A DNA stretch of 48,354 nt. Origin: Burkholderiales bacterium. GTDB lineage: Bacteria > Pseudomonadota > Gammaproteobacteria > Burkholderiales > Burkholderiaceae_C. The DNA lies in NCBI GenBank assembly GCA_018969975.1, contig JAGWXI010000009.1, positions 1 to 48,354 on the forward strand, in the 5' to 3' direction. Both the position numbers and the translations under genes were made by a program. Of this stretch, positions 1-48,354 are shown piece after piece. Under the pieces are notes generated by a model. The model did no database searches, had not been told where the DNA came from, and saw only the letters and a program-made list of their open reading frames with translations. Each line of letters opens with the position of its first letter. The stretch's first letter is position 1.

Positions 1-1614
1 ACGCACGCGCCGCACGTTGACAAAGTTTTGGCGCAACAAGGCTTCGTATTTGCGGTTGGAGAGTTTGTGTTCTTGCTCGCCACCTGTGCGCCCCTGCTCC
101 AGCCACTTCCACAGCGTCAGATACCCACTGAATTCGCTGCGATCGTCGTCGAACTTGGCATGGGCTTGATCGGCAGCGGCTTGCGCTTCCATAGGTCGGT
201 CACGCACATCTTGCCCGCTCAAGGCCGATGCGATTACCAACACCTCTTCCAAGGCATTGCGCTCGCGGGCTTCCAAAATCATGCGGCCTATGCGCGGGTC
301 TAGCGGCAGTTTGGAGAGTTCTACACCGATGGGGGTGAGTTCATTGGCGTCGTCCACTGCCCCTAGTTCGTTGAGCAGTTGGTAACCATCAGAAATCGCT
401 TTCGGGCGGGGCGCCTCTAAAAACGGAAATCTTTCCACATCGCCCAAATGCAAAGCCTTCATTCGCAAGATCACGCCTGCGAGCGAGCTGCGCAAAATCT
501 CTGGATCGGTAAACCGTGCACGGCCTTGAAAGTCTTGTTCGTCGTACAAGCGTATGCAAATGCCATCGGCCACGCGTCCGCAACGACCCGCGCGTTGGTT
601 GGCGGCCGCTTGGCTGATGGGCTCGACCATCAACTGTTCGACCTTGCTGCGCCAGCTATAGCGTTTGACCCGAGCGCTTCCTACATCAATCACATAGCGA
701 ATGCCAGGCACGGTCAGCGAGGTCTCGGCCACATTGGTGGCCAAGACGATGCGTCGGCCGGAGGTGTTGTCAAACACGCGGTCTTGCTCTGCGCTGGAGA
801 GCCGCGCAAACAGGGGTAACACTTCCGCGCCACGCAAAACGGGCGAATGGCTCAAATGCCCCCGCAAATGCTCTGCCGCTTCGCGAATCTCGCGCTCGCC
901 GGGTAAGAACACCAAAATTCCGCCTTGTTGCGAAGGCTGTTGCCACAACTCGTCGACGGCATCGGCGATCGCTTGGTTCACGTCGTAGTCGCGGCTTTCC
1001 TCATAAGGGCGGTAACGCATTTCCACTGGAAACATACGTCCCGACACCATCAGCACAGGCGCAGGCCCTTTGGCGCTAGTAAAGTGTTGGGCAAATCGGT
1101 CAGCGTCGATCGTGGCGGAAGTGACGATGATTTTCAGATCTGGTCTGCGCGGCAAGATCTCGCGCAAATAGCCCAGCAAAAAATCAATGTTCAAACTGCG
1201 CTCGTGCGCCTCGTCGATGATCAAAGTGTCATAGGCTTTGAGCAAAGGGTCGTTTTGCGTTTCAGCCAGCAAAATGCCGTCGGTCATCAGCTTGACGCTG
1301 GCTGTCTTACTCAACCGGTCTTGAAAACGCACCTTGAAACCCACCACCTCACCCAAAGGCGTTTTGAGTTCTTCAGCTATCCGCTTGGCGACAGAACTCG
1401 CTGCGATACGCCTAGGCTGGGTGTGGCCAATCATCTGGCGGTTTTGACCACGACCCAGCAACAAGGCCATTTTGGGCAGTTGGGTGGTTTTGCCAGACCC
1501 TGTTTCACCGCACACGATGATGACTTGGTGCGCCTGCATGGCAGCCATGATGTCGTCACGGCGCTCGCTTACGGGCAAGTCTGGCGGAAAACTAATCTTC
1601 AAAGCGGAAGACAT
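1..1614 (-). CDS. hrpA: ATP-dependent RNA helicase HrpA, N-terminal 538 residues (cut by window edge)
   Basis: Reading the minus strand from the ATG at 1614 gives 538 codons open to the window edge; the family is about 1,300 residues, so the C-terminal part lies outside. The product is a DEAH-box (DExH) RNA helicase that uses NTP hydrolysis to unwind RNA in the cytoplasm. Visible motifs are the Walker A GETGSGKT at residues 36-43, TQPRRIAA near 65-72, DEAH at 134-137, SAT at 166-168, and later TNVAETSLT and QRAGRCGR (motifs V and VI). These fit HrpA better than shorter DEAH helicases such as HrpB. It is divergent from argA with about 80 bases between the starts. Forward-strand ORFs over this stretch are antisense shadows. 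The family call is secure; the 3' end cannot be judged. Confidence 0.95.
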   Translation of the reverse strand, partial: MSSALKISFPPDLPVSERRDDIMAAMQAHQVIIVCGETGSGKTTQLPKMALLLGRGQNRQMIGHTQPRRIAASSVAKRIAEELKTPLGEVVGFKVRFQDRLSKTASVKLMTDGILLAETQNDPLLKAYDTLIIDEAHERSLNIDFLLGYLREILPRRPDLKIIVTSATIDADRFAQHFTSAKGPAPVLMVSGRMFPVEMRYRPYEESRDYDVNQAIADAVDELWQQPSQQGGILVFLPGEREIREAAEHLRGHLSHSPVLRGAEVLPLFARLSSAEQDRVFDNTSGRRIVLATNVAETSLTVPGIRYVIDVGSARVKRYSWRSKVEQLMVEPISQAAANQRAGRCGRVADGICIRLYDEQDFQGRARFTDPEILRSSLAGVILRMKALHLGDVERFPFLEAPRPKAISDGYQLLNELGAVDDANELTPIGVELSKLPLDPRIGRMILEARERNALEEVLVIASALSGQDVRDRPMEAQAAADQAHAKFDDDRSEFSGYLTLWKWLEQGRTGGEQEHKLSNRKYEALLRQNFVNVRRVR

Positions 1615-1693
1615 TGGGTCAGTATTGGACAAAAGCAGGCAAACTTTGGGTGACAATTCGCGATTATCCCGTCCACACAGACACACACCCTCC

Positions 1694-3043
1694 ATGTCCG
1701 CAGTCTTTAACTTCACTTTTGTGCCTTGGTTTCGCTCGGTGGCACCGTATATCCACATGCACCGCGGCAAAACCTTTGTGGTGGGCATCGCCGGCGAAGC
1801 TATTGCCGCCGGCAAATTGCCCAACCTTGCGCAAGACTTGGCGTTGATCCAAAGCATGGGTGTGCGCGTGGTGTTGGTGCACGGTTTTCGCCCGCAGGTT
1901 AACGAGCAATTGGCAGCCAAAGGCCATGTGCCCCAGTATTCACACGGCATGCGCATCACCGACAGCGTCGCACTGGACTGTGCGCAAGAAGCTGCGGGTC
2001 AATTACGTTATGAAATTGAAGCCGCATTTAGCCAAGGTTTGCCCAACACACCCATGGCGGGTGCCACCGTGCGGGTTATCTCTGGCAACTTCATCACAGC
2101 GCGGCCCGTAGGCATTTTGGATGGCATTGATTTCCAAAGCTCAGGCTTGGTGCGCAAGGTGGATGTGTCAGGCATCACACAAACATTAGCGGCTGGCTCG
2201 ATGGTGTTGCTGTCGCCCTTTGGTTTTTCACCAACTGGTGAGGCGTTTAATTTAACAATGGAAGAGGTCGCAACCTCTGTTGCAACTGCCCTGCAGGCTG
2301 ACAAACTGATTTTTGTCACGGAAACTCCAGGCCTGCGCGTCCATCCCACAGAGCCTGCTAGTGAAGACAACCCCATCGATACCGAGCTGCCATTGGATGC
2401 CGCAGAAAAATTGCTTTCTACCCTGCCCGCCACCACCAACCCCTCAGACTTGGCGTTTTACTTACAACACTGCGTTAAAGCCTGTAAGGGCGGCGTCGAA
2501 CGCAGCCATATCTTGCCGTTTGCCGTAGATGGCGCTTTGTTACTCGAGATCTATACCCACGACGGCATTGGCACGATGGTGGTTGATGAAAAGTTAGAAA
2601 GTCTGCGCGAAGCGACCCATGAAGACGTGGGGGGTATCTTGCAATTGATAGAGCCGTTTGAAAATGACGGCACTTTGGTCAAACGCGACCGTAACGAGAT
2701 AGAGCGCGATATTGGTCAATACACCGTCATCGAGCATGACGGCGTCATATTTGCCTGTGCTGCGCTCTACCCCTATTTAGAACAACAAACTGCCGAGATG
2801 GCCGCTTTGACAGTCTCTCCCCAATCGCAAGGCCAAGGCGATGGCGAGAAGGTGCTCAAGCGGATTGAGCAACGCGCGCGCAACAAAGGTTTGTCCAGCA
2901 TATTTGTGCTGACCACGCGCACTACCCATTGGTTCTTAAAACGTGGCTTTGTGCAAGTCGATGCCGATTGGTTGCCCGAAGCCCGCAAGCGCAAATACAA
3001 CTGGGACCGTAAAAGCTTGGTTATGGTCAAGCAACTTGCCTAA
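1694..3043 (+). CDS. argA: Amino-acid N-acetyltransferase (N-acetylglutamate synthase)
   Basis: A 449-residue protein matching the length of classical ArgA (about 440). ArgA transfers acetyl from acetyl-CoA to glutamate, the first step of arginine biosynthesis, and is normally feedback-inhibited by arginine through its N-terminal amino-acid-kinase domain. That domain covers about residues 25-290, with HMHRGKTFVVGIAGE and the loop VHGFRPQVNEQL. The C-terminal GNAT domain covers about 300-449, with the acetyl-CoA loop region SPQSQGQGDGEKVL and the ending TRTTHWFLKRGF. The open frame extends upstream to 1472 inside the antisense hrpA coding region. The ATG at 1694 is preferred because it gives the family length and leaves a normal divergent promoter gap. 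Confidence 0.95.
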   Translation: MSAVFNFTFVPWFRSVAPYIHMHRGKTFVVGIAGEAIAAGKLPNLAQDLALIQSMGVRVVLVHGFRPQVNEQLAAKGHVPQYSHGMRITDSVALDCAQEAAGQLRYEIEAAFSQGLPNTPMAGATVRVISGNFITARPVGILDGIDFQSSGLVRKVDVSGITQTLAAGSMVLLSPFGFSPTGEAFNLTMEEVATSVATALQADKLIFVTETPGLRVHPTEPASEDNPIDTELPLDAAEKLLSTLPATTNPSDLAFYLQHCVKACKGGVERSHILPFAVDGALLLEIYTHDGIGTMVVDEKLESLREATHEDVGGILQLIEPFENDGTLVKRDRNEIERDIGQYTVIEHDGVIFACAALYPYLEQQTAEMAALTVSPQSQGQGDGEKVLKRIEQRARNKGLSSIFVLTTRTTHWFLKRGFVQVDADWLPEARKRKYNWDRKSLVMVKQLA

Positions 3044-3085
3044 ACCTCGACACCAACAGCGCCCAGTTTTACCCGTTAAACCGAT

Positions 3086-5278
3086 ATGACCCTACAACTC
3101 CCCGACTTGAAGCAAACGCCCCGGCTGCAACACTTTGTTGCACAGTTGGACGATGTGCTTAACCGCACACAGGTCGAAGCAGACATTTTGCAACGCTCCA
3201 GCGTGTTGTTAAAACAGTTAATTGCGCAAGACGATTGGTTGCCTGACACTTTCGCAAAACCCAACCCAGAGCGCTACCAACAGTATTTGCTCTACGCCGA
3301 CCCGCAAGACCGCTTCAGCGTTGTGAGTTTTGTCTGGGGACCCGGTCAATCTACCCCCATCCATGACCACACGGTATGGGGCTTGGTAGGTATCTTGCGG
3401 GGCGCCGAGTTGTGCCAACCCTTTGTCAAAGATTCCCATGGCCGTTGGCTCGCTAGCAGCGCCCAAAAAAGACTAGAAGTTGGTGAAGTTGAGCCGGTCT
3501 CTCCCCACATTGGCGATGTGCACCGCGTCTGGAACGCCCATGCTGATGCAGTTTCCATCAGCATCCATGTGTATGGCGCCAATATCGGTAAGGTGCGCCG
3601 CCACGTTTTCCACGAAGACGGCACGGTCAAAGAATTCATTTCTGGCTATTGCAACCCATTGAAAGACCTGCCTGGCGGCTTTGATGTCACTACGTTTTTA
3701 GAGGTGCGCAAGGCGCTTTTGCAAAAACGAGAAATCGCTTTGATCGATGTGCGTGAAGAAGACCCTTATGCACAATCGCATCCCTTGTTTGCCGCCAATA
3801 TGCCTTTGGGGCGCATCGAACAAGAAGCTTGGACGCGCATTCCACGGCGCGATACCCCCATCGTGGTCTACGGCAGTAATCTCGCGGGAGAAGACTTAAG
3901 CCTCCCCGCTGCACGCATTTTCAAACGCCTGGGCTACACGCAGGTCACTGTATTGGCAGGTGGCTTGCAAGGTTGGAAAGACGGAGGCGGCGAATTGTTC
4001 CGCGACGTCAATGTGCCTAGCAAATCGTTTGGCGAATTGGTGGAGTCGGTGCGCCATACGCCCTCGCTCTCCGCGCAAGAAGTCAAAGCGCTGATCGATT
4101 CCAATGCCGATGTGGTGGTGCTCGATAGTCGCCGTTTTGATGAATACCAAACCATGAGCATTCCTAAAGGTGTAAGCGTGCCTGGGGCCGAATTGGTCTT
4201 GCGTGCACGGGCTATGGCGCCCAAGGCGACGACGCGCATCATCGTCAACTGCGCGGGTCGCACACGCAGCATCATCGGTACGCAGTCGCTGATCAACGCT
4301 GGTATTCCCAACCCTGTCAGTGCGCTACGCAACGGCACGATTGGATGGACTTTGGCTGGGCAAAGTTTGGTGCAAGGCGCCGCCCAACGTTTTCCTGAAG
4401 TCGACGAAGCTACCCAAAAACAGGCCGCCGCTTCCGCCAAAGCTGTGGCCTACCGCGCTGGCGTGGGTCGGGTTCGCATGGACGAGTTGCGCACATGGCT
4501 TGCTGACACCACACGTACCACCTATTTATTAGATGTACGCACCCCCGAAGAGTTTGCTGCTGGCCATGTTATGGGTGCGCGAAGCGCCCCCGGCGGTCAA
4601 CTCGTGCAAGAGACCGACCACGCCGCCCCTGTGCGCGGTGCGCGCATGGTGTTGTGCGACAGCGAAGGCGTGCGGGCCAATATGTCGGCCTCTTGGTTGG
4701 CGCAAATGGGCTGGGAGGTGTATGTGCTGGAAGGCTTGCAGGCGCAAGACTTTGCGCACACCGACCTCTCTGGCCCACCCCATCCTGAACCTGAGTCAGC
4801 CGTTAGCAAAGTTACCCCTGCCCAAGTGAAGGCCTGGTTAGCCGATCGAAGCAGCCACACCGTGGTGCTCGACTTCAGCACCAGCGCAGAGTTTGTCAAA
4901 GGCCATATCCAAAACGCTTGGTGGGTGTTGCGCAGCGAACTCCAGCAAAGTCTGATCGCCGCCCATAAGGGACACCGTTATGTGCTGACTTGTAACAAGG
5001 GACAGATCTCTTGCTATGCAGCCCAAGAAGTAAAGGCGCTCTCTAAGGCGGGGGTCGAGGTGGTTTGCTTGGAGGGTGGCAACACTGCATGGGCTCAAGC
5101 AGGTAACAGTTTGCAAACTGGCGACCGTCAAATGGCTGTGGATCGCATCGACCGCTACCGACGCCCCTATGAAGGAACCGATAACCCTGCTGCCGCCATG
5201 CAGGCCTACCTAGACTGGGAGTTCGGTTTGGTCGAACAACTCGGTCGTGACGGAACGCATCACTTTCGGGTCATCTAA
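3086..5278 (+). CDS. Thiol dioxygenase (CDO/3MDO type) fused to four rhodanese domains
   Basis: A 730-residue multidomain protein. Residues 1-195 are a cupin thiol dioxygenase: iron ligands H93 and H95 (PIHDHTVWG) and H146 (GDVHRVWN), and the S159-H161-Y163 triad. The segment YQQYLL at 64-69 puts Gln where mammalian cysteine dioxygenase has Arg, which suggests the Gln-type family (3-mercaptopropionate and related thiols). Four rhodanese modules follow. Module 1 (about 203-305) lacks the catalytic Cys (VYGSNLAGED, G263). Module 2 (about 328-430) has C389 in CAGRTRS. Module 3 (about 463-552) has C524. Module 4 (about 576-675) has C636. The dioxygenase would make a sulfinate, and the rhodaneses would handle sulfane sulfur. 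Starting 42 bases after argA, it is probably cytoplasmic because no signal peptide is seen. The domain calls are strong; the thiol substrate is inferred. Confidence 0.9.
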   Translation: MTLQLPDLKQTPRLQHFVAQLDDVLNRTQVEADILQRSSVLLKQLIAQDDWLPDTFAKPNPERYQQYLLYADPQDRFSVVSFVWGPGQSTPIHDHTVWGLVGILRGAELCQPFVKDSHGRWLASSAQKRLEVGEVEPVSPHIGDVHRVWNAHADAVSISIHVYGANIGKVRRHVFHEDGTVKEFISGYCNPLKDLPGGFDVTTFLEVRKALLQKREIALIDVREEDPYAQSHPLFAANMPLGRIEQEAWTRIPRRDTPIVVYGSNLAGEDLSLPAARIFKRLGYTQVTVLAGGLQGWKDGGGELFRDVNVPSKSFGELVESVRHTPSLSAQEVKALIDSNADVVVLDSRRFDEYQTMSIPKGVSVPGAELVLRARAMAPKATTRIIVNCAGRTRSIIGTQSLINAGIPNPVSALRNGTIGWTLAGQSLVQGAAQRFPEVDEATQKQAAASAKAVAYRAGVGRVRMDELRTWLADTTRTTYLLDVRTPEEFAAGHVMGARSAPGGQLVQETDHAAPVRGARMVLCDSEGVRANMSASWLAQMGWEVYVLEGLQAQDFAHTDLSGPPHPEPESAVSKVTPAQVKAWLADRSSHTVVLDFSTSAEFVKGHIQNAWWVLRSELQQSLIAAHKGHRYVLTCNKGQISCYAAQEVKALSKAGVEVVCLEGGNTAWAQAGNSLQTGDRQMAVDRIDRYRRPYEGTDNPAAAMQAYLDWEFGLVEQLGRDGTHHFRVI

Positions 5279-5305
5279 ACTCTATCTTTTTCAAGAAAAA
5301 TTACT

Positions 5306-5581
5306 ATGGCACGCACAGTTCAATGCATCAAACTCGGCACCGAAGCCGAAGGCCTCGACTTTCCACCCTACCCTGGTGAGTTAGGCAAGAAGCTATGGGA
5401 AAGCGTCAGCAAAAAAGCTTGGGCGGAATGGATGACGCAACAAACCATGTTGGTCAATGAAAACCGCTTGAACCTGGCCGACCAGCGCGCCCGCGAGTAC
5501 CTCAAACGTCAAATGGAAAAACACTTCTTTGGCGATGGCGCAGACGCGGTGCAGGGCTATGTTCCGCCGCCAAACGCCTGA
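5306..5581 (+). CDS. yggX: Probable Fe(2+)-trafficking / oxidative damage protection protein YggX
   Basis: A 91-residue protein of the YggX family, small cytoplasmic proteins that protect iron-sulfur clusters and limit Fenton damage. The full length matches the family (about 90 residues). The conserved N-terminal segment [10 protein letters not shown] with its single Cys, the [10 protein letters not shown] loop, the [15 protein letters not shown] helix and the KHFFG ending are all present. It lies 27 bases after the rhodanese fusion gene and overlaps the start of the downstream FAD oxidoreductase, so it is probably co-transcribed with both. This context fits a sulfur and iron-sulfur theme. 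The assignment is firm. Confidence 0.95.
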
Positions 5582-6689
5582 TTCCCCATCTCCCCAATTT
5601 GCCTGTGTTATCGGTGCTGGAATTTCCGGCTCGAGTACCGCACGCGCACTGGCAGAACTCGGTTGGCATGTCACTGTTATTGACTGCGGCCACTTTGGTG
5701 CCTCCTCCTTGCCCTTAGGGCTGATTTCTCCGCACACCTCCAAAGACGATGGCGCACTGTCGCAACTCTCGCGCCTGGGTATGGATCGCATGCGTGTTGC
5801 CATGCGCACCTATTTATTAGAGGGTGTCGATTGGTCACCCAGTGGTGTCATGACTTATCCGCGAACAGGACCTGTCTCGGATACAAATACAGTTTGGCAC
5901 CCAGATGCAGCTTGGATCAAACCTGCCGCATTAACCCGCGCTTTGCTTGCGCATCCCCTTATCCAAGTGATTCGCGATACGGTAGTTGATGGGTTACGGT
6001 TTGACATGCAAACGCAATCTTGGCTGGTTTTCAATTCGGATACATGCCTTACGCAGGCTGAGCATGTGGTGCTTGCCGCAGGGCCAGGTTGTGGAGCCCA
6101 AGCGTTAAAAACTGACTCCACACCCCCTTTTGATGCCATACGGGGGCAAGTCACATGGGGCCTCATGGCGCAAACTGCGCATGCCCCATGGCCCGCCAAT
6201 CCCATTAATGGACGAGGTAGTTTTGTTCCGCATGTTCCTACGCTCGAGGGCAATGCTTGGTTTTTAGGCTCTACCTACGACCGTCTCCGTACCGATGTGG
6301 GAGTTACGGAAGAAGACCACGCATTCAATGTGCATCGGCTTGCTGAACTTTTCCCCGAGACAGCCAGTGCTTTGGCGCCCCTTGTTTACAGCGATAGCGT
6401 TCGGGGCTGGGTTGGCGTGCGATGTACCTTGCACGACCGCTTGCCCTTTGTTGGCTCGGTCGCTGCTGCAGCGCATGGTTTGTGGATCAATTCCGCGATG
6501 GGCTCCCGTGGGCTCACTTTGGGTCTTTTGTGCAGTGAAATTTTGGTAGCGCTCATGACCAAGCATCCACCCCCCGTCGCGACGAACTTGGTGCGCGCTA
6601 TTTCCTCGCACCGATTTATAAAAAAAGCTTGGGCTAAGATGCAACGCAATGACCAAGCATCAGGAATCCCCCCCAGACGAGACGCTTGA
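5559..6689 (+). CDS. FAD-dependent oxidoreductase, stand-alone MnmC C-terminal-domain type
   Basis: A 376-residue DAO-fold flavoprotein. The N-terminal Rossmann motif GAGISG is at residues 19-24, followed by a helix ending in VTVIDCG. The segment [24 protein letters not shown] closely resembles the C-terminal FAD domain of MnmC, which removes the carboxymethyl group of cmnm5(s2)U in tRNA. In enterobacteria that domain is fused behind a methyltransferase domain; here there is none, so a separate MnmD-like partner would be needed. The reading frame opens at TTG 5529, and the ATG at 5559 (23-base overlap with yggX) is preferred because it leaves a short tail before the FAD motif. The fold is certain; the tRNA role is an inference from similarity. 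Confidence 0.75.
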
Positions 6690-8010
6690 AGCACCGCTTG
6701 CAGTCTCTTTTGTTCAGGCTTTTTGGTTCTGGCTCAAGCTAGGTTTCATCAGCTTTGGTGGGCCAGCCGGGCAAATTTCCATCATGCACCAAGAGTTGGT
6801 GGAGCAAAGACGGTGGATTTCAGAAAAACGGTTTTTGCATGCGCTCAACTACTGCATGGTCCTGCCTGGCCCCGAGGCACAACAATTAGTAACTTACATC
6901 GGCTGGCTGATGCACAAGCGCTGGGGCGGCATAGTAGCGGGCGCTTTATTTGTCTTGCCCTCTTTGGTTTTATTGATCGCTCTGTCGTGGATCTATATCG
7001 CCTTTGGCGATATGCCCGTGATCGCTGGCTTGTTCTTCGGCATCAAGCCTGCCGTCACCGCCATCGTGGTGCAAGCCGCGCACCGCATCGGTTCGCGCGC
7101 GTTACAAAACAAGGTAATGTGGGGCATTGCAGGCGCGTCGTTTGTGGCTATCTTTGCCTTGGACGTACCGTTTCCTTGGATTGTTGGTCTTGCGGCCCTA
7201 GTGGGGTTTGTGGGTGGCAAGTTGTCACCAGAAACTTTCAGAGTAGGCGGGAGTCACGGTAGCAAAAACAATTCGTACGGCCCAGCCTTGATTGACGACC
7301 ACACGCCAACACCCGAGCACGCCAAGTTCACAAGCACAGGTTTGTTGCAAGTAGTCCTAGTAGGCGCGTTGTTGTGGGCTATTCCGATGGGTGTTCTCAA
7401 CGCCCTATTGGGCTGGGAGCACACCTATACCCAAATGGCCTGGTTTTTCACGAAAGCTGCTTGGCTTACTTTTGGCGGCGCCTACGCCGTATTGCCGTAT
7501 GTTTACCAAGGTACCATTACCGAATTTGCTTGGCTCACACCTACCCAAATGATGGATGGCCTCGCCCTGGGTGAAACCACACCCGGGCCGCTCATCATGG
7601 TGGTAGCTTTTGTGGCATTTGTGGGTGGCTATGTGAAAGCTTTATTGGGGCCCGAGAGTCTATTCTTGGCTGGCGCCCTAGCTGCTTGCTTGGTGACTTG
7701 GTTTACTTTTTTGCCTTCATTCATCTTGATCTTGGCAGGTGGCCCGCTCGTAGAAAGCACCCACAACGATTTGAAATTTACTGCACCTCTGAGCGCTATT
7801 ACGGCAGCGGTAGTGGGGGTCATCCTGAATCTGGCGCTATTTTTTGGTTACCACGTGTTATGGCCACAGGGATTTTCTGGCAGCTTTGATTTTGTAAGCG
7901 CTTTACTCACCTTTGGGGCAGCCACCGCATTGTTTAAGTTCAAAATCAGTGTGATGCGCGTGATTGCAGGATGCGCTATAGCCGGTCAGGCGTTTTCCCT
8001 TATTCTCTAA
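6649..8010 (+). CDS. chrA: Chromate transporter, CHR family (ChrA)
   Basis: A 453-residue polytopic inner-membrane protein of the CHR family, proteins that export chromate using the proton gradient and confer chromate resistance; some members may act on other oxyanions. It has the two-domain long form: the first CHR motif FISFGGPAGQI and the VLPGPEAQQL loop near the N terminus, and the second half with LTFGGAYAVLPYV and the ETTPGPLIMV loop. A loop rich in polar residues (about 195-225) joins the halves. The start overlaps the preceding FAD gene by 41 bases. It sits just upstream of the sulfate assimilation block, which is notable because chromate is a sulfate analogue. A candidate terminator follows at 8051-8080. 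Confidence 0.93.
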   Translation: MTKHQESPPDETLEAPLAVSFVQAFWFWLKLGFISFGGPAGQISIMHQELVEQRRWISEKRFLHALNYCMVLPGPEAQQLVTYIGWLMHKRWGGIVAGALFVLPSLVLLIALSWIYIAFGDMPVIAGLFFGIKPAVTAIVVQAAHRIGSRALQNKVMWGIAGASFVAIFALDVPFPWIVGLAALVGFVGGKLSPETFRVGGSHGSKNNSYGPALIDDHTPTPEHAKFTSTGLLQVVLVGALLWAIPMGVLNALLGWEHTYTQMAWFFTKAAWLTFGGAYAVLPYVYQGTITEFAWLTPTQMMDGLALGETTPGPLIMVVAFVAFVGGYVKALLGPESLFLAGALAACLVTWFTFLPSFILILAGGPLVESTHNDLKFTAPLSAITAAVVGVILNLALFFGYHVLWPQGFSGSFDFVSALLTFGAATALFKFKISVMRVIAGCAIAGQAFSLIL

Positions 8011-8022
8011 AAGCATATAAGT

Positions 8023-8045
8023 AAAACCAAAAAATCGTTGGTTTT
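8023..8045. repeat. AT-rich inverted repeat between chrA and cysI
   Basis: AAAACCAA (8023-8030) and TTGGTTTT (8038-8045) form a perfect 8-base dyad around a 7-base spacer. It lies 13 bases after the chrA stop and about 80 bases before cysI. It could be an operator for a LysR-type regulator such as CysB, or part of chrA termination. The sequence alone cannot decide. Confidence 0.4.
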
Positions 8046-8050
8046 GGCAT

Positions 8051-8080
8051 AAGGAGCCCTATCATCGCTCCTTGTTTTTC
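8051..8080 (+). terminator. Candidate rho-independent terminator after chrA
   Basis: AAGGAGC (8051-8057) pairs perfectly with GCTCCTT (8067-8073) across a 9-base loop and is followed by GTTTTTC. This stem plus T-run is the usual intrinsic terminator layout. It would separate chrA from the sulfate operon, whose promoter would then have to lie within the last 50 bases before 8128 or overlap this element. Confidence 0.6.
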
Positions 8081-8127
8081 TACGTTGCTGGCTCGCTCCA
8101 GTAGCAAACCTGTTTTGCTTCATCGCT

Positions 8128-9915
8128 ATGTACCAATACACCGAATTTGACAAATCCTTCATACACGCACGCGCGGCGCAATACCGCGACCAGTTAACGC
8201 GTAACTTGGCTGGTGAACTAGCTGACGACGAATTTAGACCTCTACGCTTGCAAAACGGCTGGTACGTGCAACGCTATGCACCCATGTTGCGCGTTGCCGT
8301 GCCCTATGGAGAACTCAATAGCCAGCAACTTCGCGTTCTAGCCAAAATCGCCCGTGATTACGACAGCCCGTCACCCGAACTGAAGCGTTATGCACAAAGT
8401 GAACAAGACAAGATAGGCGGTATTTCTGCGCCTGCCTTGATTACCAACTGCGGCCATTTCACTACGAGACAAAACATTCAGTTCAACTGGATTGCATTAG
8501 AAAAAAGTGCAGACGTGATGGACTTACTCGCCAGCGTTCATCTGCACGGCATTCAAACCAGTGGCAATTGCATACGCAATATCACCAGTGATGAGCGCGC
8601 TGGAATCGCGGTTGACGAAACCGTTGACCCCCGCCCTTATGCCGAAATATTGCGCCAATGGAGCACCCTACACCCCGAATTCGCTTATCTGCCCCGCAAG
8701 TTCAAAATCGCCATCACTGGCTCCCTAGAGGACCGTGCTGCTATCGCCTGGCACGATGTGGGGTTGCGCGTCATGCGCAACGCGCAAGGTGAGGTAGGTT
8801 TTCAGGTTTTAGTGGGCGGTGGTATGGGCCGTACACCGATCACAGGTTCGGTGATTCGAGAGTTTTTGCCTTGGAACCAAATCATCAATTATCTAGAAGC
8901 CGTCGTAAGGGTCTACAACGCATGGGGACGTCGCGACAATATTTACAAAGCACGCATCAAAATTTTGGTTAAGGCCCAAGGGCAGGTTTATTTCGATGAA
9001 GTGGAAGCCGAATACCAGCGTATTTTGAGTGACGGTGCGCACCACACCATCCCAGAACAGGAACTCGAGCGCGTTCGTGCCTGCTTTGTGGCTCCAACGG
9101 CCGATATGGTTAGCCAAGCAGTGCAACGGGAGGCAGAGCAATCCCTTCTCACCCAAGCGCGCAATGACAAAGCATTTGCGCGCTGGTTGCAACAAAACGT
9201 TACCAGCCACCAAAACCCTGGTTTGCGTGTAGTCACCCTGTCATTCAAACGTTTAGGCCAAGCCCCAGGAGACGCTACTGCCGATCAACTCGACACTGCA
9301 GCTGCTTTGGCAGACCAATTTAGCCTTGGTGAAGTGCGCGTCAACCATGACCAAAATTTGGTCTTGCCCTGGGTACGTGTTGACCAACTGGCAGACCTTT
9401 GGAGAGCAGCGCGGGCAGCAGGCCTTAGCTCTCCAAATGTGCATTTATTAACCGACATGATTGCTTGCCCAGGTGGTGACTATTGCGCTTTAGCCAATGC
9501 ACGTTCCTTGCCAATTGCTGCAGCCATCACTGAGCGCTATCAAGATCTAGATGAACTATTTGATCTCGGCGAAATAGACCTACACATCAGTGGCTGTATC
9601 AATTCCTGCGGGCACCACCATAGCGGTCACATTGGAATTTTGGGTGTCGATAAAGACGGGCAAGAGTGGTACCAAGTCACCTTAGGGGGTTCAGATGGTT
9701 CTGCCTTAAATGGCATCGCCAAAGCAGGCAAAGTCGTAGGGCCTTCTTTTGCAGCCAACGAAGTTGTAGACGTGATTGAAGCAGTGCTTGATGTTTACAC
9801 AGAAAAGCGCACCAGCGGAGAACACTTTGCTCGCACCTTAGAACGTGTGGGAATTGACCCATTCAAGACTGCGGCTAATGCTGCCCGTTACACCACAGCA
9901 AGGGAGACTGTTTGA
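8128..9915 (+). CDS. cysI: Sulfite reductase hemoprotein (beta) component
   Basis: A 595-residue siroheme/[4Fe-4S] reductase that converts sulfite to sulfide in six-electron steps during cysteine synthesis. The cluster-binding cysteines are visible as C447-x5-C453 (CPGGDYC) and C490-x3-C494 (CINSCGHH). Two ferredoxin-like repeats typical of nitrite/sulfite reductases surround them. The length and the following DUF934 gene match the betaproteobacterial cysI arrangement. The electron donor is not encoded next to it (no cysJ), so ferredoxin or another reductase is likely; a ferredoxin and a ferredoxin reductase sit about 3.4 kb downstream. No strong Shine-Dalgarno sequence is seen before the ATG. 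Confusion with nitrite reductase is possible by similarity, but the neighbours are all sulfate genes. Confidence 0.92.
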   Translation: MYQYTEFDKSFIHARAAQYRDQLTRNLAGELADDEFRPLRLQNGWYVQRYAPMLRVAVPYGELNSQQLRVLAKIARDYDSPSPELKRYAQSEQDKIGGISAPALITNCGHFTTRQNIQFNWIALEKSADVMDLLASVHLHGIQTSGNCIRNITSDERAGIAVDETVDPRPYAEILRQWSTLHPEFAYLPRKFKIAITGSLEDRAAIAWHDVGLRVMRNAQGEVGFQVLVGGGMGRTPITGSVIREFLPWNQIINYLEAVVRVYNAWGRRDNIYKARIKILVKAQGQVYFDEVEAEYQRILSDGAHHTIPEQELERVRACFVAPTADMVSQAVQREAEQSLLTQARNDKAFARWLQQNVTSHQNPGLRVVTLSFKRLGQAPGDATADQLDTAAALADQFSLGEVRVNHDQNLVLPWVRVDQLADLWRAARAAGLSSPNVHLLTDMIACPGGDYCALANARSLPIAAAITERYQDLDELFDLGEIDLHISGCINSCGHHHSGHIGILGVDKDGQEWYQVTLGGSDGSALNGIAKAGKVVGPSFAANEVVDVIEAVLDVYTEKRTSGEHFARTLERVGIDPFKTAANAARYTTARETV

Positions 9916-10286
9916 TGCAATTTATCTCATCGAACCAGCACAACACGGACGCGCCTGGCCTCTCCCTCGCCAATGACGCTGATGCGCATGCAGTTAGCTT
10001 GGACGACTTGGCGCGCATTGACCTGCATTTTCCAAAGTTCACCGATGGCCGCGCATTTAGCCAAGCATTTATCTTGCGTCGTCGGGGCTACAAAGGTGAT
10101 ATCCGTGCACACGGCGATGTCCTGATTGATCAATTGGTACAAATGCAACGCAGCGGCTTTTCTAGTGTGGTGTTGCGGCAAGATCAAAACGCTGACCATG
10201 GCAAAAAACTCTTAACGCATTACACCGCTTTCTACCAAGGCGACGCGGTGCATCCACAACCGCACTTCGCTCAGGCACAAGCATGA
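9915..10286 (+). CDS. DUF934 protein, CysI-associated
   Basis: A 123-residue protein of the DUF934 family, which nearly always accompanies cysI in beta- and alphaproteobacteria. Its exact role is not established; it is often treated as an accessory to sulfite reduction. The conserved core is visible as IDLHFPKFTDGRAFSQAFILRRR (about residues 35-57) and DVLIDQLVQMQRSGF (about 67-81). The ATG shares one base with the cysI stop (TGATG), and its own stop overlaps the cysH start (ATGA), so all three should be translationally coupled. A TTG at 9912 is a less likely alternative start. Confidence 0.88.
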   Translation: MQFISSNQHNTDAPGLSLANDADAHAVSLDDLARIDLHFPKFTDGRAFSQAFILRRRGYKGDIRAHGDVLIDQLVQMQRSGFSSVVLRQDQNADHGKKLLTHYTAFYQGDAVHPQPHFAQAQA

Positions 10287-11035
10287 GTGCCATTGAACTC
10301 AACGCTCGCCCTAGCACCAACTTTGCGGACAAACTAGACCAAACCCAAGGTCTGCTAAGACGCGCAGCCAAAGAATTCAGCCCTCTGACACAAGCTTCAA
10401 GCTTGGGTGCAGAAGATGTTGTCATAACCCACTTGATCAACTCCTTACAGTTACGCATTCCTATTTTTGTACTGGAAACAGGCGCGTTACACCATGAAAC
10501 CTTGGCTTTGCTGGAGCGTACGCTTGCCCATTCGCAAGCAGATGTCCACGTCTATCGACCTGAGCCGACCAACTTGCTGCGATTCATTCGCAACGAAGGG
10601 CAAACTGCTATTTTCAAAACCGTGGAACAACGCAAAGCTTGCTGCCAAATTCGAAAAATGGAGCCTTTGTCACGGGCGCTCAGAGGTCAGCGCGCATGGA
10701 TTACGGGATTGCGCAAAGAGCAATCGCTTGCGCGCTCCGATGTGCCATTGATCGACACCTCTGAAGAAACCCAAACCCCTGACAGTAGCGCTCACTCACC
10801 TAGCCGCGGACTCGTCAAATTCAATCCACTCGCGAACTGGACTTGGGGCGATGTATGGCACTACATCGCCATCCATAAAGTGGACTACAACCCACTGCAC
10901 GATGCTTTTTATCCCAGCATTGGTTGCTCCCCATGCACCCGGGCTATTTCTCAGGGCGAAGACTTGCGAGCCGGTCGCTGGTGGTGGGAAGAAGAAACTG
11001 CCAAAGAATGCGGCCTGCATGTGAAAGAAAGCTAA
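10283..11035 (+). CDS. cysH: Assimilatory adenylyl-sulfate (APS) reductase
   Basis: A 250-residue CysH-family reductase that reduces activated sulfate to sulfite with thioredoxin. The Cys pairs C120-C121 (KACCQIRK) and C215-x2-C218 (GCSPCTR) mark the iron-sulfur form that normally uses APS directly, rather than the cluster-free PAPS reductase of E. coli. The catalytic Cys is C243 in the C-terminal ECGLH motif. The APS preference fits the absence of a cysC kinase in this operon. The start overlaps the DUF934 stop as ATGA. Substrate choice is inferred from the Cys pattern; the family is certain. Confidence 0.93.
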   Translation: MSAIELNARPSTNFADKLDQTQGLLRRAAKEFSPLTQASSLGAEDVVITHLINSLQLRIPIFVLETGALHHETLALLERTLAHSQADVHVYRPEPTNLLRFIRNEGQTAIFKTVEQRKACCQIRKMEPLSRALRGQRAWITGLRKEQSLARSDVPLIDTSEETQTPDSSAHSPSRGLVKFNPLANWTWGDVWHYIAIHKVDYNPLHDAFYPSIGCSPCTRAISQGEDLRAGRWWWEEETAKECGLHVKES

Positions 11036-11038
11036 ACC

Positions 11039-11968
11039 ATGAACGCTCTGACAAAACCCGAAACCACCGCATTGAGCAACTCTCACCTCGACGCACTCGA
11101 AGAGGAAACCATCTTCATCTTGCGCGAAGTCGCTGCAGTGTTCGAGCGGCCTGCACTTTTATTCTCGGGCGGAAAAGATTCTTTGGTCATGCTCAAGTGC
11201 GCAGAAAAAGCCTTTGGTATCGGCCGTTTGCCTTACCCGTTGCTGATGATTGACACTGGCCACAACTTTCCAGAGGTCACTGATTTTCGCGACTTACGCG
11301 CTAAAGAATTAGGCGCTGAGTTGATTGTGCGCAGTGTCGAAGATTCCATGAAACGAGGCACTGTGCGTCTTGCCCATGAAGGTGAAAGTAGAAACGTGCA
11401 CCAATCCGTCACCCTGCTTGAAGCGATTGAAGAATTTCGTTTTGATGCTTTGATGGGAGGCGCTCGCCGCGATGAAGAAAAAGCCCGCGCCAAAGAACGC
11501 ATCTTTAGCCACCGCGACAGCTTTGGCCAGTGGCAACCCAAATCGCAACGCCCTGAGTTGTGGTCGCTTTTTAACACGCGCTTACAACCGGGTGAGCACT
11601 TTCGCGTCTTTCCTATTTCAAATTGGACCGAGCTCGACGTTTGGCAATACATCGCCAGAGAAAACATCGCCTTGCCTTCTATTTATTACACACACCAACG
11701 TGAAGTCATAGACCGACGCGGCTTGTTAGTGCCAGTAACCGAACTCACGCCACCTAAATATGGTGAGCAAATACAAGTGCGCAATGTGCGCTTTCGCACA
11801 GTTGGCGACATTACTTGCACTTGCCCCGTAGAAAGCCTAGCGACTACGCCCCAAGACATTGTTTTAGAAACCTTGGCCGCCGATGTCAGTGAGCGCGGTG
11901 CCACCCGTATGGACGACAAAACCTCTGAGGCATCTATGGAAAAACGTAAGAAAGACGGTTATTTTTGA
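11039..11968 (+). CDS. cysD: Sulfate adenylyltransferase subunit 2
   Basis: A 309-residue subunit that forms APS from ATP and sulfate, working with the CysN GTPase. The PP-loop SFSGGKDSLVML is near residues 41-51, the conserved GGARRDEEKARAKER is around 140-154, and the C-terminal tail ends in EKRKKDGYF, typical of CysD. It begins 3 bases after cysH and overlaps cysN by four bases (ATGA). The length matches the family (about 300). Cytoplasmic; no anomalies seen. Confidence 0.96.
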   Translation: MNALTKPETTALSNSHLDALEEETIFILREVAAVFERPALLFSGGKDSLVMLKCAEKAFGIGRLPYPLLMIDTGHNFPEVTDFRDLRAKELGAELIVRSVEDSMKRGTVRLAHEGESRNVHQSVTLLEAIEEFRFDALMGGARRDEEKARAKERIFSHRDSFGQWQPKSQRPELWSLFNTRLQPGEHFRVFPISNWTELDVWQYIARENIALPSIYYTHQREVIDRRGLLVPVTELTPPKYGEQIQVRNVRFRTVGDITCTCPVESLATTPQDIVLETLAADVSERGATRMDDKTSEASMEKRKKDGYF

Positions 11969-13248
11969 TGAACGCTTCCAATCTTCAAAACACCCGTAAC
12001 GCACTGCGCTTTATTACCTGCGGTTCTGTAGATGATGGCAAAAGCACCTTGATTGGACGATTGCTTGTAGACAGTAAAGCCGTGTTGCAAGACCATTTGG
12101 CTGGCGTGCAACGTGCGGGCGTCACCGATTTGGCTTTGCTCACCGACGGATTGAGCGCAGAACGCGAGCAAGGCATCACCATCGATGTGGCTTATCGCTA
12201 TTTCAGCACCGAGGTACGCAAGTTCATCATTGGTGACGCGCCCGGTCATGAGCAATACACACGCAATATGGTCACTGCTGCTTCGAGCGCAGACGCTGCC
12301 GTTGTTTTGGTCGACGCTATCAAACTGGATTGGAAAAATCCAGCGCTTGAATTGCTCCCCCAAACCCGTCGTCACGCATTGCTGGTCCATCTCTTGCGTG
12401 TTCCCTCTATTGTCTTTGCCATCAACAAACTCGATGCAGTAGATGACCCCAACTTGGCATTTCTCCATATCTCGAACGCCCTTCGTAAGTTTGCTGAACA
12501 AGCCCACATCAAGATAACCGCTATGGTTCCCATTTCTGCATTGAAGGGACTTAACGTAGTAGATGCCGCTGAACAAGGTTGGTGTGGATATCAGGGGCCT
12601 CACCTGTTGCACCTATTAGAAAGACTGCCAACGACCCCCACGGAAGAACATCTTGCATTTAGTTTTCCTGTGCAATGGATAGAGAAGTTCCATGACTCCA
12701 AGGTAACTTCGCAAGGCCGTCGAGTATTTTGGGGTCGCGTAGGCACTGGCGCTGTGTCTGTTGGAGAAACAGTGACTGTTTTTCCAAGTGGTCAAACTGC
12801 TGTGATCGCACAGTTATGGAGCGCCACTCGCCAAAGTTTGCCTTCAATCAAAGGCCAAAGTGCTGGCATCGTGTTGGACAAAGAAGTTGATGTTTCGCGT
12901 GGTGATTGGTTATTCGCGGGCAACAACCACTTACAGGCACAACACGAAATCGACACTACGGTTGCTTGGATGGACGATGAACCTCTGATAAGCGGACGGG
13001 TTTACTGGGCATTGCATGGACAACGCTGGGTTAAAGCCAAAGTGCAGCGCATAGTGCACCGCCTGAATGTCGATACTCTAGAAGAAGAAGCTGCCAACGA
13101 GCTACCTCCTAACGCCATAGGCCATGTCACCATCGCCTTGCAACAACCCTTGGTAACCCTGCCATTCAAACAATCGCGCACGCTAGGTGCATTGGTATTG
13201 GTAGATACCGCCAGCCATAAGACATCAGCCGCAGCTTTGGTTCGCTAA
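11965..13248 (+). CDS. cysN: Sulfate adenylyltransferase subunit 1 (GTPase)
   Basis: A 427-residue EF-Tu-like GTPase whose GTP hydrolysis drives APS synthesis by CysD. Visible G motifs are GSVDDGKSTLIGRL (G1, about residues 18-31), the switch segment EQGITIDVAYRYF, DAPGHEQYTRN (G3) and NKLDAV (G4). It lacks a C-terminal CysC kinase domain, which is present in NodQ/CysNC fusions; this agrees with a pathway that uses APS rather than PAPS. It is the last gene of the sulfate block; 78 bases separate it from fdxA. Confidence 0.95.
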   Translation: MMNASNLQNTRNALRFITCGSVDDGKSTLIGRLLVDSKAVLQDHLAGVQRAGVTDLALLTDGLSAEREQGITIDVAYRYFSTEVRKFIIGDAPGHEQYTRNMVTAASSADAAVVLVDAIKLDWKNPALELLPQTRRHALLVHLLRVPSIVFAINKLDAVDDPNLAFLHISNALRKFAEQAHIKITAMVPISALKGLNVVDAAEQGWCGYQGPHLLHLLERLPTTPTEEHLAFSFPVQWIEKFHDSKVTSQGRRVFWGRVGTGAVSVGETVTVFPSGQTAVIAQLWSATRQSLPSIKGQSAGIVLDKEVDVSRGDWLFAGNNHLQAQHEIDTTVAWMDDEPLISGRVYWALHGQRWVKAKVQRIVHRLNVDTLEEEAANELPPNAIGHVTIALQQPLVTLPFKQSRTLGALVLVDTASHKTSAAALVR

Positions 13249-13326
13249 CTTCCAAGTAAATTTAAAAATCAAAGCTGATTAGAATAATGGTTTTGTCTGC
13301 ATTCACGCTAAAAAGATTCCATCACC

Positions 13327-13653
13327 ATGACGCACGTTGTCACTGAAGCCTGTATCCGTTGTAAATACACCGATTGTGTAGATGTCTGCCCAGTTGATTG
13401 CTTTCGCGAAGGCCCTAATTTTTTAACCATTGATCCAGATGAATGCATTGACTGCGCAGTGTGTATTCCAGAGTGCCCAGTCAACGCTATTTATGCAGAA
13501 GAAGATGTTCCTGCTGACCAACAGCACATGACCGCTTTAAACGCTGAGTTGTCGTTGATTGGATGGCCCAGTATCACCAAGCGTAAAACGCCATTGCCCG
13601 ATGCTGACGATTGGAAAGATCGTACTGGCAAACTCCCCGAACTCAAGCGCTAA
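13327..13653 (+). CDS. fdxA: 7Fe ferredoxin FdxA
   Basis: A 108-residue ferredoxin of the [3Fe-4S][4Fe-4S] type. The N-terminal cluster motif is [17 protein letters not shown] and the second is [12 protein letters not shown], with the typical extended C terminus (DDWKDR, about residues 93-98). It is a small cytoplasmic electron carrier. Its neighbour encodes a ferredoxin-NADP reductase type flavoprotein, an obvious redox partner, and both could feed the sulfite reductase upstream; that link is an inference from position. The length matches the family (about 107). Confidence 0.95.
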
Positions 13654-13681
13654 AAATACAAGCGCAACTCCATCCTTGCGC

Positions 13682-14728
13682 ATGATTGAAACCGACGCCG
13701 TCATCATTGGTGCCGGGCCAGTGGGCTTATTTCAGGCCTTCCAACTCGGGCTGCAGGATATTCGATGCCATATGGTCGATGCACTGCCCCATGTTGGCGG
13801 CCAATGCCAAGAGCTCTACGCTGATAAGCCCATCTACGATATTCCCGCAATTTCAGTTTGCACTGGGGCGGAGTTGGTGGCCAATCTTGAAAAACAAGTG
13901 CAAGCTTTTCAACCAACGATGCACTTGGGTCAACTTGTGACAGATTGCAAGTTACAAGCGGATGGTCGCATTGCTTTGACCACTTCCAACGGTACCCAAT
14001 TTACTAGTAAAACTGTTTTTATAGCTGCCGGGGTTGGGGCATTCCAACCCCGCCCCTTGCTGGTTGAGGGTGCCACCGTACTCGAGGGCAAATGCCTGCA
14101 TTACGGTTTATCGATCGAACAAGATATAGCTGGCAAAGATATTTTGGTGATAGGACACGATGCAAATGCTATTTCTGCTGCGCTGTCACTCGCGCACACC
14201 AAGCCGGCCCCACACAGCGTCACATTGATGCACAGGCGAGATGTATTTGATGCGCCCGATGCGCTTGTGCAATCAATGCGTGGTGCTGTCAGCACCGGCC
14301 AATTGCATTTGCTGATTGGTCAACTCACCGCCCTACATATCTATGAAAATGTTTTGCAAAGCGTGACGGTTGCAACACCCCAAGGAGAGCCACTCGAACA
14401 AGCCACGCATCACATAGTGGCTTTACTAGGCATTTCACCCAAATTAGGGCCCATAGCCCAATGGGAACTTGCCATGCAACGCAAGCAACTCGAAGTCAAT
14501 ACCGAAAACTATTCAACTTCTGTTCGCGGTATTTTTGCTGTGGGTGATATCAACACCTACCCCGGCAAGAAGAAATTGATAGTGTGTGGTTTCCATGAAG
14601 CCACACTTGCTGCATTTGGTGCAGCTGAGATCATCTATCCTGATCGCAATACGCCCTTGCAATACACCACGACCTCTACCGCCTTGCACCGTTTATTGGG
14701 TGTATCGGATAAAAATAAACCTGTCTGA
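13682..14728 (+). CDS. Ferredoxin-NADP reductase, thioredoxin-reductase-like type
   Basis: A 348-residue FAD/NAD(P) flavoprotein. The FAD dinucleotide motif is GAGPVGL near residues 10-16, the signature HVGGQCQELYADKPIYDIPA follows, the NADPH region is VIGHDANAIS, and the C-terminal FAD site is VRGIFAVGDINTYPGKKKL. The family moves electrons between NADPH and ferredoxin. It lacks the CxxC redox pair of true thioredoxin reductase, which supports the ferredoxin reductase call. The open frame runs back to 13559 inside fdxA, but the ATG at 13682, 28 bases after fdxA, places the FAD motif correctly. Confidence 0.88.
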   Translation: MIETDAVIIGAGPVGLFQAFQLGLQDIRCHMVDALPHVGGQCQELYADKPIYDIPAISVCTGAELVANLEKQVQAFQPTMHLGQLVTDCKLQADGRIALTTSNGTQFTSKTVFIAAGVGAFQPRPLLVEGATVLEGKCLHYGLSIEQDIAGKDILVIGHDANAISAALSLAHTKPAPHSVTLMHRRDVFDAPDALVQSMRGAVSTGQLHLLIGQLTALHIYENVLQSVTVATPQGEPLEQATHHIVALLGISPKLGPIAQWELAMQRKQLEVNTENYSTSVRGIFAVGDINTYPGKKKLIVCGFHEATLAAFGAAEIIYPDRNTPLQYTTTSTALHRLLGVSDKNKPV

Positions 14729-14731
14729 TTT

Positions 14732-15454
14732 TTAACGTTTTGCCATATCGGCTTGGTAGCGTGCCTTAGTCGCTACATCCATGGGATACAAACCAGGCAG
14801 TGGAACACCCCTATCAACTTCAGACATGATCCACCCTTCCATGCGTTCTTGCTCTGGTCCTTCTTGGAGCATGGCATCTAGCAAGGCAGCGGGTATTAAT
14901 ACAGCGCCATCATCGTCAACCACGATCACGTCGCCAGGAAAAACTGCTACGCCACCACAGGCAATAGGTTTTTGCCAATCCACAAATGTCAAGCCTGCAA
15001 CCGAGGGAGGTGCCGCAACTCCGTTACACCATACATTCATTCCGGTACCTAAAACGCCTGCACCATCTCTCACCACGCCATCCGTCACAAGCGCAGCTAC
15101 GCCGCGTTTAACCATACGCGCGCACAAGATATCGCCAAAAATTCCAGCGTCTTGCACGCCCATGGAGTCAACCACAGCGATACAGCCTGCAGGCATGTCT
15201 TCGATCGCAGCGCGGGTTGAAATGGGAGACGACCACGACTCAGGAGTAGCCAAATCTTCTCGGGCTGGAACAAAGCGCAAAGTAAAGACCCTGCCCACCA
15301 AACGGGGTTGTCCAGAGCGAATGGGCTTGGTGTTTCTCAGCCATACATTACGCAAACCTTTTTTTAACAACAGGGTGGTCAGGGTGGCAGTAGTTACGGT
15401 AGAGAGAATATCTATCGCCTCTTGCGGCAAAGTGCTTGGGGTGTTGTTTGTCAT
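14732..15454 (-). CDS. RraA / HMG-aldolase family protein
   Basis: A 240-residue protein of the RraA-like fold. The aldolase signature D-x20-R-D is present: D108 in FGDIL and R129-D130 in TDGVVRD. Members with this motif are metal-dependent class II aldolases or decarboxylases (4-hydroxy-4-methyl-2-oxoglutarate/4-carboxy-4-hydroxy-2-oxoadipate aldolase, oxaloacetate decarboxylase), whereas RraA proper inhibits RNase E. The protein is longer than RraA (about 160), and it sits with a DapA-family lyase and a TAXI transporter, so a catabolic aldolase is more likely. Start of a minus-strand group read 19439 to 14732. Convergent with the upstream reductase, only 3 bases apart. Confidence 0.8.
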   Translation of the reverse strand: MTNNTPSTLPQEAIDILSTVTTATLTTLLLKKGLRNVWLRNTKPIRSGQPRLVGRVFTLRFVPAREDLATPESWSSPISTRAAIEDMPAGCIAVVDSMGVQDAGIFGDILCARMVKRGVAALVTDGVVRDGAGVLGTGMNVWCNGVAAPPSVAGLTFVDWQKPIACGGVAVFPGDVIVVDDDGAVLIPAALLDAMLQEGPEQERMEGWIMSEVDRGVPLPGLYPMDVATKARYQADMAKR

Positions 15455-15493
15455 ATATGCGATCCAGGTAAAGCAAGTTCTTGAAAAAGAAAG

Positions 15494-16429
15494 TCAGCCT
15501 ATCTCAGCTAATCGACGCGTTTGTCGCTTCACTAAGCGGTCCAAGTCAGCAAGGTCTGCTGCTGAAAGCTTGGGGCCAGGTTTACGAATCGCAGCACTCG
15601 CAATCACGCCACGTTGGGCTAACAAGTGTTTGCGAACGGCCAAGCCAATACCGGTTTGTTGTTCATAGCGCGACAAAGGCAAGTAAGCGTCAAACACATC
15701 ATGTGCACGCTCTACATCACCAGCAGCATGGGCGCGCACCACATCGACCATCATCTCGGGATAGGCAAAACCCGTCATAGCACCATCTGCACCACGGGAG
15801 AGCTCTTCGGGCAAGAACAATCCCCCACCATTGCCCGTCAAAATCGAAATACGTTTTGCATCGCCTTTGTCGCTAGCAACGCGATAAGCAGACATCTTGG
15901 CAAGACCAGGGCAATCTTCATGCTTCAACATCACACACGTGGGTGAATTTTTAATAATACGCAAAACAACAGATGCCGACATTTGCACGCCTGTAGAGAC
16001 TGGATGGTCTTGCAACACCCAAGGCACATCAGGCCCTAGAGTTTCGCTGACCATATCAAAGTAGCTGACGATTTGATCGTCTGTTTTTACCGTCGGTGGA
16101 GGCGCGACCATCACCCCAGATGCGCCTAAATCCATCACGCTTTGCGTGAGTTCTTTCATAGGCGCAAAGCCTGCAGCCGATGCTCCCACCACAACTGGCA
16201 CACGGCCCGCAACTCGCGCAAGCACTTGTTTCACATAGGTACGTGATTCTTCTGCCGTGAGTTTGGTGGCCTCCCCCATGATGCCAAGCACAGTCAAACC
16301 AGTCACACCCGCCTCTAAACAAAAGTCCACCATGCGGTCAGTGCTAGGTAAATCTAAGGCACCTGCATCGGTGAAGGGTGTGACGGTAATCAGGTATACG
16401 CCCTTCGCTGTGGCGTCCAATGTTCTCAA
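15494..16429 (-). CDS. DapA-family (class I aldolase/dehydratase) protein, not a true DHDPS
   Basis: A 311-residue TIM-barrel protein of the dihydrodipicolinate synthase superfamily. The Schiff-base Lys is K169 in MLKHEDCPG. Residues needed by genuine DHDPS are altered: the GTTGE loop reads GIMGE (49-53) and the YNxP Tyr motif reads QDHP (140-143). The family uses pyruvate- or 2-keto-acid-forming lyase chemistry, and examples act on 2-keto-3-deoxy sugar acids. Given the dehydratase and aldolase-like genes nearby, a 2-keto-3-deoxy-aldonate aldolase or dehydratase is plausible. The start overlaps the TRAP permease stop by four bases. Confidence 0.82.
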   Translation of the reverse strand: MRTLDATAKGVYLITVTPFTDAGALDLPSTDRMVDFCLEAGVTGLTVLGIMGEATKLTAEESRTYVKQVLARVAGRVPVVVGASAAGFAPMKELTQSVMDLGASGVMVAPPPTVKTDDQIVSYFDMVSETLGPDVPWVLQDHPVSTGVQMSASVVLRIIKNSPTCVMLKHEDCPGLAKMSAYRVASDKGDAKRISILTGNGGGLFLPEELSRGADGAMTGFAYPEMMVDVVRAHAAGDVERAHDVFDAYLPLSRYEQQTGIGLAVRKHLLAQRGVIASAAIRKPGPKLSAADLADLDRLVKRQTRRLAEIG

Positions 16430-18480
16430 ATCAAACTCCTGTTATTTTTAAAACGGATAAATTGCATCGTCAACGCTAAAAGCACCAATCCAAAACCGAC
16501 CAAATCGGCAATAGCCGCTGGATATACCAGTGCAAAGCCCGCCACGATAAACATCCAACGTTCCACAAAAGTGGTCTTTAGCAAAGCCCATCCTTGGAAA
16601 CCCACCGCCAATGACGCAATACCCACTGCACACGTTGCGGTGACTTGCGCAATAGACACCCAGTCTGCATTAGCCAATGCTTTGGTCGATCCCATCAACA
16701 GCAAACCTTGGCCTGAAGGGTCCAGCACAAACATAAACGGAACCAAGAAAGCTGGAATGGTGTACTTCCAACATTGCAATGTCGTTTTATAAGGATCGCC
16801 ACCCGTGATCGCCGCAGCAGCGAAAGGCGACAAAGCGGTTGGTGGAGACACTTCAGACAAGACAGCGTAATAAAAAATGAACATGTGTGCAGCAAAATCT
16901 GGCACACCTAATTTGATCAACGCCGGTGCAGCGATCACCGCGCAAATAATGTAGGAGGCTGTCACAGGAACTGCCAATCCCACAATCCACACCACCAATG
17001 AAGTGAAGATCGCCGTGAGCAGTAAAGAGCCACCTGCGTAATCAATGACGATAGAGCTGAACTTCAAACCTAAACCTGTGAGTGTCACCACCCCCACAAT
17101 AATGCCGGCGCCTGCGCATGTTGCAGCAACATTCAAAACCCCCACAGAGCCGCCTTCCATGGCTTTCATAAAGGGTGACTTCAAAAGCAATGGCCAAAAT
17201 GACCCTTTGCCTTGGAACAAGTCATACGAGATCAAAGCGCAGTCGCGGCGTAGGAAGCTACTCAAGAATGACACCACCGTCGCCCAAAATACAGAGAGCA
17301 CAGGAGAGAAACCCCACATCATGAAAGCGATGATCGAGACCAGTGACAAAAAGTGAAAGCCGTAATTTTTGGTTAAGTTCCACACCGTGTCCACTTTGTC
17401 AAAAGCGTTTTCACCCATGCCGTATTTACGCGCATCGATTTCCACCATCAAAAACAGCGCCAAATAGAACATGCAGGTCGGTATGACCGCCATCAACAAC
17501 ACGTCGAGGTAAGAGATTTTTAAAAACTCGGCAATTAAAAATGCAGCAGCGCCCAACACCGGTGGCGAAATAATCGCTCCCAAACCACCCGCAGCCAACA
17601 AACCACCGGCTGCATTGCGTTCATAGCCAGCTTTGGCCAGCATGGGGTAAGCCACGGATCCCAAAGTCACCGTGGTCGCCACACCTGATCCAGATGGACC
17701 ACCTAAGAGGAACGACGCCAATACCACGGTGCGTCCAGCGCCTGTGGGTTTGCCACCCATCGCTGAAAAAGAAAAGTCGATATAAAACTTGCCCGCGCCT
17801 GAGTACTGCAAGAACGCACCGAAGATGGTGAACAAAATAATCAAAGAGGACGACACATCGACTGCCACCCCATAAATGCCCTCTAGCGTCATGTACATCA
17901 CGCCGACCAAGCGGCCAACTGCATAGCCTTTGTGCGTCCAGGGCGCGGGTAATAGCGGGCCATACAAGGCATACAAAATAAAGCACATCGTGATGATGGG
18001 CATGATCCATCCATTGGTGCGTCGCATCGCTTCCATCACCATGACGATCAAGGCGATGCCCAGCACCACATCCCAAAATTCTGGCAAGGTGTTGCGGTCG
18101 GTGAAATCGTCACCGCCCATGATGAGATAGACCACCACGACAATGGAGAGCAAAGCCGCCAACCAATCCCACCACATGATGCGGTGGCGGTATTTGCTAG
18201 CGATGGGGAACATCAAAAAGCACAAGACCAATACAAAGCCCACATGGATGGGCCTCAATGTTTGCGTAGGAACGATGGCATAAGCGGTGTAGAGGTGAAA
18301 TACCGACATCACCACCGCCAAGGTGGTGACTAAAACACCTAACCAACCTCTTAACTTATTGGCAGCCCCTTCTTCTGCTTCAATGAACTCTTCCGCTTTT
18401 TGCAGCGCTTGTTCGCTGATCACCACCTCTGGCACAAGCTTAGCTTCGGTTGCATTGGAGTGGGCAGGTTTATCGCTCAT
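16426..18480 (-). CDS. TAXI-TRAP transporter, fused small and large membrane subunits
   Basis: A 684-residue inner-membrane protein with many hydrophobic segments. The N-terminal third (about 55-200) corresponds to a DctQ-like small subunit and the rest to a DctM-like large subunit, as in TAXI-type TRAP systems. Characteristic DctM segments are GGPSGSGVATTVTLGSVAYPML and GGLGAIISPPVLGAAAFLIAEF. The first 45 residues are a charged cytoplasmic stretch (EEFIEAEEGAANKLRG). It works with the TAXI binding protein encoded just upstream on the same strand; the two genes share one base. The function is sodium- or proton-driven uptake of an organic acid; the substrate cannot be read from sequence. Confidence 0.92.
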   Translation of the reverse strand: MSDKPAHSNATEAKLVPEVVISEQALQKAEEFIEAEEGAANKLRGWLGVLVTTLAVVMSVFHLYTAYAIVPTQTLRPIHVGFVLVLCFLMFPIASKYRHRIMWWDWLAALLSIVVVVYLIMGGDDFTDRNTLPEFWDVVLGIALIVMVMEAMRRTNGWIMPIITMCFILYALYGPLLPAPWTHKGYAVGRLVGVMYMTLEGIYGVAVDVSSSLIILFTIFGAFLQYSGAGKFYIDFSFSAMGGKPTGAGRTVVLASFLLGGPSGSGVATTVTLGSVAYPMLAKAGYERNAAGGLLAAGGLGAIISPPVLGAAAFLIAEFLKISYLDVLLMAVIPTCMFYLALFLMVEIDARKYGMGENAFDKVDTVWNLTKNYGFHFLSLVSIIAFMMWGFSPVLSVFWATVVSFLSSFLRRDCALISYDLFQGKGSFWPLLLKSPFMKAMEGGSVGVLNVAATCAGAGIIVGVVTLTGLGLKFSSIVIDYAGGSLLLTAIFTSLVVWIVGLAVPVTASYIICAVIAAPALIKLGVPDFAAHMFIFYYAVLSEVSPPTALSPFAAAAITGGDPYKTTLQCWKYTIPAFLVPFMFVLDPSGQGLLLMGSTKALANADWVSIAQVTATCAVGIASLAVGFQGWALLKTTFVERWMFIVAGFALVYPAAIADLVGFGLVLLALTMQFIRFKNNRSLI

Positions 18481-19439
18481 TAGTTGAGCTTAATGCCTTT
18501 TTCAGCAAAAAATTTGATTGCCCCTGGGTGAAATGGAATAGGTGTCGCTATGTTTGTTTGGTTCGTCAACTTGAAGTTTGCCGCTTCTTTGTGAACTGCA
18601 ATCAAATCATCACGCTTATCAAAAATCGTTTTGACTATGTTGTAAGCAGTCTTTTCGTCCATCGTCTCATGGGCTACCAAAATATTCATCACAGTAGCCT
18701 GTTTGTTATCGGTATCCATGCCGCGATAAATATCTTTGGTGATGACATCTTCGACATAGAGATTGCCGTATTTTTTATTCATTGCAGCCACTACTTCAGC
18801 ATGGTCAACCATTTTGATTTTGGTTCCAGGGGTATTGGCTAAATCAGTGACGGCTGCAGTGGGTAAGCCCCCTACCCAGAAAAATGCATCAATCTTTCCA
18901 TCTTTGATGGCATTGACGGACTCTGCCACGCCAAGGCGCTCGCGCTTCATATCTTTGTCTTTGTCCAGACCCGCTGCCTCAATCAATCGAAATGCCATCA
19001 CCTCAGTAGCACTTCCGGGGGAGCCGGTGGATACCCGTTTACCTTTGAGGTCAGCCATTTTGTTGATGCCTTTGCCATCAACACTGACCACATGCATGCG
19101 GTTGGGATAGAGCACCATGAGCGTTTTAAGTGGGACTTTGTTGCCCTTGAATTTGTCCTCTCCGCGGTAAGCATCTTGACCAGCATCTGCCATCGATAAA
19201 CCAATGTAGGACTTTCCGGTGGCGATCAATTTCAAGTTGTCCACTGACCCGCCAGTGACTTCAGCCGTAGCCTGCATACCTGGCACATGCTTGGACAACA
19301 CAGAGGCCATGCCGCCACCCATAGGGTAATAAACACCACCTGTTCCACCTGTTGCAATTGAAATATTTTGTGCGTGGACACCAAGAGACATACAAAAGCT
19401 CAAAAAAAGTCCACTGACCATCGAAAATGCACGCGTCAT
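18480..19439 (-). CDS. TAXI-family TRAP transporter solute-binding protein
   Basis: A 319-residue periplasmic binding protein. A signal peptide (MTRAFSMVSGLFLSFCMSLGVHAQ) ends at AHAQ-like VHAQ near residue 24, and the TAXI signature IATGGTGGVYYPMGGGMASVL follows. The open frame begins at 19472, but the ATG at 19439 is preferred: a Shine-Dalgarno AAGGAG lies 6 bases upstream, and the signal peptide then starts properly. It captures the solute for the fused permease encoded next on the same strand. Divergent from the IlvD-like gene with 135 bases between them, which hold an inverted repeat. Confidence 0.93.
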   Translation of the reverse strand: MTRAFSMVSGLFLSFCMSLGVHAQNISIATGGTGGVYYPMGGGMASVLSKHVPGMQATAEVTGGSVDNLKLIATGKSYIGLSMADAGQDAYRGEDKFKGNKVPLKTLMVLYPNRMHVVSVDGKGINKMADLKGKRVSTGSPGSATEVMAFRLIEAAGLDKDKDMKRERLGVAESVNAIKDGKIDAFFWVGGLPTAAVTDLANTPGTKIKMVDHAEVVAAMNKKYGNLYVEDVITKDIYRGMDTDNKQATVMNILVAHETMDEKTAYNIVKTIFDKRDDLIAVHKEAANFKLTNQTNIATPIPFHPGAIKFFAEKGIKLN

Positions 19440-19460
19440 ATTAGCTCCTTGAAACATCCA

Positions 19461-19488
19461 AGATTTTGGCACGCCACCCTCAAAATCT
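19461..19488. promoter_or_regulatory. Operator-like dyad in divergent promoter region
   Basis: AGATTTTG (19461-19468) and CAAAATCT (19481-19488) are perfect inverted arms around a 12-base spacer. The dyad lies 21 bases upstream of the TAXI binding protein start and about 87 bases before the dehydratase start. The arm spacing would suit a dimeric regulator; no regulator gene is visible nearby. It could also be a leader hairpin for the minus-strand transcript. Confidence 0.5.
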
Positions 19489-19574
19489 GCCTAATGGCTT
19501 TCCCTCAAAGGAGTGCGCTCGCATGGGTTTGCAACTACAGTTCACCTTCACCTATTTTTTGCCGATGCGCTTCC

Positions 19575-21338
19575 ATGACTACCCCCCTACCCCCAAACAA
19601 CGCTTCTGAAAAATCAAACCAGCCTGAATCTGGATTACGCCAAGGACTTACTTCCTATGGCGATAAAGGTTTCTCACTATTCCTTCGAAAGGCCTTTATC
19701 AAAGGTGCAGGATATACAGACAAAGCGCTAGAACGCCCTGTAGTAGGTATCGCAAATACGGGTAGCGCTTACAACCCATGCCACGGTAACGCCCCCCAAC
19801 TGATCGAGGCAGTCAAACGCGGTGTGATGTTGGCTGGCGGATTACCCATGGAATTTCCCACCATCTCCATCCACGAAAGTTTTGCTGCGCCCACCAGCAT
19901 GTATTTGCGCAATTTGATGTCGATGGATACCGAAGAAATGATCCGAGCACAACCCATGGATTCGATTGTGATGATCGGTGGCTGCGATAAAACCGTTCCA
20001 GCCCAACTCATGGGTGCAGCGTCGGCTGGTCTTCCCGCGATTCAATTGGTAACAGGGTCTATGTTGACTGGCTCACACCGCAGTGAACGCGTGGGTGCTT
20101 GCACCGACTGTCGGCGCTATTGGGGCAAGTTTCGTGCAGGTGAAATAAATGCGCAAGAAAAAGACGATGTGAATAATCAGCTTGTTGCAAGCGTTGGCAC
20201 TTGTTCAGTGATGGGTACTGCCAGCACCATGGCCTGCATTGCAGAAGCTTTGGGCATGACAGTGCCCGGTGGCGCGTCCCCTCCTGCTGTGACGGCTGAC
20301 CGTATTCGCGTTGCAGAAGAAACAGGTGCCCTGGCGGTTGAAATGGCAAGCAATGGCTTAACTATCGACAAAATTTTGACTGCAGACGCGTTTGAAAATG
20401 CCATGCGCGTTTTGTTAGCGATTGGCGGATCAACCAACGGTATCGTGCACTTGGCTGCTATTGCTGGACGTGTTGGCCTAGATATTGATATGCAAGCCTT
20501 AGACCGTATGGGCCGCGAAACACCTGTACTGCTTGACCTCAAACCTTCTGGCCAGCATTACATGGAAGACTTTCACAAAGCCGGCGGCATGGCCACTTTG
20601 CTTAGAGAACTTAAGCCTTTACTTAAACTCAACGCCATGACGGTGACTGGCAGAACGCTTGGTGAAGAGTTAGACATTGCAGGACCGGGTTTCAAACAAG
20701 ATGTGGTGCGACCTTTCAACAACCCCATCTACCCACAAGGCGGCATTGCGGTCTTGGCGGGCAACCTAGCACCCAATGGCGCCATCATCAAACAGTCTGC
20801 TGCCGACCCCCAACTCATGGAACACGAGGGACGCGCAGTGGTGTTTGAGAACAGCGAAGACTTGGTTACACGCATTGACAGCGATGACCTTGACGTTAAT
20901 GCTGAAGATATTTTGGTTCTGAAAAACATCGGCCCCAAGGGCGCCCCCGGAATGCCTGAAGCGGGATACATTCCTATCCCCATGAAACTGGCCCGCGCTG
21001 GCGTCAAAGACATGGTGCGTATTTCAGATGGTCGCATGAGTGGAACTGCATTTGGAACCATCGTCTTGCATGTCAGCCCAGAAGCTGCCGTAGGAGGAAA
21101 TTTTGCCTACGTGCAAACCGGTGACCGCATTCGCTTGAGTGTTAAAAATCGAGAAATCAGTTTGTTGGTGTCTGATCAAGAACTCCAATCCAGAAAAGAT
21201 AAAAAACCTGTGCGCTCTCCCACTGCACAACGCGGCTACCTCAAACTATTTTTAGACACGGTTACCCAAGCGGAACATGGTGTGGATTTTGATTTTTTGC
21301 GAGGTACAGAAATTCTTGGTAAAACCCCACGCAACTAA
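19575..21338 (+). CDS. IlvD/Edd family dehydratase, sugar-acid (aldonate) type likely
   Basis: A 587-residue [Fe-S] dehydratase. Cluster cysteines are C69 (NPCHGN), C137 (GGCDKT) and C210 (GTCSVMGTA), with spacing 68 and 73, as I recall for L-arabinonate dehydratase. The family includes dihydroxy-acid dehydratase (IlvD), phosphogluconate dehydratase and aldonate dehydratases, which form 2-keto-3-deoxy acids. The catalytic loop near DGRMSGTAFG is present around residue 480. The context of a DapA-like lyase, an RraA-like aldolase and a TAXI transporter favours a sugar acid over branched-chain amino acid synthesis. The frame extends up to 19368 on the other gene's coding strand; the ATG at 19575 gives the family length. 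Confidence 0.87.
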   Translation: MTTPLPPNNASEKSNQPESGLRQGLTSYGDKGFSLFLRKAFIKGAGYTDKALERPVVGIANTGSAYNPCHGNAPQLIEAVKRGVMLAGGLPMEFPTISIHESFAAPTSMYLRNLMSMDTEEMIRAQPMDSIVMIGGCDKTVPAQLMGAASAGLPAIQLVTGSMLTGSHRSERVGACTDCRRYWGKFRAGEINAQEKDDVNNQLVASVGTCSVMGTASTMACIAEALGMTVPGGASPPAVTADRIRVAEETGALAVEMASNGLTIDKILTADAFENAMRVLLAIGGSTNGIVHLAAIAGRVGLDIDMQALDRMGRETPVLLDLKPSGQHYMEDFHKAGGMATLLRELKPLLKLNAMTVTGRTLGEELDIAGPGFKQDVVRPFNNPIYPQGGIAVLAGNLAPNGAIIKQSAADPQLMEHEGRAVVFENSEDLVTRIDSDDLDVNAEDILVLKNIGPKGAPGMPEAGYIPIPMKLARAGVKDMVRISDGRMSGTAFGTIVLHVSPEAAVGGNFAYVQTGDRIRLSVKNREISLLVSDQELQSRKDKKPVRSPTAQRGYLKLFLDTVTQAEHGVDFDFLRGTEILGKTPRN

Positions 21339-21372
21339 TCACCAGATTGGCAAGAGAAGAATTTTTTATAGT

Positions 21373-22626
21373 TCAGGAGTTAGCCGCCAACAATTGGCTT
21401 GCTTGCTTTGAACGAATTCTCCAAAACAACCAACCACTGATAGAAAGATTAAGCAGATTCCAAGCAATTCCATTTACAAAAGCTGCATGGTAGGAGCCAG
21501 TTAAATCAAAAATCTTGCCTGACATCCAACCCCCTAAGGCCATACCCACCAAACTGGCCATGATCACAGATCCCACCCTAGCTCCGGCTTCTTGGGGCGG
21601 GAAGTGTTCACGAACAAGGATGGCATAAGCGGGCACTATGCCGCCTTGAAATAGCCCAAACATGCCAGAGATGACGTAGAGAGGCACCAAACCATCAAAG
21701 GGAAGGAACAACACGAGCGCTATTCCCTGCAAAGCGGATCCAAGCAGCAGTGTACGAATTCCACCAATACGGTCACAAATCCACCCAGATACTAATCTGC
21801 TGATGATTCCACATGCCAGCATCAGCGAGAGCATTTCAGCCCCTCTTGCTGCACCGTAGCCTAGATCAGAGCAATACGCCACGATATGCACTTGCGGCAT
21901 CGACATGGCTACACAACAAGCAACAGCTGCGATACACAAAAGAACTTGGGCTTGCCCCAACTGCAAGCCAAAGGGTTGTGAGGATATAAATCCGGCCATT
22001 GGCGCGGAAGTTGCGTTAATCGTTAGCAATGGTGGGCGTTGTCGCATCAGGAGTGAAAGCAAGGCCATGCATACACCGCAAAACACGCCCATGCTGATGT
22101 AGGTGTAGCGCCAACCTATAGTTTCAATACCCCACTGTGCGATTGGCGGCCAAAACGCGCCAGCAACGTAATTGCCGCAAGCACATATGCCCACGGCCAT
22201 GCCTCTGTGTTTATTCCACCAAAGCGAGGTGTCGGCCATCAATGGTGCGAATGTAGAAGAACTACCCAAGAGGCCCAACAAAATTCCATGCGCTAATCCA
22301 AATACCCAAATATTAGGTGCTAAACCTGCGATGACAAATCCAGCCGTAACTGCCAAAGAACCCGCCCATAGAACGGGCGTGATTCCAAATCTGTCGGCTA
22401 ACTTGCCGGTCCAAATACCACCTACACCCAAACAAATCATCATCAGGGTGTAAGGTAGAGAGGCATTGGCCCTATCCACACCGAATTCGGCCTGCACAGG
22501 GGGCAACACGACGGCAACCACATACATACAACTGCTACCTAAAGTAACTAAGCAGAGAGTTATGAGGAGTCTCCACGCTGCATATCTCGAATCAATTAAA
22601 TCTACAGAAGCCGGTTGGTCATGCAT
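21373..22626 (-). CDS. MFS transporter (monocarboxylate/oxalate-type)
   Basis: A 417-residue inner-membrane protein with 12 predicted hydrophobic helices and a central loop near residues 200-215. The MFS motif between helices 2 and 3 reads GKLADRFGITPVL, and its counterpart in the second half reads SGWICDRIGGIRTLL. The architecture resembles the oxalate/formate or monocarboxylate permease branch. The substrate is unknown. It is convergent with the dehydratase gene (34 bases between stops) and divergent from the cupin gene, with an operator-like dyad between. Confidence 0.85.
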   Translation of the reverse strand: MHDQPASVDLIDSRYAAWRLLITLCLVTLGSSCMYVVAVVLPPVQAEFGVDRANASLPYTLMMICLGVGGIWTGKLADRFGITPVLWAGSLAVTAGFVIAGLAPNIWVFGLAHGILLGLLGSSSTFAPLMADTSLWWNKHRGMAVGICACGNYVAGAFWPPIAQWGIETIGWRYTYISMGVFCGVCMALLSLLMRQRPPLLTINATSAPMAGFISSQPFGLQLGQAQVLLCIAAVACCVAMSMPQVHIVAYCSDLGYGAARGAEMLSLMLACGIISRLVSGWICDRIGGIRTLLLGSALQGIALVLFLPFDGLVPLYVISGMFGLFQGGIVPAYAILVREHFPPQEAGARVGSVIMASLVGMALGGWMSGKIFDLTGSYHAAFVNGIAWNLLNLSISGWLFWRIRSKQASQLLAANS

Positions 22627-22666
22627 AGATGGAGATTAGCACGCGATGTACTCTTTTGGATTAAGG

Positions 22667-22683
22667 GTTTATCGGGTAAACCA
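22667..22683. promoter_or_regulatory. 17-base operator-like palindrome between MFS and cupin genes
   Basis: GGTTTA (22667-22672), spacer TCGGG, TAAACC (22678-22683): a perfect 6-base dyad. It sits in the 109-base divergent region, upstream of a TATGAT hexamer (22711-22716) that could serve as -10 for the cupin gene. The size suits a dimeric repressor or activator; the regulator is not in the window. Confidence 0.5.
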
Positions 22684-22735
22684 TTCTTAGAAACATTTAC
22701 CTGTTTGTTTATGATGATTTGAAGGAGAGTTATCA

Positions 22736-23110
22736 ATGGCTATTCACACACCGGGTTATGAAAAGCAACACCAAGCATTGGCTGCGTTGTCTTCACGCTA
22801 TGTCAATGTAGATGACATACCTTGGAAAGAAACTAAATTCAAAGGGATATGGATCAAGGTGTTGATGGAAGATCCAGACACTGGACTTCAAACCGTTTTA
22901 TCGAAGATGGAACCTGGATCAGTGTTAACAGACCATCAGCATGTTGCAGTTGAACAAAGCTGGGTCTTAGAGGGCTCTTTGGTTGACCATGAGGGTGAAG
23001 TGACAGCAGGTAACTATGTGTGGCGTCCCGCTGGAAGCAGGCATGTAGCGCATGCACCAAACGGAGCTTTGGTCCTTGGTTTTTTTCTGAAACCCAACCA
23101 TTTCTTTTAA
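22736..23110 (+). CDS. Small single-domain cupin protein
   Basis: A 124-residue cupin of the ChrR-cupin-like type. The metal-ligand pattern is visible: LTDHQHVAVEQSWVLEGSL (His-x-His and Glu, about residues 61-79), and the second motif GSRHVAHAPNG (about 101-111). A good ribosome site (GAAGGAGAG) lies upstream of the ATG. Related proteins include oxygenases, sugar-binding sensors and anti-sigma regulators, so the activity is open. It is followed after 40 bases by the OYE-like gene and probably shares a transcript with it and the following small protein. Confidence 0.8.
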   Translation: MAIHTPGYEKQHQALAALSSRYVNVDDIPWKETKFKGIWIKVLMEDPDTGLQTVLSKMEPGSVLTDHQHVAVEQSWVLEGSLVDHEGEVTAGNYVWRPAGSRHVAHAPNGALVLGFFLKPNHFF

Positions 23111-23150
23111 ATTCTTGCGCTGATATGGATTGCGAACCCAGGCTTAAATT

Positions 23151-24623
23151 ATGAAATTTGGTGACTTTGTCAAAGTGAAATCGCTTCAATCGGTGGAGAA
23201 TTTCAAAAGGAGTGTTCAAGATTTAGGTTTGGATATTCCCTGCGATGAGGAATTAGTCACTGGAGATGCATCTCCCATGGCAAAACCACTGCAAGTGGGC
23301 GAATTCACCATTGGCAATCGATACGCCATCCATCCCATGGAAGGATGGGACGGCAACGCAGACGGCAGTCCATCCGACAACACGCGGCGGCGCTGGAGTC
23401 ACTTTGGAAAATCAGGGGCCAAATTAATTTGGGGTGGCGAAGCAGTCGCTGTCAGACACGATGGTCGCGCCAACCCTCAGCAATTGATGATGGATGCCAA
23501 AAATCAATCTGCGATAGCGCAATTGCGCGAGACACTCGTCGCTTCCCATAAAGAAGTTATGGGCGACGATAAAGACTTGTTGATAGGTCTACAACTCACA
23601 CATTCGGGACGTTTTTGTAAACCTAATACGAATCAGATGGAGCCGCGTGTCTTGTTTAACCATCCACTTTTAGATGGACGGTTTGGCCCAGCACAAAACA
23701 TCGTTGTCCTGCGCGATGATGAAATAGAACGTTTGATCGAAGACTTCGTCATCGCAGCAAAACGTGCTTGGGACTGCGGCTATCAGTTTGTAGATCTCAA
23801 ACATTGCCATGGTTATTTAGGCCATGAATTCCTGGGCGCCAAAACTAGAGCAGGTAAATACGGCGGTTCCATGGAACATCGCACACGCTTTTTAAATGAA
23901 CTCGTTACAGGCATTCGTGCAGAAGTTCCGCAACTTGGGCTAGGTGTCAGGCTCTCTGCTTTTGACTTTTTACCCTTCCGACCTGACCCTGCTCTATCTA
24001 AAACCGACGTACTTGGGCCAGGCATTGCTGTCGATGCGTCTGCTTCTATGCCATACCAATACGGTTTTGGTATCAATGAAACAGACCCCACACAAATCGC
24101 ATTGCACGAAACATTTGAATTTCTTGAAGTTGTAGAAAGTCTGAATATTCAATTGATGAACATCACTTTGGGCAGTCCTTATTACAACCCCCACCTCACG
24201 CGCCCTGCCATGTATCCGCCGTCTGATGGCTACCAACCACCTGAAGATCCACTGGTTGGCGTGGCAAGACATCTCGATGCAGTGCGTCAGTTGAAAAATC
24301 GGTTTCCAAAAATGGCTTTTGTCGGTAGCGGTTATACCTATTTGCAAGAATTCCTACCGAATGTCGCACAAGCAACAGTGCGAAATGGATGGACCGATTT
24401 TGTAGGTCTTGGGCGTATGGTGTTGTCTTATCCAGAGTTGCCCGCAGATTTGCTCGCTGGGCGTCCTTTTCAAAGAAAACGGTTATGCCGTACCTTTAGC
24501 GACTGCACCACAGCCCCAAGAAATGGAATGGTCTCTGGGTGCTACCCACTAGACACGCATTACAAAAAATCACCCCAGATGGTTCAGTTGACACAAATTA
24601 AAAAAGCCGCAAACCTTTCTTGA
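23151..24623 (+). CDS. NADH:flavin oxidoreductase, Old Yellow Enzyme family
   Basis: A 490-residue FMN-binding TIM-barrel oxidoreductase. Characteristic segments are [17 protein letters not shown] near the N-terminal end of the barrel, [10 protein letters not shown] (the conserved His loop), [17 protein letters not shown] (His-rich substrate site) and [16 protein letters not shown]-terminal cysteines occur as CRTFSDC and later SGCYP, resembling the 2,4-dienoyl-CoA reductase branch without its second flavin domain. About 60 residues precede the barrel. It probably reduces an activated alkene or removes a substituent from an unsaturated acid; the substrate is unknown. Part of the cupin-OYE-small protein set. 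Confidence 0.85.
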
Positions 24624-24639
24624 CGGTATTGATCAAGCT

Positions 24640-25308
24640 ATGCCTGACTCTCACATTGGAATGGTCGTTATTTGGAACGATATCAATGAAGAAATGCGCG
24701 ATGAATTTGTTCAATGGCATTCGACTGAACACCTTCCGGAAAGAGTATCGATACCGGGTTTTATAAGCGGACAGCGTTGGTATGGAGAACATGCAAGCCC
24801 TCAATACCTGACAACTTATGTCACGCAAAACACGGGCGTATTGACTAGCGACGCGTATGTTCAGAGGTTAAATAATCCAACGCCATGGACCCTTAAAACC
24901 GTTGCAGCATTTTGTAACACCTGCCGTGCAGCGGGCGAAGTCATATGGGAGTACGGTTCAAAAAAAGGATATGGCGGACATATTCTTGCAATTCAAATTA
25001 CCGAATTGGAAAACCCATCAATATTGACTGCGCATCTAAATTTTTTGGCAAACAGCCCAGATCAGGGCTTTGCCGAATTACTCAGAGTGCGTCTGGTTCT
25101 AACAACTCCTAACGCTAGTCAGCTGCCCACTGCTGAACGCGCTGTTCGCACGGGTGATCAAAATGAGCCAAATCTGATCTTGTTGCTTGAGAGTTTTAGC
25201 GGAGAGGATGTATTGCGCCATGCATTTTCAAAAATCACTGCGCACATTCCAAAATTAATTCATTCGTCAACTGATATTTATGCACTGCAGACAGGGATCA
25301 TGTCCTAG
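24640..25308 (+). CDS. Hypothetical dimeric alpha/beta-barrel-like protein (DUF4286-like)
   Basis: A 222-residue protein without a firm family name. The N terminus has VIWNDINEEMRDEFVQWHSTEHLPERVSIPGF, the pattern of DUF4286/EthD-like ferredoxin folds, in which a WH..EHLPE segment lines a small-molecule pocket. A second, weaker half with a similar beta-rich layout begins near residue 110. Members of this fold are seen near genes for degradation of aromatic or organic acids, but no reaction is assigned here. It starts 16 bases after the OYE-like gene and overlaps the stop of the oppositely oriented tctA by 11 bases. Confidence 0.6.
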   Translation: MPDSHIGMVVIWNDINEEMRDEFVQWHSTEHLPERVSIPGFISGQRWYGEHASPQYLTTYVTQNTGVLTSDAYVQRLNNPTPWTLKTVAAFCNTCRAAGEVIWEYGSKKGYGGHILAIQITELENPSILTAHLNFLANSPDQGFAELLRVRLVLTTPNASQLPTAERAVRTGDQNEPNLILLLESFSGEDVLRHAFSKITAHIPKLIHSSTDIYALQTGIMS

Positions 25309-26794
25309 GTACCTTCTTGGTAAATTTCGAGAAAAGATCCAGCTTCAAAGCAATTAGCAAAACAATAGTGACCCAAATAACTAGCGATACAGGGCGAGTG
25401 AAAAATGGCTCTATATTTCCGTCAGACAGCACAAGCCCTCTACGAAGATTTTTTTCCATCAAATCTCCCAAAACAATACCCAACACCAAAGGGGCCATTG
25501 GATAGTTAAATTGACGAAGAATAAATCCTATAAATCCAAAGCCCAACATCACCCAAATATCAAAAAGACGGCCTGCTATTGCAAAAGATCCCACCGTACA
25601 TAAAACCAAAATTACAGGAACTAGCAAGGTTTGAGGAACTTGCAAGACACGGGTCATGAGTTTGGTCAAAGTTAGGCCATAGAAAAGTATGCCTAAGGTT
25701 GCAAACATCATCATCGCCACAACGTCATACACAAATTGTGGAGATTGCACCATGATCATTGGCCCAGGCTGTACGCCATGAATGAGCATTGCAGCCATTA
25801 AAACGGCGGCTGGTGCAGAACCCGGAATAGCCAGCGTAAGCACGGGTATAACTGCACCGGGCACACATGCGTTATCGCCTGTTTCAGCTGCCATCAATCC
25901 ATCGATTGAACCTTTACCAAATTTCTCAGGTTCATTGCTGGCACGTTTGGCTGCAGCGTATGAACTCCAAGCGGCAATGTCTTCCCCAACTCCCGGAATA
26001 ACACCAATTGCAGTACCAATACAGCCAGATCGCAAAATGGTTTTCCAATGTTTAACGATATCGACTAATTTAGGAATTACAGAGTCAAATGGGTTGATCT
26101 TTACAGTCGGGCGACTGGTTTTCATAATCACCAATAGCTCAGCAAAACCAAAAGCACCAACCAGTGCAGGGACAAGAGAAATACCACCTGCTAAATCTCT
26201 ATTTCCAAAATTGAAACGTTCATATGCGTAAATGCTTTCTTGACCAACGGTTGCCACCAATAAACCAAGAAGGCCTACCAACCAGCCTTTGAGCGGATCA
26301 TCACCAGTCAAAGTACCCGATATCAGCACACCAAATAATGCCAACCAAAAAAACTCATAAGCTCCAAACTTAAGAGCAGCCTCACCAAGTAGAGGGGTAA
26401 ACAAAGCAAGGAAAAACATTCCAATGAGGGTTCCAAGCACCGAACCAGATGTTGCAATACCCATAGCACGGCCAGCTTGACCTTGTCGCGCCAATGCGTA
26501 TCCATCAAGACACGAAGCAGCTGATGCGGGCGTGCCTGGAATATTTAAAAGAATTGCAGAACGGGAACCTCCATAAATTGCACCAACGTAGGTGCATATC
26601 AAAACAAGCAAGGCTTGCGAAGAAGGCATCTTTAAGGTTAATGTCGTCATCAACGCAAGTCCCATGGTGGCAGTTAGCCCAGGAAGCGCGCCAATAATGA
26701 GACCCACCAGCGTTGATGCAAATACGTAGAACAAAGAAATTGGCGTTAAGAAATTGCCAATAGATTCACCAAAGGCAACCAATCCGCTAAACAT
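25298..26794 (-). CDS. tctA: Tripartite tricarboxylate transporter large permease TctA
   Basis: A 498-residue inner-membrane protein, matching TctA (about 500 residues). The family signatures are IGALPGLTATMGLALMTTLT (about 37-56) and the paired GAIYGGSRSAILLNIPGTPASAASCLDGY (about 72-100), with the second-half copy GVIPGVGEDIAAWSSYAAAK. It uses an ion gradient to take up carboxylates delivered by a periplasmic Bug protein. It follows tctB by 9 bases in the operon read from 28369. The substrate is not identifiable from sequence. Confidence 0.95.
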   Translation of the reverse strand: MFSGLVAFGESIGNFLTPISLFYVFASTLVGLIIGALPGLTATMGLALMTTLTLKMPSSQALLVLICTYVGAIYGGSRSAILLNIPGTPASAASCLDGYALARQGQAGRAMGIATSGSVLGTLIGMFFLALFTPLLGEAALKFGAYEFFWLALFGVLISGTLTGDDPLKGWLVGLLGLLVATVGQESIYAYERFNFGNRDLAGGISLVPALVGAFGFAELLVIMKTSRPTVKINPFDSVIPKLVDIVKHWKTILRSGCIGTAIGVIPGVGEDIAAWSSYAAAKRASNEPEKFGKGSIDGLMAAETGDNACVPGAVIPVLTLAIPGSAPAAVLMAAMLIHGVQPGPMIMVQSPQFVYDVVAMMMFATLGILFYGLTLTKLMTRVLQVPQTLLVPVILVLCTVGSFAIAGRLFDIWVMLGFGFIGFILRQFNYPMAPLVLGIVLGDLMEKNLRRGLVLSDGNIEPFFTRPVSLVIWVTIVLLIALKLDLFSKFTKKVPRT

Positions 26795-26803
26795 AATTCA
26801 CCA

Positions 26804-27367
26804 TTAAGGTAGACGAACTAAAAAAAGTTCTTGAAAAACATAACTAACAAGAAAAGACGTACCGACACCCATTGAAATGGCGGACACAAGTATTTTCTTT
26901 GTACGGCCCTGGCTAGTAATGGCTTGCCAGTTAAATAAAAAAATAAAGGTGGTTACAAATAAAAAAGTCGCCAACCAAAAGGGCATCCAACTGCGTCCCA
27001 TGAAACCTACGCAATAAATTAGAGCAAATACAAGAAAAACTCCAACACGCAAAAAAGAGGTGCGATGAATGTTGGATATATTTAAATTCAACTGCCCCAA
27101 CCTATGTCCGCCCGCTTTAAAGGATCTAACAGCAAGCAACACTCCCAAAATCAACAGAATGCCGCCTAATAGCCCAGGATAAGAACCCGGCGCAGTGTAC
27201 AGAGAAGAGCCTTGCCCCTCTAGGCGATCCATCTGCCAACTCGCCAACATGATCAAACTGCCGAGAGCTATCCAAAAAAGTGAAAACACAAAATCAGAGA
27301 GAGGTGATACCGATGAAACATCACTTAATTCATCATTATTTTGCTCAGAAACATCGCTGGTATTCAT
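26804..27367 (-). CDS. tctB: Tripartite tricarboxylate transporter small permease TctB
   Basis: A 187-residue protein with four hydrophobic segments (about 27-45, 63-80, 107-128 and 134-160), as expected for TctB. A polar N-terminal tail of about 25 residues (SDVSEQNNDELSDVSS) precedes the first helix. It is the poorly conserved partner of TctA, with which it is encoded; the assignment rests mainly on size, topology and position between tctC and tctA. The gap to tctC is 9 bases. Confidence 0.85.
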   Translation of the reverse strand: MNTSDVSEQNNDELSDVSSVSPLSDFVFSLFWIALGSLIMLASWQMDRLEGQGSSLYTAPGSYPGLLGGILLILGVLLAVRSFKAGGHRLGQLNLNISNIHRTSFLRVGVFLVFALIYCVGFMGRSWMPFWLATFLFVTTFIFLFNWQAITSQGRTKKILVSAISMGVGTSFLVSYVFQELFLVRLP

Positions 27368-27376
27368 AAGAACTAC

Positions 27377-28369
27377 TTAAGGCCTAGGTATACCTACAGT
27401 AGCGGGAGAAATTTTTGCCTGACCGGCATCAAATTTTTGCCAAGCAGCATCAGCCACTGCGGGCATAGAAATTTTTTGAGCTTCGACCCCAGATGAAACC
27501 ACCATTAATGCACCGCGACTGGTCGCATATTTCTTAATTACTTCTGATTTTGCGATTTTGTCAGCCCAGATCTTGTCAAGAGTTGTTATGACCTCGGGAG
27601 GTACACCCTTAGGAATAAAAATTCCAAAATAACTCACTGGGACTTTAAAGCCAGGAATGAAGTCAGAAAGAGGAGGAATTTTTCCGTAACCTTCAATCTC
27701 GATAGGTTTATCGCCTACAACAGCCAAGGGGCGTAAACGCTTGCCCTTTATCATTTCAGATTGTTCGGTTGATAACTGTGTAGTTACATCGGTTTCGCCA
27801 GCAACAGTTGCTATGACTGCAGGATTTCCACCATCGTAAGTTACATGTTTATATTTAAGTCCAGATGAGGCAGACATTTGCTCAGCAGCGGTATGTCCGC
27901 TTGAGTTAATGCCCGCAGTTGCAATGGATACTTGACCTGGCCGCGCTTTGATTGCGTCTAACAAAGCTTTCATATCCTTGTATGGGGAGCTGGCAGGGAC
28001 ACTAATAATGCTTGGAACAGCAAGGTGGAGATAAAGATTCCAGTCTTGCACTGTTGTATCCAACATACCCATTATTTTGTAGGAGCCCAAATCTTTAGGG
28101 GCCCCTGAGGTCCAGGTATAGCCATCTTTTGGTGCTTCTAAAGCGTTTTTAGTTCCAATAGATCCTGATGCACCTGGCTGATTCAAAACAACAATTTTTT
28201 GGCCAAGCTCTGCTTCAAGGTCTCCTGCAGTGACACGAATCATCTGATCTGTCACACCACCAGCAGCCCAAGGAACTATGATGTTTATAGGCTTATTCGG
28301 CTTCCACTGGCTAAACGCAGAGGTGGATAAAAAAATCATTGTGATGAAAGTTAAACAAATTTTGATCAT
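27377..28369 (-). CDS. tctC: Bug/TctC family periplasmic solute-binding protein
   Basis: A 330-residue secreted binding protein. The signal peptide is MIKICLTFITMIFLSTSAFS (cleavage near residue 20), followed by the Bug motif PINIIVPWAAGGVTDQMIR and the pocket segment GASGSIGTKNALEAPKDGYTW. Bug proteins bind carboxylates for the TctAB permease. The frame opens at 28423; the ATG at 28369 is chosen because the signal peptide starts there. It is first in the tctCBA operon and divergent from the isomerase gene at 28492 with about 120 bases between. No regulator gene is adjacent. Confidence 0.92.
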   Translation of the reverse strand: MIKICLTFITMIFLSTSAFSQWKPNKPINIIVPWAAGGVTDQMIRVTAGDLEAELGQKIVVLNQPGASGSIGTKNALEAPKDGYTWTSGAPKDLGSYKIMGMLDTTVQDWNLYLHLAVPSIISVPASSPYKDMKALLDAIKARPGQVSIATAGINSSGHTAAEQMSASSGLKYKHVTYDGGNPAVIATVAGETDVTTQLSTEQSEMIKGKRLRPLAVVGDKPIEIEGYGKIPPLSDFIPGFKVPVSYFGIFIPKGVPPEVITTLDKIWADKIAKSEVIKKYATSRGALMVVSSGVEAQKISMPAVADAAWQKFDAGQAKISPATVGIPRP

Positions 28370-28491
28370 TTTGAAACCGTATGGGGGAAAAAAATTTATT
28401 CTAGGATCACGAACCATGAGCAATATTAGAGAAAACCCGTGCTTTAAATCGACACAATGTTCCAGATAAATAAGTTCTCTTTTTCAACTTT

Positions 28492-29322
28492 ATGAAAATA
28501 TCTTTGTGTAATGAGGTGCTCGAGCCTCTACCTTTTGATGCGCAATGCAAGTTAGCGAGATCTTTGGGATACAAAGGTCTAGAAATTGCCCCTTTCACCG
28601 TTTCAGACAATCCTGAGAAATTAACAGTTCGAGAAGCGGAGAGTTTTCGAAAAATTGCCCAAGAAGAAGGACTTGTTATTACAGGACTCCATTGGCTACT
28701 AGTTAAACCAGTTGGGCTTTCGATTACTACACCCGATAAAGAAATATTTGAAAAAACAAAGCGCTTTGCCTCTAAATTATGTGAACTCTGCGATGCATTT
28801 GGTGGAAATTATTTAGTGCACGGCTCACCAAAGCAACGTCTTATTGCAGATGGTCAAACACATGCAGATGCACTAGCGCGGGCTATTGATTTTTTTGAAT
28901 ACGCTTCCAGTAGCGCACAAGAATTTAAAGTGACTTATTGCATCGAACCACTTTCAATCGACCAGACGCCAATCATCAATAAGATGTCAGAGGCTATTGA
29001 AATTGTTGAGAAAATTCGCTCCCCTCACCTTAAAACTATGCTTGACACGAGTTCAGCTGGATTAACTGAAAACATGTCTATTCCAGAGTTAATTCATCAA
29101 TTTATGCCTACTGGACATATTGCGCATGTACAACTCAATGATCCAAATCGAAGAGGTCCTGGGCAAGGTGAAATGCAATTTGGTCCAATTTTGCAAGCTT
29201 TAAAAACCAGCAATTACAGTGGTGAATTGGCTATCGAGCCGTTTGAATACTTACCAGACGGGCCCACTTGCGCTGCGCAATCTATCGGGTATTTGAACGG
29301 GCTGATTGAAAATAATAAATAA
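28492..29322 (+). CDS. Sugar phosphate isomerase/epimerase (xylose-isomerase-like TIM barrel)
   Basis: A 276-residue AP-endonuclease-2/xylose-isomerase-like barrel protein. The N terminus MKISLCNEVLEPLPFDAQCKLARSLGYKGLEIAPF is the usual first strand and helix. Metal-site residues seen are E in YCIEPLS, D in LDTSSAG, H in HVQLNDPNRRGPGQG and E in LAIEPFEY. The family isomerises or epimerises sugars, inositols or hydroxypyruvate. It is followed, after 23 bases, by the DUF993 gene, with which it probably acts. The base composition is more AT-rich here (about 38% GC in one spot-counted line). Confidence 0.85.
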   Translation: MKISLCNEVLEPLPFDAQCKLARSLGYKGLEIAPFTVSDNPEKLTVREAESFRKIAQEEGLVITGLHWLLVKPVGLSITTPDKEIFEKTKRFASKLCELCDAFGGNYLVHGSPKQRLIADGQTHADALARAIDFFEYASSSAQEFKVTYCIEPLSIDQTPIINKMSEAIEIVEKIRSPHLKTMLDTSSAGLTENMSIPELIHQFMPTGHIAHVQLNDPNRRGPGQGEMQFGPILQALKTSNYSGELAIEPFEYLPDGPTCAAQSIGYLNGLIENNK

Positions 29323-29345
29323 CTTAAAAGCTCTTGTACAAATCA

Positions 29346-30518
29346 ATGGATATTCAATTAATCAATAACCTAGGCAATCGGTTTAACTACACATTGTTGG
29401 CGAATGCAACAGCCATGCCTAAAGAGACTCCCAGTTTCAACCGAATTGTTTATTCAGCCGCCCATGTAGTTTCCAACCCCCTTGCGGCTGCAGACCCCTG
29501 GCTCAAAACGCCATTAGATTGGGAAGCAACACTAGCCTATCGCCGTTACTTATGGTCGTTGGGTTTTGGTGTGGCAGAGGCCATGGATACAGCGCAACGT
29601 GGCATGGGTTTGGATTGGCCGACTTCGCTAGCGTTAATTCAACACACCTTAGATGCGGCCAAAGAATTTCCTAATGCCTTAGTCGCGTCAGGTTGCGGCA
29701 CCGACCATCTCGAGCCAGACCAAGTTAAATCGCTAGACGACGTTATCCGCGCCTATGAACACCAAATGGAAGCGATTGAAGCTTTAGGTGGAAAGCTCAT
29801 CATCATGGCAAGCCGCGCATTGGTCAAAGTTGCGAAAGGTCCAGATGATTATGAAAAAGTTTACGCACGCATTATTTCGCAAGCCAAGCAGCCCGTCATA
29901 TTGCACTGGTTGGGCGATATGTTTGACCCAGCATTGAACGGCTACTGGGGATACCAAGACTTAGACAAGGCCACACAAACTGCACTTGACATCATTCACG
30001 CCTATAAAAATAAAGTTGACGGTATCAAAGTTTCACTATTAGACAAACACCGCGAAATCAATATGCGAAGACGTCTACCGGCTGGCGTGAGGATGTACAC
30101 AGGTGACGATTTCAATTATCCTGAATTGATTGCTGGGGACGGCATGGGTGCAGAAACAGTCCACCAGCAAAGCGACGCCTTACTTGGAATTTTTGATGCT
30201 ATCGCTCCGACGGCTAGCAATGCGCTGCAGCAACTGGCGCTTGGTAATTCGAAGGGGTTTATTCAAACTCTAGAACCTACTTTGGCGCTTTCGCGGCACA
30301 TATTCCAAGCACCCACCCGCTTTTATAAGACTGGCGTGGTTTTTATGGCATGGCTCAACGGTCACCAATCGCATTTTTCAATGGTTGGGGGGCAACAAAG
30401 CGCACGCTCTGTGCAGCATTTATGCGATCTTTTTGTACTTGCTGATAAGGCGGGTTTATTTTTAAATCCAGAGTTAGCCCATGACCGCATGGGAGCTTAT
30501 TTAAAGATTCATACATAA
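29346..30518 (+). CDS. DUF993 protein (dihydrodipicolinate-synthase-like barrel)
   Basis: A 390-residue protein of the DUF993 family, distantly related to DapA-type TIM barrels and often encoded next to sugar isomerases or Gfo/Idh oxidoreductases; no reaction is established. Visible conserved pieces are RIVYSAAHVV near the N terminus, GCGTDHLEP, QPVILHWLGDMFDP and VDGIKVSLLD, where the Lys sits at the place of a class I aldolase Schiff-base residue. The frame opens with TTG at 29334; the ATG at 29346 is preferred. Together with the preceding isomerase and the flanking importers it suggests breakdown of an unusual carbohydrate. Confidence 0.75.
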   Translation: MDIQLINNLGNRFNYTLLANATAMPKETPSFNRIVYSAAHVVSNPLAAADPWLKTPLDWEATLAYRRYLWSLGFGVAEAMDTAQRGMGLDWPTSLALIQHTLDAAKEFPNALVASGCGTDHLEPDQVKSLDDVIRAYEHQMEAIEALGGKLIIMASRALVKVAKGPDDYEKVYARIISQAKQPVILHWLGDMFDPALNGYWGYQDLDKATQTALDIIHAYKNKVDGIKVSLLDKHREINMRRRLPAGVRMYTGDDFNYPELIAGDGMGAETVHQQSDALLGIFDAIAPTASNALQQLALGNSKGFIQTLEPTLALSRHIFQAPTRFYKTGVVFMAWLNGHQSHFSMVGGQQSARSVQHLCDLFVLADKAGLFLNPELAHDRMGAYLKIHT

Positions 30519-30571
30519 ATTTTTAGAAAAAACTTGACGAAGCTACACTAATTGTTACTTTGACAGTAACT

Positions 30572-32104
30572 ATGCACCCCGCCAGGCTAGAGCTATCACA
30601 CATTACTAAACGCTATCCAGGCGTTCTGGCGAATGACGATGTCTCATTAACTATTCAACCAGGTGAAATTCACGCTGTTTTGGGTGAAAACGGTGCTGGT
30701 AAATCTACCTTGATGAAAATCATATTTGGCATGGTGAAGCCTGATTCTGGGACGGTTCAATATAACGGTAAAACCATCACCATCCCAAATCCAAAACAAG
30801 CCAGACAACTTGGCATTGCCATGGTGTTTCAGCATTTCAGTCTCTTTGATTCATTCACCGTTGCAGAGAACGTCTGGTTGGGGCTCGATCACTCACTGAA
30901 TTTAGAACAAGTGATCGCGCAAATTTCTCGCGTGGCTTCGCAATATGGTTTAGACATTGATCCCTATAGACCCGTTCACACCTTGAGTGTTGGAGAGATG
31001 CAGCGCGTTGAAATTATTCGTGCCCTTCTGACAAATCCGCAATTACTGATTTTGGACGAGCCCACATCCGTGTTAACCCCCCAAGCAGTGGATAAGCTTT
31101 TCTTGGTCTTACGGCAATTGGCAGATGAAGGTCGCAGCATCATTTACATCAGCCATAAATTGCATGAAATCCGAACTCTGTGTAGTGCATGTACGGTCAT
31201 GCGGTTTGGTCGCGTCACTGGAGTCTGTGACCCACGCTACGAGAGCGATGCGTCGCTGAGTGAACTAATGGTAGGCAGCACATTACCTGACCTCTCGATC
31301 TCTCCTGCACAACCAGGCAAAGCAGTACTTAGGGTGAATAACTTGTGCTTGGCCTCTGAAGATATCTTTGGTACAGACCTTGACGGCATCCACTTATCAG
31401 TCCACGCAGGTGAGATCGTTGGAATAGCCGGTGTTTCAGGCAATGGCCAACGCGAATTGCTATTTGCACTCTCTGGTGAAGATACGCGTGCCCCCGAGGG
31501 TGCTATTGGCTTACAGGGACAAAATATTGGCCACCTCAATCCATCACAAAGACGTGCACTGGGCTTGCACTTTGTGCCTGAAGAGCGTTTGGGGCGTGGT
31601 GCAGTGCCAAGCTTAAGTCTTGCGAGTAATGTTTTACTCACACGAAAAGAATCTTTACAAACCCAGGGCTTCTTGCGTTTTATAGGCTGGATAAGCAACT
31701 ACGTGCTACACAAACAAGCACAAGCACTGATAGAACGCTTCCGAGTTAAAGCCTTTGGTTCACATGCATTGGCTAGTTCTTTATCTGGCGGTAATTTACA
31801 AAAATTTCTTATCGGTCGCGAAATCGACGCCCGCCCTAAGCTTTTAATTGTGTCGCAGCCTACATGGGGCGTAGATGTATCTGCAGCAGCCAATATCCGC
31901 TCTGAACTGATGGCACTGCGCGACCAAGGATGTGCTGTGCTTGTGTTGAGCGAAGAACTCGACGAATTGCTCTTGCTATCAGATCAGTTGCATGTGATTG
32001 CAAACGGTAAGTTATCTCCTGCGCTATCGAGAGCCCATGCAAAAGTCTCGACCATCGGTACTTGGATGAGCGGCTTATGGAATACACAAGATGCTAAGAC
32101 TTGA
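30572..32104 (+). CDS. ABC transporter ATP-binding protein, BMP/nucleoside-type importer
   Basis: A 510-residue protein with two tandem ABC ATPase domains. The first has Walker A GENGAGKST, signature LSVGEMQRVEI and Walker B LLILDEPTS. The second has a degenerate Walker A (GVSGNGQRE), signature LSGGNLQKFLI and a changed Walker B, LLIVSQPTWG, in which the usual D-E pair is replaced by S-Q. This layout is typical of the YufO/NupA group that works with BMP-family lipoproteins and two permeases, importing nucleosides or related compounds. The start is the ATG at 30572; TTG 30560 is a less likely alternative. It overlaps the first permease gene by 14 bases. Confidence 0.92.
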   Translation: MHPARLELSHITKRYPGVLANDDVSLTIQPGEIHAVLGENGAGKSTLMKIIFGMVKPDSGTVQYNGKTITIPNPKQARQLGIAMVFQHFSLFDSFTVAENVWLGLDHSLNLEQVIAQISRVASQYGLDIDPYRPVHTLSVGEMQRVEIIRALLTNPQLLILDEPTSVLTPQAVDKLFLVLRQLADEGRSIIYISHKLHEIRTLCSACTVMRFGRVTGVCDPRYESDASLSELMVGSTLPDLSISPAQPGKAVLRVNNLCLASEDIFGTDLDGIHLSVHAGEIVGIAGVSGNGQRELLFALSGEDTRAPEGAIGLQGQNIGHLNPSQRRALGLHFVPEERLGRGAVPSLSLASNVLLTRKESLQTQGFLRFIGWISNYVLHKQAQALIERFRVKAFGSHALASSLSGGNLQKFLIGREIDARPKLLIVSQPTWGVDVSAAANIRSELMALRDQGCAVLVLSEELDELLLLSDQLHVIANGKLSPALSRAHAKVSTIGTWMSGLWNTQDAKT

Positions 32105-33182
32105 AGCCCGCCAACAAGCCTCTGTGATTTGGCGTTATGCATCGCCATTGCTGGCCTTGGCTATTACTTGTGCATTGGGGTCAGCCTTGTTTATGAGCAT
32201 GGGCATTTCACCCACCAAAGGTTTGTCCATGTTTTTTTGGGAACCGATAAAAAGTGTTTACGCCTTGTCTGAATTGCTTGTCAAAGCTACACCGTTGCTA
32301 TTGATCGCTCTAGGCTTGTCCGTTTGCTTTAAATCCAATATTTGGAATATCGGTGCCGAAGGGCAATTTGTCATGGGTGCCATATTTGCGGCAGGTGTTG
32401 CCCTCATGGCAGAAGTGGATAGCCATGCAGGTTATTGGGTATGGGTGGTTTTGGCAGGTATGTTGGGTGGCATGTTGTGGGCGGGTATCACTGCTTTTCT
32501 TCGCGACACATTCAACGCCAATGAAATCTTAGTCAGTTTGATGCTGGTGTATGTCTCCGTAATGATCTTGAACTATCTGGTGTATGGCTCTTGGAAAGAT
32601 CCATTGGGATACAACTTTCCTCAAACCAAGACATTTGATGCAGTGACCCAAATTCCCAAATTGATCGCAGGCACCCGCGTCAATATTGGAGCGCTATTGG
32701 CACTCATTGGCGCTGTTGCGTTGTGGCTATTTATGTTTCGTACCCACGCTGGATTTGCTTTGCAAGTCGGGGGGTTGGCGCCAGACGCTGCCCGCTATGC
32801 AGGCTTTTCCTCTCGCAAAGCTTTATGGACTGCCATGTTGATATCAGGTGGTTGCGCAGGATTGGCCGGTGCATTTGAAGTTGCGGGGCCTTTGAGACAA
32901 CTCACACCTTTCGTTCCTGCAGGCTATGGTTTTGCAGCCATCATCGTGGCCTTTGTTGGTAGGCTTCATCCTTTTGGCATGGTGTTATCTGCGCTATTGA
33001 TGAGTATGTTTTTTATTGGTGGTGAGTTAGCGCAGTCTCGACTTGGTTTACCGAGATCTTTGACTGGCGTATTTCAAGGACTGCTGTTGTTTAGTCTGCT
33101 GGCTTGCGACACCTTGCTGTTATTTCGCATCCGTTGGAGAGCTATACCAACCATGCATGCCGCACACACCGAGTCACGCTGA
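32091..33182 (+). CDS. ABC transporter permease, BMP/nucleoside-type (first)
   Basis: A 363-residue inner-membrane permease of the branched-chain/ribose-like permease family (BPD_transp_2). Typical segments are KSNIWNIGAEGQFVMGAIFAAG (about 83-104) and the coupling-helix region VGGLAPDAARYAGFSSRKALWTAMLISGGCAGLAGA (about 225-260). It pairs with the second permease and the double ATPase. The stop overlaps the second permease ATG as TGATG, suggesting translational coupling. Confidence 0.92.
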   Translation: MLRLEARQQASVIWRYASPLLALAITCALGSALFMSMGISPTKGLSMFFWEPIKSVYALSELLVKATPLLLIALGLSVCFKSNIWNIGAEGQFVMGAIFAAGVALMAEVDSHAGYWVWVVLAGMLGGMLWAGITAFLRDTFNANEILVSLMLVYVSVMILNYLVYGSWKDPLGYNFPQTKTFDAVTQIPKLIAGTRVNIGALLALIGAVALWLFMFRTHAGFALQVGGLAPDAARYAGFSSRKALWTAMLISGGCAGLAGAFEVAGPLRQLTPFVPAGYGFAAIIVAFVGRLHPFGMVLSALLMSMFFIGGELAQSRLGLPRSLTGVFQGLLLFSLLACDTLLLFRIRWRAIPTMHAAHTESR

Positions 33183-34096
33183 TGGAAACTTACGCACTTC
33201 TCTTGGCAGCCACTTTGAACGCAGGCACGGTTTTGGCACTTGCGTCTCTCGGGCTGTTAATCAACGAAAAAGCGGGCATTGTGAATCTTGGCGCAGAGGG
33301 CATGATGCTGTGTGCGGCCATTGCTGGTTTTGCCACGGTATCCGTGACTGGTAACGATTTACTTGGTTTTATGGCAGGCGTAGCAGCTGGGGCCTTGATG
33401 GCTGCTGTATTTGGTTTTTTTGTGATTTGGTTAAACACCAACCAATATGCAACAGGTCTGGCATTGAGTTTATTTGGCGTGGGATTTTCCGCCTTTGTGG
33501 GTGTGGCATTTGTCCAAGCCAAGTTGCCTGAACGCGTGCAATATCTAGTCCCATTTTTAAGCGACATACCTTGGTTGGGAAGTGCATTATTTCGTCACCA
33601 CCCCATGGTTTATGCAGTAGTGGCGTTGACCTTTGGTTTGACTTGGTTTTTATACAAATCGAGGCCTGGCTTGGTGCTTCGTGCAGTTGGTGAATCGCCC
33701 CATTCCTCTCATGCACTGGGGTTTTCAGTTCGACAAATACGCTTGGCCGCTGTCATCGCTGGAGGCGCGTTGTGTGGTTTGTCGGGCGCTTACATCTCCA
33801 TCATCTACACCCCCCTGTGGGTAGAGGGGATGATTGCTGGTAAGGGATGGATTGCGCTTGCGCTAACAACCTTTGCTACTTGGCGGCCTGCACGGGTGTT
33901 GTGGGGCGCTTATTTATTTGGTGGCGTCACCATGCTGCAATTTCACCTTCAAGCCTCTGGGCTAGACGTTCCAAGTCAATTTTTGAGCATGCTGCCCTAT
34001 GTTTCTACCATTGTGGTGCTTTGCCTTATTTCACAAAATCCGCGTTGGTTACGCGCTAACATGCCAGCTTCGCTTGGCAAGCCCTTCGCGCTTTAA
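33182..34096 (+). CDS. ABC transporter permease, BMP/nucleoside-type (second)
   Basis: A 304-residue permease, shorter than its partner as usual for the second subunit in this family. The N-terminal part has LASLGLLINEKAGIVNLGAEGMMLCAAIAG, and the coupling region reads RAVGESPHSSHALGFSVRQIRLAAVIAGGALCGLSGAY. The frame extends to 33104 inside the first permease; the ATG at 33182 shares one base with that gene's stop. It forms the membrane channel together with the first permease. A strong ribosome site for the next gene lies 36 bases on. Confidence 0.92.
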   Translation: METYALLLAATLNAGTVLALASLGLLINEKAGIVNLGAEGMMLCAAIAGFATVSVTGNDLLGFMAGVAAGALMAAVFGFFVIWLNTNQYATGLALSLFGVGFSAFVGVAFVQAKLPERVQYLVPFLSDIPWLGSALFRHHPMVYAVVALTFGLTWFLYKSRPGLVLRAVGESPHSSHALGFSVRQIRLAAVIAGGALCGLSGAYISIIYTPLWVEGMIAGKGWIALALTTFATWRPARVLWGAYLFGGVTMLQFHLQASGLDVPSQFLSMLPYVSTIVVLCLISQNPRWLRANMPASLGKPFAL

Positions 34097-34131
34097 ACAT
34101 TTTTTTCCCACCATCTCACTAAGGAGTTTTC

Positions 34132-35274
34132 ATGGTCGATTTCAAGAAACGCAGTTGGATCATCACTGCCTCGGTATGTGCCGTTACTGCCGGCGCGTTA
34201 GTTGCATGCGGTAAAAAAGAAGAAGCTAAACCGGCAGAGCCCGCTAAAGCAGAAGTGAAAGCTGAACCTCTCAAAATCGCGTTTGCCTATGTTGGGCCTG
34301 TAGGGGACGGCGGCTGGACGTTCGCCCACGACAACGCACGCAAAGCTCTAGAAAAAGAATTTGGCGACAAAATTCAAACTTCATTCGTTGAAAACGTACC
34401 GGAATCAGCAGATGCAGAGCGCGTGATTCGCGATATGGTCGGCCAAGGCAATAAGCTTATTTTTGGCACCACTTTTGGTTACATGGATCCCATGCTCAAG
34501 GTTGCAGCTGACAACAAAGACGTGAAGTTTGAGCACGCTACAGGTTACAAGCAAGCCGACAACATGCGCACCTACGACAGCCGAACCTATGAGGGTGCTT
34601 ATATGGCTGGCGTGATCGCTGGCAAGATGACCAAGACCAACACATTAGGTGTTGTGGCATCCATCCCAATTCCAGAAGTTATTCGCAATATCAATAGCTT
34701 TACCTTGGGCGCGCAATCCAGCAACCCCAAAATCAAAACCAAAGTAGTCTGGGTCAACGAGTGGTTCAACCCACCCAAAGAAACAGAAGCCGCCACCAGT
34801 TTGATCAACGGCGGTGCCGACGTACTTTTCCAAAATACGGATTCCCCTGCGGTACTCAAAACAGCGCAAGACAAAGGAAAACGCGCTTTTGGATGGGACT
34901 CTGACATGACGGCCTACGGCCCTAAAGCCCACTTAGCCTCAGCCATCATCAACTGGACGCCTTACTACATCAAAGCCACACGCGAAGCCCTTGAAGGCAA
35001 ATGGAATGGTGGCGGACACACGTGGTCAGGCGTGAAAGACGGTGCCATTGACATCGTCTCGATTGCTGACGATGTACCTGCTGACACCAAAGCCAAGGTA
35101 GAGGAAATCAAAAAAGGATTGACGGATGGCACTTTTGCCATCTGGAAGGGCCCACTGATGGACAACACTGGAAAAGAAGTGCTCAGCAAGGACAGCGTTG
35201 CTGACGACAAGTTTTTGAGTGGCGTCAATTTCTACGTCAAAGGCGTTGATGGAAAAGTACCAGGCGGTAAGTAA
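34132..35274 (+). CDS. BMP-family ABC transporter substrate-binding lipoprotein
   Basis: A 380-residue secreted protein. The N terminus has a lysine/arginine start, a hydrophobic stretch and a lipobox ALVAC with Cys near residue 24, followed by a KPAEPAKAEVK linker, so a membrane-anchored lipoprotein is likely. The BMP domain begins at LKIAFAYVGPVGDGGWTFAHDNARKALE and has GTTFGYMDPMLKVAA and FGWDSDMTAYGPKAHLASAIINW. A very good Shine-Dalgarno (AAGGAG, 34121-34126) precedes the ATG, consistent with high expression of the binding protein. Known relatives bind nucleosides; the ligand here is unproven. Confidence 0.92.
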   Translation: MVDFKKRSWIITASVCAVTAGALVACGKKEEAKPAEPAKAEVKAEPLKIAFAYVGPVGDGGWTFAHDNARKALEKEFGDKIQTSFVENVPESADAERVIRDMVGQGNKLIFGTTFGYMDPMLKVAADNKDVKFEHATGYKQADNMRTYDSRTYEGAYMAGVIAGKMTKTNTLGVVASIPIPEVIRNINSFTLGAQSSNPKIKTKVVWVNEWFNPPKETEAATSLINGGADVLFQNTDSPAVLKTAQDKGKRAFGWDSDMTAYGPKAHLASAIINWTPYYIKATREALEGKWNGGGHTWSGVKDGAIDIVSIADDVPADTKAKVEEIKKGLTDGTFAIWKGPLMDNTGKEVLSKDSVADDKFLSGVNFYVKGVDGKVPGGK

Positions 35275-35290
35275 AAATATTGCGTTAGTT

Positions 35291-36094
35291 ATGGATCAGG
35301 TCGAATTTGTCAATGGGAAAACCCGTGTCTATGGCATCGTGGGCGACCCCATTGAGCAGGTTCGATCCCCAGAAATGGTCACTTGGGAAATGCAAAAGCG
35401 CGATCACAACGCATTGCTGATACCGATGCACATTGCACGTGATGAATTTGATAGCGTGATGCCCCACATCATGCGCATGCGCAATTTAGATGGCTTGATT
35501 TTTACCATTCCCTTCAAAGCCCAAGCCATTGCGCTAGCAAAAACCTTAGGTCCTCAGGCCTCGCAGATTGGTGCGATCAATGCACTCAAAAAGCACAGCA
35601 GCGGCGCATGGAGTGGCGAAATATTTGACGGAATCGGATGTGTAGAAGCCTTCAAACAAAAAGGCATCACTCTTCAAGATAAGCGACTACAACTCATAGG
35701 CTTAGGTGGCGCAGGATCGGCTATTTGTGTTGCTTTGGCGTATGAAAAACCAAAGCTTATGCGCCTCTTTGATATCAACCCTCAAACCACTGAACGTATG
35801 GCCAAGATGGTGAACACCATCAGCCCGCAGACTGTGATTGAAGTTGGATTGCCACATGCAGAAGGCATAGACATCTTGCTCAATGCATCCCCAGTTGGCA
35901 TGCTGAACGACGCACGACTTCCCTTAGCAGTAGAGCAATTCAAAAAAGAGTTGATTGTTTTTGATGCGATCGTTATGCCAGAGAACACACCCCTGTTGTC
36001 CCTTGCCCATGATTGTGGCTGCCAATTTGTGAGGGGCAGAGAGATGATGCTCGGCCAAATTTCCAAAATTGTTGACTATTTTTTTGCGCCCTAA
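35291..36094 (+). CDS. Shikimate-dehydrogenase-like enzyme (AroE paralogue)
   Basis: A 267-residue protein with the AroE fold: a substrate domain (GIVGDPIEQVRSPEM), catalytic Lys K76 in FTIPFK, Asp D113 in FDGIGC, and the NADP motif GLGGAGSA at 137-144. The usual substrate-binding Ser pair (SxS in GxPIxxSxSP) reads VRS, and the following HN is replaced, so it may not use shikimate. Similar paralogues (quinate/shikimate or SdhL types) act in catabolism. It begins 16 bases after the BMP lipoprotein gene and would be part of the same operon, suggesting that the imported compound, or a product of it, is its substrate. The frame opens at 35219, but the ATG at 35291 fits the family. Confidence 0.82.
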   Translation: MDQVEFVNGKTRVYGIVGDPIEQVRSPEMVTWEMQKRDHNALLIPMHIARDEFDSVMPHIMRMRNLDGLIFTIPFKAQAIALAKTLGPQASQIGAINALKKHSSGAWSGEIFDGIGCVEAFKQKGITLQDKRLQLIGLGGAGSAICVALAYEKPKLMRLFDINPQTTERMAKMVNTISPQTVIEVGLPHAEGIDILLNASPVGMLNDARLPLAVEQFKKELIVFDAIVMPENTPLLSLAHDCGCQFVRGREMMLGQISKIVDYFFAP

Positions 36095-36136
36095 ATACAT
36101 TTAGAATCACACCATGCTCATTATTTGAGTGCATCC

Positions 36137-36224
36137 GCTAGGGGTGTTGGTGTCAACAAGGTGGCACTGGCTGAGAAAGTCCCTTTGAACCTGATTGAGG
36201 TAATCCTCGCGCAGGGAAGCTAGT
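36137..36224 (+). ncRNA. TPP riboswitch (thi element)
   Basis: The leader contains the conserved TPP riboswitch core in order: CTAGGGGTG (36138-36146), CTGAGA (36171-36176), CCCTTTGAACCTGAT (36181-36195), a hairpin TGAGG...CCTCG and GCAGGGAAGC (36211-36220). GCTAG (36137-36141) and CTAGT (36220-36224) can close the P1 stem. Binding of thiamin pyrophosphate normally lowers expression of the following gene. A small hairpin TGGGT/ACCCA (36240-36253) lies between it and the first start codon and may form part of the expression platform. It sits about 66 bases before the luxE-like ATG, with no other gene between. The call is firm. Confidence 0.96.
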
Positions 36225-36289
36225 CAAAAGTGACGGAACTGGGTATCCACCCACATTCTCCGAATCTGCGTTAGCCCCCTGCTCCAGTT

Positions 36290-37384
36290 ATGGACAACAT
36301 GGCAAACAACGCGTCAGTGATCGAAGATGAAGTAATGGCTTTCATGCAAATGAACGCTTCGGACGATGCCGCCTTCAATGCCATGGCTTTGCGCCTTTTT
36401 AAACACCAAGCGCAATTTAATGTGCCTTTCCAACGGTTTTGCCAAATGCGCGGTAAAACCCCACGCACTGTCACCCATTGGCACGACATCCCGGCCGTGC
36501 CTATCAATGCCTTCAAAGACTTAGATCTGACATGCACACCCACAAACCAATGTGGTCGCGTTTTCATGACCAGCGGAACAACCCGTGGTGATGTCAAAGG
36601 CCGTCATTACCACCCGTCGCTCAGGGTCTACGACGCATCCATGCGTTTAAATTTTGAACGGCAGTTAATGTCTCAAAAATCAAAAATACGGATTGGGATT
36701 CTTTTTCCAACGGTAGACATGATGCCCCACTCATCGTTGGCGCATTTCCTCCATTTAGCACTCGCGCATTTTGGTACACCCAATAGCCAATATTTCTTGG
36801 GACCTAGCGGCTTAGACATAGAAGCACTCACGCAAGCACTGCAACAGGCTGAAAAAAATCACGAACCTATCGCACTCCTTGGCGCTAGCTACAGCATGGT
36901 CCACGCCATGGATGCTCTGATCGCCTCTGGTGTTAATTTCAAACTGCCCACATCAAGTTGGTTGTTTGATACGGGCGGATTCAAAGGCCAATCACGTGAG
37001 ATTGAAATAGATAGTTTCTACAACCAACTCTCCAACACATTTGGCGTGCCGCGTTCTCAATGCTTCAATATGTACGGCATGACTGAGTTGAGTACCCAGT
37101 TGTACGACGCAGGTAACAGCACCACACCCTCCGTCAAACGTGGGCCACACTGGATTCGCACCAGAGTCATCGACCCCATCAGCGGCCAAGACATGCCAAA
37201 GGGCGAACGTGGCGTCTTGGTACACACGGACTTGGCCAACTACAACTCTGTCACCACCCTATTGACAGAAGACGTTGGCATCGCCACGGACGACGGTTTT
37301 ATTTTGCTGGGTCGCGCACAAGGCGCACAAGCAAAAGGATGCTCTTTGGCAGTTGAAGATTTTCTGCAGGCGGCGCGCGTATGA
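36290..37384 (+). CDS. LuxE/PaaK-like acyl-protein synthetase (carboxylate-activating enzyme)
   Basis: A 364-residue adenylate-forming enzyme. Its length is that of LuxE (about 370) rather than of phenylacetate-CoA ligase (about 430). The nucleotide loop is TSGTT at 94-98, the A5 motif is MYGMTE at 261-266, and LLTEDVG at 324-330 corresponds to the TGD motif. In bioluminescent bacteria LuxE activates a fatty acid as acyl-AMP and hands the acyl group to LuxC. Here it is the first gene after a TPP riboswitch, and the stop overlaps the luxC-like start (ATGA). I infer that it activates a carboxylated thiamin precursor. No clear Shine-Dalgarno sequence is seen upstream of the ATG at 36290; downstream starts at 36299 and 36335 are alternatives. 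Confidence 0.85.
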   Translation: MDNMANNASVIEDEVMAFMQMNASDDAAFNAMALRLFKHQAQFNVPFQRFCQMRGKTPRTVTHWHDIPAVPINAFKDLDLTCTPTNQCGRVFMTSGTTRGDVKGRHYHPSLRVYDASMRLNFERQLMSQKSKIRIGILFPTVDMMPHSSLAHFLHLALAHFGTPNSQYFLGPSGLDIEALTQALQQAEKNHEPIALLGASYSMVHAMDALIASGVNFKLPTSSWLFDTGGFKGQSREIEIDSFYNQLSNTFGVPRSQCFNMYGMTELSTQLYDAGNSTTPSVKRGPHWIRTRVIDPISGQDMPKGERGVLVHTDLANYNSVTTLLTEDVGIATDDGFILLGRAQGAQAKGCSLAVEDFLQAARV

Positions 37385-38841
37385 CCGTGTTGCATTTCAC
37401 TGCCGGCTACGTTCCAAGCATTGCGCATGAAGACCTGGCTTGGCACACGCTGACATATGGAGCAGGCGTTACACGATTGGAGGTGAAAGTCCCGATCTTG
37501 ACGCCTGCACAAATACTGGCTGTGACGCAACACATCAAGAGTGCCGTCCAATCGCACATCAAAACCATGGCCGTGTCAGATATCGTGCATGCTATCGATT
37601 TAGCTATTCTTAGATTGCTCGACGTCAACCATGAAGATAGAAAACGCATAGACACACTATTACCCATTGCCACAGGCATGGATGCAACCATGTTGCGCCA
37701 TAACTTCAGCGAATATTTACAAACATTCCGTGCACTGCAATTGCGTCGGTTTATCGCCGAGGACTTCAGCAATCCCAAAATGCTGGATGAATTTCAGCCA
37801 CGCATTACCGGAGGATGGACCAAGGCGGTAGGTGCAGACCTCGTCACGCATATTTGGGCTGGAAACGTTCCTGGTTTACCTTTATGGAGTTTGATCTCGG
37901 GCCTTTTGGTGAAGGCCGCAACGGTAGGTAAGGTATCGAGTACTGAGCCCATCTGTGCATCTATATTTGCCAACGTATTGGCAGATGTAGAACCTCGGTT
38001 GGCAGACTGTCTGTCGATTATTTGGTGGCCGACCGAAGACGTCGATATTGCCAGCCAACTATTCCAACAATCAGATATTGTTCTTGCCTACGGCGGAAAC
38101 AGCGCACTGTCTGCTATTCAAAACCAAGTACCCGTGACCACGCGCTTTTTACCGCACGGACATAAACTGAGTTTTGGTATGGTTTCTCAGTCTGCACTGT
38201 CTGTTGTGCGTGCTAAACGCGTTGCAGCCCAAGCCGCCTTAGACATCACCCGCTACGAACAACAAGGCTGTTATTCACCGCAAATGTTCTATGTAGAGCG
38301 TGGTGCTCAAGTGAGTCCACAAGAATTTGCACAGTCACTTGCTAGTGAATTGTCTGCATTGGCGCACAAATACCCAAGAGCCTCTTTGTCATTAGAAGAG
38401 GCTTCACACATCGCCAGTTGGCGTGAATCGCATGAATTTGCCATGTTGCAAAACTCTGAAATTCAAGTGCTGGGAGATAAGCAGGATGCGTTTGTGGTGG
38501 TTTATAGCGATACACCACTGTCGCTCAACCCCAGTCCGCTCAACCGATGCGTCACCGTTGTTGCAGTTGATTCGTTACTGGATGTAATGCCTTTGTTGAA
38601 AGACCAACGCCCGTATTTACAAACAACCGGCCTGGCAACAGATCCAGAAACATTGCTTCAATTAGGTGAAGCACTAGCGCTCGCTGGTGTCACTCGCATT
38701 TGTGCGATTGGCGAAATGACCTCTCCTGCTGCTGGTTGGCATCACGATGGACGATTCAGCCTAGCCGATTTGGTAAATATGGTCGACATTGAAACATCGA
38801 CTGAAGTTGCAGCGAATCAGTTAACCCACTATGAACTCTGA
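37381..38841 (+). CDS. LuxC-like acyl-CoA/acyl-protein reductase
   Basis: A 486-residue aldehyde-forming reductase of the LuxC family. Conserved pieces are HIWAGNVPGLPLWSL (157-171), the cysteine motif QGCYSPQ with catalytic Cys C297, and the C-terminal GWHHDGRFSLADLV (452-465). LuxC takes an acyl group onto its Cys from LuxE or CoA and reduces it to an aldehyde with NADPH. There is no luxA, luxB or luxD in the window, so light production is not the purpose. The overlap with the luxE-like gene and with the ABC ATPase gene shows one operon, under thiamin control. The natural acyl substrate is unknown; see the findings. Confidence 0.85.
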   Translation: MTVLHFTAGYVPSIAHEDLAWHTLTYGAGVTRLEVKVPILTPAQILAVTQHIKSAVQSHIKTMAVSDIVHAIDLAILRLLDVNHEDRKRIDTLLPIATGMDATMLRHNFSEYLQTFRALQLRRFIAEDFSNPKMLDEFQPRITGGWTKAVGADLVTHIWAGNVPGLPLWSLISGLLVKAATVGKVSSTEPICASIFANVLADVEPRLADCLSIIWWPTEDVDIASQLFQQSDIVLAYGGNSALSAIQNQVPVTTRFLPHGHKLSFGMVSQSALSVVRAKRVAAQAALDITRYEQQGCYSPQMFYVERGAQVSPQEFAQSLASELSALAHKYPRASLSLEEASHIASWRESHEFAMLQNSEIQVLGDKQDAFVVVYSDTPLSLNPSPLNRCVTVVAVDSLLDVMPLLKDQRPYLQTTGLATDPETLLQLGEALALAGVTRICAIGEMTSPAAGWHHDGRFSLADLVNMVDIETSTEVAANQLTHYEL

Positions 38842-39616
38842 TTCACGCATGACCCCAATCGAATCCAAGGCGCAGCATCTTTTGCGTCTGCAAAATGTGT
38901 CGTTCTCCTACTTAGAGGGTATGGAAACACTGCACAACATCAACCTAGATTTAGCGCCAGGCGAATTCCACTGCCTAATAGGTCGCAGTGGTTGCGGGAA
39001 AACCAGCTTGCTCAAATTAGCGGCTGGGCTACTTTCCGCCCAGCAGGGCGAAGTGGTGTGGAATAACCAACCGTTAATTACGCCGCAAAGCGATATGGGA
39101 TTTGTATTCCAACGTCCAACGCTTCTTGAGTGGTTAGACGTTATAGACAATGTATTACTGCCAATTGCATTGCATAGAAGAATTGAAAATTCAGATACCC
39201 ATAAGGCGAAAGAATTGCTGCAACGCATGGGGCTTGCAAATAAATTTGATGACAAGCCAACTGAACTATCAGGCGGACAACAAAGCCGCGTTGCAATTGC
39301 GCGCGCGCTGATCACCAGTCCACGCATCTTGTTCATGGACGAACCTTTTGCCTCTTTAGATGCGATCACCCGAGAAGAACTACAACATGATCTGATGGCT
39401 ATTTGTGCAGAACACAAAACTTCTATCTTGTTTGTGACACACGATATTGGCGAAGCCGTCTACCTGGGTAAACAGGTCTCTGTGATGGCGCAAGGAAAAA
39501 TTCACCACACACTCGCAATCGACTTGCCGCAACCGCGTCAAAACTCCATGCGCCACAGCCCAGAGTTCAATCACTTCAGTGCAAAGCTGCGTCATGCCAT
39601 GGAGGGGGTTGCATGA
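38831..39616 (+). CDS. ABC transporter ATP-binding protein, ThiZ/SsuB-like
   Basis: A 261-residue ATPase of the nitrate/sulfonate/pyrimidine-precursor importer group. Walker A is GRSGCGKTS, the signature LSGGQQSRVAIARAL and Walker B ILFMDEPFASLD, followed by the H-loop FVTHDI. It overlaps the luxC-like gene by 11 bases and the permease gene by 4. A downstream ATG at 38849 is an alternative start. With the permease and binding protein it forms a three-gene ThiXYZ-like system, a type that TPP riboswitches often control. Confidence 0.93.
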   Translation: MNSDSRMTPIESKAQHLLRLQNVSFSYLEGMETLHNINLDLAPGEFHCLIGRSGCGKTSLLKLAAGLLSAQQGEVVWNNQPLITPQSDMGFVFQRPTLLEWLDVIDNVLLPIALHRRIENSDTHKAKELLQRMGLANKFDDKPTELSGGQQSRVAIARALITSPRILFMDEPFASLDAITREELQHDLMAICAEHKTSILFVTHDIGEAVYLGKQVSVMAQGKIHHTLAIDLPQPRQNSMRHSPEFNHFSAKLRHAMEGVA

Positions 39617-40362
39617 AATCAAAGTCTTATTTTTGGACACTCGTGGTCGGTGTAGTTTTCTTAACAACTTGGGAAGTTTTGGTACGCGCACTAGGCACCT
39701 CAGAGTTGGTGATGCCAGCCCCATCGCGAGTTGCAGATGTTTTATGGAAGAGCTTAGTAAACGGTTACCTGTGGCCACATATTTGGCAAACACTGGTAGA
39801 AGTTTTTTGGGGAATTGTGTTGGGTGGGTTAATAGGGTGCGTTGGCGGCATTGTTTTAGGTGAGTCTAAGCATTTACGCTCTCTTCTCATGCCTTATGTT
39901 GTCTTGAGCCAAGTCATACCCAAATTGGCACTTGCACCTTTATTCATTGTCTGGTTTGGCTTTGGCGTGCTACCCACCGTTGTCATGACTGCGTTAATTT
40001 GTTTTTTTCCATTGCTTGAAAACACAGTGACCAGCATGCAACAAGTGGATCCACAGAAATTAGAACTTTTTAAAATGCTGCGTGCAAATAGGTGGCAAAC
40101 GCTGTGGCGCTTAAAAATTCCCTCAGGTATGCCTAATATATTGGCAGGCTTTCGGGTCGCTTTGGTTCTGGCATGGGTGGGTGCTGTTGTGGGTGAGTTC
40201 ATTGGATCGAGCAAAGGACTTGGCGCATTGATCATCGCTGCGCAAGGCTCTATGGATACGCCTTTGATGTTTGCTGTCTTAGTAGTTATCACCTTCCTCG
40301 GCATCTCAAGTTATTGGATATTTCAAACATTTGAACGTCGATTTTTGCAATCTCAATTTTGA
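39613..40362 (+). CDS. ABC transporter permease, ThiX/SsuC-like
   Basis: A 249-residue inner-membrane permease with about six hydrophobic helices. The EAA-type coupling region is visible as FKMLRANRWQTLWRLKIPSGMPNILAGFRVALVLAWVGAV (about 155-193). It belongs to the BPD_transp_1 group that carries sulfonates, nitrate or thiamin pyrimidine precursors. The start overlaps the ATPase stop. Position under the TPP riboswitch and next to a ThiY-like binding protein supports import of a thiamin precursor. Confidence 0.93.
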   Translation: MKSKSYFWTLVVGVVFLTTWEVLVRALGTSELVMPAPSRVADVLWKSLVNGYLWPHIWQTLVEVFWGIVLGGLIGCVGGIVLGESKHLRSLLMPYVVLSQVIPKLALAPLFIVWFGFGVLPTVVMTALICFFPLLENTVTSMQQVDPQKLELFKMLRANRWQTLWRLKIPSGMPNILAGFRVALVLAWVGAVVGEFIGSSKGLGALIIAAQGSMDTPLMFAVLVVITFLGISSYWIFQTFERRFLQSQF

Positions 40363-40382
40363 TTCTTCCAGAAAGTTTCCAT

Positions 40383-41399
40383 ATGTCTCTCGCGTTTCAC
40401 AGTTTCCGATTAACTATCGCTGGCACCATCACCTGTGTTTTGGGTCTACTTATTACAGCAACAGGCTATGCCCAATCACCTGCAAAGCTCGATAAAGTTG
40501 TCATCGCCAGCTGGGGTAAACCCATCACTGAAATTACCAATTTATTGGTTGAAGAAGACAAAGGCTTCTTCAAATCCAGAGGGATTGAGATGACGATTAT
40601 TCCTGGCGCAGGTGGTGCAGACGCGATACGCAATTTGCTGAGTGGCCAAGCCGATGTAGCGTTTACGGACCCCGCATCTTTTTTCACAGCCATCGACAAA
40701 GGTGAGAAATTAAGGGCTATTTACGATATTTACCCACAAAATATTTTTAATTTGGTTTCGCTTAAATCACAAAACATCACCAAACCATCGGACCTCAAAG
40801 GCAAGCGCATTGGCGTTTATAGCCTGGCCAGCGGGACAAGGCAAAACCTGCAAATCTTGCTACACCAAGCAGGTTTGACCGAAGCCGACGTCACCATCGT
40901 TGTGACTGGGTTATTGAACTTTTTACCCCTCATGCAAGGCCAAGTAGATGCCACAGCCGCTACCGACACAGGTCTTCTGGTTGGAAAGCAAAAAGGCCTA
41001 GGTGATGTGCATGTGATGGAAGTTAAAAATTATGTAAATATCTCCAGCGATTTCTTTGTTGTGCGAGAAGAAACTTACCAACAAAAGAAAGACGTTTTGA
41101 AACGATTTCTACAAGCCTACCAAGACAGCGCGGAATGGATGATGCGCTCACCCCAAGAGGCAGCCAAGTTGGCTGTGAAATTTGCGCTTGATGGCCAAAA
41201 CGAAACCGCTAATTTAGAAGTAATTAAGTTACGCAACTCCACCAGCGTTTCACCCGTGACCCAACAAAAAGGCTTAGGCGCTTTTGATATGAACGTCATT
41301 CAAAAGGGTGCCAATGCCTACAAAGCATTTGGCTTGATTCAACGCGACATCAAAGTTACAGATGTCATCAGCCAAGATTTATTACCAGGCAAAAAATAA
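40383..41399 (+). CDS. ABC transporter substrate-binding protein, NMT1/ThiY-like
   Basis: A 338-residue periplasmic protein. The signal peptide runs to about residue 33 (GLLITATGYAQ). The mature part begins LDKVVIASWGKPITEITNLLVEEDKGFFKSRGIEM, typical of the NMT1/THI5/SsuA fold. ThiY of this fold binds a formylaminopyrimidine; the Cys cluster of yeast THI5 enzymes is absent, so this is a binding protein and not an HMP synthase. Being in the TPP operon with LuxE/LuxC/SDR suggests that its ligand is a carboxylated precursor. The frame opens with TTG at 40359; the ATG at 40383 starts the signal peptide. Confidence 0.88.
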   Translation: MSLAFHSFRLTIAGTITCVLGLLITATGYAQSPAKLDKVVIASWGKPITEITNLLVEEDKGFFKSRGIEMTIIPGAGGADAIRNLLSGQADVAFTDPASFFTAIDKGEKLRAIYDIYPQNIFNLVSLKSQNITKPSDLKGKRIGVYSLASGTRQNLQILLHQAGLTEADVTIVVTGLLNFLPLMQGQVDATAATDTGLLVGKQKGLGDVHVMEVKNYVNISSDFFVVREETYQQKKDVLKRFLQAYQDSAEWMMRSPQEAAKLAVKFALDGQNETANLEVIKLRNSTSVSPVTQQKGLGAFDMNVIQKGANAYKAFGLIQRDIKVTDVISQDLLPGKK

Positions 41400-41400
41400 G

Positions 41401-42177
41401 ATGCATGCCAAGCGCTTTCACAACCAAACAGTTTTGGTAACGGGTGCTAGCCGAGGCATAGGTGCAGCGATTGCCAAAGCTTTTGCATCTGAAGGTGCAT
41501 GTGTCTTGGTGAACTACCTTGCGAATGCCGATTCAGCCAATGGCGTGGTGAGCGATTGTGAAAAGTTAGGCGGTACTGCCCTAGCCTTGCAAGCCGACGT
41601 ACGCGAACCATCTTCAGTCACGGATATGGTGGCTTATGCCATGCGCGAGGTTGGGCGCATCGATGTGTTGGTGAACAACGCATTTAGCCCTTACGCGTTT
41701 GACCCAGAAAACCGCAAACGCTTTTGGGAAACGCCATGGGCTGACTACCAAATCCAATTTGATGGCGCAGTTCAGGCTACCTTCAACGTTTGTCAGTCAG
41801 TGATTCCGAATATGCGTCAACGTGCAAAAGGCAGCATCATCAATATGGTGAGTGACTTGGTCTACCGACCCAGCATTCCTTATCACGACTACTCCACGGC
41901 CAAGTCTGCTTTAGTGGGCTTTAGTAGAAATTTAGCCACTGAATTAGGTCCTTGTGGCATTCGTGTGAACTGTGTTGCACCGGGCTTGGTCAGTCCTACC
42001 GCTTCTAGTGCGCACACCAAGGAAGCTGTCAAAGATATGTTGATCGCTCAGACACCCTTAGGAAGGTTAGCCACTCCAGCAGATGTGGCAGGCCCTGTTT
42101 TGTTTTTAGCGTCAGACGAGAGCCAATTTATGACCGGACAAGTCTTGGTTGTCGACGGCGGACTGGTGATGGTTTAA
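41401..42177 (+). CDS. Short-chain dehydrogenase/reductase (FabG-like)
   Basis: A 258-residue classical SDR. The NADP motif TGASRGIG is at 14-21, NNA at 92-94, catalytic Ser S151 and Y164-x3-K168 (YSTAK), with the C-terminal GQVLVVDGG. It would reduce a carbonyl to an alcohol (or the reverse). The ATG lies one base after the stop of the binding protein gene, so it is the last gene of the riboswitch operon. In the proposed scheme it reduces the aldehyde made by LuxC. It ends convergent with thiD, overlapping by four bases. The family is certain; the substrate is inferred. Confidence 0.88.
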   Translation: MHAKRFHNQTVLVTGASRGIGAAIAKAFASEGACVLVNYLANADSANGVVSDCEKLGGTALALQADVREPSSVTDMVAYAMREVGRIDVLVNNAFSPYAFDPENRKRFWETPWADYQIQFDGAVQATFNVCQSVIPNMRQRAKGSIINMVSDLVYRPSIPYHDYSTAKSALVGFSRNLATELGPCGIRVNCVAPGLVSPTASSAHTKEAVKDMLIAQTPLGRLATPADVAGPVLFLASDESQFMTGQVLVVDGGLVMV

Positions 42178-43022
42178 CCATGCAGAGCATGCATAGGCAC
42201 TGGCGTAAAACCATGGTTCAACGGTCCGTGGCCGTGGCCCGTGGTGATGTCTGCTCCGTGCGCAATCGCTTGCACAATAAATTGGCGTGCGCAGTGCACG
42301 GCCTCAGACAAGCCCATGCCCAAAGCCAAATAAGCTGCAATCGCAGACGACAAAGTGCATCCCGTTCCATGCACATTGTTGCTATGGATGCGACGCGAAG
42401 ACAAACGCTCAGAGGGCATATTGGGCTGTACCAGCAAATCCATCACATCGTCGCCAGGCAAGTGCCCTCCTTTGAGCAAGACAGCGTGCGCACCCATCGC
42501 CAGCAAATCTTGTCCTGCAGACTCCAGGACACTGGCGTCCGATATATCTCGGCCCAACAACAAAACAGCTTCATCCAAGTTTGGCGTGATGAGTGCTGCG
42601 CGAGGAAACAACTCGCGCACCAAGACTTGCACCGTTTCACTGGCAATCAAGCGGTCTCCACTGGTAGCCACCATCACGGGATCCAACACCACGTTTTTCA
42701 ATTGGTAGTGGTCGATGGCCCATGCCACTACATCGACAATTTCTGGGGCATGCAACATGCCTATCTTGATGGCGTCAACGCCAATGTCGTCCATTACAGA
42801 TTGAATTTGCGCTTTCAAGAATTCAGCTGGTATGCCGTGGATACCTTGCACACCTATCGTGTTTTGCGCGGTCAAAGCTGTGATGGCAGTCATGCCGTAG
42901 CAGCCCAAGGCAGCAAAGGTTTTCAAATCGGCTTGGATACCCGCTCCGCCACCGCTGTCAGAACCTGCAATGGTCAACACGCGGGCGTAGTGCTTAGAGG
43001 AATGAAGTTGCTTGTTAGTCAT
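42174..43022 (-). CDS. thiD: Hydroxymethylpyrimidine/phosphomethylpyrimidine kinase
   Basis: A 282-residue ribokinase-fold enzyme that phosphorylates HMP and HMP-P for coupling to the thiazole. The conserved GSDSGGGAGIQADLKTFAALG is near residues 20-40, VLDPVMVATSGDRL is in the middle, and the anion-hole motif NNVHGTGCTLSSA lies near the C terminus. The frame extends to a GTG at 43052; the ATG at 43022 gives the family length. It is on the opposite strand to both neighbours, divergent from thiO with 53 bases between. This is unusual because the other thi genes are arranged on the plus strand. Confidence 0.95.
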   Translation of the reverse strand: MTNKQLHSSKHYARVLTIAGSDSGGGAGIQADLKTFAALGCYGMTAITALTAQNTIGVQGIHGIPAEFLKAQIQSVMDDIGVDAIKIGMLHAPEIVDVVAWAIDHYQLKNVVLDPVMVATSGDRLIASETVQVLVRELFPRAALITPNLDEAVLLLGRDISDASVLESAGQDLLAMGAHAVLLKGGHLPGDDVMDLLVQPNMPSERLSSRRIHSNNVHGTGCTLSSAIAAYLALGMGLSEAVHCARQFIVQAIAHGADITTGHGHGPLNHGFTPVPMHALHG

Positions 43023-43024
43023 AC

Positions 43025-43041
43025 GCGCAATTATGCGCAAT
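43025..43041. repeat. GCGCAAT direct repeat between thiD and thiO
   Basis: GCGCAAT occurs twice, at 43025-43031 and 43035-43041, spaced 10 bases from start to start (one helical turn). The pair sits in the 53-base gap between the divergent thiD and thiO starts, within the thiD 5' leader. It could be a regulatory site; no TPP riboswitch fits in this gap. Evidence is weak. Confidence 0.35.
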
Positions 43042-43075
43042 GCTTGGCTCACTCTTTGAATAGGCCGCTTTTTTA

Positions 43076-44161
43076 ATGATTGCCAACTGCCATAGCGTTG
43101 TTTTAGGTGCAGGTTTGATGGGTCGATTACTTGCCCATAGCCTAGCTCGCCTAGGGCATCGTGTGGACATTTATGAAGCGCAAGGATCAGATGCGCAAGG
43201 TGCTGCTGCGCGCGTGGCCGCCGCTATGTTGGCACCACTTGCAGAGTCTGCGATTACTGAATTGCCAGTCGTGCAGATGGGGCAACATGCGCTCAAACGT
43301 TGGCCCGAACTATTGAAAGAATTACAGCAATCAGTTTTCTTTCAACAAAACGGCACCCTGATTGTTTGGCATCGCCAAGATGCTCCTGAAGCCCAACGAT
43401 TCGCGCAAGTGCTCACTCGTACACAAACCCAATTGCCTAGCTTGCCTGCATTACAGCCGCTTGGAAATACTGCGATCGCAGAAATGGAACCTGCATTGCA
43501 AGGACGGTTTCACAATGCTCTCTTCCTACCCGAGGAAGGGCAATTGGACAATCGTCAACTCCTCACTGGATTACTCGATAGCCTCCAAAAGCAAGGCGTC
43601 GGGCTGCATTGGAATAATGCCAAAGCACCTGATGATTTCTCCCCAGGTGCAACAGGAGAACCTGACTGGGTTTTTGATTGCCGAGGCCTAGGCGCTAGAC
43701 AAGATTGGCAGGCTCTGAGAGGTGTTCGTGGCGAAGTCATTCGTTTACATGCTCCCGAAGTCACCTTACAGCGGCCAACGCGCTTGATTCATCCGCGCTA
43801 CCCCATCTACATAGCGCCTAAGCCAGACAAGGTATTTGTAATCGGTGCCACAGAAATCGAAACAGAAGACCTGTCCCCTGCGAGTGTGCGATCCACTCTG
43901 GAATTACTTAGTGCTGCTTACACAGTACACAGCGGTTTTGCTGAAGCGCGTATCTTAGAAATCAGCACACAAGCTAGGCCCACGTTGGTAAATAATCTGC
44001 CCGGCATTCGCCAACTTGGCGAGCGCTCATTACAGATCAATGGTTTATACAGGCATGGATTTTTAATTGCGCCTGCCATGCTTGATATTGTTTTGGAGTG
44101 GGTGCAGTCGCGCAAAACAACTCTTGCCAATCATTTTGCTTTGAAATTTGAACATGTCTGA
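43076..44161 (+). CDS. thiO: Glycine oxidase ThiO
   Basis: A 361-residue DAO-fold flavoprotein. Its FAD motif is VLGAGLMGRLLAHSLARLGHRVDIYEA near the N terminus, and the C-terminal segment RPTLVNNLPGIRQLG...YRHGFLIAP is typical of ThiO. It oxidises glycine to iminoacetate, used by ThiG to build the thiazole. Its position with thiS and thiG supports the assignment over other amino acid oxidases. The start is the ATG at 43076. Its stop overlaps the thiS start region by 8 bases. Confidence 0.93.
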   Translation: MIANCHSVVLGAGLMGRLLAHSLARLGHRVDIYEAQGSDAQGAAARVAAAMLAPLAESAITELPVVQMGQHALKRWPELLKELQQSVFFQQNGTLIVWHRQDAPEAQRFAQVLTRTQTQLPSLPALQPLGNTAIAEMEPALQGRFHNALFLPEEGQLDNRQLLTGLLDSLQKQGVGLHWNNAKAPDDFSPGATGEPDWVFDCRGLGARQDWQALRGVRGEVIRLHAPEVTLQRPTRLIHPRYPIYIAPKPDKVFVIGATEIETEDLSPASVRSTLELLSAAYTVHSGFAEARILEISTQARPTLVNNLPGIRQLGERSLQINGLYRHGFLIAPAMLDIVLEWVQSRKTTLANHFALKFEHV

Positions 44162-44369
44162 GACAAACACCATTACCGTGCTTATCAACCAAGCACCTTT
44201 CAAACTGCCACCCAACGCTACTTTGCAAGATGCGGTGCAATGCATTGGTATCGAGCCGCCCTTTGCTGCTGCAATTAATCTTCAGTTTGTTCCGAAATCG
44301 CAATATGCCAGCCATGTATTGCAAACCAACGACCAAATTGAACTCATATCTCCCATCACGGGCGGTTAA
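44154..44369 (+). CDS. thiS: Sulfur carrier protein ThiS
   Basis: A 71-residue ubiquitin-like sulfur carrier ending in the required Gly-Gly (ITGG). The C terminus receives sulfur as a thiocarboxylate and delivers it to ThiG for thiazole synthesis. The frame opens at TTG 44148; the ATG at 44154 is chosen. Its stop overlaps the thiG ATG by one base (TAATG). The activating enzyme ThiF and the sulfur-relay proteins are not in this window. Confidence 0.94.
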   Translation: MSETNTITVLINQAPFKLPPNATLQDAVQCIGIEPPFAAAINLQFVPKSQYASHVLQTNDQIELISPITGG

Positions 44370-45181
44370 TGCTTATGGAATCATCTATGCCTACCTCTTC
44401 ACCTCTCACGTTGTATGGCGAGACTTTTTCTAGCCGTTTGCTTTTAGGCACTTCGCGCTACCCTTCCCCTAGTGTGTTGCTAGCTGCTATTGCGCGTGCA
44501 CAACCGGCGATGCTGACTGCGTCTCTAAGACGTCAAACGGGTTCTGGCGGAGAAGCTTCGCAAAGCTTTTGGAATCTACTTCGCGAAGCAAAGGTGCCAG
44601 TACTTCCCAACACGGCGGGCTGTCATAGCATGCAAGAAGCCATAACAACGGCTGAAATGGCAAGAGAAGTTTTCAATACCAACTGGATCAAACTCGAGTT
44701 GATCGGAGACGATTACACCTTGCAACCAGATACCCTGAATTTGCCTGAAGCTGCCAGTCGACTCATCCAAGCAGGGTTCAAAGTGCTTCCCTATTGCACC
44801 GAAGATTTGGTGCTATGCCAACGCTTGGTCGATGTGGGTTGCCAAGCCGTCATGCCTTGGGCTGCACCGATTGGCACTGGCAAAGGGCCGGTAAATCCCA
44901 CGGCATTGCGCACACTCAGAGAGCGCCTGGATGTGCCTTTGATCGTAGATGCAGGTTTAGGTTTGCCCTCACACGCCTGTCAAGTGATGGAATGGGGTTA
45001 TGACGCCGTGTTACTCAATACCGCTGTAGCTTTGGCACAAGACCCTGTCGCTATGGCTGGCGCATTCGCTGACGCTGTTGACGCAGGACACCATGCATTT
45101 TTAGCTGGCGCTATGCAAGCGCAAGATGCGGCCCAGCCCAGCACTCCTGTTTTAGGAACCCCTTTCTGGCACCACACATGA
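44369..45181 (+). CDS. thiG: Thiazole synthase ThiG
   Basis: A 270-residue TIM barrel that condenses deoxyxylulose phosphate, iminoacetate and ThiS thiocarboxylate to the thiazole phosphate. Conserved segments are SRLLLGTSRYPS (22-33), the Schiff-base region NWIKLELIGDD with K108, MPWAAPIGTGKG and VDAGLGLPSHA. The first 12 residues vary in the family; the ATG at 44369 gives the maximal overlap with thiS and is plausible, with an internal ATG at 44387 as an alternative. The stop overlaps the thiE start by four bases. Confidence 0.96.
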   Translation: MLMESSMPTSSPLTLYGETFSSRLLLGTSRYPSPSVLLAAIARAQPAMLTASLRRQTGSGGEASQSFWNLLREAKVPVLPNTAGCHSMQEAITTAEMAREVFNTNWIKLELIGDDYTLQPDTLNLPEAASRLIQAGFKVLPYCTEDLVLCQRLVDVGCQAVMPWAAPIGTGKGPVNPTALRTLRERLDVPLIVDAGLGLPSHACQVMEWGYDAVLLNTAVALAQDPVAMAGAFADAVDAGHHAFLAGAMQAQDAAQPSTPVLGTPFWHHT

Positions 45182-46110
45182 ACACCACAAGCTTGCACCA
45201 TTCAGTATTCGAAATTGCACACGCCATAGCAGACCGTTACGCCCATTTAAAAGTCGGGGAGGATCTCAGCTATGCAAAGTGCTTGGCCGATGCGACAGCC
45301 ACTCCCAGCTTTGCAGAACTTTCACTGCATATGCAAGGCATCAAGTTAGGTTGCCGCTTGTTGGGTTTTGTGGAACATGATGCGCAGTGCATCATGCTTG
45401 CATGGCAATCGCAAACGCAACGATTAGGTAGTTTTGATATCTCGGTATGGCCATCGAACCCAAGTGACTTTGGAATGAGCTCTTTTCCCAGAAAGAATGC
45501 TTTTGCACCATGCCCCAATCAATTAGGTTTGTATGCGGTGTTACCAGACGCACAATGGGTTTATCGCATGGCGCAAGCGGGCGTACCCACCGTTCAGTTG
45601 CGATTTAAATCAGACGACAAAGCTGCAATAGCAAAAGAAGTAGCTGCAGCCGTTACAGCAGTGCAAGGCACAAACTCATTGTTATTCATCAACGACCATT
45701 GGCAAGAAGCCATAGCTGCAGGTGCTTATGGCGTTCACCTCGGACAAGAGGATATGCAAGAAGCCTCTTTAGAAAAAATCCGAACTGCTGGGCTGCGATT
45801 AGGTTTAAGTACCCATGGGTATGCAGAAATGCTCTTGGCTGACCGCCATTCGCCCAGTTATATGGCCTTAGGAGCAGTCTTTCCAACCACCCTCAAACGC
45901 ATGGTAACTGCGCCCCAAGGGCTTGGAAGATTAGAGCGCTATGCCCAACTCATGAAGGCTTACCCGCTGGTCGCAATTGGCGGAATTGACCTAGAGCAAT
46001 TGCCCGCTGTTGTAAAAACAGGGGTGGGTTCTGTTGCGGTTGTGAGGGCCATCATTGCATCAGAATCGCCAGAGGCAACCGCTCAGGCGTTCCTGCTTAA
46101 TCTGCTTTGA
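45178..46110 (+). CDS. thiE: Thiamine-phosphate synthase with an N-terminal extension
   Basis: A 310-residue protein. The C-terminal 195 residues (from about 116, GLYAVLPD) are the ThiE barrel, which joins HMP-PP and thiazole phosphate: VPTVQLRFK, FINDHWQEAIAAGAYGVHLGQEDM, LGLSTHGYAE, ALGAVFPTTLK and GVGSVAVVRAI are recognisable. The first 115 residues are an extension absent from ordinary ThiE (about 210 residues), with no family recognised with confidence. Some burkholderial ThiE proteins, as I recall, also carry an N-terminal extension. The start overlaps the thiG stop (ATGA). The end overlaps the convergent Bug gene by 14 bases. Confidence 0.9.
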   Translation: MNTTSLHHSVFEIAHAIADRYAHLKVGEDLSYAKCLADATATPSFAELSLHMQGIKLGCRLLGFVEHDAQCIMLAWQSQTQRLGSFDISVWPSNPSDFGMSSFPRKNAFAPCPNQLGLYAVLPDAQWVYRMAQAGVPTVQLRFKSDDKAAIAKEVAAAVTAVQGTNSLLFINDHWQEAIAAGAYGVHLGQEDMQEASLEKIRTAGLRLGLSTHGYAEMLLADRHSPSYMALGAVFPTTLKRMVTAPQGLGRLERYAQLMKAYPLVAIGGIDLEQLPAVVKTGVGSVAVVRAIIASESPEATAQAFLLNLL

Positions 46111-47050
46111 TGTTGCGGGTTTCGATCAGTTTTTTCCACCGTGAAAATTCTGCTGCTTGGTAGGCGGTGAATTGTTCTGGCGTGTTGGCCACAATTTCAA
46201 AACCAAGATCTAGAAGTTTGGGTTTAACTTGCGGGTCGTTTAGGCTAGAAACAATAGCTGCGTGAATCTTAGATTTAATGTCGGAAGGCAAGCCCTTAGG
46301 AGCGGCAACAGCTTGCCACGAATAGACATTTGCATCTTTTATACCCAACTCCTCCAAAGACGCAACATTTGGAAGTAAGGGCGATCGCTTAGCACTGGTT
46401 ATAGCAAGTGCACGTAATTTACCCGCCAAAATTTGTGGCATGGCTGTATTGACATTCATGAAAGACGAATCCACCTGACTTCCCAACAAATCTGTCATGA
46501 CGGGTCCACCTCCTTTGTAAGGAACGTGAATACCAGTGGTACCTGTTTGCAACCAAAATAATTCTGCAGTGAGATGATCGCTACTTCCATTTCCTGAAGA
46601 TGCAAATGTCATTTTTTCAGGATTAGCCTTTAAAAAACTAATGACTTGGGCCATTGTTTTGTGGGGTGAATTAGCAGGAACCACCAACACATTTGGCGCT
46701 TGAACAGCGATCGAGATGTAGTCAAAATCTTTAAGTGCGTCGTAGGAAACTTTTTGTAGCAAATGCGGCGCTATCACAAACGGGCCTAATGAAGAAACAA
46801 ATAATGTATGTCCGTCTGGTGCAGCTTTGGCAACAAGACCAGCACCAATAGTTCCAGTAGCACCTGCTTTGTTTTCTGTAATAAAGTTGCCGCCTAATTT
46901 TTCTTGCAGTTTTGGCGCCAAAGTTCTTGCAATTAAATCGGTCGAACCACCTGGTGGAAAAGGAACAATGATAGTAACGGGTTTGTCTGGCCAAGCCCAC
47001 GAAGTGGTTGCACACAAAAATGTCATAAAAGACACAAGCAATTTTTTCAT
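46097..47050 (-). CDS. Bug/TctC family periplasmic solute-binding protein
   Basis: A 317-residue secreted binding protein with signal peptide MKKLLVSFMTFLCATTSWAWP (cleavage near residue 19). The Bug motif is VTIIVPFPPGGSTDLIARTLAPKL, and the pocket part is GATGTIGAGLVAKAAPDGHTLF. A GGAG ribosome site lies 7 bases before the ATG. There is no TctA or TctB adjacent, which is common for orphan Bug proteins in Burkholderiales. It is convergent with thiE; a link to thiamin uptake is possible but not shown. Confidence 0.9.
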   Translation of the reverse strand: MKKLLVSFMTFLCATTSWAWPDKPVTIIVPFPPGGSTDLIARTLAPKLQEKLGGNFITENKAGATGTIGAGLVAKAAPDGHTLFVSSLGPFVIAPHLLQKVSYDALKDFDYISIAVQAPNVLVVPANSPHKTMAQVISFLKANPEKMTFASSGNGSSDHLTAELFWLQTGTTGIHVPYKGGGPVMTDLLGSQVDSSFMNVNTAMPQILAGKLRALAITSAKRSPLLPNVASLEELGIKDANVYSWQAVAAPKGLPSDIKSKIHAAIVSSLNDPQVKPKLLDLGFEIVANTPEQFTAYQAAEFSRWKKLIETRNIKAD

Positions 47051-47188
47051 GAAATTTCTCCAAGATTTGAAATGCGATTATGAACAAATTGAGAACTAGG
47101 GTTATCCTTGATGAGGCATTTTTATTCTTATACCGGAATATGATTTAAAGTTAAGCAGCTAATTTTTTACACACAAAAGGATTGAACT

Positions 47189-47545
47189 ATGCTTAAAAAA
47201 ATCATGTTCTTATTTTTAACTGCTGCGGCATTGACTGCATTTGCTGCTGACCCGACAGTTAAAAAATCAGACAGTGGAATTTGTCATGACGCCAGCAGTA
47301 GTTCCTACGGAAACACTAAGAAATTTACGCCATTCAACACAATAGATGAATGCGTCAAAAGTGGCGGCAAATTGCCCGCAGGCGCGAAGGCACCAGCTGC
47401 TGCAGCTGCTGATCCTGTTAAAAAATCTGATTCAGGAATTTGCCACGATAAAACTAGCCCGCACTACGAAAAAACAAAAAACTTCACGCCATTTAGTTCA
47501 ATGGATGAATGTATCAAAAGCGGCGGCAAACCACCTAAAAAGTAA
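47189..47545 (+). CDS. Small secreted protein with two cysteine-containing repeats
   Basis: A 118-residue protein, not identified with confidence. Signal peptide MLKKIMFLFLTAAALTAFA is followed by two near-identical modules (about 21-63 and 75-116) joined by an Ala-rich linker. Each module has the pattern KKSDSGICHD, YxxTKxFTPF, DECxKSGGKxP; its two Cys are 23 apart (C32-C55 and C85-C108), suggesting one disulfide per module. Similar short ICHD..FTPF..C modules are, as I recall, found attached to bacterial secreted nucleases; the role here is unknown. A plausible ribosome site AAAGGA precedes the ATG. It stands alone between divergent/convergent neighbours. Confidence 0.75.
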   Translation: MLKKIMFLFLTAAALTAFAADPTVKKSDSGICHDASSSSYGNTKKFTPFNTIDECVKSGGKLPAGAKAPAAAAADPVKKSDSGICHDKTSPHYEKTKNFTPFSSMDECIKSGGKPPKK

Positions 47546-47570
47546 ATTCGTCACAAATCACGATGAACTC

Positions 47571-47591
47571 TCATTGCTTCAAAAGCAATGA
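47571..47591. repeat. Hairpin between convergent genes
   Basis: TCATTGCTT (47571-47579), loop CAA, AAGCAATGA (47583-47591): a perfect 9-base stem. It lies 25 bases after the secreted-repeat gene and overlaps the 3' end of the AraC-like gene. It could terminate both transcripts, although no run of T follows on either strand. Confidence 0.45.
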
Positions 47592-47846
47592 CTGATGCGC
47601 AAGGACAGAAATATTTTGGGGTCGCATAGACCGAAAGTCTTCTCTGCGCTTGCGAATCCACGTCATAGGCGTAGTTGATTTGTATTTCGCAAAAGAAGAT
47701 TGAATAGACAGGTGGTCAAGGCCAGAAGCCAGCATTAATTCAGACCAACCAATTTGCTCTTGTATATGGTCGTCAATCCAGACGCATAACTCGTCAAACT
47801 GTTCCTTATTGAAACCTTTTTGTAGATGGTTTTCAGGTGAGAGCAT
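47571..47846 (-). CDS. Short AraC-like helix-turn-helix protein
   Basis: A 91-residue protein. Residues about 17-68 match the first HTH of the AraC domain: ELCVWIDDHIQEQIGWSELMLASGLDHLSIQSSFAKYKSTTPMTWIRKRRE, which ends where a full AraC domain would go on to strengthen the second helix. There is no sensor domain and no complete second HTH. The ATG at 47846 has AAGGGA six bases upstream; the open frame reaches 48032, but the upstream part is hydrophobic and unlike AraC. It may be a genuine mini-regulator (short AraC proteins exist in Burkholderiales, as I recall) or a decayed gene. DNA-binding function is inferred from the fold only. Confidence 0.55.
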   Translation of the reverse strand: MLSPENHLQKGFNKEQFDELCVWIDDHIQEQIGWSELMLASGLDHLSIQSSFAKYKSTTPMTWIRKRREDFRSMRPQNISVLAHQSLLLKQ

Positions 47847-48135
47847 AAAAAATCCCTTTAACAAGGCGACGCACATTGAACTGAAGTTAACCATTTGATT
47901 AGACAAATTTATGCAAGAAGAATCCATACCAAATCTGAGAAATGACATTAGAAAAAGAGTAAGTGTTAACCCAACGTATTGGTTCTTTAGTACTATGTTT
48001 TTCCATCTTCTTGTTACAATTGAAGACAGCAAAATTTAACGAAATTGCCTTTTGCTACAATCACGATCAGTTGTTAATTGGATTGAAGGGTTTGCGCCTG
48101 TCAACTCCATTTTTTAACATCCCCACCGAATACAT
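47847..48135. other. Non-coding gap upstream of tRNA-Asn
   Basis: About 290 AT-rich bases between the mini-AraC gene and the tRNA. I see no gene with a supported start. TACAAT occurs twice (48015-48020 and 48056-48061), which could be -10 hexamers, but a matching -35 is not evident. The open frame on the minus strand up to 48032 could extend the AraC-like gene; this is not favoured. Confidence 0.4.
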
Positions 48136-48211
48136 TCCTCGATAGCTCAGTCGGTAGAGCACCGGACTGTTAATCCGTAGGTCCCTGGTTCGAGCCCAGG
48201 TCGAGGAGCCA
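48136..48211 (+). tRNA. tRNA-Asn (GTT)
   Basis: A 76-base cloverleaf. Acceptor arms TCCTCGA and TCGAGGA pair in full; the D arm is GCTC...GAGC; the anticodon loop CTGTTAA carries GTT; the T arm is CCTGG-TTCGAGC-CCAGG; and GCCA ends the gene, so CCA is encoded. The first pair of the anticodon stem (C opposite T) is a mismatch where other tRNA-Asn genes often have a G-T pair. Position 48136-48211 is read from the stem ends. Confidence 0.97.
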
Positions 48212-48272
48212 TAAAAAGCCGGTACAACCTGAAGACACTATTTACAGTTCGTACCGATCACATCGTTAACAA

Positions 48273-48299
48273 CTTGGGCCCAAATGGATTGGGTCCAGG
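48273..48299. repeat. Strong hairpin downstream of tRNA-Asn
   Basis: CTTGGGCCCAA (48273-48283) can pair with TTGGGTCCAGG (48289-48299) over 11 positions with G-T wobbles, loop ATGGA. An outer dyad CGGTAC (48220-48225)/GTACCG (48251-48256) lies just before. No T-run follows, so it is not a classic terminator. The function of this 143-base tail (48212-48354) is unknown; no reading frame is supported. Confidence 0.4.
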
Positions 48300-48354
48300 T
48301 TCGATACGGCAACTGTCCATGTCGAAGTAACCCAGATCGTATTGCATAAAGCTG

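Follow-up and report, generated by a model that had tools for sequence, protein, structure and literature searches.

A TPP riboswitch-headed operon pairing LuxE- and LuxC-like enzymes: a probable reductive salvage route to the thiamin pyrimidine

A Burkholderiales bacterium (assembly GCA_018969975.1) carries an operon that combines LuxE- and LuxC-like enzymes with an ABC importer and an SDR and that probably constitutes a TPP-repressed salvage route to the thiamin pyrimidine, in which a carboxylated pyrimidine would be imported and reduced to HMP. This reading builds on what was computed here, namely a riboswitch, the genes behind it, residues of catalytic type that are conserved, and an occurrence among genomes that fits a source of pyrimidine. 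We consider it fairly likely that a further widespread pyrimidine route exists beside ThiC, TenA and HMP uptake, in which LuxE, LuxC and SDR would reduce a pyrimidine-5-carboxylate at the expense of ATP and NADPH. The window, i.e. the whole stretch of DNA analysed, comprises 48,354 nucleotides of contig JAGWXI010000009.1, and the operon is made up as follows:

36130..36234, plus strand: TPP riboswitch aptamer, RF00059, 57.6 bits, above the gathering score of 54.3
36270..36282, plus strand: possible expression platform GTTAGCCCCCTGC, complementary to the 3' side of the aptamer (GCAGGGAAGCTAG), just before luxE
36290..37384 (stop included), plus strand: LuxE-like carboxylate-adenylating, acyl-transfer enzyme, Pfam LuxE 1.5e-18
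37381..38841, plus strand: LuxC-like acyl-thioester reductase, Pfam LuxC 1.1e-96
38831..39616, plus strand: ABC importer ATPase, Pfam ABC_tran 3.8e-32
39613..40362, plus strand: ABC importer permease, Pfam BPD_transp_1 2.9e-34
40359..41399, plus strand: NMT1/ThiY-like substrate-binding protein, Pfam NMT1 1.1e-49, 169.7 bits
41362..42177, plus strand: SDR oxidoreductase, proposed aldehyde reductase, Pfam adh_short_C2 1.5e-59

The gene order following the riboswitch (LuxE-like, LuxC-like, ABC ATPase, permease, NMT1/ThiY-like binding protein, SDR), with overlaps or one-base gaps, had been described in an earlier note made from the sequence alone and is confirmed by the ORF coordinates and by the Pfam and Rfam matches. 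Neighbouring genes overlap by 4 or 11 bases, apart from the NMT1 and SDR genes with their alternative starts: the binding-protein gene starts with TTG at 40359, while an alternative ATG at 40383 would give a 20-base gap, and a second ATG of the SDR gene at 41401 lies one base past the stop of the NMT1 gene. The TPP riboswitch that the note had placed upstream of luxE scores above the Rfam gathering threshold, and this aptamer is the only RF00059 match in the source genome (89% complete). The putative expression platform is paired in the predicted ligand-free fold, with a z-score of only -0.43 and 69 of 200 shuffles folding equally well; visual inspection of 21 leaders showed an AGC...CCTG version of the GTTAGCCCCCTGC element in 20.

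Both Lux-like proteins exceed the gathering cut-offs of their Pfam families (PF04443 for LuxE, 67.3 against 24.9 bits; PF05893 for LuxC, 324.7 against 21 bits) and fail the equivalog cut-offs of the luminescence models (58 against 550 bits for LuxE model NF052244; 129.3 against 750 bits for LuxC model NF052251). The LuxC-LuxE fatty acid reductase (7xc6) comprises the sole solved relatives of both at E-values up to 0.1, and one cysteine aligns in each protein: Cys351 of the LuxE-like protein aligns with chain 7xc6_E and is invariant in 33 sequences, and Cys297 of the LuxC-like protein aligns with chain 7xc6_A and is invariant in 27. The predicted fold of the LuxE-like protein is nearest to adenylating enzymes of the PaaK type, PaaK being an aromatic-acid ligase; ClxA with 3-amino-4-hydroxybenzoate appears at ranks 23-24. 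These matches speak for the proposed route; on the other side, the first 50 fold matches do not include the solved LuxE chain 7xc6_E. In a LuxC tree, midpoint-rooted and with long outgroup branches, 45 thi-linked proteins stand apart from four others, one of them a member of a luxCDE cassette (99/96). Neither the luciferase genes luxAB nor luxD were found among the ORFs of the operon, as the earlier note had remarked. The operon thus differs from luminous LuxC-LuxE systems in the lack of luxD and luxAB, in its low scores, in a LuxC group of its own and in its thiamin context. LuxE, LuxC and SDR might nevertheless yield a fatty aldehyde or alcohol for some other use, the link to the TPP riboswitch being incidental or only regulatory, and flagellin glycosylation islands, too, contain LuxC and LuxE homologues (PMC7874193). 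We regard this as very improbable in view of the scores far below the luminescence models, the separate thi-linked LuxC group, the TPP aptamer heading 68 of 71 loci and the neighbours and genome distribution that track thiamin genes.

These loci were drawn from the best 80 of 315 relatives. In all 80, luxE adjoins luxC, and a TPP aptamer heads the unit in 68 of the 71 loci with at least 250 bases before luxE, the nine loci with shorter upstream sequence being left out of this count, so that chance grouping can be ruled out. The aptamer precedes luxE directly in 61 cases, via thiD-luxE in six and via cytX-luxE in one, L052 and L032 having been assigned to their position classes by hand. No aptamer was detected in L022, L067 and L069, and Rfam at E 0.1 likewise found none in L022 and L067; scores are low in L051 and L064, a Niallia and a Bacillus locus (35 and 34 bits). 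Because a search by regular expression found the aptamer in 22 of the 80 loci and missed many, it gave way to Rfam and to a covariance model trained on 24 aptamers, of which 23 came from these very loci, and the Rfam scans served as an independent check on this custom model. An Rfam gathering match heads the unit in 16 of 27 loci scanned, in 8 of 10 Bacilli stretches and in 3 of 4 plasmid loci. No such unit-heading match was obtained for the other eleven of the 27 (L051, L064, L045, L048, L077, L041, L040, L067, L068, L009 and L026); the sequences of L009 and L026 end upstream of luxE, and the Rfam match of L026 lies elsewhere. The covariance model detects the aptamer in these eleven except L067 and L009, and in L026 its end only. 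The luxE-luxC pairs behind TPP riboswitches that the earlier note had suggested seeking in other genomes are therefore a recurrent arrangement, and luxCE genes in contexts free of thi elements, which it had named as a refutation of its proposal, are not the rule here, 68 of the 71 loci being TPP-headed, so that its own test did not refute it.

Across the loci luxE-luxC-SDR forms a constant core, while the importer varies between an NMT1-type ABC system, an NCS2 nucleobase-type permease, which replaces the missing ABC importer in L112, L113 and L129, and none at all. Of the partners whose co-occurrence the earlier note had wished to see examined, the SDR is constant, and the ABC importer, though usual, varies. 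Thiamin-gene neighbours at the related loci are thiD, thiO, thiG and thiE, a CytX-like gene in L032 and L025, and thiW upstream in L113; in L132, tenI, thiG and thiF form a single gene run together with luxE-luxC, and L133 has thiM downstream. L138 and L130 were read by a crude ORF caller only. In the operon studied here, the predicted fold of the binding protein is nearest to 4nmy (thiamin-bound) and 3ix1 (ThiY, a pyrimidine binder), with SsuA structures close behind (rank 6); its top NCBIfam model is the SsuA family at 101.5 bits, below the cut-off of 163.5. Judged from this NMT1/ThiY-type model together with the permease and ATPase, the ABC genes appear to match a ThiXYZ importer, and the fold would also allow thiamin itself as ligand. 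The SDR residues GxSRGIG, Tyr164 and Lys168 are invariant in 20 sequences.

Further thiamin genes follow directly in the window:

42174..43052, minus strand: thiD, HMP/HMP-phosphate kinase, TIGR00097 319.8 bits, above the cut-off of 204.95
43076..44161, plus strand: thiO, glycine oxidase, TIGR02352 234.9 bits, slightly below the cut-off of 250.8
44148..44369, plus strand: thiS-like sulfur carrier with C-terminal GG, by ORF, ending and position only
44369..45181, plus strand: thiG, thiazole synthase, Pfam ThiG 4.8e-99
45178..46110, plus strand: thiE-like thiamin phosphate synthase, Pfam TMP-TENI 4.7e-45

The ThiD that the earlier note had seen next to the operon is borne out by the TIGR00097 match, its gene adjoining that for SDR on the opposite strand. 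Neither thiC nor the TenA family (PF03070) was found in the source genome, which is 89% complete. As to what is imported, how it reacts step by step and which donor (NADPH) is used, we infer the following course. The ABC importer would take up a carboxylated form of the thiamin pyrimidine, 4-amino-2-methylpyrimidine-5-carboxylate being the most likely one, which LuxE would adenylate with ATP; the acyl group would pass via Cys351 of LuxE to Cys297 of LuxC, where NADPH would serve to reduce the thioester to an aldehyde, and SDR would convert the aldehyde into the alcohol, HMP. HMP could then be phosphorylated by ThiD, and ThiE would couple the pyrimidine to the thiazole provided by ThiO, ThiS and ThiG. 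The earlier note had put forward the same conversion of pyrimidine carboxylate to HMP as its best candidate; HMP as the product is favoured by the genome distribution, and the carboxylate is the presumed substrate. No report of this compound in the environment was found among open-access literature listings. A different pyrimidine- or thiamin-derived acid, e.g. a substituted aminopyrimidine acid, might be reduced by the same enzymes and still end as HMP, which agrees just as well with the genome counts that indicate a pyrimidine product. We think it rather unlikely, as HMP is the direct reduction product of the carboxylate, with ThiD as the sole extra step needed, and as the luxE-luxC-SDR core of the loci read shows no further conserved enzyme.

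The distribution that favours HMP was established in a sample of 397 genomes of the family, which overlaps the 49-genome set behind loci among the 80 (G388 and G402, for example, are a shared member and give an identical ThiG place). Left out before counting were 36 ThiG matches weaker than E 1e-6 and five LuxC matches of 32-33% identity. LuxC is present in 11 of 22 genomes lacking thiC and possessing thiG, in 28 of 265 with both genes and in none of 110 without thiG (0 of 104 without thiC and 0 of 6 with it), and all 39 LuxC genomes consequently retain thiG. Among the thiC-minus genomes, the comparison of 11/22 with 0/104 yields a Fisher p of 3.5e-10, a value that, like those given below, overstates independence because the genomes are related, the eleven LuxC carriers in question representing seven genera. 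A simple anti-correlation between LuxC and thiC was rejected, since 28 of the 39 LuxC genomes have thiC and the signal needs thiG as well. The gene thiC is also present in 28 of the 49 genomes behind the loci, a count without one 25-bit ThiC fragment (G409) and the genome of L073. Among Bacilli, where carriers alone were counted, 10 of 11 have thiC and 11 of 11 have thiG, so that the anti-correlation was not seen there either. The module is therefore more often a supplement to ThiC than a replacement, and lack of ThiC is not the sole driver of its presence.

A CytX-like permease, a label that may take in other NCS1 permeases because all matches fall under the curated TIGR02358 cut-off and the same E-value limit matches 3 of 14 controls including E. 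coli, occurs among the 22 thiC-minus thiG-plus genomes in 1 of 11 with LuxC as opposed to 10 of 11 without (p 0.0003), or by genus in 1 of 7 versus 9 of 10 (p 0.004). Four of the ten LuxC-minus genomes that have it (G027, G346, G355 and G396) carry it no more than 3 kb from thiG. This near-exclusion and the dependence on thiG point to thiamin's pyrimidine moiety: the module is enriched in thiC-minus thiG-plus genomes and complementary to CytX-like, which is the pattern of an HMP supply. CytX itself is a proposed HMP transporter tied to thi genes and to ThiC-lacking genomes, a proposal that rested on the same genome logic (PMC5874261), and the CytX-like permease fills the same gap in this family. 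CytX is thought to carry ready-made HMP, whereas the operon adds reducing enzymes, mostly where a CytX-like gene is missing.

The same counts bear on two alternatives that the earlier note had listed, the reduction of thiazole acetic acid to hydroxyethylthiazole or of thiamin acetic acid to thiamin. For these speak the binding-protein fold nearest to a thiamin-bound protein, thiM and thiW beside the module in L133 and L113, and the title of a 1970 paper naming thiamin acetic acid as a rat metabolite (PMC7575681). A thiazole or whole-thiamin product would be most useful where thiG is missing, yet LuxC is found in 0 of 110 such genomes and 39 of 39 carriers possess thiG; both acids are therefore disfavoured as substrates, and with either of them the observed near-exclusion with a CytX-like HMP permease would be unexpected. 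Furthermore, ThiM and ThiW by themselves serve thiazole. We hold these alternatives to be improbable and return to HMP as the product.

Salvage by TenA and YlmB with the ThiXYZ importer leads from formylaminopyrimidine and aminomethylpyrimidine to HMP. The operon would resemble this system in importing a damaged thiamin pyrimidine for conversion to HMP, in its control by a TPP riboswitch and in the predicted NMT1/ThiY-type fold of its binding protein (3ix1), but in place of hydrolysis it would employ carboxylate activation and two reductions (LuxE, LuxC and SDR). TenA (PF03070) is absent from 10 of the 11 thiC-minus LuxC genomes. The lack of tenA that the earlier note had wished to see examined thus holds for nearly all of these thiC-minus carriers, although it offers no contrast because 7 of 11 comparable LuxC-minus genomes have no TenA either. 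Strong matches number 1 of 11 with and 3 of 11 without LuxC (p 0.59), one further weak match in the latter group making 4 of 11, and TenA was rejected as a distinguishing feature, the difference not being significant. Carboxylic acid reductases (CAR) likewise convert carboxylates into aldehydes via a thioester with ATP and NADPH, as proposed for the operon. A CAR, however, is a single polypeptide of several domains, a carrier domain among them, whereas the operon would use two separate proteins with cysteine thioesters.

The earlier note knew of no account of LuxC or LuxE in thiamin metabolism, and we, too, found none in the titles and abstract openings of open-access literature listings, outside of which lie subscription papers and supplements. 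Genome-based calls of thiamin auxotrophy rely on thiC, tenA and genes for transporters. If the proposed pathway is correct, bacteria scored as HMP auxotrophs may have an unrecognised pyrimidine supply, oxidised thiamin pyrimidine would be a traded nutrient and a biologically available, as yet unmeasured pool of B1 precursor, the known enzyme pair LuxC/LuxE would gain a function beyond luminescence, and thiC mutants could be rescued with a transferable cassette of three genes.

Limnohabitans is the source of four of the loci (L007, L024, L029 and L032), and in Limnohabitans sp. JirII-31 and Jir72 the locus is present while thiC was not found. A 2025 paper whose main text names neither LuxC nor LuxE treats Limnohabitans as relying on pyrimidine from outside by way of ThiV, ThiY, CytX and TenA (PMC12637900). 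The same paper reports bacimethrin in the freshwater home of Limnohabitans, which is said to be vulnerable to it, and the module might accordingly inactivate or convert such a pyrimidine antivitamin instead of supplying HMP. A detoxifying system need not be absent from thiG-minus genomes, as LuxC is (0 of 110). Bacimethrin, moreover, is an alcohol analogue of HMP and not an acid, so that an ATP-driven acid reductase would be ill-suited to it, and we give this explanation a very small chance. The luxE-luxC module as such ranges over Pseudomonadota, Bacilli and plasmids of food lactobacilli and Pantoea.

The TPP riboswitch and the six-gene order described in the earlier note are indeed present in the window, where the aptamer lies at:

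36130-36234, + strand, TPP aptamer (Rfam, 57.6 bits)

It is the sole TPP aptamer found by Rfam in the source assembly and is followed by open reading frames assigned to Pfam families in the order LuxE-like, LuxC-like, ABC ATPase, permease, NMT1-type binding protein and SDR. Neighbouring genes overlap by 4 or 11 bases at four of the five junctions; an alternative ATG at 40383 in the binding protein gene would replace the overlap by a 20-base gap, and a possible SDR start lies one base 3' of the preceding stop. Next to the operon lie thiD, on the minus strand, and then thiO, a thiS-like ORF with a terminal GG, thiG and a thiE-like gene. A search for ThiC (PF01964) gave no match in this 89% complete genome. 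Upstream of the operon (28492-36094), a xylose-isomerase-like protein, a DUF993 protein, a protein carrying the N-terminal domain of shikimate dehydrogenase and a BMP-type (PnrA-like) ABC importer are encoded in a cluster in which no link to thiamin was seen.

A LuxC scan of GTDB genomes yielded 315 related loci, and in all of the best 80 luxE adjoins luxC. An SDR was found in 67 of these, the remaining 13 contigs stopping short of its position. The ABC genes are absent from two Pantoea loci (L073 and L079), and in L030 and L064 the contig stops before their position. Nine of the 80 contigs stop less than 250 bases upstream of luxE, and among the other 71 loci an aptamer lies directly 5' of luxE (within 450 bases) in 61, precedes a thiD-luxE pair in six (L047, L052, L056, L065, L068 and L072, with thiD and luxE overlapping in L052) and a cytX-luxE pair in one (L032, CytX-like match of 219 bits, under the cut-off of 310). 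Of the 24 aptamers used to train the covariance model, 23 came from these same loci; it found none in L022, L067 and L069. Rfam at its own threshold detects a unit-heading aptamer in 16 of the 27 loci given to it. In the comparison suggested by the earlier note, luxE-luxC pairs thus do follow TPP riboswitches in most related loci, with the SDR alongside; the importer varies and is missing from some. A midpoint-rooted LuxC tree with 49 rows and long outgroup branches separates the 45 thi-linked proteins from four others (support 99/96), one of which stems from a luxCDE cassette. The three NCS2-linked proteins form one clade.

Importer variation is seen on plasmids, where 39 records matched LuxC (27 over at least 80% of its length), and in Bacilli, where 11 of 398 sampled genomes contain LuxC relatives. 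A permease-luxE-luxC-SDR arrangement with a permease of the NCS2 xanthine/uracil type resides on a 10.3 kb plasmid of Lactiplantibacillus plantarum (L112), preceded by a TPP aptamer of 67.6 bits, and in Levilactobacillus brevis (L143). The four protein accessions are the same in both, which suggests that a putative thiamin-salvage cassette was recently transferred horizontally. Both replicons (NZ_CP035118.1, 1390-6321, and NZ_CP050546.1) are small plasmids from South Korean sources. In Niallia taxi (L113) thiW, an NCS2 permease, luxE, luxC and SDR follow two aptamers:

4564-4860, TPP aptamers in tandem (85.0 and 72.9 bits)

Priestia L114 carries the ABC form behind a sub-threshold aptamer (49 bits), and a Pantoea dispersa plasmid features luxE-luxC-SDR without ABC or NCS2 importer. 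Eight of ten Bacilli stretches scanned contain a gathering-level TPP aptamer, the exceptions being L133, in which thiM lies 3' of the SDR gene, and L138. L132 displays a TPP-tenI-(thiO-like, by eye)-thiG-thiF-luxE-luxC-ABC-permease-SBP-SDR arrangement, and L136 and L137 contain luxE-luxC-SDR only. With ABC, NCS2 or no importer across these loci, luxE-luxC-SDR is the constant core of the module, and a nucleobase-type permease can take the importer's place. On a Pseudomonas silvicola plasmid (L116, 5991-9262) luxE and luxC seem split into separate frames behind an aptamer of 63.8 bits. In L137, divergent aptamers (10457-10759) face luxE-luxC-SDR and a membrane protein that is YkoE-like by eye and has no NCBIfam match at 1e-10.

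The LuxE-like and LuxC-like proteins belong to their respective Pfam families and score far under the cut-offs of the curated models for luminescence proteins (LuxE 58 against 550 bits, LuxC 129 against 750). Their only solved-structure relatives at E <= 0.1 are two chains of 7xc6, with which they share a cysteine in KGCSL (LuxE) and QQ(G/A)C(Y/F)S (LuxC). Cys351 of LuxE and Cys297 of LuxC, which we take to be the acyl-carrying residues, are invariant in 33 and 27 thi-linked sequences, respectively. The predicted LuxE structure (pLDDT 90.7) is nearest in fold to PaaK, followed by other acid-adenylating enzymes, and ClxA occupies ranks 23-24; 7xc6_E, the solved LuxE chain, is absent from the 50 best matches. 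The SDR retains the glycine motif, Tyr164 and Lys168 (20 sequences). By sequence model the binding protein is nearest to the SsuA family, at a score under the cut-off; its predicted structure (mean pLDDT 90.6) most closely resembles 4nmy, which has thiamin bound, and 3ix1, the pyrimidine binder ThiY; 3qsl and THI5 come next, SsuA appears from rank 6 onwards and TauA from rank 25 onwards.

Which half of thiamin is concerned is suggested by the distribution of LuxC, ThiC and ThiG in the same 397 family genomes, with ThiG matches weaker than 1e-6 (36 genomes) and five distant LuxC matches scored as absent. LuxC occurs in 28 of 265 genomes with thiC and thiG, 11 of 22 with thiG only, none of six with thiC only and none of 104 with neither. 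Among thiC-minus genomes its association with thiG has a p-value of 3.5e-10, which is inflated by kinship because the 11 carriers represent only seven genera. A thiazole or whole-thiamin product would be expected to be most useful without thiG, yet the module was never seen in thiG-minus genomes of this sample; all 39 LuxC genomes contain thiG. Within the thiG-only set, a CytX-like permease was found in one of 11 genomes with LuxC versus ten of 11 without (p 0.0003; by genus 1/7 versus 9/10, p 0.004), though all matches lie below the curated cut-off. At the same E-value limit the model also matches three of 14 controls (E. coli, B. subtilis and Sulfolobus); other NCS1 permeases may therefore be among the matches. 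In four of those ten LuxC-minus genomes the gene lies less than 3 kb from thiG. Beaudoin et al. (PMC5874261) assigned CytX to HMP by its presence in ThiC-lacking genomes, the same argument as applied here to the luxE-luxC module. TenA is lacking in ten of the 11 LuxC genomes and was found in four of the 11 others, one weakly, and the difference is not significant. One thiC-minus, thiG-plus genome (G350) gave no match for LuxC, a CytX-like permease or TenA. Among the 49 genomes behind the loci, a set partly overlapping the 397, 28 have a genuine thiC and 47 have thiG, and the two without a thiG match are assemblies of 1.3 and 2.0 Mb; Bacilli carriers have thiC in ten and thiG in 11 of 11 cases. 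The module therefore accompanies ThiC more often than it replaces it.

Thiamin precursor salvage as such is known. For salvage by LuxE/LuxC carboxylate reduction we found no description in titles and abstract beginnings of the open-access literature; the main text of a 2013 TPP regulon survey contains no word starting with "lux" (PMC3766115) and that of a 2025 paper covering Limnohabitans mentions neither LuxC nor LuxE (PMC12637900). In line with the earlier note, we infer that the ABC importer would bring in 4-amino-2-methylpyrimidine-5-carboxylate, that LuxE would adenylate it and form a thioester, which LuxC would reduce to the aldehyde and the SDR to HMP, and that ThiD would convert HMP to HMP-PP for coupling by ThiE. 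This putative substrate was chosen because the acid could be converted straight to HMP by LuxE, LuxC and SDR. The compound is excreted by mammals; titles and abstract beginnings of the open-access literature yielded no report of it in nature. TPP binding is expected to switch the operon off. The segment 36270-36282 before luxE, whose sequence complements the 3' part of the aptamer, may serve as expression platform and is paired in the predicted fold at a z of only -0.43; similar AGC...CCTG segments, read by eye, precede luxE in 20 of 21 leaders.
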